64,000 bases of DNA, taken from assembly GCF_002128425.1 (NCBI RefSeq), contig NZ_NESS01000008.1:62001-126000 (forward strand). The letters are read 5' to 3'. Shown here one piece after another: positions 1 through 64,000 of this stretch. The position numbers and the translations under genes were made by a program. The notes below the pieces were generated by a model that was not told where the DNA came from, made no database searches, and saw only the letters and a list, made by a program, of their open reading frames with translations. Numbering within the stretch: position 1 is the first letter of the stretch; every line of letters begins with the position of its first letter. Origin of the DNA: Gottfriedia acidiceleris (GTDB lineage Bacteria; Bacillota; Bacilli; Bacillales; Bacillaceae_G).

Positions 1-839
1 ATGATGTCATATTAACTGATGTAGGTAGTACGAAAAGTGAAATTATGAGACATTCAAAGACTCTTACAGATAAAGGTTATTGCTTTATTGGCGGTCATCC
101 AATGGCAGGGTCGCATAAAACTGGCATCGAGAGTGCAAAAGTTCATTTATTTGAAAATGCATATTTTATTTTGACACCAAGTGAAAATACTCAATATGCG
201 CAAATAGAAGAATTAAAAGAATGGCTTAAGGGAACAGGTTCACATTTCGTTGTAATAGATGAAGAAACACACGATCAAATAACAGGAGTGGTAAGTCATT
301 TTCCACACCTAATCGCTGCTAATCTTGTAAAACAAGTTAAATCTTACTCGAAGGATGAGCCTTTAGTATCAGCACTAGCTGCCGGAGGGTTTAGAGATAT
401 TACTAGAATTGCATCAAGTAGCCCGAAAATGTGGACTGATATTGTGATTCAAAATAAGGATACATTGCTTTCATTAATTTCAAATTGGATTGATGAAATG
501 AAACAAATGTATCAGCTTGTTGAAAGCCAGAATAAAGAAAATATCTTTCACTATTTCAAGGATTCAAAAGATTTTAGAGACAATATGCCAGCAAAAGCAA
601 ATGGAGCTATCCCGAGTTATTTTGATTTGTATGTAGACGTTTTAGATCGAGTAGGTGAGCTTGCGAACATCACGACAATCTTATCGATTCATCAAGTAAG
701 TATTACAAATCTAAGGATAATTGAATCGCGTGAAGGTTTACCAGGTGTACTAAGAATAAGCCTTCAAACAGAAAATGACAGAGAGAAAGCTGAAAAATTC
801 TTAAATGTTAATGGTTATGAGACGTACATTGTTTCATAA
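1..839 (+). CDS. tyrA: Prephenate dehydrogenase TyrA, 5' end outside the window
   Basis: Converts prephenate to 4-hydroxyphenylpyruvate in tyrosine synthesis. The reading frame is open from base 3 to the stop at 837-839, so the gene starts before the window; the ATG at 45 is internal. The first visible residues, DVILTDVGSTKS, are the typical end of the Rossmann NAD-binding half, followed by GGHPMAGSHKTG, the substrate-binding signature. The last ~70 residues (VGELANITTILSIHQVSI onward) form an ACT domain, as in Bacillus TyrA, which is expected to sense tyrosine. A hairpin terminator follows at once, so this is the last gene of its unit; in Bacillus this gene is usually near aroE-type aromatic genes, which lie upstream and out of view. 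Confidence 0.93.
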   Translation, partial: DVILTDVGSTKSEIMRHSKTLTDKGYCFIGGHPMAGSHKTGIESAKVHLFENAYFILTPSENTQYAQIEELKEWLKGTGSHFVVIDEETHDQITGVVSHFPHLIAANLVKQVKSYSKDEPLVSALAAGGFRDITRIASSSPKMWTDIVIQNKDTLLSLISNWIDEMKQMYQLVESQNKENIFHYFKDSKDFRDNMPAKANGAIPSYFDLYVDVLDRVGELANITTILSIHQVSITNLRIIESREGLPGVLRISLQTENDREKAEKFLNVNGYETYIVS

Positions 840-863
840 AAAAGTTAAGACTATATTTACACA

Positions 864-893
864 TTAAAGCACTTGTGAAGGTGCTTTTTTTTG
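864..893 (+). terminator. Intrinsic terminator of tyrA
   Basis: A stem AAAGCAC (866-872) pairs with GTGCTTT (881-887) and runs into eight T residues, 25 bp after the tyrA stop. Confidence 0.8.
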
Positions 894-1007
894 TTAAAGA
901 GCGACAACTAGATCAAGTTCTTTGCTAATTTACTAGAGTCTCTCTGACATTTCAAATAAAAATGAATAGTCAGTCTCTTTTGTGTACCAATTTTCTGAAC
1001 TTTATAT

Positions 1008-1013
1008 TATAAT
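1008..1013 (+). promoter_or_regulatory. Possible -10 element of ampS
   Basis: A TATAAT hexamer lies 44 bp before the ampS start. No convincing -35 is found 16-18 bp upstream, so this is a tentative assignment from one hexamer in AT-rich DNA. Confidence 0.3.
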
Positions 1014-1057
1014 TTAGAAGGTTAGATTTTTAAATCGTTAAACATGGAGGGATATCA

Positions 1058-2290
1058 ATGTCTCAGTTTGAAAAATCATTAGAAAAATATGCTGAACTTG
1101 CGGTGAAAAGTGGAGTTAATATCGTACCAGGTCAAACACTACAAATAAATGCACCAATCGGAGCTGCTGAATTCGTTCGTAAAGTTGTAAAATACGCTTA
1201 TGAAGCTGGAGCTAAAAATGTAAACATCGATTGGAATGATGATGTAATTACTCGTACAAAATACGAATTAGCACCAGATGAAGTTTTTGCAGAATTTCCA
1301 GGCTGGAAAGTAACTGCTTTGGAAGAATTAGCTGAAAACGGTGGTGCCGTTTTATCAGTTATTTCACCAAATCCTGAATTATTAAAAGGAATCGATCCAA
1401 AACGTATTGCTACTTTTAATAAAACTGCAAATACAGCATTACATAAATATCGTGAATTCATGATGGCTGACCGCATTCGTTGGTCAATCGTTGCAATTCC
1501 ATGTGTTGAATGGGCTGAAAAAGTTTATCCAAATGAATCAATTGATAAAGCAATGGATTTACTTTGGGATTCAGTTTTCAAAATTTGCCGAGTTGACAAC
1601 GAAAATCCAGTAGAAGCTTGGGTTAAACATAACGATTTCTTACAAGAAAAAGTTGTTGAATTAAATGACAAGCGTTATAAAACATTACATTACACAGCAC
1701 CTGGAACTGACTTGAAACTAGATCTAGTAGATAATCATGTTTGGAAAGGTGGCGGAGCAAATAGTGAAGATGGAAAATGGTTTAATCCAAATATTCCAAC
1801 TGAAGAAGTTTTCTCTATGCCACATAGCCATGGTGTAAATGGTACTGTTAAAGCAACTTTACCATTAAATTACGGTGGAAATTTAATTGAGAACTTCTCT
1901 TTAACATTTAAAGATGGAAAAGTTGTCGATTTCACAGCTGAAAAAGGCTATGATACATTACAACATTTATTAGATACTGATGAAGGTGCTCGTCGTCTAG
2001 GTGAAGTTGCATTAGTACCACATGATTCACCAATTTCAAATACAGGTTTAATTTTCTTCAACACTTTATATGATGAAAATGCTTCTTGCCACTTAGCATT
2101 AGGTAAAGCATATCCAAACAATATGAAGGATGGAGAAAAACTACCTTCAGAAGAACAAGCGAAATTAGGTATCAACCAAAGTTTAACTCACGTTGATTTC
2201 ATGATCGGATCAGCAGAATTAAACATTGATGGAATTAAAGAAGATGGTACAGTTGAACCAATCATGCGAAATGGTAACTGGGCATTTTAA
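1058..2290 (+). CDS. ampS: Aminopeptidase, M29 family (AmpS type)
   Basis: Cytoplasmic metallo-aminopeptidase that trims N-terminal residues from peptides. The 410-residue length is the usual one for M29. The five metal ligands known for the family are all present and in register: E250, E316, H345, H378 and D380 (in TEEVF, GEVAL, CHLALG and THVDF). The ATG is preceded by GGAGG seven bases upstream. It is a single-gene unit between the tyrA terminator and its own strong terminator at 2308. Family assignment is firm; the natural substrate cannot be read from sequence. Confidence 0.93.
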   Translation: MSQFEKSLEKYAELAVKSGVNIVPGQTLQINAPIGAAEFVRKVVKYAYEAGAKNVNIDWNDDVITRTKYELAPDEVFAEFPGWKVTALEELAENGGAVLSVISPNPELLKGIDPKRIATFNKTANTALHKYREFMMADRIRWSIVAIPCVEWAEKVYPNESIDKAMDLLWDSVFKICRVDNENPVEAWVKHNDFLQEKVVELNDKRYKTLHYTAPGTDLKLDLVDNHVWKGGGANSEDGKWFNPNIPTEEVFSMPHSHGVNGTVKATLPLNYGGNLIENFSLTFKDGKVVDFTAEKGYDTLQHLLDTDEGARRLGEVALVPHDSPISNTGLIFFNTLYDENASCHLALGKAYPNNMKDGEKLPSEEQAKLGINQSLTHVDFMIGSAELNIDGIKEDGTVEPIMRNGNWAF

Positions 2291-2305
2291 TCGTAAATAA
2301 AAATA

Positions 2306-2347
2306 GAAGGGGTGTCTCAAAAGATATGTTGAGATACCCCTTTATTT
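2306..2347. terminator. Terminator between ampS and the convergent GNAT gene
   Basis: GGGGTGTCTCA (2309-2319) pairs with TGAGATACCCC (2330-2340) with one G-T pair; T-rich sequence follows on the + strand and moderately on the - strand, so it may serve both convergent genes. Confidence 0.8.
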
Positions 2348-2355
2348 ATACTATC

Positions 2356-2901
2356 TTAAATTCTTTGAAATTGATCGTTACTTCTTAAAACTGTTATAAA
2401 ACCATCTAATATTGTATGACTAACTGAGAATCCTTTACGTTTATAAAACTCTAAAGCATCTTCATTTCCATTTGAAACATAGATAAAATAATCCTCTACA
2501 TCATCAAATTGTTGTAACCAGTTCATTGACATCTTGAATAGTACAGAGCCAACTCCATATTTTCTATATTCTTCTTTTATGTAAAATTGTGATAAACATC
2601 CAACATTTTTTTTATGAACTGATGAAAGGTCAAAAAAAGTAGCAAATTCGCTTGAATATACTTCTTTTGGTGAAATATTTGAATAAACGTAACCAACGAT
2701 TTGATCTTCATCTTTCACGATAACAATATAATTATGTATTGCTTTTTCTACTGAAGGAACCATACGTGTATCAAAATTCATACTATCAAACAATTCTGGT
2801 TTTTTCTTCGCTTTTGCTTTCTGAAAAGCCATTAATTCATTACATAAATCTCTGCATAATTCAATTTGATCCTCGTCAATCACTTTATAAGTTAAATTCA
2901 T
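2356..2901 (-). CDS. GNAT-family N-acetyltransferase
   Basis: Probable acetyl-CoA-dependent acetyltransferase of unknown substrate. The GNAT core is visible in the second half: LSQFYIKEEYRKYGVGSVLF contains the acetyl-CoA pyrophosphate loop (R-K-Y-G-V-G) and is followed by YVSNGNEDALEFYKRKGF, the usual strand 5/helix 4 region. An ATG 15 bases upstream (2916) is less likely, because the ribosome site GAGGGGTGA lies inside that extension and is correctly spaced only for the ATG at 2901, giving 181 residues. It converges on ampS and stands alone. Confidence 0.8.
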   Translation of the reverse strand: MNLTYKVIDEDQIELCRDLCNELMAFQKAKAKKKPELFDSMNFDTRMVPSVEKAIHNYIVIVKDEDQIVGYVYSNISPKEVYSSEFATFFDLSSVHKKNVGCLSQFYIKEEYRKYGVGSVLFKMSMNWLQQFDDVEDYFIYVSNGNEDALEFYKRKGFSVSHTILDGFITVLRSNDQFQRI

Positions 2902-3080
2902 CCTGTCACCCCTCATTAAGATTGATTCTGATTTTAAATAAATTTTGTACGATTTAATTTTAATATATAAATTCGTGAAAACAAATGAAATAATCAGTTT
3001 TACCGTTTTTGGTATATAATGGAAGTGTCACCTAGAATCAATTCATCATTCTACACATAAAACAAATGGAGGATGAGAAA

Positions 3081-3533
3081 ATGGAAGATCTTAAGTATGA
3101 GTTTTATATTGGAGCGAAACCGGAAGAAGTGTGGAACATATTTATTTCGCCAGAAGGAACGAAGGCAATCTTTTTTGGTTGCATTTTAAAATCAACATTT
3201 GAAGTCGGAGCGCAATATGAATTTATCGGACCAGGAGAAGATGGAGATCATACAGTGCATGTATATGGAAAAATACTAGCATTTGAGCCTCATAAAATGT
3301 TGAGCTATACGGAACATCCTGGCCCAGCCTACCGCGAAAATCATGCTGAATTAGAAACTAGAATTACACTTACACTAGAAGAGATAGGCGAATGCACAAA
3401 ATTAACACTAATTAACGACCAATGGCCAGAAAATCACCCTTCATATGAAAATACGAAATCTACTTGGTCAATGATTTTAAGTAATGTAAAAACATTTGCA
3501 GAAACCGGTAAAACATTAAATTTCGGCTGGTAA
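3081..3533 (+). CDS. SRPBCC (AHSA1-like) domain protein
   Basis: A 150-residue START-like/SRPBCC fold protein, a family that binds hydrophobic ligands in a deep pocket; some relatives act as stress proteins. Family marks are the N-terminal YEFYIGAKPEEVWNIFISPEGTKAIFFG, the central GEDGDHTVHVYGKILAFEPHKMLSYTE, and the C-terminal helix SYENTKSTWSMILSNVKTFAETG. The start is set at 3081, because GGAGG at 3069-3073 is seven bases before it; the in-frame ATG at 3066 overlaps that site. Single gene with its own terminator. Specific role unknown. Confidence 0.8.
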   Translation: MEDLKYEFYIGAKPEEVWNIFISPEGTKAIFFGCILKSTFEVGAQYEFIGPGEDGDHTVHVYGKILAFEPHKMLSYTEHPGPAYRENHAELETRITLTLEEIGECTKLTLINDQWPENHPSYENTKSTWSMILSNVKTFAETGKTLNFGW

Positions 3534-3548
3534 AATTTTAAAAAATAA

Positions 3549-3580
3549 AAAACCTCTGGGATCAGAGGTTTTTGTTTATA
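3549..3580 (+). terminator. Terminator of the SRPBCC gene
   Basis: AACCTCTG (3551-3558) pairs with CAGAGGTT (3563-3570), then TTTTTG. An A-run on the other flank means it may also stop transcription from the convergent fluoride-channel genes. Confidence 0.8.
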
Positions 3581-3604
3581 TGTTTTAAATTCCAGTTACT
3601 CAGT

Positions 3605-3964
3605 TTATCTTAATATATGAAAACCGATATATGCACCAACTATACTTATAATAGTAGATAAAATGATATAAGATAATGCAGTTTTATACTTTTTTGAAAG
3701 TAGTAATTGAATCGATTCGTATCCAAAGGTAGAAAAGGTTGTAAATCCACCTAATATTCCTACCCCAATAAACAACCAAAATGTAGTAGAAATCGATTTA
3801 TCGAGGTATAAATAGTTTATTAAACCTAAAATAAAAGAGCCGAGTATGTTTATAACGAAGGTTCCAAAAGGAAAATTTGTTTTAACTTTTTTATTAACAT
3901 AGTTTCCAAGGGCATAGCGAAAAATTGCTCCGATTCCCCCACCTATTCCAACAATAACAATCAT
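3605..3964 (-). CDS. crcB: Fluoride channel FluC/CrcB, second subunit
   Basis: A four-helix membrane protein that exports fluoride by forming dual-topology dimers. The 119 residues show the family marks GIGGGIGAIFRYALGN near the N-terminus, VINILGSFILG in helix 2 and GFTTFSTFGYE in helix 3, whose Phe and Thr residues line the pore. Its start overlaps the end of the upstream paralogue by four bases, so the two are translated together. Bacilli often carry two subunits that work as a heterodimer of opposite orientation; I infer that here. Confidence 0.93.
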   Translation of the reverse strand: MIVIVGIGGGIGAIFRYALGNYVNKKVKTNFPFGTFVINILGSFILGLINYLYLDKSISTTFWLFIGVGILGGFTTFSTFGYESIQLLLSKKYKTALSYIILSTIISIVGAYIGFHILR

Positions 3965-4350
3965 GATGAGGTTTCTCCTTTTAATTTATTGAATTTCTCT
4001 GCCGCTTTAAAACCAAGATAAGCCAAAATTAATCCTATTAATAGACTTGAGAGGATATAGACTAAACTTACTAATATTTTTTTTTCATCCATCAAAACTA
4101 CATTTTCAAGTGAAAAAGTTGAGAATGTAGTGAATGCTCCAGTAAACCCTGTTCCAATTAGTAAAGTATATTCAGGTTTTAATTTAACTTTAGCCATCGG
4201 TAAAAAGAAACCTAAAAAGAAGCAGCCAATGATGTTAATTAAAAATGTTTGAATTGGAAATCCATTAGAAAGTGGATGGATTGATAGACCTATTATGTAA
4301 CGAAGAATTGCTCCGAAAAATCCTCCGATTAGTATATATAAATAATTCAC
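3961..4350 (-). CDS. crcB: Fluoride channel FluC/CrcB, first subunit
   Basis: Paralogue of the overlapping downstream gene, 129 residues with four predicted membrane helices. Marks: GGFFGAILRYIIGL, FLINIIGCFFLGFF and TGAFTTFSTFSLE. Only 58 bp separate its start from the next gene's end, and that space is mostly a terminator, so there is no room for a fluoride riboswitch; expression is probably constitutive at a low level or by read-through. Four-base overlap with the second subunit supports coupled synthesis. Confidence 0.93.
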   Translation of the reverse strand: MNYLYILIGGFFGAILRYIIGLSIHPLSNGFPIQTFLINIIGCFFLGFFLPMAKVKLKPEYTLLIGTGFTGAFTTFSTFSLENVVLMDEKKILVSLVYILSSLLIGLILAYLGFKAAEKFNKLKGETSS

Positions 4351-4380
4351 TTTTTCACTTTCACCTCATAAATTCATTAT

Positions 4381-4407
4381 AAAAACGCTCCTAGGAGCGT
4401 TTTTTTT
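4381..4407. terminator. Bidirectional terminator between the CPBP gene and crcB pair
   Basis: Perfect palindrome ACGCTCCTAGGAGCGT (4385-4400) flanked by A5 on one side and T8 on the other, which gives a U-run in both directions. It ends the CPBP gene on the - strand. Confidence 0.85.
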
Positions 4408-4408
4408 G

Positions 4409-5170
4409 TTAGTTTACAATAAAAAAAGCAATAATCGAAACTAAGTTATTTAAAAAATGTGCAAAAATTGTAACTTCGATTTTTTTTGTTTTGATATATA
4501 TTATCCCAAAAATTAAACCAGCCAAAGAATAGGAAAGTAATGCATAGATTGAAAAACCAGCAACCATATGCAATAAACCAAATCCAAATGAACTTACAAT
4601 TAATCCAATGATCGGAGAATTTTTAAAAATCGAACCAATAATTAATTTACGAGTAATCCATTCTTCTTTAATTGGTGCAAGAATTACCGCAGAAATAATC
4701 ATAAGGATTGGATTAGTACGCAACAAGCCTTCAACTGCTTTTTGATTATCTGGCGTATCAATTGAATAATTGAAATGTTGAAAAATTACATCGAGAAGAT
4801 GTGATGATGCCAAAAGAACCACATATGCACCTAAAATGATTACAACGTCAATCACATTTATATTTATTCGTCTTAAAGTTAGAAGTCCCTTTTTCTTCGT
4901 ATAATAATATAGCCATAATAAGCTGAGGAAACCAAAAATTGAATCCGAATAAATTGATACGGTGTTTATAAGATTATCAAATTGTTTTTCAGTAACACTA
5001 ATATCCGCAACACTAACAAAAATCATACCCCATATTGAAGCAATCAAGATTAGTAAATTCAAACCAACAATAAATATTAAAAAATAGTAGCCAAGGGTTT
5101 TTAAGGCGGACTTACGTTCATTCGGAATATTTTCTGGAATGATTGTTTTATAGTTTAATTCATTATCCAA
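4409..5170 (-). CDS. CPBP-family intramembrane glutamic protease
   Basis: A multi-pass membrane protein with the three CPBP (Abi/CAAX-like) motifs: EEWITR (EExxxR), FGLLHM (FxxxH) and HFLNN (HxxxN) in the C-terminal half, which form the intramembrane active site. Members process prenylated proteins, bacteriocins or anti-sigma factors; the target here is unknown. About seven membrane helices are seen. A GTG at 5203 opens the frame but has no ribosome site; a TTG at 5170 is preceded by GGAGGAG five bases upstream and is preferred, giving 253 residues. Single gene. Confidence 0.82.
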   Translation of the reverse strand: MDNELNYKTIIPENIPNERKSALKTLGYYFLIFIVGLNLLILIASIWGMIFVSVADISVTEKQFDNLINTVSIYSDSIFGFLSLLWLYYYTKKKGLLTLRRININVIDVVIILGAYVVLLASSHLLDVIFQHFNYSIDTPDNQKAVEGLLRTNPILMIISAVILAPIKEEWITRKLIIGSIFKNSPIIGLIVSSFGFGLLHMVAGFSIYALLSYSLAGLIFGIIYIKTKKIEVTIFAHFLNNLVSIIAFFIVN

Positions 5171-5620
5171 ATCGGCTCCTCCAATTTTTTGATCTATGTT
5201 CACAAGCTTTCTAATTTCTAATTTACATTTATACTAACATATCCTATTTTATCTTAAATTTAAAGCTGAAAGAACTAGAAATAGAATAAATGAGTCTAAT
5301 AATTTTAAAACCATTTTATTTAATATATGAAAGATTCATGACAATATATGAGAGCCGAAAAAATACCTTGTTTCTCAGAGTATTGAAATATATTAGAGTC
5401 AATATGAAAGATAAGAACATTTAATGATATTCGATGAAATTTGCAATAGTTTTAAATATGATCTTTTAATCGTCTCTTATTGAGAGACAATTGATTGATA
5501 ATATATATTTTTAAAACTAACTTGCAAAAATTCAACATAATTAACTTTATTATTATGACAAAGTTCTTTTTTGTGGCTCAACAATTATAATGATGTGTTA
5601 GTCATTGATTAAAGGCTAAA

Positions 5621-5696
5621 GACCCCACAGGCGAACGCCGAGGAGGCTAAAGAATCTCGCCCCATGGAAATCGAGTACACTGTAGTGGAAATCAAG
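5621..5696 (+). repeat. Dispersed intergenic repeat, copy 1
   Basis: Shares the core AGAATCTCGC-CCATGGAAA-GAG-GTAGTGGAAAT with 48725-48780 and, on the other strand, with 37851-37886. All three lie in gene-free gaps. It resembles the degenerate GC-richer repeats commonly scattered between Bacillus genes; it has no ORF. Confidence 0.65.
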
Positions 5697-5763
5697 ATTA
5701 CACAACTTATTTATCAGTGATAAAATTCCACCCTAATCTACAAAGTTCTTTTTCAACAGCATG

Positions 5764-5795
5764 AGAAACAAGGTATCAAAAGATACCTTGTTTCT
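5764..5795 (-). terminator. Hairpin downstream of the alarmone synthetase
   Basis: AGAAACAAGGTATC and its exact complement form a 14-bp stem around a four-base loop, 53 bp past the sasA stop. The following U-run is poor, so factor-independent termination is likely but not certain. Confidence 0.6.
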
Positions 5796-5847
5796 TAATG
5801 AAAGAATTATTTTTCAATTTTTCTATTATACTTAAATCTTAAATATT

Positions 5848-6471
5848 CTAATTCAGCTGTTCAACTTGATCTCTAATCATCTCCATTTTATAGTCTAATG
5901 AATTTACAGTTGCTGAAGCTTCATTCAAACTTTCTATAATTGCTTTTGGAACCTTTTTATTATATTTATAAAAAATCTTGTGTTCTAGGCTTGCCCAGAA
6001 ATCCATTGCAACCGTTCTAATTTGAATTTCTACTTTTACTCTTTTCGTTTCAGAAGCAAGGAAAATTGGAATTTCAATAATCATATGAAAGCTTTTATAA
6101 CCATTTGGTTTTGGGTTTTTAATATAATCTTTTATTTCTACTATATAAATATCGTCTTGTTGTTTTAATAGTTCATAGATCATATAAATATCACTAATAA
6201 ATGAACAACTAATACGAACGCCAGCTATATCATTCATATAATTTTCCAGATTATATTGTGTTAGTTCTAAGCCTTTACGCTCAAGCTTTTCCATTATACT
6301 GTCAGGTTTTTTTAAGCGTGATTTTACGTGTTCAATTGGATTATGATTATGAGTTAAAGTAAATTCTTCATTTAAAATTCTAATTTTAGTATTGATTTCA
6401 TCTAACGCAAATTTATATATTAAAAGTGTGTTAGTCCATTCACCTAAGCTTTGATCTTTCAACATAGGCAA
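5848..6471 (-). CDS. sasA: Small alarmone synthetase (RelP/SasA type)
   Basis: Makes (p)ppGpp-type alarmones by moving pyrophosphate from ATP to GDP or GMP in the cytoplasm. The protein is a bare RelA/SpoT synthetase domain of 207 residues, with no hydrolase or regulatory parts. Marks include HNPIEHVKSRLK, NDIAGVRISCSFISDIY, NPKPNGYKSFH and VEIQIRTVAMDFWASLEHKI, the last carrying the catalytic Glu. Similarity is closer to B. subtilis YwaC (SasA) than to YjbM (SasB), for example in LLIYKFALDEINTK. In B. subtilis this gene answers cell-wall stress; no such operator was recognised here. Confidence 0.9.
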   Translation of the reverse strand: MPMLKDQSLGEWTNTLLIYKFALDEINTKIRILNEEFTLTHNHNPIEHVKSRLKKPDSIMEKLERKGLELTQYNLENYMNDIAGVRISCSFISDIYMIYELLKQQDDIYIVEIKDYIKNPKPNGYKSFHMIIEIPIFLASETKRVKVEIQIRTVAMDFWASLEHKIFYKYNKKVPKAIIESLNEASATVNSLDYKMEMIRDQVEQLN

Positions 6472-6748
6472 CCTCCTAATGTATATTACATCAGTATTCT
6501 ACCAGCTTAATGTGAACTCAGTGTGAAATCTTGGTGAACAGTTAGTGACAAGTAAAGTAAAGGAATTTTAAGGATATTAGGAAAAAGGGAATAGTAAAGG
6601 GTAGAAATGGCAGGATCATTAGACAAGGATCAAAGATGTAGAGAACGCATGTAATATTATAGTAGTAAGTAATAGAATTTTGTGTTTTGTTAGTATTGGA
6701 ATAATATGTTATAAATTTATATATATCATATTAGTTAGGGGTACATTG

Positions 6749-7528
6749 ATGAAACAGAGTTTTTATCGTTTGTTTATAGAGTTGACGAATAATCGTTTTA
6801 CTTCTGGTTTTTTACGTAAGTTTGCTACTTCTAGATTTAGTAAGGTGTTTATTAATCCTTATATTAAAGCGTTTAATTTAAATATGGATGAGAGTAAGGA
6901 GACTGTTTTTCCTACTTTACATGCATTGTTTACAAGAGAATTAAAGCAAAATGCTAGACCGATTCATGCTGGTGAAAGTGAATTAGCTTGTCCGGTAGAT
7001 GGTGTGTTAGAGTCTTGTGGGAAAATTGAAATGGATATAAAATTTGTCGTTAAAGGAAAGACATATAGCATTATTGAGATGTTAGGTTCAAAGGAAATGG
7101 CAGATAAATATGATGAGGGTTATTATATGGTATTGTATTTAAGTCCAAGCCATTACCATCGTATACATAGCCCAATTGAAGGTGAAATTGTCTCACAATT
7201 CGAGTTAGGTGCTAAATCTTATCCCGTGAATAAAGCAGGATTAACGTATGGTAAAGATCCACTTTCAAAAAATTATCGAGTTATTTCAGAAGTATTATGT
7301 TCTGAAAACAATAAACATGTTGCGATGATTAAAGTTGGTGCTATGTTTGTTAACACTATCGTAGTAACCAAAAAAGAAAAGCGTTTGAAAAAAGGTGAAG
7401 AAGTAGGGTATTTTTCTTTCGGTTCTACAGTTGTTTTACTTTTTGAAGCGAATAGTTTTTCACCAAATTTGAAACTTCAATCTGGACAAGCGATAAGAGT
7501 TGGTCAAAATCTTGGTAAATTACACTAA
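6749..7528 (+). CDS. psd: Phosphatidylserine decarboxylase proenzyme
   Basis: Makes phosphatidylethanolamine from phosphatidylserine at the membrane. The proenzyme cleaves itself at the Gly-Ser bond of the (L/F)GST motif, seen here as SFGSTVVLLFE near the C-terminus, to give the pyruvoyl cofactor. Other family marks are CPVDGVLESCGKI and YLSPSHYHRIHSPIEG. The start is placed at 6749, where AGGGG lies seven bases upstream; a longer frame opening at 6680 adds a poorly supported hydrophobic leader. Length 259 residues is usual for the Bacillus form. A terminator follows. Confidence 0.93.
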   Translation: MKQSFYRLFIELTNNRFTSGFLRKFATSRFSKVFINPYIKAFNLNMDESKETVFPTLHALFTRELKQNARPIHAGESELACPVDGVLESCGKIEMDIKFVVKGKTYSIIEMLGSKEMADKYDEGYYMVLYLSPSHYHRIHSPIEGEIVSQFELGAKSYPVNKAGLTYGKDPLSKNYRVISEVLCSENNKHVAMIKVGAMFVNTIVVTKKEKRLKKGEEVGYFSFGSTVVLLFEANSFSPNLKLQSGQAIRVGQNLGKLH

Positions 7529-7561
7529 AAAATATAAAGTATGCACTTTTTTTCACGAAAT

Positions 7562-7593
7562 GAGAGCCATCGTATAGAAAGATGGTTCTTTTT
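7562..7593 (+). terminator. Terminator of psd
   Basis: GAGCCATC (7564-7571) pairs with GATGGTTC (7581-7588) and is followed by TTTTT. Confidence 0.8.
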
Positions 7594-7666
7594 CTGTTAT
7601 TGTAAAGAGTGCTTGTATTTTAATTTCACTTGTATTATTTGCTTATATTGAAAATAATAAAAATGA

Positions 7667-7828
7667 TTAAGATGTTTTTTTTATATAGTAATCTAGACCT
7701 CTTCGTTTAATTTCTTTTTCAATTAAATAAATGAAGGCCGGATCTAGCTGTAAACCAAGAGCTTTTTTGTAGGACTCAAGTAACAACTCATCATTTAATT
7801 TGTACATATTTTTTGCCCGGTTGGGCAT
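7667..7828 (-). CDS. sda: Sda, checkpoint inhibitor of the sporulation kinase
   Basis: A 53-codon gene. The product is a helical hairpin that binds KinA-type kinases and blocks entry into sporulation when replication is disturbed. The stretch LNDELLLESYKKALGL and the ending FIYLIEKEIKRRGL match B. subtilis Sda. An internal ATG (codon 8, 7807) would give 46 residues, the length of the short B. subtilis form. GGAGG is only three bases from the first ATG, and a GCCC-AACC-GGGC hairpin separates it from the second, so either may be used. It is divergent from yqeG, as in B. subtilis, and DnaA boxes lie upstream. Confidence 0.88.
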   Translation of the reverse strand: MPNRAKNMYKLNDELLLESYKKALGLQLDPAFIYLIEKEIKRRGLDYYIKKTS

Positions 7829-7909
7829 TCACCTCCGAGTGAGAAAAGTTTTTTGAATTTCTTCGTAAACTTAATGTATCAAATTTTTAAATATAGAACA
7901 ATCGTTCGT

Positions 7910-8009
7910 TTATCCACAGAAATAGGTGGATAAGTTGTGGGTAATTTGTTTATATATTCTGAAAAAGTAGGTTCTAGGACTAAGGATAATGTGTATAGTT
8001 TTATCCACA
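7910..8009. promoter_or_regulatory. DnaA-box cluster between sda and yqeG
   Basis: Two perfect boxes TTATCCACA are at 7910-7918 and 8001-8009 on the + strand. Two 8/9 matches to TGTGGATAA on the - strand are at 7925-7933 (first base changed) and 7936-7944 (A to G). DnaA is known to activate sda in B. subtilis; the same control is inferred here. Confidence 0.85.
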
Positions 8010-8066
8010 GATAGAATGATTGTAGTTATTTGTCGAAAGATTTTAAGAATATATTGAGGTGTAATA

Positions 8067-8588
8067 ATGTTTAATAAATTTTTACCGAGTGAAACTGTTA
8101 ATAATGTTTATGCTATTACGCCTGAGCATTTAAAAGGCTTAGGAATAAAGGGAATCATTACTGATTTAGATAATACGTTAGTTGAATGGGACCGTCCATT
8201 AGCTACTCCAGAGCTAACAAAATGGTTTAAAAGCATGGATGATGCAGGGATTAAAATTACAGTTGTATCTAATAACAATGCGGAGCGTGTTGGAAAGTTT
8301 TGTGATCCTTTAGGGATTCCGTTTATTCATCGTGCACGAAAGCCACTTGCTACATCATATAAAAAGGCATATAAGCAAATGAATTTAAACCCAAAAGAAG
8401 TCGTGATGATTGGAGATCAATTGCTTACAGATGTATTTGGAGGCAATCGTCAAGGAATTCATACTATTTTAGTTGTTCCGGTTGCAAGTACTGATGGAAT
8501 TTGGACAAGATTTAATCGAATGGTAGAACGTAGAATTCTTTCATCTTTAAGGAAGCAAGGATTGCTACAATGGGAGGATAAAAAGTGA
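8067..8588 (+). CDS. yqeG: HAD-family phosphatase YqeG
   Basis: A 173-residue haloacid-dehalogenase phosphatase, subfamily IIIA. The nucleophile motif is ITDLDNTLVEWD (residues ~31-42), motif II is VVSNNN, the Lys is in RKPLATSYKKA and the acidic motif is IGDQLLTDVFGGNR. The substrate is unknown; relatives act on phosphatidylglycerophosphate. It opens the yqeG-yqeH-aroE-yhbY-yqeK-rsfS-yqeM operon and its end overlaps the GTG start of yqeH by four bases. The start region includes AGGTG eight bases before the ATG. Confidence 0.92.
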   Translation: MFNKFLPSETVNNVYAITPEHLKGLGIKGIITDLDNTLVEWDRPLATPELTKWFKSMDDAGIKITVVSNNNAERVGKFCDPLGIPFIHRARKPLATSYKKAYKQMNLNPKEVVMIGDQLLTDVFGGNRQGIHTILVVPVASTDGIWTRFNRMVERRILSSLRKQGLLQWEDKK

Positions 8589-9694
8589 GTAATACAGAAG
8601 TAAGATGTATTGGTTGTGGAGTTGAAATTCAAACAGAGGATAAAGACAAGCTTGGATATGCACCTCCATCTTCATTAGAAAAAGAAGAGATTATTTGCCA
8701 ACGTTGTTTCCGTTTAAAAAACTACAATGAGATTCAAGATGTCGAGTTGACTGATTCTGACTTTATCCGTATCTTAAATGGGATAGGTTCTAAAGACTGT
8801 CTTGTTATAAAAGTAGTTGATGTTTTTGATTTTTCTGGTAGCTGGTTAAATGGAATTAATCGATTCGTTGGAAATAACAAAATATTATTAGTTGGGAATA
8901 AGGCAGATTTAATTCCGAAGTCAGTTAAGAAAAATAAGCTTACACAATGGATGAGCGGAACTGCAAAACGTTGGGGACTTAAACCTGTAGGTGTGCATTT
9001 AATTAGTGCAGTAAAAGGCACTGGTATAGACGAGTTAGCTGAAAGTATTGAGAAGCATCGTGAAGGAAAGGATGTATACGTAGTAGGCTGTACAAATGTT
9101 GGGAAATCAACGTTTATCAATACGATGATTAAACGTTATAGTGAAGAAAATAGTAATATTATTACAACATCTCATTTTCCGGGCACAACACTTGATATGA
9201 TTCAAATCCCACTTGATGAACAGAGTGATTTAATTGATACACCAGGTATTATTAATCATCATCAAATGGCTCATTTCGTTGATAAAAAAGGTTTAAAGAT
9301 TATTACACCGAAAAAAGAAATTAAGCCTATGGTTTATCAATTAAATGAAGGTCAAACATTATTCTTTGGTGGGTTAGCTCGCTTTGATTACTTAGAAGGT
9401 GGAAGACGTTCTTTTACTTGTCACTTCTCAAACGAATTATCAATTCATCGTACTAAACAAGAAAATGCCGATGATTTATATGAAAGACAAGCTGGGGAAT
9501 TATTAGTTCCACCATATGGAGAACAAATTAATGAGCTTCCTAAATTAGTGAAGCATGAATTTATGATAAAAGATGCTAAAACTGATATAGTTTATTCAGG
9601 GTTAGGATGGATCACAGTGAATGAACCAGGTGCTAAAGTTGTTGCTTATGTACCAAAAGGTGTAGCTATAACACTTCGTAATTCTATTATATAA
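8585..9694 (+). CDS. yqeH: Ribosome-biogenesis GTPase YqeH
   Basis: Circularly permuted GTPase required for 30S subunit assembly. A treble-clef zinc finger is at the N-terminus (CIGCGVEIQ...CQRCFRLKNY). The G motifs then come in permuted order: G4 GNKADLIP, G5 SAVKGTG, G1 GCTNVGKST and G3 DTPGI. A C-terminal domain of ~150 residues follows. The start is GTG in the GTGA overlap with yqeG, which implies translational coupling. Length 369 residues fits the family. Confidence 0.95.
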   Translation: MSNTEVRCIGCGVEIQTEDKDKLGYAPPSSLEKEEIICQRCFRLKNYNEIQDVELTDSDFIRILNGIGSKDCLVIKVVDVFDFSGSWLNGINRFVGNNKILLVGNKADLIPKSVKKNKLTQWMSGTAKRWGLKPVGVHLISAVKGTGIDELAESIEKHREGKDVYVVGCTNVGKSTFINTMIKRYSEENSNIITTSHFPGTTLDMIQIPLDEQSDLIDTPGIINHHQMAHFVDKKGLKIITPKKEIKPMVYQLNEGQTLFFGGLARFDYLEGGRRSFTCHFSNELSIHRTKQENADDLYERQAGELLVPPYGEQINELPKLVKHEFMIKDAKTDIVYSGLGWITVNEPGAKVVAYVPKGVAITLRNSII

Positions 9695-9717
9695 GAATAA
9701 TTTGGGGGCGAAGAGAA

Positions 9718-10554
9718 ATGAAAGACCAATACTATGTAATCGGTCAACCGATTGGTCATTCAATGTCACCAACGATGCATAATGAATGGTTTGGCTCTAA
9801 TCATATTTCGGGTCACTATTCTGCAAAAGAAGTTGGGATAACAGAATTGAAATCAGTTATGACAGAATTTCGTTCAACTGTTAAAGGATTTAATGTTACA
9901 GCACCACTAAAAGTAGAAATTATGCAGTACTTAGATGAAATTGATCCATTGGCAAAAGCAATTGGAGCTGTAAATACAGTTATCAATAAAAATGGAAAGC
10001 TGTATGGTAAAAATACTGACGGTATAGGGTATTGTAGAGGCTTATCCTATGTTTTGAAAAATCCGATTGAAGAAGAAAAGATTTTGATAATCGGTGCAGG
10101 CGGTGCTGCTAGAGCGATCCTTTATAGTTTACTGCACTTAGGTGTTAAGCATATTACAGTCACCAACCGAACGTTAGAAAAAGCAGAGGATCTACTAGAT
10201 GGTAAATTGATGAATGAAGTCAATATTATGTCTATTTCAGATGCTGAAGAACATTTAGGTCACTTTTCTCTTATCATTCAAACAACTTCTGTTGGGATGA
10301 AGCCAAATGAAAATAGCATTCCGTTAGCACTAACGAATTTATCACCAGATGCAATTGTATCGGATCTAATATACAGCCCATTTGAAACATTATTCTTAAA
10401 AGAAGCAAAAGAAAGAAAAGCGACTATACAAAACGGACTACCGATGTTTATTTATCAAGGAGCATTAGCATTTCAAGAGTGGACTGGAATTTTTCCAAAT
10501 ACGATTGATGCTTATTCATTATTAGAAAGAAAACTTGGAGGAACAAAATGTTAA
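9718..10554 (+). CDS. aroE: Shikimate dehydrogenase
   Basis: Reduces 3-dehydroshikimate with NADPH in the shikimate pathway. Substrate-binding marks are GQPIGHSMSPTMHN and GFNVTAPLK (catalytic Lys) with NTDG (Asp). The nucleotide fold is seen in IIGAGGAARAI and TNRT, an NADP-type loop. GGGG lies about seven bases before the ATG. The end overlaps the start of yhbY by seven bases. The gene is named aroD in B. subtilis. Confidence 0.95.
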   Translation: MKDQYYVIGQPIGHSMSPTMHNEWFGSNHISGHYSAKEVGITELKSVMTEFRSTVKGFNVTAPLKVEIMQYLDEIDPLAKAIGAVNTVINKNGKLYGKNTDGIGYCRGLSYVLKNPIEEEKILIIGAGGAARAILYSLLHLGVKHITVTNRTLEKAEDLLDGKLMNEVNIMSISDAEEHLGHFSLIIQTTSVGMKPNENSIPLALTNLSPDAIVSDLIYSPFETLFLKEAKERKATIQNGLPMFIYQGALAFQEWTGIFPNTIDAYSLLERKLGGTKC

Positions 10555-10838
10555 CAGGTAAACAAAAAAGATTTTTACGTTCGAAAGCTCATCACTTAAA
10601 CCCTATTTTTCAAGTAGGTAAAGGTGGAGTTAATGAAAATATGGTTAAGCAAATTTCAGAAGCGCTTGAAGTAAGGGAACTTTTAAAAGTAAGTATACTT
10701 CAAAATTGCGATGATGATCGTTACGATGTAGCTGATCAGCTAGTTGAAGGTACAAATGCTGAACTAGTACAAGTGATTGGACATACAATTGTTTTATATA
10801 AAGAGTCTACAGAAAATAAAACAATCGTATTACCTTAA
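10548..10838 (+). CDS. yhbY: CRM-domain RNA-binding protein YhbY/YqeI
   Basis: A 96-residue single CRS1-YhbY domain protein that binds pre-50S ribosomal RNA. The N-terminal LTGKQKRFLRSKAHHLNPIFQVGKGG carries the GxxG RNA-binding loop (VGKGGV). The ATG overlaps aroE by seven bases, with GGAGG upstream inside aroE. In B. subtilis nadD follows; here yqeK does, after 37 bp. Confidence 0.93.
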   Translation: MLTGKQKRFLRSKAHHLNPIFQVGKGGVNENMVKQISEALEVRELLKVSILQNCDDDRYDVADQLVEGTNAELVQVIGHTIVLYKESTENKTIVLP

Positions 10839-10875
10839 TATGTAAAATACCGTTAATTAGAGGAGAAGCGGATTA

Positions 10876-11451
10876 ATGGATAAACAAAAAGCACTTACGA
10901 TTGTAAAAGAAAAACTAACGAACGGGCGTTTTACACATACTATTGGTGTGATGGAAACTGCAGTTAGACTGGCCGAAAAGTACGGTGCTGATGTAAAAAA
11001 AGCAGAACTAGCTGCAATTTTCCATGATGTCGCAAAATGTATGCCAATTAAAGAATTAAAATCAATTATGGAAGAAAATAAACTTTCATTAAAGCTTTTA
11101 AAGTACAACAAAGAATTATGGCATGCTCCTGTTGGTGCATTTCTTACTGAACATGAATATGGAATTGATGATCAAGAGATATTACAAGCAATCACATATC
11201 ATACAAGTGGTCATAAAGAGATGAATTTATTAGATAAAGTAATATATGTAGCAGATTATATTGAACCTAATCGTAGTTTTCCTGGTGTAGAGGAAGCTCG
11301 TGAATTAGCAAATCAAGATTTAGATCGAGCTTTATTATTTGCATTAAAAAATACAATTACATTTTTAATTGATAAAGAACAAACAGTCTACCCATTAACG
11401 GTTAAAACATATAACTCAATATTAAAGCAAATTAAAAGCCAGGGGGAATAA
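10876..11451 (+). CDS. yqeK: YqeK, HD-domain Ap4A hydrolase
   Basis: HD-superfamily hydrolase that splits diadenosine tetraphosphate symmetrically into two ADP. Metal-binding marks: H in RFTHTIGV, the HD pair in AAIFHDVAKC, H in WHAPVGAFL, HT in ITYHTSGH and D in VIYVADYIEP. It has 191 residues, and GAGGAGAAG lies upstream of the ATG. The gene before it should be nadD in the usual order. The yqeK-rsfS pair is separated by five bases. Confidence 0.92.
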   Translation: MDKQKALTIVKEKLTNGRFTHTIGVMETAVRLAEKYGADVKKAELAAIFHDVAKCMPIKELKSIMEENKLSLKLLKYNKELWHAPVGAFLTEHEYGIDDQEILQAITYHTSGHKEMNLLDKVIYVADYIEPNRSFPGVEEARELANQDLDRALLFALKNTITFLIDKEQTVYPLTVKTYNSILKQIKSQGE

Positions 11452-11456
11452 AAAGA

Positions 11457-11813
11457 ATGAATGAAAAAGAACTAATGATGCTAGCTGTAAATGCTGCTGA
11501 TGATAAAAAAGCTGAAGATTTAGTCGTATTAGATATGAAAGGAATCTCTGCAATTGCAGATTATTTCATTATTTGTCACGGTAATTCAGATAAGCAAGTT
11601 CAGGCTATTGCAAGAGAAGTAAAAGATCAAGCTCAGCAAAATGGAAAAGACGTTAAACGTTTAGAAGGGTTTGACGAAGCTCGTTGGGTTTTAGTAGACA
11701 TCGGTGATGTTGTCGTTCATATTTTCCATCGTGACGAAAGAAGTTATTACAACTTAGAAAAACTTTGGGGAGATGCACCTTCCCTTGATGTTTACGGAGA
11801 GCTTCTTTCATGA
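11457..11813 (+). CDS. rsfS: Ribosomal silencing factor RsfS
   Basis: Binds ribosomal protein uL14 on the 50S subunit and keeps the subunits apart when nutrients fall. The 118 residues cover the whole Iojap/RsfS domain: DMKGISAIADYFIICHGNSDKQVQAIA, then GFDEARWVLVDIGDVVVHIFH and ERSYYNLEKLWGDAP. The stop overlaps the yqeM start by four bases (ATGA). Confidence 0.95.
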   Translation: MNEKELMMLAVNAADDKKAEDLVVLDMKGISAIADYFIICHGNSDKQVQAIAREVKDQAQQNGKDVKRLEGFDEARWVLVDIGDVVVHIFHRDERSYYNLEKLWGDAPSLDVYGELLS

Positions 11814-12553
11814 CATACAATCGCTTCGCGTATTTGTATGATCAATTAATGAATGATGTCCCTTATGAAAGATGGGTTCAATTTCTACAAAATGTATTTC
11901 AAAAATATGAAATGCCTCAGCCTTCAATTTTAGATATAGGATGTGGAACAGGTACTTTACCCATTTTATTAGCAAAATTGAACTATTCGATTAGCGGGGT
12001 TGATTTATCTGAGGAAATGTTAAGTGTCGCAATGGCAAAAGCAGAACAGGAAAAAGTTAATATCCCTTTTTTTCAACAAAATATGGTGGAATTAGAAGGG
12101 TTTGATCAGTTAGATTGTGTAACAATTTTCTGTGATTCACTTAATTATTTAGAAACAGAAGATCAAGTAAAACAAACCTTTAAAAAAGTTAATGAAAGTT
12201 TAAAAGATAATGGTTTATTTTTATTTGATGTACATTCTCCTTATAAAATTGAAGAAATTTTTGGTGAAGAGACATTTTTTATTGATGATGCAGAGTTAAG
12301 CTTGGTCTGGTCTTGTACGCAAGGGGAACATCCATTAAGTGTTGAACATGATTTAGTTTTCTTTATGAAAGAAGAAAATCGTGATTTATATGAACGGTTC
12401 GAAGAATATCACAATCAAAGAACACTTCCAATAAATACGTATAAATCATTGTTAAATGTAACTGGATTTGAAGTTAAAGAAATCTTAGCAGATTTTGATG
12501 AAGATGTAGATGATACTTCTGAACGAATCTTTTTTATAGCAATGAAAAAATAA
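11810..12553 (+). CDS. yqeM: Class I SAM methyltransferase YqeM
   Basis: A 247-residue methyltransferase with SAM motif I ILDIGCGTGTLPILLAK and motif post-I ISGVDLSEEML. The opening YNRFAYLYDQLMNDVPYERW is typical of YqeM. Its substrate is not known. It closes the yqeG operon; a strong terminator follows directly. Confidence 0.9.
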   Translation: MTYNRFAYLYDQLMNDVPYERWVQFLQNVFQKYEMPQPSILDIGCGTGTLPILLAKLNYSISGVDLSEEMLSVAMAKAEQEKVNIPFFQQNMVELEGFDQLDCVTIFCDSLNYLETEDQVKQTFKKVNESLKDNGLFLFDVHSPYKIEEIFGEETFFIDDAELSLVWSCTQGEHPLSVEHDLVFFMKEENRDLYERFEEYHNQRTLPINTYKSLLNVTGFEVKEILADFDEDVDDTSERIFFIAMKK

Positions 12554-12596
12554 AAAACCCTTTTAAGAAAATTCCTTTTCTTAAAGGGTTTTTTAC
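12553..12596 (+). terminator. Terminator of the yqeG-yqeM operon
   Basis: AAACCC-TTTTAAGAAAA pairs with TTTTCTTAAAGGGTTT across a short TTCC loop and runs into TTT. It is symmetric enough to serve comER too, but lies ~80 bp past that gene. Confidence 0.85.
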
Positions 12597-12672
12597 TTTA
12601 TTAGTCGTACAAAATTAAATTTTGTATTTTTGTTATGAATTGAGTAAAGCGGTACAATCATTATTAAGTTAA

Positions 12673-13488
12673 TCAAAATTGCTCCTTTACACGCTCAATT
12701 TCCTTATCAAACTTATCATGTGTTTTTTTAAAAATTTCTTCAAATAAATCTCCTACTCGTGCTTCTAGTACTTTAATACCTTCTCCGGTAATTCCGCCTT
12801 TTACACATACCTTTTCTTGAAGTGTTTCAAGCGTAAAATGTTTTTGTTCAATTAGTTTTCCAAAACCAATAATCATTTCTTCTGCTAATATCGTGGCTTG
12901 CTCTTTTGAAATTGAAGTTTGACAAACAGCCGCATCGATAAATTTTTGAAGCAAGTAACTAAAAAATGCGGGTCCACAGCTTGCGATATCCGATGAGACT
13001 CTTGTGATATCTTCTGTAATCATCACTGGTTTAGATATGTTTGAAAAAAGTTCGATAATTTGCTCCTTACTTTTGGCCGTACACCTATTCCCGAAATTAA
13101 CTAAAGTTACGCCACTCAATGCTTGATTCGTAATGCTTGGAATAACTCGTGCAACTTGACAAGGTAATATCGCTTCTAATTGTTTAACATTAATCGGACT
13201 AGTGATTGATATAACGCAATGTTTTTTAGTGAAATGTTTTTGTAAAGATGATAATAGCGGCTGAATTTCTAAAGGTTTTACACACACTATTACAATTTCT
13301 GAAGCGGCGATTACTTCTTTTGCTGTCTCAGCAACATTTAGATCAGGATATATATTTTTTAGCTCATAAGCTTTATACATTGAACGGTTTGTAACAGTTA
13401 ACTCGGAGGGCTTCACGGCATTTGATTTTATAAATCCATTGAGCAAAATGGTGCCCATATTTCCTGTACCTATGATTCCTACGTTCAT
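12673..13488 (-). CDS. comER: ComER, pyrroline-5-carboxylate reductase-like protein
   Basis: A ProC-like protein of 271 residues, read away from comEA as in B. subtilis. The Rossmann motif is VGIIGTGNMGTILLNGF; later marks are VKPLEIQPLL, VARVIPSITNQALSG and the C-terminal CGPAFFSYLLQ with VCVKGGITGEG. It is not required for DNA uptake in B. subtilis, and its role is unclear. GGGA lies upstream of the ATG. The divergent 91-bp gap to comEA should hold both promoters. Confidence 0.9.
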   Translation of the reverse strand: MNVGIIGTGNMGTILLNGFIKSNAVKPSELTVTNRSMYKAYELKNIYPDLNVAETAKEVIAASEIVIVCVKPLEIQPLLSSLQKHFTKKHCVISITSPINVKQLEAILPCQVARVIPSITNQALSGVTLVNFGNRCTAKSKEQIIELFSNISKPVMITEDITRVSSDIASCGPAFFSYLLQKFIDAAVCQTSISKEQATILAEEMIIGFGKLIEQKHFTLETLQEKVCVKGGITGEGIKVLEARVGDLFEEIFKKTHDKFDKEIERVKEQF

Positions 13489-13579
13489 GAGTACATCCCT
13501 TCCTTTGCATACATTCTCTCCTACACTATATGAAGCAAGGTCGAAAATAATGATATAAGTTAAAAATGGAGGACTAATA

Positions 13580-14197
13580 ATGAAAAAGTTAATTCATAAT
13601 AAACTAGTTTGGATATGTGTTGTGATTGTCGGTATTCTAGTTGTAAATTTTTATCAAACCGAGCATAAAAATGAAGTTGTTTTGGCAAAACAATCATTTG
13701 ATGAAAAAGTTGAAAAGAAGACCGATGATCAAAAGAAAGAAGTCAGTATGCCAGTGAATTCAAAAGTATTTATGGTTGATGTGAAAGGAGCAATACAAAA
13801 ACCCGGTGTAATCAAATGTAAGGAAGGAGAACGTGTTTTTGATGTAATTAGATTAGCTGGAGGATTTAAAGAAAAGGCTGATGTTAATCAGGTTAATTTA
13901 GCTGAAAAAATATTTGATGAGATGGTCATTTATGTACCATTTATTGGAGAAGAAACGGATCAAACTATAGTTACTAATGAAGGGAATCAAACGAAACAAA
14001 ATGAGACGATTGATATCAATCATGCATCACAGTCAGAGTTGGAAAAAATACCGGGGGTTGGTCCAGCAAAAGCAAAAAATATTTTAGATTATATTAATAT
14101 AAACGGACCATTTACTTCAGTCGAACAATTAGAATCTGTAAATGGAATTGGAAAAAAATCACTTGAAAAAATGACTCCATTTATTGTCATTCGTTAA
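13580..14197 (+). CDS. comEA: ComEA, competence DNA receptor
   Basis: Membrane-anchored DNA-binding protein of the uptake machinery. One membrane segment (residues ~8-26) leads to a linker, an SLBB/oligomerisation domain (VDVKGAIQKPGVIKCKEGERVFDVIRLAGGF trimmed to its core near residues 70-115) and two helix-hairpin-helix motifs at the C-terminus (LEKIPGVGPAKAKNILDYI and VNGIGKKSLEKM). GGAGG lies upstream of the ATG. comEC follows after 11 bases; comEB, normally in between, is gone. Confidence 0.95.
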   Translation: MKKLIHNKLVWICVVIVGILVVNFYQTEHKNEVVLAKQSFDEKVEKKTDDQKKEVSMPVNSKVFMVDVKGAIQKPGVIKCKEGERVFDVIRLAGGFKEKADVNQVNLAEKIFDEMVIYVPFIGEETDQTIVTNEGNQTKQNETIDINHASQSELEKIPGVGPAKAKNILDYININGPFTSVEQLESVNGIGKKSLEKMTPFIVIR

Positions 14198-14208
14198 ATT
14201 AATTTATT

Positions 14209-16548
14209 ATGAGCATTTATCTAGCTTATATAGTTTTTGTACAAATAATTACAATCGTCTTTTTTAAAAGTTATAATTTATTCTTTCTATTAATATTACT
14301 CGTTTTAATGATTTTTTTAGCAGTAAAGAAAAAATGGTCACTTTTATTAATTTGTATTTTTTCGATATGTATAATGTCTAGTTTATGTTCTATACAAAAC
14401 AATAAGATGAATTCCCCTAAATCAAAGCCCCCTCAAAATGTTCGTGGTGAGATCACATCTACTCCAATAATAGATGGTAATAAGGTTTCGTTTACATTTA
14501 AACTTCAAAAACATGAAATCTTACTAAATAGTTTTGCTAATTCAAAAGAACAATTAACGGTTTTTCAAAAAAGAAAAATAGGTGAAATATGTGAAGTAAA
14601 AGGTGAGATTACATTACCTTTAGAAAATTCGAACCCATACTTATTTAATTATAAGAAGTACTTATTAAATCAAGGAATTCATTGGATTATTACTGTTAAT
14701 CCAAATAGTCTAGAGTATTGTAAAAATGGAAAACAAACGATCCTACAATCAATAATTTATAGTCGACATGCCTTAACTAAATATGTAGAGGTTAATTTTA
14801 ACTCTAATACAGAAGGTTATATTAATGCTCTTCTATTTGGAGACCGATCAAAAATGAATGCAAATATAGAATCTCAATATCAAATAGTAGGAATTGTGCA
14901 TTTGCTTGCGATTAGTGGTTCGCATATTAGTTTATTGAGTGTTGGGATCTATTTTTTATTAATTAGAATAGGAGTAACGAAGGAAACCAGTTTATTTATT
15001 ACGATTATGTGTATTTTTTCGTATGGATTTTTAGCAGGTGCTTCAGCGTCAGTTGTAAGGGCAGTTGTTATTGGCGTTCTAGTTTGTTTTTCCAAGTTAG
15101 CGAAAATGAAAGTTGACATTTCTTCGCTATTATTCACTTCTTGTATAATCATGTTATTAGCAAAACCAAATTATATTGACGATATTGGATTTCAATTTTC
15201 CTTTGTAACAAGTTTTGTACTTGTTTTAACTTCGGATCAAATTTTAAATTACAAATCTTGGTATGCAAAAGCTCTCTATACATCGAGTATTACTCAATTA
15301 GTATCAATCCCTATATTACTTTATAATTTTCACGAGTTATCACCGTACAGTATAATAATCAACTTGTTTTTCATTCCTTATATTAGTTTTATTATTATGC
15401 CACTATGTATTATTTGTTTTAGTTTAAGCTTTATTAATCTAGAGATCAGCGAACTTTTAGCATTAATGCTAACATTCTTTATTAACATGTCAGATAAATT
15501 ACTGAGTATATGCATGCAATTACCATTTATAAAGTTGATTTTTATACATCCTTCAAAAGGAATTCTGTTTTTATATATAGTGCTAATATTTTTAATTTTA
15601 TATCTTATGGAAAAAGAGAAAACAAAGAAATTATCTATTAATTTCCTGATTGGATTTTTTCTTCTTATTAGTGGGCACTTACTTTATCCTTCTTTTAACC
15701 CTGTTGGAAAGATTATGTTTATAGATGTAGGTCAAGGCGATTGTATTCTTATAAAATTGCCTTTTAATAAAGGGAATTATGTTATTGATACGGGAGGGAA
15801 GGTAACTGGAAAAGAAGAAACGTGGATGAAGCGTAAAAAACCATTTTCAACTGGCAGTGATTTATTAATTCCAATTTTAAAAGGAGAAGGAATCAGTAAA
15901 ATAGATAAATTAATATTTACTCATGGTGACATTGATCATATTGGAGGTGGAAAGGAGGTACTGCAATCATTTCACGTAAAACAATTAATCGTAGGTGACA
16001 AAACGAAATTCACTTCAGCAGAAAAAGAAAGAATTAAAATAGCTATAAAAAAGGGAGTCGAGATTAAAAAAGTAAGCGAAGGTATAGGGTGGAAAATAGG
16101 TCGGAATTATTTTCAAGTTATTTCGCCAATTAAAGATTATGTAGGTGAGGAAAACGAGGGTTCAATCGTTATAAAGGCATACATAGGTGGAAAGAATTGG
16201 ATATTTTCTGGAGATTTAGATGAAAATGGAGAAAATCGACTGATCACTAAATATCACGATTTAAAGGCAGATGTCTTGAAAATAGGGCATCATGGGAGTA
16301 AAACATCTACTTCTGAAATGTTTATTAAAGCAGTTATACCTAAAATTGGCATTATATCAGTTGGAGAAAAAAACAGATATGGCCATCCAACAAAAGAAGT
16401 GCTTGATCGATTAAAAAAGAACAACGTTAAAATTTTACGTACAGATGAACTTGGTGCAATAACTTTCGAATTTAAAAAAGGACAAGGTACCATTTATACA
16501 TTTAAAGCATATCGTAAAACAAACGACAGAAACCAAGAAGAAAATTAA
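14209..16548 (+). CDS. comEC: ComEC, DNA-uptake channel
   Basis: The 779-residue membrane channel that carries single-stranded DNA into the cell. N-terminal helices and an OB-like DUF4131 region are followed by the ~10-helix competence domain (LLAISGSHISLLSVGIY is its signature) and a C-terminal metallo-beta-lactamase nuclease domain with DVGQGDCILIK, THGDIDHIGGG and IGHHGSKTSTS. All metal-site residues of the nuclease domain appear present. The ATG has no good ribosome site, so it may rely on coupling to comEA 11 bases upstream. Confidence 0.95.
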   Translation: MSIYLAYIVFVQIITIVFFKSYNLFFLLILLVLMIFLAVKKKWSLLLICIFSICIMSSLCSIQNNKMNSPKSKPPQNVRGEITSTPIIDGNKVSFTFKLQKHEILLNSFANSKEQLTVFQKRKIGEICEVKGEITLPLENSNPYLFNYKKYLLNQGIHWIITVNPNSLEYCKNGKQTILQSIIYSRHALTKYVEVNFNSNTEGYINALLFGDRSKMNANIESQYQIVGIVHLLAISGSHISLLSVGIYFLLIRIGVTKETSLFITIMCIFSYGFLAGASASVVRAVVIGVLVCFSKLAKMKVDISSLLFTSCIIMLLAKPNYIDDIGFQFSFVTSFVLVLTSDQILNYKSWYAKALYTSSITQLVSIPILLYNFHELSPYSIIINLFFIPYISFIIMPLCIICFSLSFINLEISELLALMLTFFINMSDKLLSICMQLPFIKLIFIHPSKGILFLYIVLIFLILYLMEKEKTKKLSINFLIGFFLLISGHLLYPSFNPVGKIMFIDVGQGDCILIKLPFNKGNYVIDTGGKVTGKEETWMKRKKPFSTGSDLLIPILKGEGISKIDKLIFTHGDIDHIGGGKEVLQSFHVKQLIVGDKTKFTSAEKERIKIAIKKGVEIKKVSEGIGWKIGRNYFQVISPIKDYVGEENEGSIVIKAYIGGKNWIFSGDLDENGENRLITKYHDLKADVLKIGHHGSKTSTSEMFIKAVIPKIGIISVGEKNRYGHPTKEVLDRLKKNNVKILRTDELGAITFEFKKGQGTIYTFKAYRKTNDRNQEEN

Positions 16549-16570
16549 AAAGACTGCCGAGGCAGTCCCA
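16540..16570 (-). terminator. Terminator of yqzM
   Basis: Stem GACTGC/GCAGTC (16552-16567) followed by a T-run in the - direction only (towards 16547). No T-run follows it for comEC. Confidence 0.65.
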
Positions 16571-16587
16571 TCATTTGATTCTATGTA

Positions 16588-16722
16588 TTATCGTGCAACA
16601 TACTCCACAATTGTTGCGATGATAAATAGAGTAGCGAAGAAACCAAATGAAACAGCAAAGCCAACGCCAGAATCTGTTGAATCATTACGTTTGCTTTGAA
16701 CATTTTTTTCAAATGTATTCAC
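16588..16722 (-). CDS. yqzM: YqzM small membrane protein
   Basis: A 44-residue protein with a GTG start, preceded by AGGAGGGG. It begins FEKNVQSKRND and has one membrane helix (GFFATLFIIATIVEYV). It matches B. subtilis YqzM in sequence and position, on the opposite strand between comEC and holA. Its function is unknown; the strong conservation shows it is a true gene. Confidence 0.9.
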   Translation of the reverse strand: MNTFEKNVQSKRNDSTDSGVGFAVSFGFFATLFIIATIVEYVAR

Positions 16723-16799
16723 AAATAACCCCTCCTAATTCAACTTTAGTATAAATCAATATAACTAAAAAATCCATAGTATGTTTGTTTTAGTTATAC

Positions 16800-16872
16800 C
16801 GTTTTAAATGAAGAAACCGGGTCTTTATTTAAAACGTTAATATAAATTAGAGATTAGTATTTACTAATCTCT
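16800..16872 (+). promoter_or_regulatory. Two adjacent hairpins upstream of holA
   Basis: GTTTTAAAT...ATTTAAAAC (16801-16835) continues inward as GAAGA/TCTTT to a 14-bp stem with loop AACCGGG. Next, AGAGATTAGTA and its exact complement form a perfect 24-base palindrome at 16849-16872. Neither has a U-run. They may be structural, or an operator. Confidence 0.45.
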
Positions 16873-16931
16873 TCCTTCTCATGTAGGACATGTTATACTA
16901 TACTAAGAAAATTAGTGTAGAGGAGCAAAAC

Positions 16932-17936
16932 ATGATTAATGATTTACATAAAAAATTGAAAAAGAACGTGTCGCCAATGTATTTATTGGTAGGTACTGAA
17001 GATTTTTTACTTCAAGAAGCGGAAAACTTAATCGTGAAAGCAGCTTTACAAGGCGAAATTGATGATTTTAACTATCAAACATATGATTTAAAAGAGGCTT
17101 ATTTGAGTGAAGCACTTGAGGATGCTCAAACACCATCCTTTTTTGGCGGAAACAAAGTCACCATCATAAAATCATGTTTGTTTTTAACAGCTCAAAAAGA
17201 AAAAATTGTACAAGATATAGAACCACTATTTGATTATATTGAAAATCCTGCTCCTTTTACTACCGTCGTTTTTGTTGCTCCTTTTGAAAAATTGGACGAG
17301 CGAAAAAAAGTAACAAAAGCGTTAAAAAAACAAGTAGAGATAGTTGAGTGTCATCCTGTTGAAACGAGTAATTTAGACGGCTGGATTAAAGAGCGGTTCA
17401 CTGGGGATGTAACGATTACTAAAGAGGCAATTGAAAAATTAAAGTTACTAGTTGGAAATAATTTATCGATATTAAAACTTGAATGTGAAAAGCTACAATT
17501 GTTTATTGGGTATGAAGGCGAAGTTGATGCAGATCTAGTAGAATTGATGGTGGCAAAAACCATTGAACAAAATGTTTTTTCTCTAATAGAAAAAACTGCA
17601 GTAAGACAGACGACCGAGGCACTTAAAATTCTTCATGAATTATTATTTATAGGTGAAGAACCGATAAAAATTGTTGCATTGTTAGCAAGTCAGTTTAGAT
17701 TATTGTACGGAATAAAACAATTATCAAGTAGTGGATATTCAAATAATCAAATTGCTTCTTCAGTTGGTGTATCACCAGGGAGAGTGTTTTATGGACAAAA
17801 GCAAGCGAATAACTTTCAAGCAAGTGAATTGAAAGAAGCAATTAGACTAATTGCTGAAGTTGATTATAAAATGAAGACTGGTCAAGGAGATAAAGTTATG
17901 ATCCTTGAGATGTTAATTCTTCAATTAAATAAATAA
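16932..17936 (+). CDS. holA: DNA polymerase III delta subunit
   Basis: Clamp-loader subunit that opens the sliding clamp. The start at 16932 is chosen because GAGGAG lies seven bases upstream; a frame opening at 16890 is not supported. The 334 residues fit the family (YqeN). Marks: the N-terminal MYLLVGTEDFLLQEAENLI and the C-terminal helical part beginning near FSLIEKTAVRQTTEALKILHELL. Isolated unit with its own terminator. Confidence 0.93.
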   Translation: MINDLHKKLKKNVSPMYLLVGTEDFLLQEAENLIVKAALQGEIDDFNYQTYDLKEAYLSEALEDAQTPSFFGGNKVTIIKSCLFLTAQKEKIVQDIEPLFDYIENPAPFTTVVFVAPFEKLDERKKVTKALKKQVEIVECHPVETSNLDGWIKERFTGDVTITKEAIEKLKLLVGNNLSILKLECEKLQLFIGYEGEVDADLVELMVAKTIEQNVFSLIEKTAVRQTTEALKILHELLFIGEEPIKIVALLASQFRLLYGIKQLSSSGYSNNQIASSVGVSPGRVFYGQKQANNFQASELKEAIRLIAEVDYKMKTGQGDKVMILEMLILQLNK

Positions 17937-17987
17937 TTGTAAGAAAATCTTAAATGATGATTAGTTTAAAGAATCAAATAACAAATC

Positions 17988-18030
17988 TAATGGCAGTCCA
18001 ATAGCATTAAATTGGACTGCCATTTTTGAT
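17988..18030 (+). terminator. Terminator of holA
   Basis: ATGGCAGTCCAAT pairs exactly with ATTGGACTGCCAT across a seven-base loop, then TTTTGAT. Confidence 0.85.
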
Positions 18031-18128
18031 ATAAAAAGGCTACAAATTTCAGTCTACAACTTTTGCAATTTGTTATAATATAGTAATTGTGAAATTTTAC
18101 CAATTAGTGGTATGTGGGAGATGGGTGA

Positions 18129-18935
18129 ATGGAGGAATTACCTAAAGAAATAAACATTATATTAGATACATACTTTCATTATTTTGATTTGAAATTACCA
18201 AATTTAATTGATTCTTTTTATCTTTATGGATCGATTACATTAGGTGCTTTTAAGAATGGGTTTAGCGATATTGATTTTATAGCTGTTGTTAAGCGCGATG
18301 TATCTGATGCTGATGTAAAAATACTGAAAAAAATTCATAAAGATGTGCAAAGAAAATTTCCTAATACAATTTTGGATGGATGGTATATTCTTAATGAAGA
18401 TATACAGTCCATAAATGAAGAAGGAAATTTATGTATTCGTTTCAATGATGGGAAGTATCAAGGTTTACATAAATTTCAAAGGAACTCTATAGATGCTTTT
18501 CAATTAAAAAAATACGGTATAACTGTAAAAGGATTAAATATTGAAAAAGTGGATATTTCGGTAAATTGGGATACACTACTATCTAATATGAGAGATAATC
18601 TTAATTCTTATTGGATTAGCTGGTTAAACAACTGTAAGAAGTTCCCTACAATTAATTACTTGAGTTTATTTGTAAGCTTAAGAAGTATTGAATGGGGAAT
18701 ATTGGGAGTTTCTCGTCTTTATTACACATTTAAAGAAAATGATATTACATCAAAAGTAGCAGCAGGTGAATATGTTTTAGGGGCGGTTCCCATAAGATGG
18801 CATAAGATTATTAACGAGTCAATGAGATTACGAACTGATAATAAAAAATCATATTACAAATCAATTTATACAAGAAGAAAAGATGCAATTGACTATGTGG
18901 AGTTTATGATAGAAGAATGTAATAAACTTATTTGA
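18129..18935 (+). CDS. Nucleotidyltransferase with DUF4111-type C-terminus (AadA-like)
   Basis: A 268-residue protein with the nucleotidyltransferase signature LYGSITLGAFKNGFSDIDF (GS, then DxD) near residues 33-52, followed by an AadA-like C-terminal region ending in a helical bundle. Members include aminoglycoside adenylyltransferases of the ANT(3'')/ANT(9) kind, but similarity to a known resistance enzyme cannot be judged here, and many relatives have other or no known substrates. It is inserted between holA and rpsT, where B. subtilis has no gene. GGGAG lies upstream of the ATG. No terminator of its own was seen. Confidence 0.75.
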   Translation: MEELPKEINIILDTYFHYFDLKLPNLIDSFYLYGSITLGAFKNGFSDIDFIAVVKRDVSDADVKILKKIHKDVQRKFPNTILDGWYILNEDIQSINEEGNLCIRFNDGKYQGLHKFQRNSIDAFQLKKYGITVKGLNIEKVDISVNWDTLLSNMRDNLNSYWISWLNNCKKFPTINYLSLFVSLRSIEWGILGVSRLYYTFKENDITSKVAAGEYVLGAVPIRWHKIINESMRLRTDNKKSYYKSIYTRRKDAIDYVEFMIEECNKLI

Positions 18936-19025
18936 TAAACTATCCTATATATTTAATTTAACACATATGGTTCGAATGCAAAAATTATTTAAAAAACGTC
19001 CAGTGAAGAACTTTATTGCACGAAA

Positions 19026-19056
19026 AAATGGTGTCTCAGTTGAGACACCATTTAAT
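19026..19056 (-). terminator. Terminator of rpsT
   Basis: ATGGTGTCTCA pairs exactly with TGAGACACCAT over a two-base gap, followed on the - strand by T6. Confidence 0.88.
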
Positions 19057-19059
19057 TCA

Positions 19060-19326
19060 TTACGCGTTCATAGCGTTAACTTTTTTAGCTAAACGAGACT
19101 TTTGACGTGAAGCAGCGTTTTTGTGGATTAGATTGCTGTTTACAGCTTTATCTAATTTTTTAGAAGCAGTTAATAAAGCTTCTTGCGCTTTTTCAGTTTC
19201 GTTATTAGTAACTAAAGCTTCAACAGTTTTCACAGCAGTACGCATTTCTGATTTTAGAGATGCGTTGTGAGCACGATGAGCCTCAGCTGTTTTTACACGT
19301 TTAATAGCTGATTTAATATTTGGCAT
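19060..19326 (-). CDS. rpsT: 30S ribosomal protein S20
   Basis: Binds 16S rRNA early in 30S assembly. The 88-residue product starts [18 protein letters not shown] and ends [12 protein letters not shown], as usual for bS20. The start is at 19326 with GGGAGGTGA at good distance; an upstream ATG three codons earlier overlaps it. It is read opposite to its neighbours, as in B. subtilis. Confidence 0.96.
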
Positions 19327-19545
19327 ACCTTTCACCTCCCGAATGCAGTCGAGAAATTTGCCTCGAATACAAATAGAACAAAACTTATTTTATCAAAACA
19401 AGTCCCATTTGGCAATAGAATTCATAAAGCTATTTTCGCCTTTTCAAAAGAAAAATAAACAACTCGTTTAGAATTGGTAACATCTAGCTAAACTAGTTAA
19501 GAAGAGAATTGTTAAATTTCGATGAGTATTGTGGAGGCTAGATAA

Positions 19546-20646
19546 ATGAGTGAGTTAGATTTAAGTCAATATAGTGTTCGAACAGATTTAGCAGTAGAGG
19601 CAAAAGAGATGCTCGAGGAGCGTGAACAGACTAAGGAAGAAATTACCGGCGTGATCGTTAAAGAACGTGAAGCAGATGGTGTAAGTATCTCTCATGTTCA
19701 TATTAAAGAATCTGCATCTGAAAAAATCGGTAAAAAGCCAGGGAATTATTTAACGCTTCAAGTTCAAGGTATTCGTGAACAAGATACTGAACTTCAAGAA
19801 AAGGTTGAAAAGGTTTTTGCAAACGAGTTTTCTGCTTTCTTAAAAAATTTAGGAATTACGGAAGATCAAACTTGTTTAGTTGTAGGCTTAGGAAATTGGA
19901 ATGTGACTCCTGATGCACTTGGTCCAATGGTTGTTGAAAATTTAGTTGTAACGAAGCATCTTTTTGAATTACAGCCTGAAAGTGTTCAAGATGGTTATCG
20001 TCCAGTTTGTGCTTTATCCCCTGGTGTAATGGGGATTACTGGTATTGAAACGAGCGATATTATTTCGGGTGTCATTGATAAAGTAAAACCAGATTTTGTC
20101 ATTGCAATCGACGCTCTTGCAGCTAGGTCCATTGAACGAGTTAATACAACAATCCAAATTACAGATAATGGTATTCATCCAGGTTCTGGAATAGGGAATA
20201 AACGTAAGGAATTAAGTAAGGAAACACTCGGTATTCCGGTAATTGCTATAGGAGTTCCAACCGTTGTTGATGCTGTTGCTATTACAAGTGATACAATTGA
20301 CTTCATTTTAAAACATTTTGGACGTGAAATAAAAGAAGGTGACAAGCCAGCTAAAGCGCTAATCCCTTCTGGAATGGCATTTGGCGAAAAGAAAAAGTAT
20401 ACCGATGAAGATATGCCTGGTGAAAAGGAACGAATGGCATTTATGGGGATTGTTGGAACGCTTGAAGAGAATGAAAAACGGAAACTAATTCATGAGGTAC
20501 TGTCACCACTTGGTCATAACTTAATGGTTACACCAAAAGAAGTGGATACATTTATTGAAGATATGGCAAATATTATTGCTGGTGGTATGAACGCTGCTCT
20601 GCATTCTAAAATTAATCAAGACAATATTGGCTCATATACTCATTAA
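19546..20646 (+). CDS. gpr: Germination protease GPR
   Basis: Spore protease (peptidase A25) that degrades the small acid-soluble DNA-protecting proteins during germination. The 366-residue zymogen begins [22 protein letters not shown], whose first residues form the propeptide removed during sporulation. The core has [16 protein letters not shown] and [14 protein letters not shown] with [14 protein letters not shown] lies upstream of the ATG. In B. subtilis it is transcribed in the forespore by sigma G and F; no promoter was identified with confidence here. The usual next gene, spoIIP, is absent. Confidence 0.95.
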
Positions 20647-20670
20647 TATTTCGTAAGTGAGGAGAAACAA

Positions 20671-21021
20671 ATGAAATATATGGTTCGGTATTTTACGCTA
20701 ATTATAATTTTTTCTATAACAATTATTACTTGTATGCAAGTTGCAAAAGACGGAATAAGTAAAGTTACTTCGACTGATTACTACCATGTAGACGATGTAG
20801 TAAAAATCTCAAAAGAAGATGGGAAGGCTGGTCCAGTACTTTTTGGAAAAGATTACACGAAAGAAGGACTAGCAATTAGAGAAGATCATTTAGAAAGATT
20901 AGGGGCATTTAATTATTTTACAGTTGTTGGTAAAGGACTTTCCCGTTTTGTTACGTATGTAACTGAAAAAGGGGTTAAGATTGTTGAAAAAATTCCTTCT
21001 ATTATTGATAGCTTGAATTAG
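20671..21021 (+). CDS. yqxA: YqxA family protein (DUF3679)
   Basis: A 116-residue protein with one N-terminal membrane helix (FTLIIIFSITIITCMQVA) and a short exported domain. It matches the YqxA family by position and type. In B. subtilis it follows spoIIP in the gpr-spoIIP-yqxA order and is a sporulation-associated protein of unknown function. Here it directly follows gpr, 24 bases away, with GAGGAG before the ATG. Confidence 0.75.
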   Translation: MKYMVRYFTLIIIFSITIITCMQVAKDGISKVTSTDYYHVDDVVKISKEDGKAGPVLFGKDYTKEGLAIREDHLERLGAFNYFTVVGKGLSRFVTYVTEKGVKIVEKIPSIIDSLN

Positions 21022-21130
21022 ACCTTCTAAACTTCATTCGACATATACTGCTAATAGAGATTGAATATTTCCCTATTTATTTGATATAATCAAAACTATC
21101 TATGCTGTCGAGAAATTTAGGAGTGATGAA

Positions 21131-22951
21131 ATGAATAAAGAGTCAAGATCAGAAAGACAAAAGCGAATTAGAAACTTTTCAATCATCGCACACATTGACC
21201 ATGGAAAATCTACATTAGCAGATAGAATTCTTGAGAAAACAAATGCATTAACTCAGCGCGAGATGAAGTCTCAGCTATTAGACTCAATGGATTTAGAGCG
21301 TGAACGTGGAATTACCATTAAATTAAATGCTGTGCAGTTACAATATAAAGCTAAAAATGGTGAAGAATATATTCTTCATTTAATCGATACACCTGGACAT
21401 GTCGACTTCACTTATGAAGTTTCACGTAGTTTAGCAGCTTGTGAAGGCGCAATTCTTGTAGTTGATGCAGCACAAGGTATCGAAGCTCAAACATTGGCGA
21501 ACGTATATTTAGCTTTAGATAATGACTTAGAAATCTTACCAGTTATTAATAAGATTGACTTACCAAGCGCAGAACCTGAACGTGTAAGACAGGAAGTTGA
21601 AGATGTAATTGGTCTAGATGCTTCTGAAGCGGTATTAGCATCTGCTAAAGCAGGAATCGGAATAGAAGAAATTCTAGAACAAATCGTAGAAAAAGTACCA
21701 GCTCCAACAGGGGATCCAGATGCTCCTTTAAAAGCACTTATTTTTGATTCGTTATTCGATCCATATCGTGGTGTTGTAGCTTATATTCGTATCGTTGAAG
21801 GTACTGTAAAAGTAGGTCAAAAAATTAGAATGATGGCTACAGGTAAAGAATTCGAAGTAGTTGAAGCTGGGGTATTTACTCCGCGTACTACACAACGAGA
21901 CGAATTAACTGTAGGTGACGTAGGTTTCTTAACAGCTTCTATTAAGAATGTTGGAGATACTCGCGTTGGGGATACAATTACCCTTGCTGAAAACCCAGCA
22001 TCAGATCCACTACCAGGTTATCGTAAATTAAATCCTATGGTATTCTGTGGATTATATCCAATTGATACTTCTAAATATAATGATTTACGTGATGCACTTG
22101 AAAAGCTTCAATTAAATGATGCAGCTTTACAATTTGAAGCAGAAACTTCACAAGCTTTAGGATTTGGTTTCCGTTGTGGATTTTTAGGATTATTACACAT
22201 GGAAATCATTCAAGAGCGTATTGAACGTGAATTTAAAATTGATTTAATTACTACAGCACCAAGTGTTATCTATAATGTTTACACTACAAAAGGTGAGATG
22301 ATTATCGTTGATAACCCTGCTCATATGCCAGACCCTCAATCAATCGATCGAGTGGAAGAGCCTTATGTAAAAGCAAAAATCATGGTTCCAAATGACTTTG
22401 TTGGAGCAATCATGGAGCTTTGCCAAAAGAAACGTGGTAACTTTATCGATATGCAATATTTAGATGCAAACCGCGTAACGTTAACTTACGAAATTCCATT
22501 ATCTGAGATTGTTTATGATTTCTTTGATCAATTAAAATCAAGTACAAAAGGTTATGCATCATTTGACTATGAATTAATTGGTTACAAAGTATCTAAACTT
22601 GTGAAAATGGATATTTTATTAAATGGTGAACAAGTAGATGCTCTATCATTTATCGTTCATAGAGACGCTGCTTATGATCGTGGAAAAGTTATCGTTGAAA
22701 AATTAAAAGAACTTATTCCAAGACAACAGTTCGAAGTACCAGTTCAAGCGGCAATCGGACAAAAAATCGTTGCTCGTTCAACAATTAAGTCAATGGGTAA
22801 AAACGTATTAGCAAAATGTTACGGTGGGGATATCTCTCGTAAACGTAAGCTATTAGATAAGCAAAAAGAAGGTAAAAAGCGAATGAAAGCTGTTGGATCT
22901 GTAGAAGTTCCACAAGAGGCATTCATGGCTGTTTTACGTATGGATGATTAA
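21131..22951 (+). CDS. lepA: Elongation factor 4 (LepA)
   Basis: Ribosome-bound GTPase of the translation-factor class, involved in translation under stress and in 30S biogenesis. All G motifs are present: [32 protein letters not shown] and SAKAGIG. The C-terminal LepA-specific domain includes [23 protein letters not shown]. Length 606 residues fits. TTTAGGAGTGATGAA contains the ribosome site. A terminator and then a second hairpin separate it from hemW. Confidence 0.96.
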
Positions 22952-22996
22952 TAATTAATCGGAAATCATCGATTTATAGAATTGTTGATTACCTAA

Positions 22997-23034
22997 AGAT
23001 GCCACCGTAATTTATTTACGGTGGTATTTTTACT
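22997..23034 (+). terminator. Terminator of lepA
   Basis: TGCCACCGTAA pairs with TTACGGTGGTA (one G-T), loop ATTTA, followed by TTTTT. Confidence 0.85.
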
Positions 23035-23167
23035 TTTAAATTCATTATTTTTTAGTCATATAGTTATTAATAAAAAGTTAGTTGTAAATAATGATTAATA
23101 ATAGTAAAGCGATTAATTCGACAAATTTAAAAAGAAGATATACAATCTAAAAAGTTAAATCAACAAA

Positions 23168-23213
23168 AGTCCCTGAATCTGCATCTTAGGAGGTATTAGA
23201 TCAGGGGCTTTTC
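23168..23213 (+). terminator. Terminator-like hairpin in the hemW leader
   Basis: AGTCCCTGA pairs with TCAGGGGCT around a ~26-base loop and is followed by TTTT, only 25 bases before the hemW ATG. It could be an attenuator; no leader peptide or ligand-binding fold was recognised. Confidence 0.45.
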
Positions 23214-23237
23214 GTTACATAGAAAAGAGGAGAAGGT

Positions 23238-24374
23238 ATGGCATCTTCCGTTTATATTCATATACCATTTTGTCAGCAGATTTGTTATTACTGCGATTTT
23301 AATAAATTTATGATGGACCGTCAGCCGGTTGATCAATATTTAGAATATCTAGAGAAAGAAATTGTTGAAAGTTTAAAAAGAAATCCGATTATAGATTTGA
23401 AGACAGTTTTTGTAGGTGGAGGAACTCCTACTGCATTAACTTTGCCTCAAACTCAAACGTTAGTAGATATGATTAATAAGCATATCATTAAAGGGAAAAA
23501 AGAAATCGAAATGACTTTTGAAAGTAATCCGAATGAAATTTCAAAAGAGAAGCTTCAGATTTTAAAAGATGGTGGAGTGAATCGAATTAGTTTTGGAGCA
23601 CAAACATTTGATGAAGGATTACTTAAAAAAATTGGAAGAACACATTCACCAAATGAAATAGAAGAAGCAATTCAAACCGCCAAAGAAGTTGGAATTGATA
23701 ATATTAATCTTGATTTAATGTACGCATTACCTGGACAAACAATGGAACAATTCGTTGATTCTTTAGATAAAGCAATGAAGTTACCGATTCAGCATATTTC
23801 AGCATATTCATTAATTATTGAACCAAAAACTGTTTTTTACATAGAAATGAATAGGGGCAAGCTTCAACCAGCCCCAGAAGAAGATGAAGCGGCTATGTAT
23901 GACTTTTTAATGAATTATTTAGAAGAAAAGGGCTTTCATCAATATGAAATCAGCAATTTTGAAAAAAATGGTTTAGAAAGTAAGCATAATCTTGTTTATT
24001 GGAATAATGAAGAATATTTTGGGTTTGGTGCTGGAGCACATGGCTATATAAATGGAATTAGATATTCAAATGCTGGTCCATTAAAGAAATATTTTCAGTT
24101 GATTGATGATACTGGTGTCCCAATTGTTCATGAGCATACGGTAACGAAGCAAGAAAAAATGGAAGAAGAAATGTTTTTAGGTCTGCGTAAAATGCAGGGC
24201 GTTTCGGAAAGAAAGTTCCAAGAAAAATTTGGTTCAAACTTTAATGAAGTATTTCCGAACGTAATTGAAAAACTAATGAAAGATGGATTAGTCGAGATGA
24301 ATGGAGTATTTCTCCGATTAACTCACAAAGGGAAGTTACTAGGAAACGATGTATTTCAAGCATTTTTACTTTAA
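23238..24374 (+). CDS. hemW: HemW, radical-SAM haem chaperone
   Basis: Formerly called oxygen-independent coproporphyrinogen III oxidase-like (HemN/YqeR). The radical-SAM cluster motif is IPFCQQICYYCDF (CxxxCxxC). Then come VFVGGGTPTAL and NRISFGAQTFD, and a C-terminal HemW domain. HemW inserts haem into target proteins in relatives; true HemN enzymes are longer and have a further N-terminal part, which is lacking here. GAGGAGAAGG precedes the ATG. The place between lepA and hrcA is conserved. Confidence 0.92.
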   Translation: MASSVYIHIPFCQQICYYCDFNKFMMDRQPVDQYLEYLEKEIVESLKRNPIIDLKTVFVGGGTPTALTLPQTQTLVDMINKHIIKGKKEIEMTFESNPNEISKEKLQILKDGGVNRISFGAQTFDEGLLKKIGRTHSPNEIEEAIQTAKEVGIDNINLDLMYALPGQTMEQFVDSLDKAMKLPIQHISAYSLIIEPKTVFYIEMNRGKLQPAPEEDEAAMYDFLMNYLEEKGFHQYEISNFEKNGLESKHNLVYWNNEEYFGFGAGAHGYINGIRYSNAGPLKKYFQLIDDTGVPIVHEHTVTKQEKMEEEMFLGLRKMQGVSERKFQEKFGSNFNEVFPNVIEKLMKDGLVEMNGVFLRLTHKGKLLGNDVFQAFLL

Positions 24375-24494
24375 AAGCAGTAAGCCAAAGAGCAGGAAAA
24401 GTGGATAAGACAAGGGACAATAGAATCGACATTATATATATAAAAATTTTCTAATCCATTGATCCTGCACTTCTTTATTCCTGCCCTTAACTTC

Positions 24495-24560
24495 TTGACA
24501 TCGTATAAAGGATTTGTTAAGTTAATAATATATTTAGCACTCACTAGATAAGAGTGCTAA
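24495..24560 (+). promoter_or_regulatory. hrcA promoter with CIRCE operator
   Basis: A -35 TTGACA lies at 24495-24500; the -10 is not clear, with an extended TG-n-TAAGTT at a 17-bp spacing the best guess. CIRCE is perfect: TTAGCACTC (24534-24542), nine bases, GAGTGCTAA (24552-24560). HrcA binds it and represses the operon until heat shock. Confidence 0.95.
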
Positions 24561-24574
24561 TAGAGGTGATAAAC

Positions 24575-25603
24575 ATGTTGACTGAAAGACAGTTATTGAT
24601 ATTACAAATTATTATCGATGACTTTATTCGCATGGCACAACCTGTTGGTTCAAGGAGTTTATCTAAAAAGGAAGGTATTTCATTTAGTTCAGCAACGATA
24701 CGAAATGAGATGGCTGATTTAGAGGAACTTGGTTATATTGAAAAGCCTCATAGCTCTGCAGGTCGAATCCCTTCTGAAAAAGGGTATCGTTTTTATGTAG
24801 ACCATCTGTTATCACCACAAATTGTTAATGAAGATGATGTTCGTTCGATAAAAGGTATTTTCGCCGAGCGTATATTTGAAATAGAAAAGCTTGTGAAAAA
24901 TTCAGCTGATATACTATCTGATTTAACAAATTATACAACAATTGCACTTGGACCAAAAGTTTCTGAAAATAAGCTTAAAAATATTCAGCTTATTCCTATT
25001 GGACCTAATACAGCAGTATCAATTATTGTGACGGACACAGGTATTGTTAAAAATCGAACAGTAACTATACCACCTGGTGTGTCTATGAGTGATATTGAAA
25101 AAATGGTAAATATACTAAATGAGCGACTAGTAAATGTACCAATTCATCAAATAAATGACAAGCTTTATAAAGAAATTGCAATGATTTTACGTACGCATAT
25201 TTCAAATTATGAAAGTGTTATAAAGATGATTGGTGGCACTATTGACGTACCGATTGAACAAAAGCTGATTTTAAGTGGAAAAACGAATATTTTAGCTCAA
25301 CCAGAATTTCATAATGTTGAGACGATGAAAGTATTGTTAAACATGATTGAAAAGCAAGATGAACTAAAAAGTATTATTCCTTTTGAACAGATGGGTTTGA
25401 GTGTCAAAATTGGTAAGGAAAATGAAAAGTCTGGATTAGAAAATGTAAGTATCATTAGCGCAACCTATTCACTAGGTGAAGATCAAATTGGTACAATCGC
25501 AGTATTAGGACCTACTCGAATGGAATACTCTCGAGTAATCTCATTAATGCATTTAATAACAGGACAATTGAATTTATTATTTTCATCTAAGGATGTTGAA
25601 TAA
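24575..25603 (+). CDS. hrcA: Heat-inducible repressor HrcA
   Basis: Winged-helix repressor of class I heat-shock genes that needs GroEL to be active. The N-terminal DNA-binding part is [28 protein letters not shown] and the recognition helix region is [18 protein letters not shown]; a GAF-like domain follows. The start at 24575 has GAGGTGA upstream and sits 15 bases past CIRCE; a longer frame from 24554 would run through CIRCE itself. Length 342 residues fits. First gene of the dnaK operon. Confidence 0.96.
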
Positions 25604-25630
25604 ATCCATTGTGAAAAGAAACAATGGATT
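25603..25630 (+). other. Hairpin between hrcA and grpE
   Basis: AATCCATTGT pairs exactly with ACAATGGATT over an eight-base loop directly after hrcA, with no U-run. In B. subtilis the dnaK operon mRNA is processed between hrcA and grpE, so this may be a processing or stability element rather than a terminator. Confidence 0.5.
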
Positions 25631-25660
25631 ACATATAAAAAAATAGGAGGTGAAGGTGAC

Positions 25661-26233
25661 ATGACAGAACGTCAGGAAGAACTTTTAAATGAAGAAGTAG
25701 TGAATGAAGAAACTACTGTTGAAGAACCTTCAATCTTTACAGAAGAAAATACAGAAGAGCAAACTGACAATGTGAATTCTACTGAGGAAGAGCTTCAAAA
25801 ACTTCGTGCTGAAGTAGATGAGAAGGAAAATAAGTACTTACGTCTACATGCTGATTTCGAAAATTATAAACGTCGAGCACTTTTAGACCAACAATCTTTA
25901 ATGACTTATCGTGCTCAAAGTTTAGTAACTGATTTATTACCAGTACTAGATAATTTCGAACGCGCACTACAAGTTGAAGCAACAGATGAGCAAACTGCTT
26001 CTTTAAAACAAGGTATGGAAATGGTTTACCGTTTGCTTGTTGAAGCTGTGAAAAAAGAAGGAGTAGAAGAAATCCCAGCACTTGGTGAACAATTCGATCC
26101 GAATGTGCATCAAGCTGTAATGCAAGAAAGTGATGCTTCTAAACCATCTAATGAAGTTTTACAAGAATTCCAAAAAGGCTATAAGCTAAAGGACAGAGTA
26201 ATTCGTCCATCAATGGTTAAAGTAAACGAGTAA
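25661..26233 (+). CDS. grpE: Nucleotide exchange factor GrpE
   Basis: Speeds ADP release from DnaK. A disordered acidic N-terminus (~50 residues rich in Glu and Thr) leads to the long coiled coil [29 protein letters not shown] cut at its core near residues 44-73, then the beta domain ending [16 protein letters not shown]. It has 190 residues. AGGAGGTGA precedes the ATG. Second gene of the hrcA operon. Confidence 0.96.
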
Positions 26234-26314
26234 TTAGTTAAGCGTCTATTTTAATCGCTAACTTAAATATAAAATTTATTAAAAAAACTAAAATATAACT
26301 TATGTAGATTTTAG

Positions 26315-28150
<1,836 letters not shown>

Positions 28151-28162
28151 CAACGAAAAGTG

Positions 28163-28195
28163 GAAGGCGTTTGTTCATTAAACGCCTGAAACTAG
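28163..28195 (+). other. Hairpin after dnaK
   Basis: AGGCGTTT pairs with AAACGCCT around a seven-base loop just past dnaK, with no U-run. It may protect the dnaK mRNA end. Confidence 0.45.
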
Positions 28196-28223
28196 ACAAT
28201 ATATATATCTAAAACATTAAGGG

Positions 28224-28268
28224 AAGTCAAAGTCAGGGTAGCCTTGGCTTTGACTTTTTTCTTTTTCT
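28224..28268 (+). terminator. Terminator between dnaK and dnaJ
   Basis: AAGTCAAAG and CTTTGACTT form a long imperfect stem (AGTCAAAGtCAgGG against CCtTGgCTTTGACT) followed by T-rich sequence. Partial read-through would give less dnaJ than dnaK. Confidence 0.85.
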
Positions 28269-28287
28269 TTAAGAAAAGCACAGGATA

Positions 28288-28296
28288 TGTTAAAAT
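28288..28296 (+). promoter_or_regulatory. Possible extended -10 promoter for dnaJ
   Basis: TG-n-TAAAAT at 28288-28296 lies after the terminator and 34 bases before the dnaJ ATG. No clear -35 is seen, as is common with extended -10 promoters. Confidence 0.4.
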
Positions 28297-28329
28297 ATTC
28301 TTTATGTGAAAGGAGCGGATTGTAACACT

Positions 28330-29466
28330 ATGAGTAAACGTGATTACTATGATGTGCTTGGCGTGAGTAAAAGTGCATCACAAGATGAAATAAAAAAATC
28401 GTTTCGTAAATTAGCAAAACAATATCATCCGGACGTTAATAAGGATCCTGATGCACCTGAAAAGTTTAAAGAGGTGCAAGAGGCATACGAGAATCTATCA
28501 GACGATCAAAAACGTGCTCATTATGATCAGTTTGGTCATACAGATCCTAACCAAGGATTCGGCGGTGGCGGATTTGGCGGCGGCGGATTCGGTGGATTTG
28601 AAGATATTTTCAGTCAGTTCTTTGGTGGTGGCGGTGGTGGACGTCGTCGTGACCCGAACGCACCAAGAGCTGGGGCTGATTTACAATATACAATGACGAT
28701 CCAGTTTGAAGAAGCAGCATTTGGAATGGAAAAAGAAATTGAAATTCCAACTGAAGAAACATGTCACACATGTAGTGGTTCAGGTGCGAAGCCTGGTACA
28801 TCTAAAGAAACATGTAAACAATGTCATGGTTCAGGACAAATGAGTGTTGAACAAAATACTCCATTTGGACGTATTGTGAACCGTACAACATGTTCACATT
28901 GTCAAGGTACTGGTCAGATTATTAAAGATAAATGTAATACTTGTCATGGTGCTGGACGTGTGAAAACTCGTAAGAAAATCATGGTGAAAGTACCAGCTGG
29001 TATCGATGATGGACAACAAATTCGACTTTCAGGTCAAGGAGAACCAGGTAAAAATGGTGGTCCTGCTGGAGATTTATATATTGCTTTCCATGTTCGTGAA
29101 CATGAATTCTTTGAACGTGACGGAAATGATGTTTATTGCGAACTTCCATTAACTTTTGCACAAGCTGCATTAGGTGATGAAGTCGAAGTTCCAACATTAC
29201 ATGGTAAAGTAAAAACGAAAATTCCTGCTGGAACACAAACTGGTACTAGAATGCGTCTAAAAGGTAAAGGAATTAAAGATGTACGTGGTTATGGTCAAGG
29301 TGATCAGCACATAATTGTAAAAGTTATCACACCAACAAAACTAACAAGCCGTCAAAAAGAATTGCTTGAAGAGTTTTACAATATTGGTAAAGGTCAAAAA
29401 GACGATAAACACGATTCTTTCTTTACAAAGTTAAAGCGTACGGTAAAGAATTTTGGCGAACAATAA
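28330..29466 (+). CDS. dnaJ: Chaperone DnaJ (Hsp40)
   Basis: Co-chaperone that delivers clients to DnaK and stimulates its ATPase. The J domain includes [11 protein letters not shown] (HPD), followed by a Gly/Phe-rich segment and four zinc-binding repeats [24 protein letters not shown] and CNTCHGAG. The start is set at the ATG of [11 protein letters not shown] (28330). GGAG is 14 bases upstream, a long spacing; the GTG at 28306 has no ribosome site. Confidence 0.95.
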
Positions 29467-29535
29467 GGAAGTTATTAATTCAGTACGTTAGTTAAGGTAA
29501 AAAGTGGAAACACTAAATAGAAGAAGTAATTAAAA

Positions 29536-29576
29536 TGGCACCCTCTAAATCTGATAATGGTTAGAGGGTATTGCCA
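29536..29576 (+). other. Hairpin between dnaJ and prmA
   Basis: ACCCTCTAA pairs with TTAGAGGGT, extended outward by TGGC/GCCA with a small bulge. It has no U-run, so it looks like an mRNA structural element rather than a terminator. Confidence 0.45.
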
Positions 29577-29611
29577 AGTAAAGAAGAGAGTATGAATGGA
29601 GTTGGTAGTTT

Positions 29612-30562
29612 ATGAAATGGTCAGAATTAAGTATTCACACTACACAGGATGCGGTTGAACCGATTTCTAACATTTTACACGAAGCTGGTGCAAGTGGTGT
29701 TGTCATAGAGGATGTGTTTGATTTGACGAAGGAGCGAGCACAGGTTTACGGTGAAATCTACCAACTTAACCCAAAAGATTATCCAGAGGAAGGTGTAATC
29801 GTTAAAGCATACCTTCCTGTGAATAGTTTTTTAAACGATACGATTGACGGAATAAAAGAAGCTATTAATAATTTAATTTCATATGATATTGATTTAGGTA
29901 AAAATACATTTGCTGTGCATGAAGTAAACGAAGAAGATTGGGCTACTGCATGGAAAAAATATTATCATCCAATTTCAATCTCAGATCGATTTACTATTGT
30001 ACCTTCTTGGGAAGACTATGAAGTCAAATCATCAGACGAATTAATTATTGAGTTAGATCCAGGAATGGCGTTTGGTACTGGTACTCACCCTACAACAGTT
30101 ATGTGTATTCGTGCACTTGAGAAAGTGGTTAAACCAACTGACCGTGTCATCGATGTAGGTACTGGTTCAGGAGTATTAAGTATTGCAGCTGCTAAACTTG
30201 GCTCTACAAATATAGAAGCCTATGACTTAGACGATGTAGCAGTTCGAAGCGCAAGAGAAAACGTTGTATTAAACAAAGTTGACGATGTCATAAAAGTTGG
30301 GCAAGGTAACTTACTACAAGGAATCGAAGGTCCATTCCAAGTAGTTGTTGCGAACTTACTTGCTGAAATTATTCTTCGTTTCGTAGACGATGTATTTAAC
30401 GTTCTAGAACCAGGTGGAACATTTATTTCTTCAGGAATTATTGGCGCTAAACAAGAAGACATCGAAAATGAGCTTAAACGAGTTGGCTTTGAAGTGAAGG
30501 AAGTATTACATTTAGAGGACTGGGTTGCAATTATTGCAAAAAAGCCAGGTCAAGGAATGTAA
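29612..30562 (+). CDS. prmA: Ribosomal protein L11 methyltransferase
   Basis: Trimethylates ribosomal protein L11 using SAM. Marks are [16 protein letters not shown] and the SAM motif [17 protein letters not shown], then ANLLAEII (the NLL motif). It has 316 residues. GGAGTTGG lies upstream of the ATG. Part of the distal dnaK operon; its stop is one base from the rsmE ATG. Confidence 0.95.
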
Positions 30563-30563
30563 T

Positions 30564-31316
30564 ATGCAAAGATATTTTATAGAAGAAACGCAGCTTCAAA
30601 ATGATCTTGTTACAATAACTGGTGATGATGCTCATCATATTGCTAATGTTATGCGTATGAAGCTAGATCAAGAAATTATTTGTACAGTTCCAGGATCATC
30701 AACTGTTCGTTGTACACTTACAAATATTTCTAGTGAACAAATAACGGCAGCTGTTGTAGAATATGTTGAGAATACAAATGAACTGCCAATATCAATAACG
30801 ATTGCTAGTGGACTACCAAAAGGTGATAAACTAGAGTTAATCATACAAAAAGGTACGGAGCTTGGAGCATCTGGTTTTTTACCTTTTGCTGCAGCTAGGT
30901 CAATTGTCAAACTAGATGATAAAAAAGCTGGTAAAAAGGTTGATAGATGGCAAAAGATTGCAAAGGAAGCGGCTGAACAATCTTACCGATTTATTGTGCC
31001 AACTGTAGAACAGCCAGCGTCTTTTCAACAATTACTTAACTCAATACCGCATTATGACGCGTGTATTGTTGCATATGAAGAAAGTGCAAAAACAGGAGAA
31101 TCAGCAGGGCTTGTACAAACATTCCAGTCATTGAAGGAAGGTTCACGATTATTAGTAGTGTTCGGACCAGAAGGTGGTTTGTCTGATAAAGAAGTTGATC
31201 AGCTAGAAGAAAAAGGTGCAAAACTATGTGGACTTGGACCAAGAATTCTGCGAACAGAAACAGCACCATTTTATGTTTTAGCTGCTGCCTCCTTTCATTT
31301 TGAATTAATGGGGTGA
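30564..31316 (+). CDS. rsmE: 16S rRNA m3U1498 methyltransferase RsmE
   Basis: SPOUT-class enzyme that methylates U1498 in helix 44 of 16S rRNA. The start at 30564 has AAGGAA upstream and follows prmA by one base; a frame from 30525 overlaps prmA and lacks support. Marks: TGDDAHHIANVMRMK, the trefoil-knot sequences VVFGPEGGLSDKEV and LGPRILRTETAPFY. Length 250 residues. Confidence 0.95.
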   Translation: MQRYFIEETQLQNDLVTITGDDAHHIANVMRMKLDQEIICTVPGSSTVRCTLTNISSEQITAAVVEYVENTNELPISITIASGLPKGDKLELIIQKGTELGASGFLPFAAARSIVKLDDKKAGKKVDRWQKIAKEAAEQSYRFIVPTVEQPASFQQLLNSIPHYDACIVAYEESAKTGESAGLVQTFQSLKEGSRLLVVFGPEGGLSDKEVDQLEEKGAKLCGLGPRILRTETAPFYVLAAASFHFELMG

Positions 31317-31320
31317 AGAA

Positions 31321-32655
31321 ATGCCACAAGTAGCTTTTCATACATTAGGCTGTAAAGTTAACCATTACGAAACAGAAGCAATTTGGCAACTGTTTAAAGC
31401 AGCAGGCTATGAACGTACAGAATACGAAAGTAAAGCTGATGTTTATGTAATTAATACTTGTACAGTTACAAATACAGGTGACAAAAAAAGTAGACAAGTA
31501 ATCCGTCGTGCTGTGCGCAAAAATCCAGATGCAGTAATTTGTGTAACTGGATGTTATGCACAAACATCACCAGCGGAAATCATGGCGATTCCTGGGGTGG
31601 ATATCGTTGTTGGTACACAAGACCGTACTAAAATGTTGGATTATATCGAGCAATATCGTGTAGAACGACAACCAATTAATGGCGTAGGAAATATTATGAA
31701 AGCACGAGTTTATGAAGAATTAGACGTACCTGCTTTCACTGACCGTACACGTGCTTCATTAAAAATTCAAGAAGGCTGTAACAACTTCTGTACGTTTTGT
31801 ATTATTCCATGGGCACGTGGTTTAATGCGTTCTCGTGATCCAAAAGAAGTTGTAAAACAAGCTACGCAATTAGTTGAATCTGGCTATAAAGAAATTGTTT
31901 TAACTGGTATTCACACAGGTGGATACGGGCAAGACATGAAAGATTACAACTTAGCAATGTTATTAAAAGATTTAGAATCAGTTGAAGGATTAAAACGTGT
32001 TCGAATTTCTTCAATCGAAGCTAGTCAAATTACAGATGAAGTAATTGAAGTTCTTCGTCATTCAAATATTGTAGTTAGACACCTACACGTACCATTACAA
32101 TCGGGATCAGATACTGTCCTAAAACGTATGCGTCGTAAATATACAATGGCTGAGTTTGCTGAAAGAATTGAAAAACTACGTGAAGTATTACCAAACTGTT
32201 CAATTACATCTGATGTAATCGTAGGTTTCCCAGGTGAATCTGAAGAAGAGTTTATGGAAACATACAATTTCATTCGAGATAATAAATTCTCAGAATTACA
32301 CGTATTCCCATACTCTAAACGTACAGGTACACCAGCTGCACGTATGGAAGATCAAGTTGACGAAGAAATTAAAAATGAACGTGTACACCGTTTAATTGAA
32401 TTATCAAATCAACTTGCAAAAGAATACGCATCAATGTTTGACGGAGATGTTTTAGAAGTTATTCCGGAAGAAAAGTATACTGAAGATGGCGCAGAAGGCC
32501 TATTAATAGGTTACACAGACAATTATCTAAAAGTCGTGTTCGAAGGAACAGAAGACATGATCGGTAAAATTGTAAAAGTTAAAATCGCTAACGCTGGTTA
32601 TCCAGTCAATAAAGGTGAATTTGTCCGAGTTTTAGAAGATGTAGCAGTTAACTAA
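31321..32655 (+). CDS. mtaB: tRNA t6A37 methylthiotransferase MtaB
   Basis: Converts t6A to ms2t6A at position 37 of tRNAs. The N-terminal MTTase domain has three Cys (LGCKVN, NTCTVT, VTGCYA) for one cluster; the radical-SAM cluster is CNNFCTFCIIPWARG; a TRAM domain ends the protein. Length 444 residues. Last gene of the conserved block, with a terminator. In B. subtilis yqeY and rpsU lie downstream; here unrelated genes follow. Confidence 0.95.
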   Translation: MPQVAFHTLGCKVNHYETEAIWQLFKAAGYERTEYESKADVYVINTCTVTNTGDKKSRQVIRRAVRKNPDAVICVTGCYAQTSPAEIMAIPGVDIVVGTQDRTKMLDYIEQYRVERQPINGVGNIMKARVYEELDVPAFTDRTRASLKIQEGCNNFCTFCIIPWARGLMRSRDPKEVVKQATQLVESGYKEIVLTGIHTGGYGQDMKDYNLAMLLKDLESVEGLKRVRISSIEASQITDEVIEVLRHSNIVVRHLHVPLQSGSDTVLKRMRRKYTMAEFAERIEKLREVLPNCSITSDVIVGFPGESEEEFMETYNFIRDNKFSELHVFPYSKRTGTPAARMEDQVDEEIKNERVHRLIELSNQLAKEYASMFDGDVLEVIPEEKYTEDGAEGLLIGYTDNYLKVVFEGTEDMIGKIVKVKIANAGYPVNKGEFVRVLEDVAVN

Positions 32656-32664
32656 AATAATAAA

Positions 32665-32716
32665 GAAAAGGATAGATAATCTGAGTTAATCAGGTTTATC
32701 TATCCTTTTTTATTTC
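32665..32716 (+). terminator. Terminator of the dnaK-mtaB operon
   Basis: AAGGATAGATAA pairs with TTATCTATCCTT around a ~15-base loop, then a T-run. Confidence 0.88.
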
Positions 32717-32788
32717 AAAAATTCCCTCAAACTACCTGTTATTTTATGGTCATAATCCATACAAAATAGAAATACGGAGGTGATTTAT

Positions 32789-32983
32789 ATGACAAAACAC
32801 AATCGAGAAAGAAATTCTGATGATAATCATATCCACGTTGCTACCAACTCATATTTAGACACAAGCGAGAACCGTTCAAATAAAGTAAATTACGATGAGG
32901 GCGGTAGCCCATACTTAGATACAAGTGATGATGCATCATCCGCGGCCAATACAAGACGCGGTGCCCCATATTTAAATACTTGA
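32789..32983 (+). CDS. Small protein with three YL(D/N)T repeats
   Basis: A 64-residue, very polar protein that I do not recognise. It has no signal peptide or membrane segment. Three related units end in SYLDTS (Y22), PYLDTS (Y42) and PYLNT (Y61, the C-terminus), spaced 20 and 19 residues apart, with Asn/Asp/Ser-rich linkers and RRGAPYLNT at the end. The ribosome site ACGGAGGTG, eight bases before the ATG at 32789, is very strong, so it is probably a real and well-made product. It stands alone between two hairpins. Function unknown. Confidence 0.7.
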   Translation: MTKHNRERNSDDNHIHVATNSYLDTSENRSNKVNYDEGGSPYLDTSDDASSAANTRRGAPYLNT

Positions 32984-32992
32984 AAATGGTAG

Positions 32993-33078
32993 AAAGAGCA
33001 GGAAGTGTAAGATAATAACTTAAACTAAATAAAAACTTTTCGATTTGAAGTTTTTACTACACTTAATCCTGCTCTTAA
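32993..33078. terminator. Nested hairpin between convergent genes
   Basis: An outer pair AGAGCAGG-AAGTGTA with its complement (an ATT bulge) encloses an inner stem AAAAACTT/AAGTTTTT. The inner stem has A/T runs usable in both directions. The outer sequence resembles the GAGCAGGAAAAGTG sequence after hemW (24390-24480). Confidence 0.6.
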
Positions 33079-33746
33079 TTTATTGATGCAGCCTTATTTA
33101 TATCTTCAATTTCAATTAATGGCTTAGAGTAACCGTTTTTTGCCATATTAATCATTGCTCGACCAACCTGTTCTGAAGTCGTTATTGAATTTGGGAAAAC
33201 TTTTTTTAGGATTGGATAAATTGGTTTCATTACGTTATAGATGGATTGATATAGTTTAGTTTTGGATTGTATATCTTTATGTGGAATAATTGCTCCTGGA
33301 CGGAACATGTAAGCAGCTTTAAAAGGTAATTTTAAAAGGTCATTTTCTGTTTTACCCTTTACTCTAGCCCACATTGTACGACCCTTCTCTGTACTATCGG
33401 TACCTGATCCAGTGACATAAATGAAAGTCATTTGAGGATTCAATTTTGATAGTGTACGTGCGATGGATAATGTAAGGTCATATGTAATTTTACGATAATC
33501 TTCCTCTTTCATTCTAAATGATGAAACACCTAGGCAAAAAAAACATGCATCAAATCCGGATAATTGACTTTCAATTGTAGATAAATCAAGCAGATTAGCA
33601 TGCTTAATTTCATGGAATTTTTCATGCTGAATACCCGTAATACTCCGACCAACTGAATAAATCTTGCTAACAGATGAATCTTGTAAGCATTCTCTTAATA
33701 CACTTTGACCAACCATTCCAGTTGCTCCAAAAAGTAAAACCTTCAT
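33075..33746 (-). CDS. NAD(P)-binding protein, SDR-like (HTATIP2/YwnB type)
   Basis: A 223-residue Rossmann-fold protein beginning MKVLLFGATGMVGQSVLRE, the atypical short-chain dehydrogenase signature (GxxGxxG). Later marks are FFCLGVSSFRMKEEDYRKITYDLT and the region FIYVTGSGTDSTEKGRTMWARVKGKTE cut near residues 105-130, where a YxxxK is replaced by WARVKGK, so classic SDR catalysis is doubtful. FRPGAIIPH is typical of NmrA/TIP30-like proteins. The start at 33746 has GGAGG seven bases upstream. Substrate unknown. Single gene. Confidence 0.75.
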   Translation of the reverse strand: MKVLLFGATGMVGQSVLRECLQDSSVSKIYSVGRSITGIQHEKFHEIKHANLLDLSTIESQLSGFDACFFCLGVSSFRMKEEDYRKITYDLTLSIARTLSKLNPQMTFIYVTGSGTDSTEKGRTMWARVKGKTENDLLKLPFKAAYMFRPGAIIPHKDIQSKTKLYQSIYNVMKPIYPILKKVFPNSITTSEQVGRAMINMAKNGYSKPLIEIEDINKAASIN

Positions 33747-33971
33747 AGTATAACCTCCATCATTTATTTTCATCGCTTTAGTCTCATGGGCAAATAATAT
33801 ATGATTCTTCCTTGATAATCAATTTATAACTGAAATATTATCATTCAAATTATGTAAGGAAATATTAAAAAATTATAATAAAAGAGGTCGTTGCTACCGA
33901 ACTGAGATGAATTATCGACTGTAATAGGGGAATATTAAAATTTGTAGTTTTAAAAACTTATCATTAGAAAG

Positions 33972-34859
33972 ATGGTGTCATCAATGAAGGAATTCGAGTT
34001 GGACAAGCCTTATTCTTCTGAGAGTAAGGAATTAAAAATTTTAAAGTATGGGAAAAAGGGTTTAGGGACAATTGTACTTTCGTCAATGCTTGCATTAGGT
34101 ATGTCATCTACTAGCTATGCATTTGGTAAAGGTTCAGAAGGTCCAGATGTATATGTGGTACAAGGAATGCTGAAATCGATAGGTAGTTACTCAGGTAAGA
34201 TTAATGGGCATTATAATTATTTAACGATAAAGGGTGTAAAATACTATCAAAAGACTCACGGATTACCTGTTACAGGTGCAGTAGATTCAACTACTTTTGC
34301 ATCTATCATGCATACATATGAATCTGTAAAAGCCGGCGGAGGAGCTGGTGGCGCAGGTGAAGGCGGCGGAGCTGGTGGCGGCGCAGGTGAAGGCGGCGGT
34401 GCTGGCGGAGGAGCTGGTGGCGGCGCAGGTGAAGGCGGCGGTGAAGGCGGAGGAGCTGGTGGCGGCGCAGGTGAAGGCGGCGGTGCTGGCGGAGGAACTG
34501 GTGGCGGCGCAGGTGAAGGCGGCGGTGCTGGCGGAGGAGCTGGTGGCGGCGCAGGTGAAGGCGGCGGTGCCGGCGGAGGAACTGGTGGCGGCGCAGGTGA
34601 AGGCGGCGGTGCTGGCGGAGGAGCTGGTGGCGGCGCAGGTGAAGGCGGCGGTGCTGGCGGAGGAACTGGTGGCGGCCAAGTTGAACAACCTGGTAAAGGT
34701 AAAACAGAACAACCGCAACCTGGCAAAGGTGGAACAGAGCAACCGCAACCTGGCAAAGGTGGAACAGAACAACCACAGCCTGGTAAAGGTGGAACAGAAC
34801 AGCCTGAACCTGAAAAAGGTGGTAATGAAAATCCACCACCAAGCAAGGGCGGAAATTAA
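33972..34859 (+). CDS. Secreted peptidoglycan-binding protein with Gly-rich repeat tail
   Basis: 295 residues in four parts. First, a signal peptide with a long N-region and the core LGTIVLSSMLALGMSSTSYA, cut after A50. Second, a peptidoglycan-binding domain type 1 (residues ~57-118, VYVVQGMLKSIGSYSGKING). Third, ~112 residues made almost only of Gly, Ala, Glu and a few Thr in a 14-residue period. Fourth, ~60 residues of a decapeptide repeat QPGKGGTEQP. It lacks a catalytic domain, so a structural role in the cell or spore wall is likelier than hydrolysis; this is inference. Of the two near starts (33972 and 33984), neither has a strong ribosome site. The tail is far richer in G and C than its surroundings. 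Confidence 0.72.
   Translation: MVSSMKEFELDKPYSSESKELKILKYGKKGLGTIVLSSMLALGMSSTSYAFGKGSEGPDVYVVQGMLKSIGSYSGKINGHYNYLTIKGVKYYQKTHGLPVTGAVDSTTFASIMHTYESVKAGGGAGGAGEGGGAGGGAGEGGGAGGGAGGGAGEGGGEGGGAGGGAGEGGGAGGGTGGGAGEGGGAGGGAGGGAGEGGGAGGGTGGGAGEGGGAGGGAGGGAGEGGGAGGGTGGGQVEQPGKGKTEQPQPGKGGTEQPQPGKGGTEQPQPGKGGTEQPEPEKGGNENPPPSKGGN
34336..34676 (+). repeat. Gly/Ala/Glu-coding minisatellite
   Basis: About eight tandem units of roughly 42 bases coding GGGAGEGGGAGGGA or ...GGGT, mostly in alternating A and T forms. The near-identity of units at DNA level implies recent expansion or conversion, and the copy number probably varies between strains. Confidence 0.85.
34697..34856 (+). repeat. Pro-Gly-Lys decapeptide repeat
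   Basis: Five to six 30-base units coding variants of QPQPGKGGTE, degenerating towards the C-terminus (EPEKGGNENP). Confidence 0.8.
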
Positions 34860-34936
34860 GAACTCATAATTTGTTAAGAAGGTAGAGAGTTAATATAATA
34901 TTTTACTTACATTTCAGCTAATAAAAACTTCAATAT

Positions 34937-34975
34937 TAAAAAGAGCTAATCATATTTTGATTAGCTCTTTTTTAT
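34937..34975. terminator. Bidirectional terminator
   Basis: AAGAGCTAATCA pairs with TGATTAGCTCTT with A/T runs on both flanks; it serves the repeat-protein gene (+) and overlaps the end of the transporter gene (-). Confidence 0.85.
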
Positions 34976-36291
34976 GACATATTTACTGTGTTTTTCTTGC
35001 TAAAAAATTGGATTGTAAAACCAAAAATAATAATCACAATCGAAAATAACAAACTCAACCAAATGCTTTGAAATTCACCTACATACGGCTGAACAATATA
35101 AGAAAGTATAATACTGATTATAATACTAAGTGGAATGTAATTACCGACCTTCCCCTTACTAAAGACAATTACTAAAATTGGAAATAACAATGCAGAATAT
35201 ACATTTCCCGAATAAAATAATAGTTCAATAATTTTTTTTGATTGAATAATTGTAGCGAAAAAGATGATTGCTCCAATAATCACGGATAGAAGATAAGCAA
35301 GTTTTATTTTTTTATGATCATTTTTTATTGTATGAAGTGGCTCTATTATATTGATAACGATTAAACTAGCAAGCGAATGTAAAACAGCACCAAAGGTAGA
35401 GGTAATCGCATTAAATGCACATAAAACAAAAAGTATGAAAAAAAATGGTGTTGTAATTTTATTTGCTAAACCAACTAATATTGATTGTATATCTGTAAAT
35501 CCACCTGTAAATATAACAATAATAAAAAGACATGAAAATGAAAGTGGGAAAATACACCATATTAATCCGGATATTGAGAATGTTAAAGGAAGTTTTTTCG
35601 TTTCAATCATAAACAAACGGTGCCATGAAGTAATGTCAAAGAAAAACTGACCAAATCCAACTAATAAGCCTGAAAATAAAAAACCCCATAAATCGTAATG
35701 ATCAATGACTAGCATGTATGGATGATATAATTTAATCCCATCATATACAGGCTGAACGCCCTCTTTTACGAAAAAATACAACGGAATTAAAATTGCCGCT
35801 GCAAACATTGTAATGACTTGGAATCCTGCTATTCCATGTATCATCTTTAATCCACCAAAACCTGCAAAAAGTACACAAAAGCATATAAAAATGAATATTT
35901 CTAAAGACAACGGTAAATCAAATAGAAAATGAAATAAAGTAGATGCAGTCATCGACTGTATATATAATATGTGTAAACTAGTTAAAATTAAAATACAAAT
36001 CATAATCCAATAACCGAGTGGATGTAGTTTCTTCTTCAAATAATCTCCAATTGTTAAACCATCAGGATACTCCTGTCGAACCTTTTTCCCAATAAAACTA
36101 AATACAAATAAAGCAATAGCACCTAAAAATGCATATCCGATTCCACCAAATACACCATATTTAATCATCGATTCTGGCGAAGATAATATCGTAGTTCCTG
36201 TTACCCAACGTGCCAAGAGAGAAATAATTCCCATTCCCATTCCAATTTGAATAGGGCCTTGTACGTATTCTTTAAATGAACGTGAAATCAC
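34972..36291 (-). CDS. Sodium:solute symporter family transporter
   Basis: A 439-residue membrane protein with about 12-13 helices, of the SSS (LeuT-fold) type. Supporting marks are IISLLARWVTGTTILSSPESM in helix 1, a GGLKMIHGIAGFQVITM segment and FGQFFFDITSWHRLFM, which resembles the QR/W-R-R region of SSS proteins. The substrate is unknown. It is the third gene of a kinase-regulator-transporter operon, starting three bases after the regulator stop. No terminal signalling domain is fused to it. Family assignment is likely but not as firm as for its neighbours. Confidence 0.7.
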   Translation of the reverse strand: MISRSFKEYVQGPIQIGMGMGIISLLARWVTGTTILSSPESMIKYGVFGGIGYAFLGAIALFVFSFIGKKVRQEYPDGLTIGDYLKKKLHPLGYWIMICILILTSLHILYIQSMTASTLFHFLFDLPLSLEIFIFICFCVLFAGFGGLKMIHGIAGFQVITMFAAAILIPLYFFVKEGVQPVYDGIKLYHPYMLVIDHYDLWGFLFSGLLVGFGQFFFDITSWHRLFMIETKKLPLTFSISGLIWCIFPLSFSCLFIIVIFTGGFTDIQSILVGLANKITTPFFFILFVLCAFNAITSTFGAVLHSLASLIVINIIEPLHTIKNDHKKIKLAYLLSVIIGAIIFFATIIQSKKIIELLFYSGNVYSALLFPILVIVFSKGKVGNYIPLSIIISIILSYIVQPYVGEFQSIWLSLLFSIVIIIFGFTIQFFSKKNTVNMS

Positions 36292-36294
36292 TGT

Positions 36295-36993
36295 TTATTT
36301 TCCTTTCTCACGATACTCTTTTGGAGTAATTCCCTCAATTTTACGGAATAAAGTACTAAAGTAATGCTGACTATTAAAGCCTGAGTTTTCTGCCACATCG
36401 GATATGTTCCAATTTGGATTATTTGTTAAAAATCGCTTAGCAGCTTTTATTCTATAGTCTATTAAATATTCTGAAAACGATACACCAACTTCTTCGTGAA
36501 ATTTTCTACTTAAATAAGTATGATTCGTGTGAACCTCTTTAGCTACGTCAGAAAGAGATAGTTTTTCAGCGAAATGATCATGAATATATAAAAGAGTTTG
36601 ATGTATTAAACTAGAATACTGGTTTGACGTATCAGTATCACTATATTTAGATAAAACTTTATATAATTCACTTTCAATGATTGGCTTTGTTAAATAATCT
36701 AGAACGCCGATTCGGATTGACTGTTGAGCATAATCAAAACTTTGATATGCTGTAACCATAATAATATCTACGTCCTTATTTTGTGCTCTAAGCTCTTCGC
36801 CAAACTCTAATCCAGAACGTCCAGGAAGATTAATATCTAGAAATGCTATGTTAATTTTATGATTTTGATTAATTGTTATTGCTTGGCATGCATCAGCAGC
36901 TTTATAAAACTTCCATAATGGAAACATATTTTTTATCAAATATTCCATTTGTTCAAGCTCTAATGGTTCATCATCTACTAATAATACATTCAT
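36295..36993 (-). CDS. Response regulator, REC plus AraC-type HTH
   Basis: The receiver domain has the acidic pair in LLVDDEP (residues 5-10), phospho-acceptor D53 in AFLDINLPG, T81 in MVTAYQ and K103 in DYLTKP. The C-terminal ~100 residues form an AraC-type double helix-turn-helix (LSLSDVAKEVHTNHTYLSRKF and NISDVAENSGFNSQHYFSTLF). AraC-type proteins bind two direct half-sites ~21 bp apart; such sites occur upstream of three transcription units in this window. It is 15 bases after the kinase gene, with GGAGGGA upstream. Target genes are inferred. Confidence 0.93.
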   Translation of the reverse strand: MNVLLVDDEPLELEQMEYLIKNMFPLWKFYKAADACQAITINQNHKINIAFLDINLPGRSGLEFGEELRAQNKDVDIIMVTAYQSFDYAQQSIRIGVLDYLTKPIIESELYKVLSKYSDTDTSNQYSSLIHQTLLYIHDHFAEKLSLSDVAKEVHTNHTYLSRKFHEEVGVSFSEYLIDYRIKAAKRFLTNNPNWNISDVAENSGFNSQHYFSTLFRKIEGITPKEYREKGK

Positions 36994-37008
36994 TTCATTG
37001 TCCCTCCT

Positions 37009-37758
37009 TTACTCTTTAGAGTCATATATAAGTGGCCAAACGACTTTAACATTTGTTCCTGATTCATTTGATGTAATCAGTACATGTCCACTGTTACCAA
37101 AATATAGTTGTAATCTCTTTTTTATATTGTCTAATCCATGGCCTTCTTGATTAGAAAAAGAATTAGTCATTCCCAATAAACCATTATCAATTACTTCTAA
37201 ACAAACTAGCTCAGAATCTTGATAGAATAGAATATTCAGTAAGGCATCTCCAACCTTTTTTTCTAAACCGTGTTTAAATGAATTTTCTACTAAGGTTTGC
37301 AAAATAAAAGGGGGGACTAGCGCATGATATAAATCTTTTGGACATTCTAACTGAGTTTTAAGACGCTCTCCAAACCGTAGACTTTGGATGTCTAAATAAT
37401 ATTGAGTATATTGTATTTCTTGATCTAAAGGAATTAATGGCTCTGACGATTTATATTTAAATTTTAAAAATTGAGAGAATGTTTCTAGAGCCCGGATTAA
37501 TTCGGAGGTTCGATTTAAACGCGCTAAGCTTAATATGACATTAAGTGTATTAAATAAAAAGTGCGGTTGAATTTGTTGGTTTAATTTATTGTATTGAGCT
37601 TCTTGTAATGCATGCTCTAATCGAATTTCTCTATTTTTATTTTCAAGTAAGTCAATTCTTTTTTCAAAGATAAACAAAAATAATAAAGCAATAGCTCCCA
37701 TAATAGGAGCTAAAATAAATAGCATAATTAGTAAAGTAAATCCCTCGTAACTAAGCAT
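37009..37758 (-). CDS. Sensor histidine kinase, LytS/YesM (HisKA_7TM-less) type
   Basis: A 249-residue kinase with one membrane helix (residues ~6-31) and no recognisable extracellular sensor. The phospho-acceptor is H66 in QQIQPHFLFNTL (His_kinase, PF06580), followed by an N-box VENSFKHG and a G-box GHGLDNIKKRL. The start at 37758 has GAGG six bases upstream; a TTG 12 bases earlier overlaps that site. It opens the operon with the AraC-type regulator and the SSS transporter. With no sensor of its own, it probably hears its signal through a partner, and the transporter is the obvious candidate. Confidence 0.9.
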   Translation of the reverse strand: MLSYEGFTLLIMLFILAPIMGAIALLFLFIFEKRIDLLENKNREIRLEHALQEAQYNKLNQQIQPHFLFNTLNVILSLARLNRTSELIRALETFSQFLKFKYKSSEPLIPLDQEIQYTQYYLDIQSLRFGERLKTQLECPKDLYHALVPPFILQTLVENSFKHGLEKKVGDALLNILFYQDSELVCLEVIDNGLLGMTNSFSNQEGHGLDNIKKRLQLYFGNSGHVLITSNESGTNVKVVWPLIYDSKE

Positions 37759-38113
37759 GAAGAACCTCAAATAGTTATTTTAGTAATATTTTTAATTTTT
37801 TTGAAAACTTTGTTTATAAGTGTTGAATGATGATTTCTATTAAAGAAGATGGTTGATTTCAACTACAGTTGCTCGCATTCTATGGGATGAGAGTGAGTAT
37901 CCTTGTTGTGTTTCATTCCAAGGTAGTCCCAGCGCCTTCTCACATTTTCCATAGGAGCCTAGAACATTTTGTTCCGATTAACTTTCTATTTATAATCCTA
38001 TTTAAAAACGATTTAATATTTTTAATAGAAGAAGGTTGATTTCCACGTTAATATAGCAGGATTAAGTTTATATTCACATCATTTCCTTCTCTTCACGCCT
38101 ATAAGAATACTAT
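37759..38113. other. Gap between the ABC operon and the kinase operon
   Basis: No gene supported. It should hold the kinase-operon promoter near 37770-37850, carries repeat copy 3 (37851-37886) and a further short piece of it near 38029-38041, and separates the two - strand units. No clear terminator for the ABC operon was seen. Confidence 0.5.
37851..37886 (-). repeat. Dispersed intergenic repeat, copy 3
   Basis: On the - strand it reads CCCATAGAATGCGAG then CTGTAGTTGAAATCAA, matching copy 1 at 5661-5694 with a handful of changes. The end motif GTGGAAATCAACC recurs at 38029-38041. Confidence 0.55.
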
Positions 38114-39100
38114 TTAATTAATTATGTGACAAGCAACTTGATGATTTTGCTCAGATAATTTTAATTCAGGTACTTTAGTTTTGCAAATATCGATCGCGAA
38201 AGGGCATCTTGTGTGAAAACGACAGCCGCTTGGAGGATTGATTGGAGAAGGTACATCTCCTGTTAAGATGATTCGTTCTCTTTCATGCACTGGATTTGGC
38301 ACTGGAATAGCAGATAATAGTGCACGTGTATAAGGATGCTGCGGATTTTCGAAAATAGATTTTTTATCGGCAATCTCAACAATTTTTCCTAAATACATTA
38401 CCATTACTCGGTCAGAAATATGTCTTACTACACCTAAATCATGTGAGATGAAAAAAAAGGTAAGTGAGAATTTTTTCTGTAATGATTTTAATAAGTTTAA
38501 TACTTGGGCTTGGATTGAAACATCTAGTGCAGATACTGCTTCATCACAAATGATTAGTTTTGGATCAACTGCAAGTGCACGTGCAATTCCGACACGTTGA
38601 CGTTGACCACCACTAAATTCATGTGGGTATCGATCCATTGCTTCAGGTCTTAATCCAACATGTCCTAATAATTCCTCAATTCTAGCTTTACGTTGTTCTT
38701 TTGGAACGACATTTTGAATGGCTAATGCTTCACCTAAAATTTGTCCAATTGTTTGTCTAGGGTTAAGTGAGGCAAACGGATCTTGGAAGATTACTTGTAG
38801 ATCCTTTCTTATTTTACGCATTTCTTTTTTTCCTAAGCTTAATAAATCTTTTTCTTTAAAATGAATGCTTCCACTTGTCGGCTCGTCTAATCTTAGGATG
38901 GCTCTACCAGTAGTAGACTTACCACAACCGGATTCTCCAACTATACTTAAAGTTTCTCCTTCATAAATGTGGAAGCTAATATCGTCGACAGCTTTTACAT
39001 GATTAACCGTTCTTCCTAAAATGCCACCTTTAATTGGAAAGTATTGTTTTAAATGATCTACATTAAGGAGTATTTTTTTATCCACTAGTTGTAATGCCAT
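38114..39100 (-). CDS. ABC importer ATPase, OppF/DppF type
   Basis: Energises a peptide/nickel-family importer. Walker [10 protein letters not shown], signature [15 protein letters not shown], Walker [13 protein letters not shown] and H-loop FISHDLG are intact. A C-terminal Cys-rich oligopeptide-transporter tail ([18 protein letters not shown]...CH) is present. 328 residues. Its start overlaps the last base of the upstream ATPase gene. Fourth gene of the importer operon. The family transports peptides, nickel, sugars or other solutes; gene context here favours a nitrogenous compound. Confidence 0.92.
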
Positions 39101-40125
39101 TATTCAATCCCTACTTTCTCTTTGATGGAATGCTCTGTTTCCCATTGTGATGTGTACATCCAACAGCTGACCTCAGTATTTTTATCAATTGTTTGTAAAT
39201 CCGGCACTGACTGATGACAAATTGCCTTTGCGTGTGCGCATCGAGGTGCAAAACTACAGCCTTTAGGCATATTGAATGGACTTGGTACAGTACCAGGAAT
39301 TGTTGTTAATTCATCTTGATCCATATCAAGACGTGGAAGAGAGTTTAATAACCCGATTGTGTATGGATGCTTAGGACTATTAAAAAGTTCTTTTGCTGAA
39401 GTATATTCCACGATTCTTCCAGCGTACATGACAGCTACTTGATCGCAAGTCTCATAAACTACGCCTAAATCATGTGTAATTAATATAACTGCTGTACCGA
39501 GTTCCTTTTGAAGTGATTTAATTAATTCAAGAATTTGAGCTTGAATAGTCACATCAAGAGCGGTAGTTGGTTCATCTGCGATTAGCACTTCTGGATGACA
39601 AGCAAGTGCCATTGCGATCATAACTCTTTGTCTCATTCCACCACTAAGTTCATGTGGTTCTTGCTTTGCACGTTTTTCAGGAGAAGGGATCCCTACAAGT
39701 CGCAGCATTTCTACTGCTTTATCCCAAGCTTCCTTTTTGCTTAATTTTTGGTGAAGACGAATCGCTTCTGCAATTTGTTCGCCAGCTGAATAAACAGGAT
39801 TTAAAGATGTCATTGGCTCTTGAAAGATCATCGAAATTTCATTTCCTCGAATGGAACGCATCTGTTTTTCAGTTTTTGCTAGTAAGTCTTCACCTTTAAA
39901 AAGAATACTTCCACCAGTTATTTTTCCTGGAGGAGAGGGTATTAATCGTAAAAGGGATAATGAAGTAATACTTTTACCACTTCCAGATTCTCCTACTATT
40001 CCAAGTGTTTCACCTTTTTTTAATTTAAAGCTAATTCCATTAACTGCTTTGCTAATTCCATCTTCTGTATAAAAGTAGGTCTGCAGATTATTAACCTCAA
40101 GAATTGTTTCATCAATTTTTTTCAT
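39100..40125 (-). CDS. ABC importer ATPase, OppD/DppD type
   Basis: Partner ATPase of 341 residues. Walker A GESGSGKS, signature LSGGMRQRVMIAMAL, Walker B LIADEPTTALD and H-loop LITHDLG are present, with the C-terminal tail GCSFAPRCAHAKAICH. It lies 12 bases after the permease gene, with GGAGG upstream of the ATG. Confidence 0.92.
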   Translation of the reverse strand: MKKIDETILEVNNLQTYFYTEDGISKAVNGISFKLKKGETLGIVGESGSGKSITSLSLLRLIPSPPGKITGGSILFKGEDLLAKTEKQMRSIRGNEISMIFQEPMTSLNPVYSAGEQIAEAIRLHQKLSKKEAWDKAVEMLRLVGIPSPEKRAKQEPHELSGGMRQRVMIAMALACHPEVLIADEPTTALDVTIQAQILELIKSLQKELGTAVILITHDLGVVYETCDQVAVMYAGRIVEYTSAKELFNSPKHPYTIGLLNSLPRLDMDQDELTTIPGTVPSPFNMPKGCSFAPRCAHAKAICHQSVPDLQTIDKNTEVSCWMYTSQWETEHSIKEKVGIE

Positions 40126-40137
40126 GATTGTACCTCC

Positions 40138-41058
40138 CTAATTCAAGTCAACTCGTTTATTAAAGTATCGGTATAATATATCAACAGCTAGATTCATAAA
40201 TACAAAGATGACTGAAGCGATTAATACGCCACCTTGAACCATAGGTAAATCTCTTGTTCGAATTGCATCGACTATTAATCTACCAAGTCCATTAATTGCA
40301 AAAACTGACTCTGTTAAAACGGTACCGCCAAGTAATGCACCAAATTGTAGACCAACAACAGTAATAACTGGAATTAATGCATTTTTTAGACCGTGTTTGT
40401 AAATAATGATATGTTCCTTTAAACCTTTTGCTCTTGCTGTACGCATATAGTCTTGACGAACAACTTCTAACATACTTGATCTAGTCATTCTAGCTACAAT
40501 TGCAGCACCCCCTGCACCTAATGTTAATGCTGGTAGTACCATATGTTTAAACGTTCCCCAACCAGCAACTGGAAATATATGAAGATTAACTGAAAAGAAG
40601 TAGATTAGCATTAAACCAAACCAGAAACTTGGTAAAGAGATTCCTAGTAAAGCGACAATCATAATTGTAATATCAGCTACTGAGTACTGTTTCGTCGCTG
40701 ATATAATTCCTGCTAACATACCAAGTACAACAGTAATGAAAATACTAGCAAGTGCAAGTTCTATTGTAATTGGCAAACGAATCATAATCTCATCTAATAC
40801 TGGACGATTATTTCGAAGTGATTCGCCGAAATCTCCTTGAAGTACATGGTATACATAATCGAAATACTGAATAGCGACAGGACGATCAAGTCCAAGTTGA
40901 TGACGAATCATTTCGATTGTTTGTTTCGTAGCACCTTCACCAGCAAGTAGAGTTGCTGGATCTCCTGGAACCATCTGCATGATAAGGAAAACGACTAAGC
41001 TTACACCAAGTAAAACTGGAATAGTTTGTATAATTCTTCTAACAATAAATAGAAACAT
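40138..41058 (-). CDS. ABC importer permease, OppB/DppB type
   Basis: A 306-residue permease with six membrane helices. The opening FIVRRIIQTIPVLLGVSLVVFLIMQMVPGDPA is typical (residues 4-35), with LGLDRPVAIQYF following, and the EAA loop is near ARMTRSSMLEVVRQDYMRTARAKGL. It follows the C-type permease by 12 bases; the usual order is B then C, and here it is reversed. Confidence 0.92.
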   Translation of the reverse strand: MFLFIVRRIIQTIPVLLGVSLVVFLIMQMVPGDPATLLAGEGATKQTIEMIRHQLGLDRPVAIQYFDYVYHVLQGDFGESLRNNRPVLDEIMIRLPITIELALASIFITVVLGMLAGIISATKQYSVADITIMIVALLGISLPSFWFGLMLIYFFSVNLHIFPVAGWGTFKHMVLPALTLGAGGAAIVARMTRSSMLEVVRQDYMRTARAKGLKEHIIIYKHGLKNALIPVITVVGLQFGALLGGTVLTESVFAINGLGRLIVDAIRTRDLPMVQGGVLIASVIFVFMNLAVDILYRYFNKRVDLN

Positions 41059-41070
41059 TTACTTTCCTCC

Positions 41071-41973
41071 TTATTTTTTCATTCTTGGATCAAGAGCATC
41101 TCTTAGTCCATCCCCGAAAATATTAAATCCTAATACAAGTGTTGAAATTGCGATACCTGGAAATAAGGCGATGTGGGGTGCAGTGAATAAATAATCACGT
41201 CCACTACTTAACATAGCTCCCCATTCTGGAGAAGGAGGCTGAGCACCTAATCCGAGGTATGATAAGCCAGCTGCTGATAAAATCGCTGTTGCAAGTTTTA
41301 ACGTAGCTTGGACAATTATTGGCGAAAGAATATTCGGAAAAATATGTTTAAAAATAATTGTTGCATCAGTTGCACCTAATGAACGAATTGCATCTATATA
41401 CTCAAGCTTTCTAACAGATAATGTAGATCCCCTAACGATTCGTGCAAACGTTGGGATTGAAAAGATACCAACAGCTACCATTACATTAATAAGACTAGGA
41501 CCAAGCGCACTAATAATTGCAAGTGCTAATAAAATTCCAGGGAACGCTAGTAAAACATCAACAACCCTCATAATAATTGTGTCGATCCATTTTCCGTAAT
41601 AACCTGCTAATAACCCGAGAGTGATTCCGAAAATTGCTCCAAATAAGACAGATATGAAACCGACAGAAATTGAGAGACGACTTCCATAAATGATTCTGCT
41701 TAAAATATCTCTTCCTTTATCATCTGTTCCCATCCAATGTTCTAGTGAAGGAGTGTGCAGTTTGTTCATTAAATCAATTGCAAAAGGATCCTTCGGCGAA
41801 ATGAGTGGTGCAAAAATAGCTACTAAAATATAAAAAAGTACTATATATCCTCCAACTAGTGCCAATTTATTTTTACTAAACTTCTTATAAAATACTTTCC
41901 ATCTTTTTAGTTTTTGAGATTCTTTTTTTTCTAATTTGATTTCATTGTTATTCAATACAATCTCTGGTTTCAT
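41071..41973 (-). CDS. ABC importer permease, OppC/DppC type
   Basis: First gene of the importer operon, 300 residues from the ATG at 41973, which has AAGGGGG seven bases upstream; a longer frame from 42009 is unsupported. Marks: the N-terminal RWKVFYKKFSKNKLALVGG, then HWMGTDDKGRDILSRIIYGSR, and the EAA loop VRGSTLSVRKLEYIDAIRSLG. It diverges from the binding-protein gene; the shared gap holds the activator half-sites. Confidence 0.92.
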   Translation of the reverse strand: MKPEIVLNNNEIKLEKKESQKLKRWKVFYKKFSKNKLALVGGYIVLFYILVAIFAPLISPKDPFAIDLMNKLHTPSLEHWMGTDDKGRDILSRIIYGSRLSISVGFISVLFGAIFGITLGLLAGYYGKWIDTIIMRVVDVLLAFPGILLALAIISALGPSLINVMVAVGIFSIPTFARIVRGSTLSVRKLEYIDAIRSLGATDATIIFKHIFPNILSPIIVQATLKLATAILSAAGLSYLGLGAQPPSPEWGAMLSSGRDYLFTAPHIALFPGIAISTLVLGFNIFGDGLRDALDPRMKK

Positions 41974-42044
41974 TCTTTTTCCCCCTTTTCTTTGTTTAAA
42001 TTTATGCAAAATTGGAATTGAAGTAAATATAATGCGGAAAAGCA

Positions 42045-42107
42045 GTAAAGATAATTAAAAAACGAGTAAAGATTCTGAAAATATAAAATTTTATTTTTTT
42101 TTATAAT
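42045..42107 (+). promoter_or_regulatory. Phased activator site and -10 for binding protein 1
   Basis: Half-sites GTAAAGAT at 42045-42052 and 42066-42073 are 21 bp apart; 28 bases later comes TATAAT (42102-42107). There is no -35 at the expected place (AAATAT). A weaker third half-site GTAAATAT is at 42023. The gap is shared with the divergent importer operon. Confidence 0.75.
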
Positions 42108-42185
42108 TTGAATAAGCCTACGTACTCAGGAAAAATGGTGAATTAAGAGAATCATAGGGCAAGTATTAAGAGGAGGAAGAAAACA

Positions 42186-43742
42186 ATGAAGAAAAAGACA
42201 GCTGGATTATTATTTGCATCATTATTAACAATTTCTACAGCGCTTGCTGGTTGTACATCTGACCAAACAAGCAGTAGTGCAACAGGAACAAAAGCAATAG
42301 CAGGAGGAACTTTGGTCGTAGCTAGATTATCTGATGCGACTACATTAGATCCACATTTTATTACTGATATACCATCAGCAAACGTTGTTTATGAAAAGGT
42401 ATATGAAACTTTAGTTGAACCAGATAAAAATATGGAACCACAGCCTCTTTTAGCAACAGAATGGAAGCAAGTAGATAACGTGACTTGGGAGTTCAAATTA
42501 CGTCAAGGCGTTAAGTTCCAGGATGGATCACCATTTAATGCAGATGCAGTTAAAACAAATTTTGATCGAGTGCTTGACCCAAAAACTGCATCACCTCAGG
42601 CTGGTAAATTTGAAATGATAAAAGAAGTTAAAGTGGTAGACGATAACACAGTTCAATTTATTTTGAAATATCCATATGCTCCACTTTTATCAATTTTAAT
42701 GAGCAATGAAGGAAGTATTATTAGTCCAAAATCGATTAAAGAAAACAGTGATAAAATTGGACGAAATCCAGTTGGAACTGGTCCTTATGTATTTAAATCT
42801 TGGAAATCAGGAGAAGAAATTAAAATTGAAAAAAATAAAGATTACTGGGGAAATAAACCTAAAATTGATGGTGTAGTCTTTAAAGTAGTTCCTGAAGATG
42901 CTACAAGACTAGCGATGATTGAAACTGGTGAAGCACATGTAACTGACCAAGTGCCAGTAACAGAAATTGATCGTATAGAAGCTTCTGACACAATGGATTT
43001 ATACCGTACAGATGGACTAGCTGTTGAATATTTAAGCTTCAATACAAAGAAAAAACCATTTAATGATGTTCGTGTCCGTAAAGCGATTGCACATGCAATT
43101 CAAGTAGATTCAATTATTAAAGGCGTATATAACAATGTTGGAACTAAAGCAAATTCAACAATGAGCCCTAAAGTTTTTGGTTATGATTCAAATATTAAAG
43201 GCTATGACTACGATATTAATGAATCTAAGAAGCTATTAAAAGAAGCAGGAATTAAAGACGGCCTATCTTTTACACTTACAACTAGTGATCGTAAAGAAAG
43301 AATAAATATGGCTGAAGTAATTCAATCACAATTAAAAGGTATTGGTATTAATGTAAAAATCCAAGTTCTTGAATACGGGGCTTATATTGATACAATCGCA
43401 AAAGGTGGACATCAAGTTGCGATTGGTGGATGGGGAAATGCTACTGGTGATGGGGACTATAACCAATTTAACTTATTTGATAGTAAATCCCAAGGTGCAG
43501 CAGGAAATAGTTCATTCTATAGTAACCCTGAAGTAGATAAGCTAATCGAATCAGCTCGTCAAGAAGCGGATAGTGAAAAACGTAAAGATCTATATGCTCA
43601 AGCACAAAAAATTGAAAACGAAGATGTACCATATGTTCCTATTCGTAACTATGAGCATTTAGCAGTTACTGGCTCAACAGTTAAAGGACTTTGGTTAAAC
43701 CCAGCAAGTTATTTAATGCTTGATGATGTAACAGTGAAATAA
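42186..43742 (+). CDS. Solute-binding lipoprotein 1 (SBP_bac_5)
   Basis: Extracellular binding protein of the peptide/nickel family, 518 residues. The lipoprotein signal ends in LAGC with lipid anchor C23. Family 5 marks are LVEPDKNMEPQPLLATEW, YEFKL-type WEFKLRQGVKFQDGSPFNADAV and the C-terminal YSNPEVDKLIESAR. GAGGAGG precedes the ATG. It is divergent from the four-gene importer that lacks a binding protein of its own, so it very likely feeds that importer. A terminator follows. About 60% similar by eye to binding protein 2 at 46965. Confidence 0.92.
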   Translation: MKKKTAGLLFASLLTISTALAGCTSDQTSSSATGTKAIAGGTLVVARLSDATTLDPHFITDIPSANVVYEKVYETLVEPDKNMEPQPLLATEWKQVDNVTWEFKLRQGVKFQDGSPFNADAVKTNFDRVLDPKTASPQAGKFEMIKEVKVVDDNTVQFILKYPYAPLLSILMSNEGSIISPKSIKENSDKIGRNPVGTGPYVFKSWKSGEEIKIEKNKDYWGNKPKIDGVVFKVVPEDATRLAMIETGEAHVTDQVPVTEIDRIEASDTMDLYRTDGLAVEYLSFNTKKKPFNDVRVRKAIAHAIQVDSIIKGVYNNVGTKANSTMSPKVFGYDSNIKGYDYDINESKKLLKEAGIKDGLSFTLTTSDRKERINMAEVIQSQLKGIGINVKIQVLEYGAYIDTIAKGGHQVAIGGWGNATGDGDYNQFNLFDSKSQGAAGNSSFYSNPEVDKLIESARQEADSEKRKDLYAQAQKIENEDVPYVPIRNYEHLAVTGSTVKGLWLNPASYLMLDDVTVK

Positions 43743-43752
43743 GGAAATTAAA

Positions 43753-43793
43753 GATGAAACAGCATAATCATTTATGCTGTTTCAGTTTTTTGA
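43753..43793 (+). terminator. Terminator of binding protein 1
   Basis: GAAACAGCATAA pairs exactly with TTATGCTGTTTC over TCAT, then TTTTTT. Confidence 0.88.
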
Positions 43794-43840
43794 CAATATC
43801 CATCTAGTTTTAAACAGACGTAAGAACAGGAGGAGAAAAA

Positions 43841-45319
43841 ATGATTGATTTGCTATTAGTTAATGGAACTGTAATCACAATGGATACACAAAGAAGGATT
43901 ATCCAAAATGGTTCAGTTGCTATTCATAATGGGAGAATAGTAGACGTTGATTTGACTGAAAACTTGAAAACTAAGTATGAGGCTAAAAAAGTAATTGATT
44001 GTAGTCATCAATGTATTATACCTGGATTAATAGATGTACATGGTCATGGTGGTCATTCGATGTTTAAAACAATTGCGATGGAGAATATCGATTTTTGGAT
44101 GCCGATTATGACGAATACGTATAAGCATTATGTGACTGATGATTTTTGGTATTACGAAGGAAAGCTATCTGCACTTGAACGTTTAAAAGCAGGTATAACA
44201 ACAGGTGTTAGTGTATTAGGTTCAATGCCTAGATCTGATGATCCGATATTTGCAATAAACCATGCAAAAGCCTACAACGAAATAGGTGTTCGTGAAGTAG
44301 TTTGTACTGGTCCATGTAACCCACCATGGCCACATTCATTTAGTAGATGGGTTGATGGGAAAAGAGTTGAGAAAGAAGTAACTTATGAGGAAGTATTAAA
44401 AGGAGCAGAAGCAGTTATTGAGGCATTGAATCACGCAAATGATGACCGAACAAGAGCTTTTATAACACCGTTTGTAATCGTAACGTCCGTGGACCCTTCT
44501 TATCCGACTTCACCAGATCGACTTTACGGTTTAACAAAACATGATCTTTATCAAGCTAAAAAAATAAGAGAGATTGCTAGGAAATATAATACAAGAATTC
44601 ACTCAGATGCATTTGGTGGAATGATTCATTTAGCAATTCAGGATAAAGAAAATGCGTTATTAGGTCCTGATGTTCATCTTCAGCATTGTCGAGGAATTTC
44701 ATTCGATGAAGCCAAAATATTAGCTGAAACTGGTACAAATATTAGTGCTTCTCCTGGTTTTGGACAAGTTCATGCACGTACACCAATCACAGAATTAATT
44801 GAAATGGGAGCAACTGTTGCGATTTCAACGGATGGAACTTCCCCATCTACGAGTTTCGATTTATTCCAAGCAATGAGGAAAACACAGTTTGTACATCAAG
44901 CAGCACTCAGAGACTATTACTATTTACCACCTGGAAAGCTTTTAGAAATGATCACGATTGATGCAGCAAAATGTATTGGTTGGGATGATGAATTAGGTTC
45001 ACTTGAGGTTGGAAAAAAAGCAGATGTCATCACAGTTAATCTTCATCAACCACATTTGACTCCAGAGTATATGCATGTTCATCGTTTAGTATTTCAAGCA
45101 GTTGCAAATGATGTAGACCACGTGATTGTTGATGGCAAACTAATTATGGAAGGTAGAAATGTACATACCGTTCATGAAAGCAAAGTGTTAAATGAAGCAA
45201 ATGAAGAAGCTTTTGCAACGATTAAACGCGCTGGATTAGAAAAATATATGCAACCTACAAAGTATTTCTGGGGTCATGCTCGTGCTTATGTTGACGAGAT
45301 GAGATATGTTGAAAACTAA
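43841..45319 (+). CDS. Amidohydrolase 1 (AtzA/TrzN/SsnA-like)
   Basis: A 492-residue metal-dependent hydrolase of the amidohydrolase superfamily. The barrel's metal residues are visible: H67 and H69 in DVHGHGGH, H254 in RIHSDAFGG, H282 in LQHCRG and D331 in ISTDGTSPS. Where deaminases of this group often have HxxE after the third strand, this one has HSDA, so the exact chemistry is open. Members deaminate or dechlorinate heterocycles such as triazines, guanine or S-adenosylhomocysteine. GGAGGAG precedes the ATG. Follows binding protein 1 and precedes amidohydrolase 2, whose start lies 31 bases past its stop. Confidence 0.85.
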   Translation: MIDLLLVNGTVITMDTQRRIIQNGSVAIHNGRIVDVDLTENLKTKYEAKKVIDCSHQCIIPGLIDVHGHGGHSMFKTIAMENIDFWMPIMTNTYKHYVTDDFWYYEGKLSALERLKAGITTGVSVLGSMPRSDDPIFAINHAKAYNEIGVREVVCTGPCNPPWPHSFSRWVDGKRVEKEVTYEEVLKGAEAVIEALNHANDDRTRAFITPFVIVTSVDPSYPTSPDRLYGLTKHDLYQAKKIREIARKYNTRIHSDAFGGMIHLAIQDKENALLGPDVHLQHCRGISFDEAKILAETGTNISASPGFGQVHARTPITELIEMGATVAISTDGTSPSTSFDLFQAMRKTQFVHQAALRDYYYLPPGKLLEMITIDAAKCIGWDDELGSLEVGKKADVITVNLHQPHLTPEYMHVHRLVFQAVANDVDHVIVDGKLIMEGRNVHTVHESKVLNEANEEAFATIKRAGLEKYMQPTKYFWGHARAYVDEMRYVEN

Positions 45320-45350
45320 AATAAAATGTACTAATTCGAAGGGAGAAAAA

Positions 45351-46844
45351 ATGAAAACGAAGCTAAAGGGAAGATATGTAATTGGTTTTGATGGACGAGA
45401 ACATGTCATATTGGAAAATGCAGAGATTGTATATGAAAAAGAAACAATTTTGTTTGTTGGAAAAAACTATTCGGATGAAGTAGATCAAGTGATTGACGTT
45501 GGAAATGCGATTCTTAGTCCTGGTTTTATTGATTTAAATGCATTAGGTGACATCGATCATGATATTTTGCATTTAGAAGCTAATTCAAATAGACAAAAAA
45601 ACCTCCTTTGGTCTGAAAACTATGTAAAGAATGGGCATCATGAGCTAATGAGTGAGGAGGAAGAAGCATTTAAATCTTTATATGCATATTCTCAGCTTAT
45701 TTTAAATGGAATTACTACTGCTATGCCGATTACGTCCGTATTTTATAAAAATTGGGCTGAAACATATGAAGAGTTAGAAGCTGCAGCGAATCATGCGGCA
45801 AGTCTTGGATTAAGAATTTACCTTGGACCAAGCTATCAAGCTGGAATTAGAATCGTAGAGCCAAATGGAAATATTAAAATTCATTGGGATGAAAAAGCGG
45901 GAGAAGAAGGATTACAAAGAGCAGTAAAGTTTATAGAACAATTCGATGGTGCATTTGATGGATTAGTAAGAGGGATGTTGGCTCCAGAAAGAATTGAATC
46001 GCAGACAGAAGAAATTTTATTAAAAACAAAATATTATAGTAAGCAATTGAACGTTCCAATCAAGCTCCATGCAGCGCAAGGTAGCTTTGAATTCAATACC
46101 ATTTTAAAAGAACATGGTGTTACACCAATCAGATATTTATATAATCTTGGATTTCTAGGTCAAAATACAGGAATACCACATGCTCATTTTGTTGCGGGTT
46201 TTAGTGAAGCTAATTACAATTTTGAAGATGATATTTCACTTTTAAAAGAAACAAATACAACTGTTATCCATTGTCCACTTATTATTGGTAGACATGGTTC
46301 AGGGCTTGAATCGTATGCGAAATATAGGAAGGAAGGAATTAATATTGCATTAGGTACGGATACTTTTCCTCCAGATATATTTCAAAATGTACGTACTGGT
46401 AGTATGCTTTCAAGATTTGTAGAAAAAGAGGTTGAAGGATCTACATATGCTGACTTCTTCAATTCCATCACTCTCGGAGCAGCGGCATTTCTTAACCGTG
46501 AAGATTTAGGTCGAATTGCTGTTGGTGCAAAGGCAGATATCATTGCAATTGATTTAGATGGATTTCATATGGGAGTAACGGATGATCCAATTCGAACAAT
46601 GTTTGTAAGTGGCTCTGGTAGAGATGTAAAACTATGTATTATTAATGGAAGAATTGTAATGGAAGATCGAATGATTCCGAATCTTGATTTAGAAGAATTA
46701 AAACAAAAAGGCCAATTGTATTTTAATAAGATGAGAAAAGGCTATATGGAAAGGGATTACGAGCAACTTTCAGAAAATGATTTATTTCCTCCTTCTTTTA
46801 AAAAGGTTGATTCAATTAAACAAGCAGAAGCAAAATCAAATTAA
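45351..46844 (+). CDS. Amidohydrolase 2, variant without HxH motif
   Basis: A 497-residue relative of the chlorohydrolase/deaminase group. The start at 45351 has AAGGGAG seven bases upstream. The normal first metal motif HxH after PGFIDL is replaced by NAL (N63, L65) in GFIDLNALGDIDHDI; the later ligands look present (H240 in KLHAAQ, H277 or H279 in PHAHF, D337 in LGTDTFPPD). It may use a different metal set, or none. The C-terminal beta part (GAKADIIAIDLDGF) is normal. Likely in one unit with amidohydrolase 1. Confidence 0.82.
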   Translation: MKTKLKGRYVIGFDGREHVILENAEIVYEKETILFVGKNYSDEVDQVIDVGNAILSPGFIDLNALGDIDHDILHLEANSNRQKNLLWSENYVKNGHHELMSEEEEAFKSLYAYSQLILNGITTAMPITSVFYKNWAETYEELEAAANHAASLGLRIYLGPSYQAGIRIVEPNGNIKIHWDEKAGEEGLQRAVKFIEQFDGAFDGLVRGMLAPERIESQTEEILLKTKYYSKQLNVPIKLHAAQGSFEFNTILKEHGVTPIRYLYNLGFLGQNTGIPHAHFVAGFSEANYNFEDDISLLKETNTTVIHCPLIIGRHGSGLESYAKYRKEGINIALGTDTFPPDIFQNVRTGSMLSRFVEKEVEGSTYADFFNSITLGAAAFLNREDLGRIAVGAKADIIAIDLDGFHMGVTDDPIRTMFVSGSGRDVKLCIINGRIVMEDRMIPNLDLEELKQKGQLYFNKMRKGYMERDYEQLSENDLFPPSFKKVDSIKQAEAKSN

Positions 46845-46855
46845 TTGAAAAACTA

Positions 46856-46918
46856 GTAAAGAAACTGAAAAAACACGTAAAGATTTTCAAAATTAATTAT
46901 CAGAATATTTTATATAAT
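46856..46918 (+). promoter_or_regulatory. Phased activator site and -10 for binding protein 2
   Basis: Half-sites GTAAAGAA (46856-46863) and GTAAAGAT (46877-46884) are 21 bp apart; 28 bases later comes TATAAT (46913-46918). No -35 is seen (AAATTA). Confidence 0.75.
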
Positions 46919-46964
46919 TAGATAAATATTTGAAAGACAAACTATAAGCAGGGAGGAATTGTCA

Positions 46965-48530
46965 TTGAAATTAAAATCTGGAATAAGTAAATTTTTTCTA
47001 GTACTGTTTTCTGCTGTCACAATCACAGGCTGTTCATCTAATCAAGAAGTAGGTACGAAAGCAAATGGACAAACTAATGATTCAAAAGGTGGAAGCACGC
47101 TAGTAATTGCTCGATTGTCAGATGCCGAAAATTTAGATCAGCAATTTATGTCTACAATAAATGCAGCGAGTGTTACTCATCATAAAATTTATGAAGGTCT
47201 AGTCCAGCGAGATAAAAATAACGAAATTCAACCAATGTTAGCAGAGTCATGGAATCAAATCAATGATACAACTTGGGAATTTAAACTACGACATGATGTG
47301 AAGTTTCATGATGGTACGCCATTTAATGCGGAAGCTGTAAAAAAGACATTTGATCGTTTATTAGATCCTAAAGTTGCTTCACCAAGAGCTGTTGTATTCA
47401 AAATGGTAAAAGAAGTAAAAGTAGTTGATGAATATACAGTTCAATTTATTTTAAGTGAGCCTTTCTCGCCACTTCTTTCAATTCTAGCAAACCATGAAGG
47501 TGGAATTATAAGTCCTAAAACAATTGATAAATATGGTAAAAATATTATACAAGAACCAAATGGAACAGGACCTTTTAAATTTAAATCATGGTCCCCAGGC
47601 CAGGAAATTACATTAGTTAAAAATGAGGACTACTGGGGTAAAAAACCAAAGATCGACAAGGTTGAGTTCAAGGTTGTTCCAGAAGACTCAACAAGAATTT
47701 CAATGATTGAAACAGGAGAAGCTCAAATTGCAGAACCACTTCCAGTAGCAGTTATGAATCAAGTTGAATCATCCTCGGCTATGGAAGTGTACAGAAGTGA
47801 AGGTTACGGTACAGAGTATATCGGATTCAATGTAACAAAAAAACCGTTTAATGACGTACGTGTTCGTAAAGCTATCGCTCATGCAGTTGAAATGGATTCA
47901 ATTATAAAAGGTGTATTTAACAATGTCGGTAAAAAAGCGAATTCAGCAATGGGCTCAAAAGTATTCGGATACGATGAGCAACTAAAAGCATACAATTACA
48001 ATTTAAAAGAAGCTAAGAAACTATTAACAGAAGCTGGTTATCCAGATGGATTTGATGCAACAATCCTAACGATGGATAGTAAAGAAAGAGTAAATTTAGC
48101 AGAAGTAATTCAATCGCAATTAAAAGGAATTGGCATTAATTTAAAAGTACAAGTGATGGAATACGGTTCATTCGTTGAAAAAGTTAATAAAGGTCAATCA
48201 GAAATGTTTATTATTAGCTGGAGAAACGCAACAGGAGATGCTGATTACAATCAGTACAACTTATTCCACTCAGACTCACGAGGAGCTGCTGGAAATACAT
48301 TCTTCTATAGCAATCCAAAAGTTGATGAATTAATTAATGCTGGAAGAAAAGAAAAAGACGAAGCAAAACGTAAAGAAATATACGCTAATGCACAAGAAAT
48401 TGAAATGGATGATTCACCTTATATTCCTGTAAGAGTAATTGAAAATGTCGCTGCAATCTCAAAAAATGTAAAAGGCTTCTCAATCAGCCCTTCAGGATAT
48501 TTAGAGATTAACGATGTGACGATTAAATAA
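46965..48530 (+). CDS. Solute-binding lipoprotein 2 (SBP_bac_5)
   Basis: Paralogue of binding protein 1, 521 residues, with lipobox TITGC (C23). The TTG at 46965 is the chosen start: GGGAGG lies eight bases upstream, while the TTG at 46959 is too close to it. Marks: WEFKLRHDVKFHDGTPFNAEAV and NEDYWGKKPKIDKVEFKVV. No permease or ATPase genes are next to it, so it probably shares the importer at 38114-41973, giving that importer a second substrate range. It has its own promoter with the shared activator sites. Confidence 0.9.
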   Translation: MKLKSGISKFFLVLFSAVTITGCSSNQEVGTKANGQTNDSKGGSTLVIARLSDAENLDQQFMSTINAASVTHHKIYEGLVQRDKNNEIQPMLAESWNQINDTTWEFKLRHDVKFHDGTPFNAEAVKKTFDRLLDPKVASPRAVVFKMVKEVKVVDEYTVQFILSEPFSPLLSILANHEGGIISPKTIDKYGKNIIQEPNGTGPFKFKSWSPGQEITLVKNEDYWGKKPKIDKVEFKVVPEDSTRISMIETGEAQIAEPLPVAVMNQVESSSAMEVYRSEGYGTEYIGFNVTKKPFNDVRVRKAIAHAVEMDSIIKGVFNNVGKKANSAMGSKVFGYDEQLKAYNYNLKEAKKLLTEAGYPDGFDATILTMDSKERVNLAEVIQSQLKGIGINLKVQVMEYGSFVEKVNKGQSEMFIISWRNATGDADYNQYNLFHSDSRGAAGNTFFYSNPKVDELINAGRKEKDEAKRKEIYANAQEIEMDDSPYIPVRVIENVAAISKNVKGFSISPSGYLEINDVTIK

Positions 48531-48542
48531 TCTAATTTTTCT

Positions 48543-48584
48543 GCAAGGGGAGGTTCACCCTGATTTAGGGGTGAACTTTCTTGC
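48543..48584 (+). terminator. Hairpin after binding protein 2
   Basis: GTTCACCC (48553-48560) pairs with GGGTGAAC (48568-48575), followed by TTTCTTG, a weak U-run. Confidence 0.55.
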
Positions 48585-48600
48585 GTGTAGAAATGAAACA

Positions 48601-48722
48601 ATAACTTACTCATAAAGGGTTCATAAGTAAGTAAAAACAGCAAAAGAGTGAAGATAACTTACTTTTAACAGGTTCATGAGTAAGTAAAACAGCAAAAAAG
48701 TGAAGATAACTTACTCAGAAGA
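48601..48722 (+). repeat. Tandem 52-53-base repeat
   Basis: Unit 1 is 48601-48653, unit 2 is 48654-48705, and a partial unit runs from 48706. Each begins ATAACTTACT, has GGTTCAT-AGTAAGTAAAA-CAGCAAAA and ends GTGAAG. Within a unit ACTTAC and GTAAGT can pair. No coding potential. Confidence 0.75.
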
Positions 48723-48724
48723 GT

Positions 48725-48780
48725 AGGAGGCTCAAGAATCTCGCGCCATGGAAAGTGAGCACCTTGTAGTGGAAATTAAA
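48725..48780 (+). repeat. Dispersed intergenic repeat, copy 2
   Basis: Reads AGGAGGCTCAAGAATCTCGC, then CCATGGAAAGTGAG and TTGTAGTGGAAAT, close to copy 1 at 5641-5694. It directly follows the tandem repeat. Confidence 0.65.
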
Positions 48781-48838
48781 ACGCATACTTATTTAACAAC
48801 AACACTTCAAAATGGTTTAGATCAATTGACTACAATAA

Positions 48839-48901
48839 GTAAAAATAACTTAAAAATACGTAAACATACTAAAATCAAAATATTTCAATCAGACTTATAA
48901 T
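48839..48901 (+). promoter_or_regulatory. Phased activator site and -10 for the amidohydrolase triplet
   Basis: Half-sites GTAAAAAT (48839-48846) and GTAAACAT (48860-48867) are 21 bp apart; 28 bases later comes TATAAT (48896-48901). The -35 position (AATCAA) is not a consensus match. Confidence 0.7.
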
Positions 48902-48944
48902 TAAATAGAATTAAAATTTAATGTTGGATGGAAGGGTGAGTATA

Positions 48945-50192
48945 TTGTCAAAATCGTATTGGTTAACAAATGTGAGTCTGGAAAATGGTTTTACTTATAA
49001 TGACAATGAAGTAATTAACGGAACTGCAACTGGAAAGTACAATGTTAAAATTGAAAATGGAAAAATTGCTTCTATCGAATTAGTTAGTGATTTAATTACT
49101 GATCAATTGCCACAATATGATGTGCAAGGCCTTCTAATGGTTCCTTCATTTAAAGAGATGCATATTCATATTGATAAAACTTATTATGGTGGACCATGGA
49201 AAGCGTGTATGCCAGCAACGAATGGTGTAAAAACACGTATTGAAGAAGAACAAATTTTATTACCAAAATTATTGCCAACTGCTAAAGAAAGAGCAGAAAA
49301 AATGCTAGATCTATTATTAAGTTATGGTGCGACTCATATTCGTACACATTGTAATATTGATCCAGTTATCGGATTAAAAAACTTAGAAGCAACTTTGCAA
49401 GCTTTAGAAGGATATAAAGATAAATTAACACATGAAATTGTTGCATTCCCCCAACATGGACTTTTAAGAAGTCATTCTGTCGAACTAGTAAGAGAAGCAA
49501 TGAAATATGGAGCAAATCTAGTAGGTGGAGTTGATCCAGCTTCAATCGATGAAAATATCGAACGTTCACTTGAGACGATTATGGATATAGCAGTTGAATC
49601 AAATTCTGATATCGATGTTCATTTACATGATCCAGATCATCTTGGATTATTTACAATGCAAAGATTAGCAACATTAACTGAAAAAGCAGGTTGGCAAGGA
49701 AGAGTAACAGTGAGTCATGCAAGTGGTTTAGCAGATCTTTCTGTTCCAGAAGCTACTGCAATTGCTGAGAGATTTGCTGAATTAGGAATTTCAATTACCT
49801 CTACCGTTCCAATTTTTAGAACAATTCCAATTCCTTTACTAAGTGAAAAAGGTGTAAAAGTCGAATTAGGAAATGACAGCATTACAGATCATTGGTCTCC
49901 ATTTGGAATAGGGGATAACCTTGAGAAAGTTGGACGACTTGCTGAACGATTTAGATTTATTGAAGAAAAAACACTTGCTAATAGTCTTGGATTTATTACA
50001 GGCGGAGTAACTCCTTTAAATAATGAAGGTGAAAGAGCATGGCCAAATGTAGGAGATGAAGCAAATATTGTACTTGTAGAAGCTACTTGCACAGCAGAAG
50101 CAGTTGCGAGAAGAGCAAAACGAGCTGCGGTTATTTTTAAAGGTAATGTTGTAAGTGGTTCAATTTCAAATCTTGAATCAACAACAGTTTAA
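48945..50192 (+). CDS. Amidohydrolase 3, cytosine-deaminase-like (triplet gene A)
   Basis: A 415-residue amidohydrolase of the CodA-like branch. Metal and active-site positions: H73 and H75 (EMHIHIDKT), Q170 in AFPQHG, H226 in DVHLHD, H258 in VSHAS and D311 in GND. In E. coli cytosine deaminase the H is followed by a catalytic Glu (HCDE); here the same place is D229, so the proton shuttle is changed. The TTG at 48945 is chosen: AAGGGTGA is five bases upstream, and the paralogues start at the same point (xSYWLxNV). First of three tandem paralogues. Confidence 0.85.
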   Translation: MSKSYWLTNVSLENGFTYNDNEVINGTATGKYNVKIENGKIASIELVSDLITDQLPQYDVQGLLMVPSFKEMHIHIDKTYYGGPWKACMPATNGVKTRIEEEQILLPKLLPTAKERAEKMLDLLLSYGATHIRTHCNIDPVIGLKNLEATLQALEGYKDKLTHEIVAFPQHGLLRSHSVELVREAMKYGANLVGGVDPASIDENIERSLETIMDIAVESNSDIDVHLHDPDHLGLFTMQRLATLTEKAGWQGRVTVSHASGLADLSVPEATAIAERFAELGISITSTVPIFRTIPIPLLSEKGVKVELGNDSITDHWSPFGIGDNLEKVGRLAERFRFIEEKTLANSLGFITGGVTPLNNEGERAWPNVGDEANIVLVEATCTAEAVARRAKRAAVIFKGNVVSGSISNLESTTV

Positions 50193-50211
50193 GTTAAAGA
50201 GAGTGATTTAG

Positions 50212-51453
50212 ATGAATCAATCATATTGGCTTAAGAATGTAAAACTTGATAGCGGATTTGTATTTGAAAATGGAAGAATTGAAAGTACTGAGACTACACT
50301 TTACAATTTACTAATTAACGATGGGAAAATTGAACAATTACAATTGGCTGATTTTCCATTACAAACAGATTTACCAGTTCAGGATGCGAAAAGTTTACTT
50401 GCTTTACCTGCTTTCAAAGAAATGCATAATCATTTGGATAAGACTTATCTTGGACTTCCATGGAAGGCTTGTATTCCTGCTGCTAATCTAGTAGAGAGAT
50501 TAAATTTGGAAGCGGCCGAACTTGCTGAACTAGCTGAAACAGGTCAACATCGTGCTGAACAAATGCTTCATTTATTATTAAAAGGCGGCGCAACCCATGT
50601 TCGAACACATGTAAATATTGATCCGTATATTGGACTTAAAAATTTAGAAGAAATTCAAAATGCACTTTATACGTATAAAGGTAAAATGACCCACGAAATT
50701 GTTGCCTTTCCTCAGCATGGATTACTTCGCACAAATAGCAAATCATTTATGAAGACAGCGATGAGAGAGGGAGCAACAATCGTCGGAGGATTAGATCCTG
50801 GTGGTATTGATCAAAATATTGAACTTTCATTATTTGAAATGGTTGATCTAGCAGTACAGTTTGATGCTGATATAGATATTCATATTCATGACCCAGGCCA
50901 TCTTGGTTTTTATACAATACAAAAACTAGTTTCATTTATTGAACAAGCTGGTTGGTATAATCGCGTAGCAGTAAGCCACGCATTTGCACTTGGTGATGTA
51001 CCGAAAGATGAATCAGTAGAAATGGCTAGCAAACTAGCAAGCCTAGGAGTATCGATTATGTCGACTGTTCCGATTAACAGAGTAATGCCTCCTGTTGATT
51101 TACTACATTCAAAAGGTGTACATGTTGCTCTAGGCTGTGATGGTTTCTATGATTCTTGGTCTCCACATGGAACAGGCGATATGTTAGAAAAAGCAGGAAG
51201 ATTAGCTGAGAGATACAATTGGAAAGATGAATACGGGCTATCTCAAACATTGCAATTTATAACTGGTGGTATAAAGACTCTTGATGAAGAAGGAAACCTG
51301 TTATGGCCAAAGGTTGGGGATGAAGCAAGTATGGTTTTAGTAGATGCATCATGTTCTGCAGAGGCTGTTGCAAGACGCGCAAAACGTACTGCTGTAATGA
51401 ATAATGGAAATATTGTTTATGGTGGACTGAATTACGAATCAGCTTTGAAGTAA
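50212..51453 (+). CDS. Amidohydrolase 4, cytosine-deaminase-like (triplet gene B)
   Basis: Paralogue of the previous gene, 413 residues, 19 bases after it. It keeps EMHNHLDKT (HxH), AFPQHG, DIHIHD, VSHAFALGD and GCDGFYDSW. It shares the Asp in place of the catalytic Glu. AGAGAGTG lies before the ATG, a modest ribosome site. Differences around the barrel loops (ACIPAANLV against ACMPATNGV) suggest different substrates. Confidence 0.85.
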   Translation: MNQSYWLKNVKLDSGFVFENGRIESTETTLYNLLINDGKIEQLQLADFPLQTDLPVQDAKSLLALPAFKEMHNHLDKTYLGLPWKACIPAANLVERLNLEAAELAELAETGQHRAEQMLHLLLKGGATHVRTHVNIDPYIGLKNLEEIQNALYTYKGKMTHEIVAFPQHGLLRTNSKSFMKTAMREGATIVGGLDPGGIDQNIELSLFEMVDLAVQFDADIDIHIHDPGHLGFYTIQKLVSFIEQAGWYNRVAVSHAFALGDVPKDESVEMASKLASLGVSIMSTVPINRVMPPVDLLHSKGVHVALGCDGFYDSWSPHGTGDMLEKAGRLAERYNWKDEYGLSQTLQFITGGIKTLDEEGNLLWPKVGDEASMVLVDASCSAEAVARRAKRTAVMNNGNIVYGGLNYESALK

Positions 51454-51486
51454 AGTGACAATTGAATACAAGAAGGGGTGAAATTC

Positions 51487-52731
51487 ATGAAATCTAGCTA
51501 TTGGTTAAAAAATGCTCGATTAGAAATTGGTTTTGAAAAAGAAAACGGAAAAGTGATCGGTACTGCTACTGAATTATTTCATCTATTTATTGAAAATGGA
51601 AAGATCACTCGAATAACAAAAGACGAAACGGATATTACTAGTGAATTTACAGTTCAAGATGCAGACGGATTACTTGTTTTACCTTCTTTTATTGAAAAGC
51701 ATGTACATCTTGATAAAACATTAATGGGAGATGTATGGAGAGCTTGTACTCCAACTTCTAGTGTAATTGAACGATTTGAGAATGAAAAAATGGTTTTACC
51801 AACAATTGCTTCAAGTACGAAGGAGCGGGCAGAAGCTTTACTTGAAATCCTTTTAGCTTCAGGATCTACACATGTGAGAACGCATGTTGATATTTACCCA
51901 GAGGTTGGAATAAGAAATTTAGAGCAAGTTGAACAAGCATTAAGTAATTATTCGAACCGACTTAGTTCCGAAGTTGTTGCATTTGCTCAGCATGGATTAT
52001 TAAGATCAAATGCTTCCAATTATGTTAGAGAAGCCTTAAGAAATGGGGCAGGAATTGTTGGCTCAGTTGATCCTGCTATTGTAGATCAAAATATTGAAGA
52101 ATCATTATATCAACTTTATAATTTAGCGGTTGAAGCTGATGCAGATATTGATATACATTTACACGATCCAGGTCATCTAGGCACTTTTACGATGAAGCGT
52201 ATAGTGGAATTTACTAAGCAAGCAGGCTGGGAAGGAAGAGTAGCAATCAGTCATGCATTTGGCATAGGAGATGTCCCAAGGGAAGAAGCGTTTGATCTTG
52301 CAAACAGTTTTAGAGACGCAGGAATTTCAATTGTCACAAGTGTTCCGATTAATAGACAAATGCCTCCTGTTGAATTATTAAATGAACGTGGTGTCGAGGT
52401 AGCAGTAGGTAATGATAATATTTTTGATGTTTGGTCTCCACTCGGAACAGGCGATATTCTTGAAAGAGCGGGAAGACTAGCTGAACGCTTTAGATGGATT
52501 GATGAAGTATCTTTAGCACAAACATTAAAATATATTACAGGTGGAAAAACGCCATTAGATACTGATGGAAACCAAGTATGGCCAAAAATAGGAGATTTGG
52601 CAAATCTAGTATTAGTAGAAGCGAGCTGTTCAGCAGAAGCTGTTGCTAGACGCGCAAATCGTAAAGCTGTTATTTATAACGGGAAGATCGTTAGTGGTTC
52701 TTTAAGTGAAGAAAGATTGATTCGTAAATAA
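51487..52731 (+). CDS. Amidohydrolase 5, cytosine-deaminase-like (triplet gene C)
   Basis: Third paralogue, 414 residues, 33 bases after the second. The start at 51487 has AAGGGGTG six bases upstream and lines up with its paralogues. Motifs are EKHVHLDKT, AFAQHG (Pro of FPQ changed to Ala), DIHLHD, ISHAFGIGD and GNDNIFDVWSP. It is the most diverged of the three at the FPQ motif. Last gene of the unit. Confidence 0.85.
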   Translation: MKSSYWLKNARLEIGFEKENGKVIGTATELFHLFIENGKITRITKDETDITSEFTVQDADGLLVLPSFIEKHVHLDKTLMGDVWRACTPTSSVIERFENEKMVLPTIASSTKERAEALLEILLASGSTHVRTHVDIYPEVGIRNLEQVEQALSNYSNRLSSEVVAFAQHGLLRSNASNYVREALRNGAGIVGSVDPAIVDQNIEESLYQLYNLAVEADADIDIHLHDPGHLGTFTMKRIVEFTKQAGWEGRVAISHAFGIGDVPREEAFDLANSFRDAGISIVTSVPINRQMPPVELLNERGVEVAVGNDNIFDVWSPLGTGDILERAGRLAERFRWIDEVSLAQTLKYITGGKTPLDTDGNQVWPKIGDLANLVLVEASCSAEAVARRANRKAVIYNGKIVSGSLSEERLIRK

Positions 52732-52751
52732 AGAGAGCAATTAGAAAGAAT

Positions 52752-52864
52752 AGGATAGAAAAATGATAAGTGGGCTTTGCGCTAACCCACATAGCTAGTG
52801 CTAAAAGGATGCAAAAAAGCCTCCCCAAGGAAAATAAACATCCAAACTATAAACTACCTATCCT
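52752..52864 (+). ncRNA. Candidate structured leader RNA, class unknown
   Basis: A closing stem AGGATAG (52752-52758)/CTATCCT (52858-52864) encloses three local stems: GTGGG/CCCAC (52770-52774 with 52786-52790), TAGC/GCTA (52792-52803) and GGATG/CATCC (52807-52811 with 52839-52843), the last with an inner CCT/AGG. A terminator follows 50 bases later. This multibranch-plus-terminator layout is what a riboswitch looks like, but I recognise no known class, and the stems are short. Confidence 0.35.
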
Positions 52865-52913
52865 GTCCGAAAAAGTAGGAACAAAGCTTTGGCAAAAGCC
52901 TAAATATTAGTAG

Positions 52914-52950
52914 AAAAAGGATCTCTAGAATTTTCTAGATTTCCTTTTTC
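52914..52950 (+). terminator. Terminator upstream of the EamA gene
   Basis: AAAAAGGA and TCCTTTTT close an inner CTCTAGAA/TTCTAGA stem. It ends either the amidohydrolase triplet or the leader RNA. Confidence 0.85.
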
Positions 52951-53087
52951 ATTTTTTCACATTAACGAAAGGATAAATTGGGAACTAGTTATTCGACGTC
53001 GTAGCCAATTTTAGAAATTAAGCTTCGCCTAAGGGGCTCGTCAGTCGACGAGTTTCATTAAAAAAATTCGAGAAAGCAGGCTGTAAA

Positions 53088-53993
53088 ATGTTTCGTTCTT
53101 ATCTATTATTACTTTTTTGTGTAATCTGTTGGGGAAGTAATTTTATTTTTGGATCAATACTAGTAAAAGAATTTCCACCAGTTTTATTGTCAGAGTTAAG
53201 ATTGTGCTTTATATTACTATTTATGGCTTTTTATGCATTAATGAAGAAAAAGTGGAAAAAGATTAAGACAAAAGATTGGTTTATGATTGTTTTACTAGGG
53301 TTAATTGGTACTTGTATGAATCAATGGTCATTTTATGCCGCTTTAGAAACAACCCATCCTACAACTTCTGCATTAATCCTTGCGCTTGCTCCTCTTACTA
53401 CATCTTTTTTAGCTTCAATATTTTTAAATGAAAGACTAACAAAAGGTTTTGTATTAGGTTCGATTATAGCTTTTATAGGTGTCTTTTTTGTGATTACAAA
53501 CGGACAAAAGCTTCAAATTACAATTGGCTTGATTTGGATTTTTCTAACTATGCTCACGTTTTCAATCTCAATTATTATGATTAAAAAGCTTACGGAAAGC
53601 TATGAATCCACCACAATCACACTTTACTCTAATTTTATAGGCTTTGGAGGATTATTACCGATTGCGCTTTTATCAGAAACAACTGAGTCGTTGAGTAAGG
53701 ATGCAATGCCTTGGATACTATTAATTGTGACAGCTATTGTTATGCATGGGATTTGTACTTTAATTTGGAATCATCAAATTAAAATTGTCGGAGCATCAAA
53801 AGCGGCTATGTTTCTTAACTTAGAACCTTTTGTTGCAATGCTAGTTGGATTGATTGTCTTAAAAAATGATATTACTGCATCACAATTTTTAGGTGGAGCA
53901 CTCATTATTATTGGTGTTTTTCTTTCAACTTCATTAAAATGGAGAAAGGCGATTAAAGACCCAATCTATATAAAAGAGACAAAGAATTTTTAA
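53088..53993 (+). CDS. EamA/DMT-family transporter
   Basis: A ten-helix membrane protein of 301 residues made of two EamA repeats: the first begins LLLFCVICWGSNFIFGSILVK (residues ~5-25 in part) and the second LTMLTFSISIIMIKKL. The ATTHPTTSALILALAPL segment and GGALIIIGVFLST are typical. Members export amino acids, purines and other metabolites; the substrate is unknown. It stands 19 bases before the NCS2 permease and is probably co-transcribed. Confidence 0.88.
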   Translation: MFRSYLLLLFCVICWGSNFIFGSILVKEFPPVLLSELRLCFILLFMAFYALMKKKWKKIKTKDWFMIVLLGLIGTCMNQWSFYAALETTHPTTSALILALAPLTTSFLASIFLNERLTKGFVLGSIIAFIGVFFVITNGQKLQITIGLIWIFLTMLTFSISIIMIKKLTESYESTTITLYSNFIGFGGLLPIALLSETTESLSKDAMPWILLIVTAIVMHGICTLIWNHQIKIVGASKAAMFLNLEPFVAMLVGLIVLKNDITASQFLGGALIIIGVFLSTSLKWRKAIKDPIYIKETKNF

Positions 53994-54012
53994 GCAAGAG
54001 GAGGAGGAAACT

Positions 54013-55308
54013 ATGAAAAACCTGAGAGTTTCTACTACTCTTTTTTCATCGGTTCAATGGCTATTTTTTATTTTTGCGAATACGATCGTAGTCCCTATCT
54101 CAATAGGAGCTGCATTTCATTTGCCTTCAGATGTTATTGAAAGTACGATCAGAAGTTCTCTGATTTTCACTGGTATTGCATCCGTTTTACAAGGATGGAT
54201 TGGTCATAAATACCCGGTCATGGAGGGTCATTCTGGTTTATTATGGGGAGTTATGCTGAATTTAGGATTATCAGCCTCTTCGTTTGGGTTAAGTTATACA
54301 GAAATTGGTGGAGGAATGGCAACAGGATTTATTGCAGCAGGTATTGTTACATTACTTTTATCTGCATTTAATTTGATTTCATTTCTTCAAAAAATCTTTA
54401 CCCCAATGGTTATGACGGTTTATTTATTTTTACTTTCATTTCAGCTTATATTTGTATTCTTTAAAGGAATGCTTGGAATTACGAATAAAGGTGAAATCAG
54501 TATATCAATCAGTATACTTTCTTTATGCATAGTATTATTTGTTAGCATTTTAAAATTAAAAGGTTCTCGTATAATTAGCAACTTTTCAATATTAATTGGC
54601 ATTATAGTAGGATGGTTATTCTACTCGATTTTATTTGGATCAGATGCAAAAGAAGTAGGGGCAGCAAGTGCTCATTTTTCTTTATTCCCTTTAGGAGCAC
54701 CAAATTTAGAAATAGGTATAATCGCGATCTCATTTTTTGCAGGAATTATGAATTTAAGTAATACATTTGCATCAATTAAAGCTGCTTCTGATTTGTTAAA
54801 AGAAGAAGCAAGTGAAAAGCAATATCGTTTTTCACTATTATTCACTGGCGGTTTTACAATTATTGCTGCACTATTTGGAATCGTTCCATACACTCCATTT
54901 ACATCATCACTTGGATTTTTACAAAGTACACAAATATATGAAAGAAAACCTTTCATTTATGGGGGAGCACTACTAGCTATAATTGGTGTACTTCCTCCAT
55001 TAATCTCATTTTTAGCAACTATGCCTGTAACAGTTGGAAATGCAGTATTATTTGTTGCATATCTTCAATTGTTTGGAACGGCTTTTAGTAGTACAAATGG
55101 AAAAGTATTTACTTCAGATACAATTTTTAGATTGGCAGCCCCAGTTTTAGTTGGTGTAAGCTTAATGAATATTGCACCTGGAACATTTGGTAATCTTCCA
55201 ACGATTGTTCAACCATTTTTAACAAATGGACTGATTATGGGAGTAATTCTTTCAATATTATTAGAGAAATCGATTAACTGGAATCAGTTTGAGAAGGTAA
55301 AAGGATAA
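54013..55308 (+). CDS. NCS2-family nucleobase permease
   Basis: A 431-residue symporter of the uracil/xanthine (NCS2/NAT) family with ~14 helices. Marks: FANTIVVPISIGAAF in helix 1, YPVMEGHSGLLWG, in which relatives have Gly-His/Ser in helix 3, and PYTPFTSSLGFLQSTQIYERKP, which corresponds to the region before the NAT motif. GAGGAGGAGG precedes the ATG. It suggests that a purine- or pyrimidine-like compound is handled by this region. Followed by a terminator. Confidence 0.85.
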   Translation: MKNLRVSTTLFSSVQWLFFIFANTIVVPISIGAAFHLPSDVIESTIRSSLIFTGIASVLQGWIGHKYPVMEGHSGLLWGVMLNLGLSASSFGLSYTEIGGGMATGFIAAGIVTLLLSAFNLISFLQKIFTPMVMTVYLFLLSFQLIFVFFKGMLGITNKGEISISISILSLCIVLFVSILKLKGSRIISNFSILIGIIVGWLFYSILFGSDAKEVGAASAHFSLFPLGAPNLEIGIIAISFFAGIMNLSNTFASIKAASDLLKEEASEKQYRFSLLFTGGFTIIAALFGIVPYTPFTSSLGFLQSTQIYERKPFIYGGALLAIIGVLPPLISFLATMPVTVGNAVLFVAYLQLFGTAFSSTNGKVFTSDTIFRLAAPVLVGVSLMNIAPGTFGNLPTIVQPFLTNGLIMGVILSILLEKSINWNQFEKVKG

Positions 55309-55309
55309 A

Positions 55310-55348
55310 AAAATGGCTCGGGGAAAATATACCCGAGCCTATTTAAAT
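55310..55348 (+). terminator. Terminator of the NCS2 permease
   Basis: GGCTCGGG pairs with CCCGAGCC around a nine-base A/T loop, then TATTT. Confidence 0.8.
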
Positions 55349-55510
55349 GCGGTTCTTACTTCTAATCGCAATTACATTAAACTGTTAAAATATATACTCT
55401 TATGCACCCATTTGATAGTTGAACAAAAGATAGGCTGATTTTAAATGGATAGAAAATCGAAGACGTTAGTTATTCACGTACCTGATTCTTGATGGTTTCA
55501 CTTCTAAAAT

Positions 55511-56521
55511 CTATTTTATTCTAGGTTTCCCAGTTGAACGTCTAACAATTAAATGAGGTTTGATTGTAGTTGATACAGAATTAATTTGTTTCTCTTTATT
55601 TTCAATCAAATTAATTAGATGTTCCATAGCCAGATTACCTAGAGATTGACTTAAATGAGTTCCTACTGTTGTTAATTGAATAGATGCATGGGCAGAAAAC
55701 TCGATATTGTCAATTGCACCAATGCTGATATCTTCCGGTATTTTAAATCCTTTACTAAGTAGGAAATCCATACATGTTAAAGCGATAGCATCTGTGGCAG
55801 CGACAATGGCTGTTGGATATTCTATACCTGAAAATAACTCTTTACAGGCTTGTACGATGGATTCTACACTTGTATCGGTTGTTTTTATCCAGTCTTCACG
55901 AACCGCTAATTTATGTCTACTAGTCTCCATTTTATATCCTTTTAAGCGACCGTAAAAAGTAGAGGCTTGTAGTGGCCCACCTATATAGGCCAAATTCTTA
56001 TGTCCTAATTCGATCATATGATCTGTAATTAATTCTCCAGCTTTTACGTTATCAATCTCAAAATAGTTTGTTCCACACGAATGTTTACGATTGAACGTCA
56101 CATACGGTTTGCCTTCCAGACTTTCTAAAATGGGAAAAATAGAATCATTTAATAAAATAGAGGACATTATGATTCCATCAACAGGGGCACTTAAAACTTG
56201 GTTGTAAAGCATTTTATCGTTATCTATTTTATGGAAATAAACGAGCACGTTATATCCGTTTTTTGCTGCAATAGATACAATTCCGCGAGTAGATTCTTCA
56301 TAAAATGGATCGTGAATATGTCCTGTGATTAACGCAATCATGTTGGTTTTTTTTTTCACGAGATTTCTAGCAATCATATTAGGATGGTAGTTTAGTTCCT
56401 TAATTGCTCTCTCTACTTTCGCTACTGTAGATTGTTTGATATTTTTAGATCCATTTAATACACGAGAAACAGTAGATTGAGAGACTCCAGCTAACCTCGC
56501 AACATCGTGGGACGAAACCAA
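55511..56521 (-). CDS. LacI-family transcriptional regulator
   Basis: The N-terminal HTH and hinge are SSHDVARLAGVSQSTVSRVLNGSKN cut at residues 3-27, followed by a periplasmic-binding-like sensor domain (MIALITGHIHDPFYEE, DGIIMSS, DISIGAIDNIEF). A TTG at 56521 is chosen, with GGAGTGA five bases upstream; an ATG at 56632 would add 37 hydrophobic residues not seen in the family. Length 336 residues fits. It is divergent from the aldehyde dehydrogenase gene, and two AATACGTATT palindromes in the gap are its likely operators. Inducer unknown; GABA or a derivative fits the context. Confidence 0.88.
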   Translation of the reverse strand: MVSSHDVARLAGVSQSTVSRVLNGSKNIKQSTVAKVERAIKELNYHPNMIARNLVKKKTNMIALITGHIHDPFYEESTRGIVSIAAKNGYNVLVYFHKIDNDKMLYNQVLSAPVDGIIMSSILLNDSIFPILESLEGKPYVTFNRKHSCGTNYFEIDNVKAGELITDHMIELGHKNLAYIGGPLQASTFYGRLKGYKMETSRHKLAVREDWIKTTDTSVESIVQACKELFSGIEYPTAIVAATDAIALTCMDFLLSKGFKIPEDISIGAIDNIEFSAHASIQLTTVGTHLSQSLGNLAMEHLINLIENKEKQINSVSTTIKPHLIVRRSTGKPRIK

Positions 56522-56720
56522 ATAAATCACTCCAAGCTCATAGAATAAAAATTGAAATAATAGTAAATTAATTTGAAAAAGGCAATCAATACAATCTGAT
56601 ATACGAATTCCTTTTACTGCCAAAAACAACATAAACTGTGTAAGTTTTCAGACACTATTCCTCATTATAGCAAATAAAATAGAATTTGATTAGGATTTTG
56701 ACGGAAATAACGTGGTTTTT

Positions 56721-56732
56721 GAATACGTATTC
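56721..56732. promoter_or_regulatory. LacI-type operator 1
   Basis: Perfect palindrome GAATACGTATTC with the central CG usual for LacI-family sites; the next bases, ATAAA, are shared with operator 2. It lies ~200 bp upstream of the regulator's TTG and may serve autoregulation or looping. Confidence 0.7.
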
Positions 56733-56912
56733 ATAAAATAAGGATGAAAACGGAATTATTATAGAGATTAAATTCCCAAATATATTGATAAAAAAGGATT
56801 GGATTAAAGGTATTCATACCGAAATCATTATAATTTGTAATCATACTTTGATAATCAAGGGATTTTTTGTCGAAAAATTAATATTTAAAAAATGCTAAAT
56901 AGTAAAAATTGT

Positions 56913-56954
56913 TTGACACTTATTTATCGTGAAGTTTATTATTAATACGTATTC
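56913..56954 (+). promoter_or_regulatory. ALDH promoter with LacI-type operator 2
   Basis: -35 TTGACA (56913-56918), 18 bp, -10 TATTAT (56937-56942). The operator TAATACGTATTC (56943-56954) starts right after the -10 and covers the start point, a position that gives repression. The 16 bases AATACGTATTCATAAA are identical to those at operator 1. Confidence 0.8.
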
Positions 56955-56972
56955 ATAAATTAGGAGGGAAAC

Positions 56973-58394
56973 ATGAAACAGAATCTTTGGATTAACGGAC
57001 TACATATGGAAACAGAACATTATTCAGAATTACTTTCTCCCTATTCAAGTGAAAAGATTTCAGACATTTCAATAGCGAATAAAGAGCAAATTCAAAAAGC
57101 AATACAAGCAGCTTATGATGCTAAAGAAGTAATGGCTAAAATGGCTTCTCATCAACGAGCAGCCATTTTAGAGAAGGTTTCGCAACTTCTTGAAGAAAAT
57201 TTAGAAGAAGCGGCAAAAGTAATTGCTCTCGAATCAGCTAAACCGCTTATCTTCGCTAAAGCAGAAGTAATAAGAACAATTGAAACTTATAAATTTGCAT
57301 CAGAAGAAGCTAAACGAATTCATGGAGAAACAATCCCCTTTGATGCGGCAGTAAGTGGTGTAGGAAAAATAGGATACACTGTTCGAAATCCAATTGGTGT
57401 TATTGGAGCGATTACTCCATTTAATTTTCCTATGAATCTAGTTGCACATAAAGTAGGACCTGCTATAGCTTCAGGGAATACCGTAGTATTAAAGCCAGCT
57501 TCACAAACGCCACTTTCTGCATTTTATGTAGCTGACTTGTTCAAAAAGGCAGGTCTCCCGGACGGTGCGTTAAATATTGTTACGGGACCAGGCAAAGTGG
57601 TAGGTGACGCTATTGTAGAAAGTGATCTAGTTAATATGGTGACTTTTACAGGAAGCTCATCAGTTGGAATTGCACTTCGGGCGAAGGCAGGGCTTAAGAA
57701 AACAACTCTTGAACTAGGTTCAAATGCAGCATTAATCATTGATGAGGGCATTGATGTAAAAAAGACAATTGATCGTTGCTTAATGGGTGCATTTTCGAAC
57801 CAAGGGCAAGTATGCATCTCTTTACAGCGTATATACGTACACGAAAAAATCTATGATGAGTTTGTATCACAGTTTGCTAAAGCGGCTAGCAAACTTAAAC
57901 TAGGAGACCCTCTAGATCCTGAAACATATGTTTCATCTCTTATTTCACCGAATGATTTGGATCGTGCTTTAAGTTGGATCGCAGAAGCAAAAGCACAAGG
58001 TGCGACTATTGCATCTGGTGGTAAAGCGCAAGGTAATATTCTCGAACCGACAGTTATTTTAGATGTAACGAGTAACATGAAGGTATCGTGTAATGAAGTT
58101 TTTGCTCCAATTGTTTCAATTTGTAAAGTATCATCAGTTAACGAAGCAATCGATGCTGTGAATGATTCCCGTTATGGGCTGCAAGCTGGAATATACACAA
58201 ATAATGTTTCCAATGCATTGAAAGCAGCAGATGAATTGCACGTTGGTGGAGTAGTTATTAATGATGTCCCAACGTTCCGTGTTGATCAAATGCCATATGG
58301 CGGCGTAAAAGAAAGTGGAACAGGACGTGAAGGATTGAAGTATGCAATTGAAGAGATGACTGAAATGAAACTGGTTATTTGGCATAAGGGATAA
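56973..58394 (+). CDS. NAD(P)-dependent aldehyde dehydrogenase (succinate-semialdehyde type likely)
   Basis: A 473-residue ALDH. The catalytic Cys is in FSNQGQVCISLQR, the general base Glu in TLELGSN, the structural Asn in TPFNFPMNLV, and the cofactor loop is TFTGSSSVG. ALDH subfamilies cannot be separated with certainty by eye; the motif around the Cys differs from E. coli GabD. The downstream aminotransferase and permease make succinate semialdehyde the likeliest substrate. AGGAGGG precedes the ATG. A terminator follows, so gabT may be made by read-through or from its own promoter. Confidence 0.85.
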   Translation: MKQNLWINGLHMETEHYSELLSPYSSEKISDISIANKEQIQKAIQAAYDAKEVMAKMASHQRAAILEKVSQLLEENLEEAAKVIALESAKPLIFAKAEVIRTIETYKFASEEAKRIHGETIPFDAAVSGVGKIGYTVRNPIGVIGAITPFNFPMNLVAHKVGPAIASGNTVVLKPASQTPLSAFYVADLFKKAGLPDGALNIVTGPGKVVGDAIVESDLVNMVTFTGSSSVGIALRAKAGLKKTTLELGSNAALIIDEGIDVKKTIDRCLMGAFSNQGQVCISLQRIYVHEKIYDEFVSQFAKAASKLKLGDPLDPETYVSSLISPNDLDRALSWIAEAKAQGATIASGGKAQGNILEPTVILDVTSNMKVSCNEVFAPIVSICKVSSVNEAIDAVNDSRYGLQAGIYTNNVSNALKAADELHVGGVVINDVPTFRVDQMPYGGVKESGTGREGLKYAIEEMTEMKLVIWHKG

Positions 58395-58428
58395 ATTAAT
58401 TGCAGCGACTAAAATGATTTTATTTTTC

Positions 58429-58478
58429 AAGTGTATCGTCTAGCGTTATTGTTTTTTTAGACGGTACACGTTTTTAAA
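58429..58478 (+). terminator. Terminator after the aldehyde dehydrogenase gene
   Basis: GTGTATCGTCTA pairs with TAGACGGTACAC (one mismatch/G-T) and is followed by GTTTTT. Confidence 0.75.
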
Positions 58479-58628
58479 TTTCTTTATCGGCTCTCAAACT
58501 AAAATTTGAAATGAAGGTATGGGGAGCTATAAATAATAGTAATGCTTGAGCCCTATTTAAAAAAGACTCAGTATTTGAAAAAGCAACTATCAAAGCAAAA
58601 ATTATTATAAAAATGGAGGAATCAAAAG

Positions 58629-59945
58629 ATGGGTAAGCAATTAACCTCAAAAGAATGGCAAGAAAACCGTGATAAATATGTAGTAAAAGGAGTTAGTAAT
58701 GGAAATCGAGCAATCGCTGTAAAAGGCAAAGGAGCGACACTATACGATTTGGAAGGAAAGAAGTTTATTGACTTCGGTGCGGCGATAGGAACAATTAACG
58801 TAGGGCATTCACATCCAAAAGTAGTAGCTGCTATAAAAGAACAAGCAGAAAAGGTCATTCATCCTGGTTTCAATGTCATTATGTACCCGTCATACATTGA
58901 AGTTTGTGCAAAATTGTGTGAAGTATCACCAGGAAGTTTTGCGAAAAAAGCAATTTTACTAAACAGTGGAGCTGAAGCAGTTGAGAACGCTGTGAAAATC
59001 GCAAGAAAATATACAAAACGCCAAGCAGTTGTCACATTTACTCGCGGATTCCACGGCCGTACATTAATGACGATGACAATGACGAGTAAAGTAAAACCAT
59101 ATAAACTTGGTTTTGGCCCATTTGCACCAGAAGTATATCAAGCACCATATCCATATATGTATCGTAAGCCAGACGGTATGACTGATGAACAATATGAAGC
59201 AGATGTGATTGCACAGTTTGACCAATTCTTTGTGGCAACAGTTGCACCAGAGACTGTGGCGTGTATTGTCATGGAGCCGATTCAAGGAGAAGGTGGATTT
59301 GTTATACCACCAAAATCATTTGTAAAACATGTGCGTGAATTTTGTTCAAAACATGGTATTTTGATGGTTGCAGATGAAATTCAAACCGGTTTCGCAAGAA
59401 CTGGAAAATTGTTTGCGATGGAACATTTTGAAATTGCAGCTGATCTTATGACTGCTTCTAAATCTATCGCAGGCGGTATGCCACTAAGTGCTGTTATCGG
59501 TAAGGCAGAAATAATGGATGTGGCAGATCCAGGTGAATTAGGTGGAACATACTGTGGAAATCCGCTAGCTTGTGAAGCAGCATTAGCAGTATTAGAAGTT
59601 ATTGAAGAAGAACAATTATGTGAAAAAGCACAATGGATTGGAGACGTACTTGAGAACCAAGTGAAAAAATGGCAAGAAAAGTACAACTTCATTGGAGAAT
59701 TTCGCGGTCTTGGAGCAATGTGTGCAGTAGAAATTGTAACAGATCAAAAATCAAAAACACCGAATAAAGAACTTACTACAAAAATTGCAAAAGCAGCAAA
59801 TGAAGCTGGACTTCTATTACTTACTGCAGGTCTAGATGGAAATATCATTCGTTTTTTAAGCCCATTAGTGATAACAGAGGAGGAGCTTAGCGAAGGTCTT
59901 GCCATTTTAGAAAACGTTTTAGAAAACGAATTAGCTTATTGTTAA
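58629..59945 (+). CDS. gabT: 4-aminobutyrate aminotransferase
   Basis: Class III PLP aminotransferase that converts GABA plus 2-oxoglutarate to succinate semialdehyde plus glutamate. The PLP Lys is in MTASKSIAGGMPLSA; other marks are LLNSGAEAVENAVK, FHGRTLMTM, EPIQGEGGF and VADEIQTGFARTG. 438 residues. GGAGG lies about ten bases before the ATG. Related omega-amino acids such as 5-aminovalerate or beta-alanine are possible alternative substrates. Lies between the ALDH and GabP-like permease genes. Confidence 0.9.
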   Translation: MGKQLTSKEWQENRDKYVVKGVSNGNRAIAVKGKGATLYDLEGKKFIDFGAAIGTINVGHSHPKVVAAIKEQAEKVIHPGFNVIMYPSYIEVCAKLCEVSPGSFAKKAILLNSGAEAVENAVKIARKYTKRQAVVTFTRGFHGRTLMTMTMTSKVKPYKLGFGPFAPEVYQAPYPYMYRKPDGMTDEQYEADVIAQFDQFFVATVAPETVACIVMEPIQGEGGFVIPPKSFVKHVREFCSKHGILMVADEIQTGFARTGKLFAMEHFEIAADLMTASKSIAGGMPLSAVIGKAEIMDVADPGELGGTYCGNPLACEAALAVLEVIEEEQLCEKAQWIGDVLENQVKKWQEKYNFIGEFRGLGAMCAVEIVTDQKSKTPNKELTTKIAKAANEAGLLLLTAGLDGNIIRFLSPLVITEEELSEGLAILENVLENELAYC

Positions 59946-60095
59946 AATTTTGTTGAAACTTAAACGTTCAATTGTTTTCATATGTTCAAACTTTTTAAGA
60001 GTAACTTCCGAAGGTGGAGTTGAATAGGACATGCTCGAGTCTTTTAAAGAAAGGTTTTTATAAAGAGTTTTATATTAACACAAAAAAAGGATAGG

Positions 60096-61496
60096 GTGAA
60101 TATGGAGAAACAAAACAAAGGTTTACAACAAAATTTAAAGAACCGCCATATTCAGATGATTTCAATTGGGGGAATCATTGGGGCTGGTTTATTCGTAGGA
60201 AGTGGGAATGTTATACATAGTGCAGGTCCATCAGCAATTGTTGCTTATGTAATAGCGGGAGTATTAGTTGCACTTCTTATGAGGATGTTAGGAGAAATGG
60301 CTGCAGAGAACCCAGATAGTGGATCATTTTCAACGTATGCAAAAGAGTCGATTGGCTCTTGGGCAGGTTACACGATTGGCTGGTTGTATTGGTTTTTCTG
60401 GTTGATTACAATCGCAATCGAGTCGATTGCAGGTGCAAATATTATGAATTCATGGTTCCCGAGTATTCCATTATGGGGATGGGCTTTAATTCTTACATTT
60501 GTTCTTACACTCACCAATATTTTATCAGTGAAAACATTTGGAGAGTTTGAATATTGGTTTGCTATTACAAAGGTAGTGGCGATTTCAGCATTTATGTTAT
60601 TAGGTCTAGCGATTTTATTTAAATTTATCCCTACAATTCAATCTCCGGGATTATCAAATTTGACACAGCATGGCGGATTTTTCCCTAAAGGTGTGAGTGC
60701 AATATTAGGTGGGTTTATGACGGTTATGTTTGCATTTTTTGGATCTGAAATTGCTGCGATTGCTGCAGGTGAATCTAAAGACCCTCAAAAGTCTGTTGTT
60801 ACTGCAATTAATTCTGTTGTTTGGCGTGTAGCATTGTTCTACATCGGATCAGTTACTATTTTAGTATTATTAATGCCATGGAATGACGCGAAATCGTTAA
60901 GTAGCCCATATGTAACGTTGCTTACAAATTTAGGGATTCCTGGGGCTGCAACCATCATGAAGATCGTTGTACTATTTTCAGTACTTTCTTGTTTGAATTC
61001 AGCACTTTACACGAATTCTCGCATGCTATATTCATTAGCGAAGCAAGGAAATGCACCGAGAGTTTTTACAAAAGTAAACAAAGGTGGATCACCATATTGG
61101 GCGGTCTGGGCAAGTTCAGCTTTCGCCTTCCTAGCAGCAATTTTTAACTTTATTTCACCAGATAAACTATTTTCATTTCTCCTGAATGCATCAGGTTCAA
61201 TTGCTCTTCTAGTGTATATTGTAATTGCAATATCGCATCTAATAAAGAGAAGAGAAGCTGAGAAAAAAGGTAAAGTGTTACGATTGAAAATGTGGGGTTT
61301 CCCATATCTAACTTACATTTCCATCATTGCGATGGTCGTAATTTATTTCTCGATGTACTTTATGAGTGGTCTTCGCTCACAGTTCTATTTAACATCTTTA
61401 ATCACAATTTTAGTAATTTCTTCATTCTTCATTTTTAAAATTGGAAAGAAAGAGAAAGTGGAATCAAAACATGAAGAATTGCTTATAAATAATTAA
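60096..61496 (+). CDS. gabP: GABA permease (APC superfamily)
   Basis: A 466-residue amino-acid permease with 12 helices, close to B. subtilis GabP throughout: RHIQMISIGGIIGAGLFVGSG, then TIGWLYWFFWLITIAIESIAGA (residues ~95-115) and LSCLNSALYTNSRMLYSLA. It would import GABA for the aminotransferase. The frame opens with GTG at 60096, and an ATG six bases later is also possible; both are served by AAGGATAGGG. A terminator ends the unit. Confidence 0.9.
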   Translation: MNMEKQNKGLQQNLKNRHIQMISIGGIIGAGLFVGSGNVIHSAGPSAIVAYVIAGVLVALLMRMLGEMAAENPDSGSFSTYAKESIGSWAGYTIGWLYWFFWLITIAIESIAGANIMNSWFPSIPLWGWALILTFVLTLTNILSVKTFGEFEYWFAITKVVAISAFMLLGLAILFKFIPTIQSPGLSNLTQHGGFFPKGVSAILGGFMTVMFAFFGSEIAAIAAGESKDPQKSVVTAINSVVWRVALFYIGSVTILVLLMPWNDAKSLSSPYVTLLTNLGIPGAATIMKIVVLFSVLSCLNSALYTNSRMLYSLAKQGNAPRVFTKVNKGGSPYWAVWASSAFAFLAAIFNFISPDKLFSFLLNASGSIALLVYIVIAISHLIKRREAEKKGKVLRLKMWGFPYLTYISIIAMVVIYFSMYFMSGLRSQFYLTSLITILVISSFFIFKIGKKEKVESKHEELLINN

Positions 61497-61524
61497 TGAA
61501 TGTGCTAGTTTAATATTAATGTAA

Positions 61525-61557
61525 AATGGCTGTCAATATTGACAGCCATATTTTATT
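61525..61557 (+). terminator. Terminator of gabP
   Basis: TGGCTGTC pairs exactly with GACAGCCA over AATATT, then TATTTT. Confidence 0.85.
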
Positions 61558-61589
61558 CAAACTATTAACATATTATTTTTATTGAGCCT

Positions 61590-62669
61590 CTATACAAAGA
61601 AGTTAACTAATTTTTGAAGTTCTTTTGTTAATTTAGTACTTGTAGGACTAAGCCATCTTTTTGGAACAATCAAATGTTTGCAATTATTACTATTTAAATA
61701 GCTGTAAATAATTTGAGCTTCGTCGATTTCATCGCGGCTTACATCTGTAAATGATTTATCGTTATTGTTTTTGAAGTAAATAAGGGAGTTTGAATATATT
61801 TGTTCAATCAACCGATCAAATGAATTTTTTTCAATTTGAACCATATCACAATGCAATATTTGTGTCCGATGGATAAGAAAGTACTTAAATCTGTTGTTTT
61901 CTAATTGTTCAATTGTAATAATATTATGATTTTGTTCAGTAAATTCGATTAGTTTTTCTTTGCTAATTAAAGACTTAACCATTTCAATCCAATCTCTGTA
62001 TTTTGCTGCAGCCTCAAAATCAAATTGTTCAGATGCTGATAACATAAGTTTTTCCATTTCTTCAAGTAAACTCATGTCAGTACGTGTAAGAAAACGAATC
62101 ACTTTATTAATGATCATATTGTATTCTTCAAGCGCTGATCCACCTAGACAAACTCCATTACATGTCCCTAATGAATAATTTAAACAAGCGCTATTTTTAA
62201 CGGCTAGATGGCCGCAATTAATTTTAAAGCATTCCTTAATGCCGATAACTGCTCTTTCAACATAGCTTCTGCTTGTGAAGGGACCAAATATTAATACATT
62301 CTCGCTTTCAATAGGCTCATAACTAATTTCAAATGAAGGAACCTTTTTATTTAAATTGATGACTAAGTAAATAAATGATTGCGGACTTTTCATCATACGA
62401 TTATACATTGGTTTAATTTCTTTAATTAAATGACACTCTAGCATGAAAGCATCGAATTCAGTATCAGTCAATAAATAATTAAAATCCTTTAAATGAGTTA
62501 CCAGTTTTTTCACTTTTGGTGAATGTCCTTTTGAATTTTGAAAATAAGATTGAACTCGTTTTTTTAAGCTTTTTGCTTTTCCTACATAAAGGATTTGTCC
62601 TTTTGAATCCTTCATTAAATATACGCCAGGGGACAACGGCAGATTTTTTACTTTTTCTTGTAGAATAAT
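61590..62669 (-). CDS. UvrC-like GIY-YIG protein without the C-terminal nuclease half
   Basis: Resembles the N-terminal part of UvrC: SPGVYLMKDSKGQILYVGKAK is the GIY-YIG core, with the catalytic Glu in LECHLIKEIKP, a middle Cys-containing region (C-X5-C-X3-C type, ACLNYSLGTCNGVC) and a UVR motif (FDFEAAAKYRDWIEM). It stops at ~359 residues and lacks the RNase H-like nuclease and helix-hairpin-helix parts of full UvrC, so it is a stand-alone nickase like Cho, or a defence/repair factor. The family N-terminus requires a start upstream of the TTG at 62636; the only fitting one is ATT at 62669, six bases past AAGGGATGA. Confidence 0.75.
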   Translation of the reverse strand: MILQEKVKNLPLSPGVYLMKDSKGQILYVGKAKSLKKRVQSYFQNSKGHSPKVKKLVTHLKDFNYLLTDTEFDAFMLECHLIKEIKPMYNRMMKSPQSFIYLVINLNKKVPSFEISYEPIESENVLIFGPFTSRSYVERAVIGIKECFKINCGHLAVKNSACLNYSLGTCNGVCLGGSALEEYNMIINKVIRFLTRTDMSLLEEMEKLMLSASEQFDFEAAAKYRDWIEMVKSLISKEKLIEFTEQNHNIITIEQLENNRFKYFLIHRTQILHCDMVQIEKNSFDRLIEQIYSNSLIYFKNNNDKSFTDVSRDEIDEAQIIYSYLNSNNCKHLIVPKRWLSPTSTKLTKELQKLVNFFV

Positions 62670-62865
62670 AGTGGTTCATCCCTTTTCTTGTAAGTTTAAT
62701 CTCATTTTAACATGAGAAAGGAATGAAAAGTCAGAACAATTATGTGAAATAGCTTCAACAACACTTAATATAAAAAACATAATTTAAAGTCTTTAATACA
62801 CGCATAAAATATCCACTAAACGCGTAAAAATTGACTACAGAAGATTTAAAGGAGAAGTGATTTTG

Positions 62866-63201
62866 ATGAAAACGATCTATACGACATCCTCTTTCTCCAA
62901 TTGGATTCTAGCTTGTATTGTTAATGTATTAATAATTTGGTTATGTAGTTTATTTGCTGATTTAGTCAACTGGAAGTATGTTGATATGGGATTCTTCTTA
63001 TACTTTGTCATTCTAGTTTTCTATATTATTTGTTTAAAACTGAATGAAGGATTCCCAGCACTTTTTCGGAAATTTGTACTCCGCAAAAAATTCGAATTAG
63101 TTAATGTATCTGCTTATGAAGTAACTATTATTCTAGTAGCTATTTTTCACGTAGCAAGAGCGATTGTGATTTATAAAGATGCTCTTAGTAGTGTATTTTA
63201 A
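62866..63201 (+). CDS. Hypothetical three-helix membrane protein
   Basis: 111 residues with three membrane segments (WILACIVNVLIIWLCSLFA, FFLYFVILVFYIICL and VTIILVAIFHVARAIVIY) and a basic loop KFVLRKKFE between the second and third. No family recognised. AAGGAG is about 11 bases before the ATG; a TTG one codon earlier is an equally good start. A strong terminator follows. Its place gives no clue to function. Confidence 0.65.
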   Translation: MKTIYTTSSFSNWILACIVNVLIIWLCSLFADLVNWKYVDMGFFLYFVILVFYIICLKLNEGFPALFRKFVLRKKFELVNVSAYEVTIILVAIFHVARAIVIYKDALSSVF

Positions 63202-63227
63202 TTCGATCTCATTGACTTCCATAAAAA

Positions 63228-63282
63228 AATGAGGTTTCTCCTAACAGTCTAACTTCTTAGGAGAAACCTCGTTTTTTATTTT
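63228..63282. terminator. Strong terminator after the membrane-protein gene
   Basis: GAGGTTTCTCCTAA and its exact complement form a 14-bp stem with a 12-base loop, then GTTTTTTATTT; the A-run before it allows use in the other direction too. Confidence 0.9.
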
Positions 63283-63448
63283 AATGGAATAAACGATTTG
63301 AAAAGCTATAAAAAAAGAGCAGTAACAAATAAAGTTGGAGTATCGCAAATAATATTAGTGAATCTAAAATAACAAAAGAGTTATGATAAAAAAGCCTGAG
63401 CTGCAAATAAGTCTTAGAGTATCGCCAAATAAAGAGCCAATCTGTGCA

Positions 63449-63485
63449 AATAAATATCAGTTCACCAATGTGAAACTGAGTTTTT
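63449..63485. terminator. Hairpin next to the DUF952 gene end
   Basis: CAGTTCAC and GTGAAACTG form a short stem around CAAT, then AGTTTTT on the + strand. On the - strand it comes right after the DUF952 stop. Confidence 0.45.
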
Positions 63486-63487
63486 CG

Positions 63488-63835
63488 TTATTCTTGATCT
63501 ACTAATTCATCAGGTAATATAAATTGACCATTTTCGTCAGAGTTAAAATCAACAACTTTAAAAATAGCATCTAAATTTAATGGCCCATATATATGAGGAA
63601 ATAATTGCCCGAAGTTTTCTGTATCTTCATAGACGATTTTTGATTTTGTTTTTTCTTCATTAATGCATAAAATTTTTAAATCAGTTGCTCCTTTGAAGAA
63701 TAAGTTTGCGATTTCAACTGTTTGTTCTAGAGTTGCGCAATGGATAAATCCTTCGTTATTTAGACTTGGAGGGGAATATTCTTCAGAGTTAATCGTATTT
63801 TGCCAATCTTTATTTTCGATAATATGTAAAATCAT
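63488..63835 (-). CDS. DUF952 family protein
   Basis: A 115-residue cytosolic protein of DUF952. Family marks are the N-terminal ENKDWQNTINSEEYSPPSLNNEGFIHCAT (residues 7-35 in part) with GFIHC, and the C-terminal FPHIYGPLNLDAI. Its fold is related to ADP-ribosyltransferase-like proteins, but no activity is known. GGAG is seven bases before the ATG. It follows the partial gene at the window end by 19 bases, so the two are likely one operon. Confidence 0.82.
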   Translation of the reverse strand: MILHIIENKDWQNTINSEEYSPPSLNNEGFIHCATLEQTVEIANLFFKGATDLKILCINEEKTKSKIVYEDTENFGQLFPHIYGPLNLDAIFKVVDFNSDENGQFILPDELVDQE

Positions 63836-63854
63836 TTTGGTTCTCCTTTATTCA

Positions 63855-64000
63855 TTACTCAAAATAGTATTTAATTTTTCTTTTCATTTCTTCTTTGTTT
63901 TCTGCAAACTGTTTATGTCGATGTCCATTTCCACCAGATGTATGTGGGAATCCGTATAAAATTGAGTCCGAGTTTAAATAATCATTTGTTGTTAGATAGG
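63855..64000 (-). CDS. C-terminal end of an unidentified gene
   Basis: Open on the - strand from the window edge to a TAA at 63855-63857, 47 residues. The visible tail contains YGFPHTSGGNGHRH and ends EEMKRKIKYYFE. The His/Gly-rich stretch is not enough to name a family. It precedes the DUF952 gene by 19 bases in the same direction. Confidence 0.55.
   Translation of the reverse strand, partial: YLTTNDYLNSDSILYGFPHTSGGNGHRHKQFAENKEEMKRKIKYYFE

Follow-up and report, generated by a model that had tools for sequence, protein, structure and literature searches.

The window (the whole 64,000-nucleotide stretch of Gottfriedia acidiceleris DNA that was analysed) encodes an Opp/Dpp-type ABC transporter, a histidine kinase, a response regulator and a symporter-like membrane protein on one strand, and two solute-binding proteins (SBP1 and SBP2) and five amidohydrolases (AH1, AH2 and AH3a-c) on the other (Table 1); EamA/NCS2 genes are located downstream of the amidohydrolase triplet. 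The regulator matched the Response_reg (E 6e-23), HTH_AraC (E 1e-24, in two stretches) and HTH_18 (E 9e-22) profiles, and its residues Asp53 and Lys103, which we take to be the phospho-acceptor aspartate and the receiver lysine, respectively, are invariant in 19/19 aligned sequences. The kinase gene adjoins that of the regulator, and the same kinase-regulator order was found in relatives with Opp or SSF-like neighbours; it is reversed in the distant locus L094. His_kinase was the sole Pfam match of the kinase, with no sensor domain detected in Pfam. The symporter-like protein scored 21.8 bits against a cut-off of 22.8 for Pfam SSF and 56 against 184 for TIGR00813, and its fold model, of moderate quality (pLDDT 69.2), had SSS proteins as best Foldseek matches (E 8e-8 to 1e-6). 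Among the matches listed, AH1 fell below every NCBIfam cut-off, and AH2 and the AH3 proteins passed broad subfamily models only. Known RNA families gave no match at the gathering score between positions 30000 and 60000.

Table 1. Genes, operator half-sites and promoter elements of the region (window coordinates).
Feature	Position	Strand	Details
Divergent Na+/solute-symporter-like membrane protein, candidate sensor/transceptor	34972..36291	-	
Response regulator, putative activator	36295..36993	-	Receiver residues 3-114, AraC-type HTH 151-229
Histidine kinase	37009..37770	-	PF06580; one N-terminal hydrophobic stretch
Opp/Dpp-type ABC transporter	38114..42009	-	ATPases OppF and OppD, permeases OppB and OppC
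Possible third half-site box	42023..42027	+	GTAAA, 22 bp upstream of operator 1
Operator 1, distal half-site	42045..42060	+	GTAAAGATAATTAAAA
Operator 1, proximal half-site	42066..42081	+	GTAAAGATTCTGAAAA
SBP1-AH1-AH2 promoter -10	42102..42107	+	TATAAT
SBP1	42186..43742	+	Family 5 solute-binding protein
AH1	43841..45319	+	Amidohydrolase family 1
AH2	45306..46844	+	Chlorohydrolase-type amidohydrolase; above cut-off of subfamily model NF004801
Operator 2, distal half-site	46856..46871	+	GTAAAGAAACTGAAAA
Operator 2, proximal half-site	46877..46892	+	GTAAAGATTTTCAAAA
SBP2 promoter -10	46913..46918	+	TATAAT
SBP2	46959..48530	+	Family 5 solute-binding protein
Operator 3, distal half-site	48839..48854	+	GTAAAAATAACTTAAA
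Operator 3, proximal half-site	48860..48875	+	GTAAACATACTAAAAT
Amidohydrolase-triplet promoter -10	48896..48901	+	TATAAT
AH3a, AH3b, AH3c	48921..52731	+	Tandem cytosine deaminase-related amidohydrolases; above cut-off of subfamily model NF005312

The original prediction had placed an operator of two half-sites, 21 bp apart, before each of three promoters, with exactly 28 bases from the second half-site, as then delimited, to TATAAT; these positions and distances proved correct to the base. The half-sites themselves were correctly positioned but too short, as alignment of sites across relatives defined a 16-bp element, GTMAAnATwnTnnAAA, composed of two boxes, of which the second (T..AAA) is conserved across the aligned sites although it was absent from the earlier pattern. 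Two boxes per half-site are as expected, since the AraC domain is a double HTH. At position 3 of the distal half-site C is as frequent as A across relatives. G1, T2 and G22 are invariant in 17/17 aligned sites, which were partly selected by pattern. The predicted absence of a consensus -35 was also borne out, with hexamers at spacers of 16-18 matching TTGACA at 0-3 of six positions in the three promoters. Direct half-sites two turns apart, the proximal one reaching -35 (the start site being placed from the -10), are features of class II AraC-type activation; a class II activator site of the araBAD type takes the place of the -35, and an operator reaching -35 is the usual activator layout.

A GTMAA box exactly 22 bp 5' of the operator was present in 7/23 sites compared, all seven lying opposite a divergent opp operon (7/17, versus 0/6 of the remaining sites, numbers too few for significance). 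Such a box would suit a regulator that binds but represses, or does both like AraC, with the box at 42023 serving the divergent opp promoter. This appears unlikely given that all three promoters lack a -35, that the operator reaches into that region and that its distance to TATAAT is fixed at 28 bases. The proposal that the whole region forms one regulon was an overreach for the divergent opp-kinase-regulator-SSF operon, towards which no site with up to three mismatches is directed, and for the EamA/NCS2 genes. Additionally, no convincing conserved promoter for the divergent opp operon was recognised when intergenic regions were compared by eye.

A 63-bp pattern combining both half-sites and the -10 had three exact matches in the 4.77-Mb genome and no others (at 42045, 46856 and 48839), each preceding one of the SBP1-AH1-AH2, SBP2 and amidohydrolase-triplet operons, also when the -10 was omitted from the pattern. 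Within the window, four matches with up to three mismatches (three of them with none) were obtained, compared with a mean of 0.24 and a maximum of 2 in 100 dinucleotide shuffles, in agreement with the original claim of a genuine shared operator. Genome-wide, three matches had no mismatches, one had two and 38 had three; this last class represents background, because the 42 matches in total compare with 39 for the reversed pattern. The longer half-site pattern without the -10 occurred, at up to three mismatches, at four places in the genome, three of which are the operators, versus one for the reversed control. The sole additional match (C7:835, three mismatches) was discounted since it is at the level of that control, and thus no wider regulon was found elsewhere in this genome with the long half-site pattern at up to three mismatches.

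The expectation that relatives would keep the operator was confirmed, with the 21-bp pitch and the 28-bp distance recurring in other genera whose regulators are 43-58% identical. Eighteen upstream regions were scanned, representing relatives and the window with one or a few per lineage; those of the relatives were drawn from 30 long-flank regulator loci (L061-L077 and L082-L094), of which L088, L090 and L094, without Opp, were left out. In 17/18 regions the best two-half-site match, found without the -10, was followed by a perfect TATAAT at a distance of exactly 28 bases, and 15 of these 17 matches outscored all 300 shuffles (the window region having trained the matrix). The L093 region was too short, its whole locus being scanned separately, and those of L069 and L073 run 80 bases into frames with too early starts. 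A pitch of 21 yielded 19 strong matches and every other value between 17 and 32 yielded 0-6, although both matrix and loci derive from 21-bp sites. Furthermore, relocated SBP genes retain the operator (L069-L072 and L082), as does a relocated OppD/OppF-like pair approximately 40 kb away in G065 (L152), while in G004, a genome of the Gottfriedia group, the regulator (E <= 1e-30), the site and SBP1 (E <= 1e-60) are all missing. Systems of the Metasolibacillus type have diverged in HTH1 and in box A of the two half-sites, and HTH2 and most of box B are kept, which is suggestive of HTH changes tracking site changes. Chance or AT-richness as the origin of the sites is ruled out by the shuffled and reversed controls and by the relatives.

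Among 397 genomes of the order, the regulator was found in 37/38 operator genomes versus 19/359 without the operator (p = 8e-37, ignoring kinship, related genomes not being independent of each other), and at genus level in 16/17 versus 7/118 (p = 2e-14). The relaxed patterns used for relatives and for these counts were composed after sites in relatives had been seen; in the 281 genomes unsampled before the pattern for these counts was written, the regulator occurred in 20/20 operator genomes versus 13/261 (p = 3e-22). Of the 76 sites, 72 have the regulator gene on the same contig at a distance of no more than 15 kb. Exceptions occur in both directions. G037 has an operator match yet no regulator, G055 and G105 have exact matches to the shorter pattern and no regulator at E <= 1e-30, and G003 is an ambiguous case with three sites and SBP1 but a best regulator match of only 70.8 bits, its contig starting 19 bases before the SBP1 site. 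Conversely, 19/56 regulator genomes lacked an operator match at up to two mismatches; of the eight inspected, four carry diverged in-register sites (G026, G071, G107 and G218), G104 has a site with TATACT at 27, and G044, G109 and G207 have no site in the stretch examined.

The regulator is named as the binder because the operator co-occurs with, and is linked to, its gene, yet linkage and co-occurrence alone cannot tell it from another co-inherited gene. A different regulator inherited with the cluster, e.g. the LacI-type protein encoded at 55511-56632 or an unlinked AraC-type protein, is a quite unlikely binder. The LacI-type gene is nearby in the window and also present in the Gottfriedia-group loci L096 and L101; however, nearly all sites are close to the response regulator gene, and the reading frames at loci of other genera contained no match to the LacI protein of the window (stretches possibly too short for exclusion). 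LacI proteins usually bind palindromes, whereas the half-sites here are directly repeated and each comprises two boxes. It is scarcely credible that phased A-tracts alone, through DNA curvature or as UP-like elements, stimulate the promoters with no specific protein involved, for although AAA runs recur every ~10-11 bp across both half-sites in AT-rich DNA, the invariant G and T residues are unneeded for curvature and the co-occurrence with the regulator gene is left unexplained.

The reading we favour, with a probability of roughly 0.88 judged from sequence comparison, is that the three sites serve as operators for the AraC-type response regulator encoded nearby, which would use them to switch on a pathway that takes up and breaks down a nutrient; such a switch is very probable because in relatives the site is accompanied by one regulator gene in its vicinity. 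The neighbouring kinase would presumably phosphorylate the regulator as the putative trigger, and a regulator dimer would lie head-to-tail on the two 16-bp half-sites, 21 bp apart, with two HTH motifs reading box A (GTMAAnAT) and, about one turn further, box B (T..AAA) of each. With the -10 set as -12 to -7, the half-sites would start at -69 and -48 relative to the presumed start site. The proximal half-site would enter the missing -35, and RNA polymerase would therefore be recruited by the regulator as a class II activator, co-inducing two Opp-type transporter binding proteins and five amidohydrolases. The substrate may, speculatively, be an amide or nucleobase-like nitrogen compound.

In Escherichia coli, AraC occupies direct half-sites 21 bp apart at araBAD (araI1/araI2), the promoter-proximal one at -35. 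The operators described here are similar in having two direct half-sites at a 21-bp pitch with the proximal one at -35, while the N-terminal domain of the regulator is a phospho-receiver rather than a sugar-binding domain, and the half-site sequence differs. The regulator also resembles XydR of Clostridium cellulolyticum, which combines a receiver with an AraC-type HTH and has an adjoining histidine kinase gene. According to that report (PMC3572039), the HTH domain of XydR binds upstream of metabolic cluster genes, binding was mapped by gel shift to stretches of ~250-270 bp in which common repeats were noted, and a consensus site was not identifiable for the AraC/XylS activators studied; here, by contrast, sequence comparison delimits a half-site of 16 bp whose pitch and distance to the promoter are fixed. 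No literature on this system was recognised among the matches listed in PMC full text.

Speculatively, the kinase, in which no sensor domain could be recognised, may have its sensor in the symporter-like protein whose gene adjoins that of the regulator. The association of a symporter-like membrane part with a two-component system is reminiscent of the SSS-domain sensor kinases CbrA and MxtR/CrbS, in which, according to PMC7918813, SSS part and kinase are fused, whereas here a short PF06580 kinase is separate and the SSS-like protein is encoded by a neighbouring gene. More tentatively than the operator assignment, and with somewhat less than even likelihood, many bacilli may possess a three-part sensor made up of a sensor-less kinase, a separate and fast-diverging symporter-like protein (in effect CbrA split in two) and an AraC-type regulator, with operator geometry frozen across many genera while the targets changed (Opp with amidohydrolases, Opp with an M24 peptidase, or an acetamidase-type amidase with a permease). 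Comparison across 16 genera fixes the two-box half-site, its pitch and its spacing to the promoter, which makes it possible to predict targets in genome sequences and to look for the substrate by way of them. The system would also offer a concrete test case of whether a kinase with no sensor of its own can rely on a separately encoded symporter-like protein for sensing.

Inspection of the sequence located three paired sites (operators 1–3) exactly where the original prediction had placed them, each with half-sites 21 bp apart and 28 bases between the second half-site and a TATAAT -10 element. When the predicted pattern (two box-A half-sites, N28 and TATAAT) was sought with up to three mismatches, the window yielded four matches, three of them perfect, compared with an average of 0.24 for shuffled sequences. 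Across the organism's own genome (4.77 Mb, 45 contigs), the only perfect matches were these same three sites, with one further match at two mismatches and 38 at three; the three-mismatch class represents background, since the reversed pattern used as a control gave 39 matches in all. A longer half-site pattern without the -10 returned the three sites and one other at three mismatches (reversed control: one), and no match to it faced the opp operon.

Operators and surrounding features in the window (SBP, family 5 solute-binding protein; AH, amidohydrolase; SSF-like, symporter-like)
Feature	Coordinates	Strand	Remarks
Peptidoglycan-binding domain protein	33972-34859		Long, repeat-rich tail (12/18-base and 30-base spaced repeats); long overlapping frames on opposite strand
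SSF-like membrane protein	34972-36291	-
Response regulator	36295-36993	-	Receiver and AraC HTH
Histidine kinase (PF06580)	37009-37770	-
oppF-kinase gap	37771-38113		343 bp, versus about 70 bp in relative locus L069
OppC, OppB, OppD, OppF		-
Extra GTMAA box	42023-42044
Operator 1	42045 (start)	+
SBP1, AH1, AH2		+	Behind operator 1
Operator 2	46856 (start)	+
SBP2		+	Behind operator 2
Operator 3	48839 (start)	+
AH3a-c	48921-52731	+	Behind operator 3; tandem array of three amidohydrolases from a single family
EamA transporter, NCS2-type permease		+	After AH3a-c
LacI-type gene		-	Beyond EamA and NCS2-type genes

The surroundings of regulator homologues were sampled in the genomes of relatives, the closest named loci (84–98% identity) belonging to Gottfriedia species and to unclassified strains of Bacillus. 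The same pitch and distance to the -10 were observed in the Gottfriedia group and also in Rossellomorea, Peribacillus and other genera with a regulator of 43–58% identity. A matrix built solely from the window's six half-sites, leaving out the -10, was used to scan 18 upstream regions picked out of 30 regulator loci with long flanks (17 OppC-divergent gene intervals and one SBP region, L093). The best match lay exactly 28 bases ahead of a perfect TATAAT in 17 of the 18 regions; the eighteenth, L093, reached 23.2 when the full locus was scanned, with TATACT at 27. Fifteen of these 17 regions scored above all 300 dinucleotide shuffles (L074 and L076 reached p 0.030 and 0.037), in a test that is circular for the window region and in which three of the 15 belong to the Gottfriedia group. 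Over 15 sources and pitches of 17–32, 19 strong matches occurred at 21 and none to six at every other pitch, the matrix and most loci having been chosen via 21-bp sites.

Alignment of 17 sites on the operator resolved each half-site into two boxes, GTMAAnAT and T..AAA; 15 of the aligned sites also have an A twelve bases beyond where the -10 begins. Mean information per column was 1.12 and 1.09 bits in the half-sites and 0.31 and 0.32 in the weakly conserved flanks, conservation at positions 1–8, 22–29 and the -10 partly reflecting selection through the search pattern; the second box lies outside the originally predicted pattern, yet was included in the scan matrix. The Metasolibacillus site was initially placed by eye, from the register. 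Additionally, an extra GTMAA box, possibly a third half-site, precedes the operator by exactly 22 bp at seven of 23 sites, including operator 1; all seven face a divergent opp operon, and other offsets within 60 bp occurred only twice.

Nineteen of 119 relatives carry an exact match to the short pattern (C permitted at distal half-site position 3), comprising 16 of the 28 regulator-bearing genomes (E ≤ 1e-30) plus G003, G055 and G105; with up to one mismatch 27 relatives matched, and the reversed control also gave scattered matches. In an order-wide survey of 397 genomes, using a long pattern (at most two mismatches; composed after sites in relatives had been seen) and a regulator cut-off of E ≤ 1e-50, the operator was found in 38 genomes, the regulator in 56 and both in 37 (Fisher p = 8e-37), with no reversed-control match among the rows listed. 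The genus-level figure is the fairer one because related genomes are not independent: the regulator is present in 16 of 17 genera with the operator versus seven of 118 without (p = 2e-14). In 281 genomes outside the earlier samples, which include some congeners of genomes already seen, the regulator accompanied the operator in 20 of 20 cases versus 13 of 261 others (p = 3e-22). At 72 of 76 sites the regulator lies within 15 kb on the same contig, the exceptions being G037, which lacks the regulator, and G065, G010 and G287, where site and regulator are on different contigs or 40 kb apart. Counting against co-occurrence are 19 regulator genomes with no operator match, eight of which were inspected: four (G026, G071, G107 and G218) carry diverged in-register sites, G104 has TATACT at 27, and no site was seen in the locus stretches examined from G044, G109 and G207.

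As judged from sequence, the linked regulator most likely binds the operator as a dimer and acts as a class II activator. If the -10 is taken as -12 to -7, the half-sites would start at -69 and -48, the araI1/araI2 arrangement, and the proximal half-site would place its last box over the absent -35. An AraC-type regulator on direct half-sites is of an already known kind; among the matches listed from the PMC literature, no account was found of the defined operator, of the regulon in these genera or of a possible split symporter sensor.

A crude hydropathy scan of six kinases showed in each a single hydrophobic stretch at the N terminus, ahead of the kinase core (the stretch comes out as overlapping segments in the window and L074 kinases), and a Pfam scan of four revealed no sensor domain. 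The SSF-like neighbour (439 residues) scores just below the Pfam SSF cut-off; of six relatives scanned, one falls just over it and five have no match. Its identity drops to 22%, yet profile comparison ties in two further groups (100% and 98.9% probability), and a moderate-quality fold model (pLDDT 69) best matches SSS-family structures. The order kinase-regulator-SSF-like is conserved in most loci, also where targets differ. The SSF-like protein may act as the sensor for the neighbouring sensor-less kinase, or could just as well be a permease. Its divergence outpaces that of the regulator (22% versus 52–54% identity; L074, L076 and L077), as might be the case for a receptor changing ligand.

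Relocated SBP genes retain the operator in front. In L069–L072 (Rossellomorea, Bacillus sp. CH30_1T) it lies 1–3 kb past the SSF-like gene; in L082 it stands at 14114, and a transposase-type integrase gene (11059–11910) sits between the SSF-like gene and the relocated SBP gene. In some lower-identity lineages (L085, L087, L089, L149 and L150) the operator precedes an M24 peptidase gene that is transcribed divergently from OppC, and G065 additionally has it before an OppD/OppF-like pair (L152) some 40 kb off. Within the locus stretches compared, AH3-family copies number three in genus g69 (L147), two in Rossellomorea, Peribacillus and others, and zero in some loci. The match on another contig in G287 (L143 618; G287:C4:86617) lies ahead of a short frame with similarity to the C-terminal portion of the symporter MctP, and of a cytidine-deaminase-type gene; in G212 a cytosine/purine-type permease gene directly follows the SSF-like gene (L145 5920–7368). 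Imperfect half-sites lie ahead of an acetamidase/formamidase-family gene and permease in G232 (L148). Where the kinase-regulator-SSF-like triad has no Opp nearby (L148 7238–9632; L088 and L090, beyond the SSF-like gene), an acetamidase/formamidase-family gene comes next, and an amino-acid-type permease also follows in L090 and L148. These neighbours hint at amide nitrogen as a common theme.
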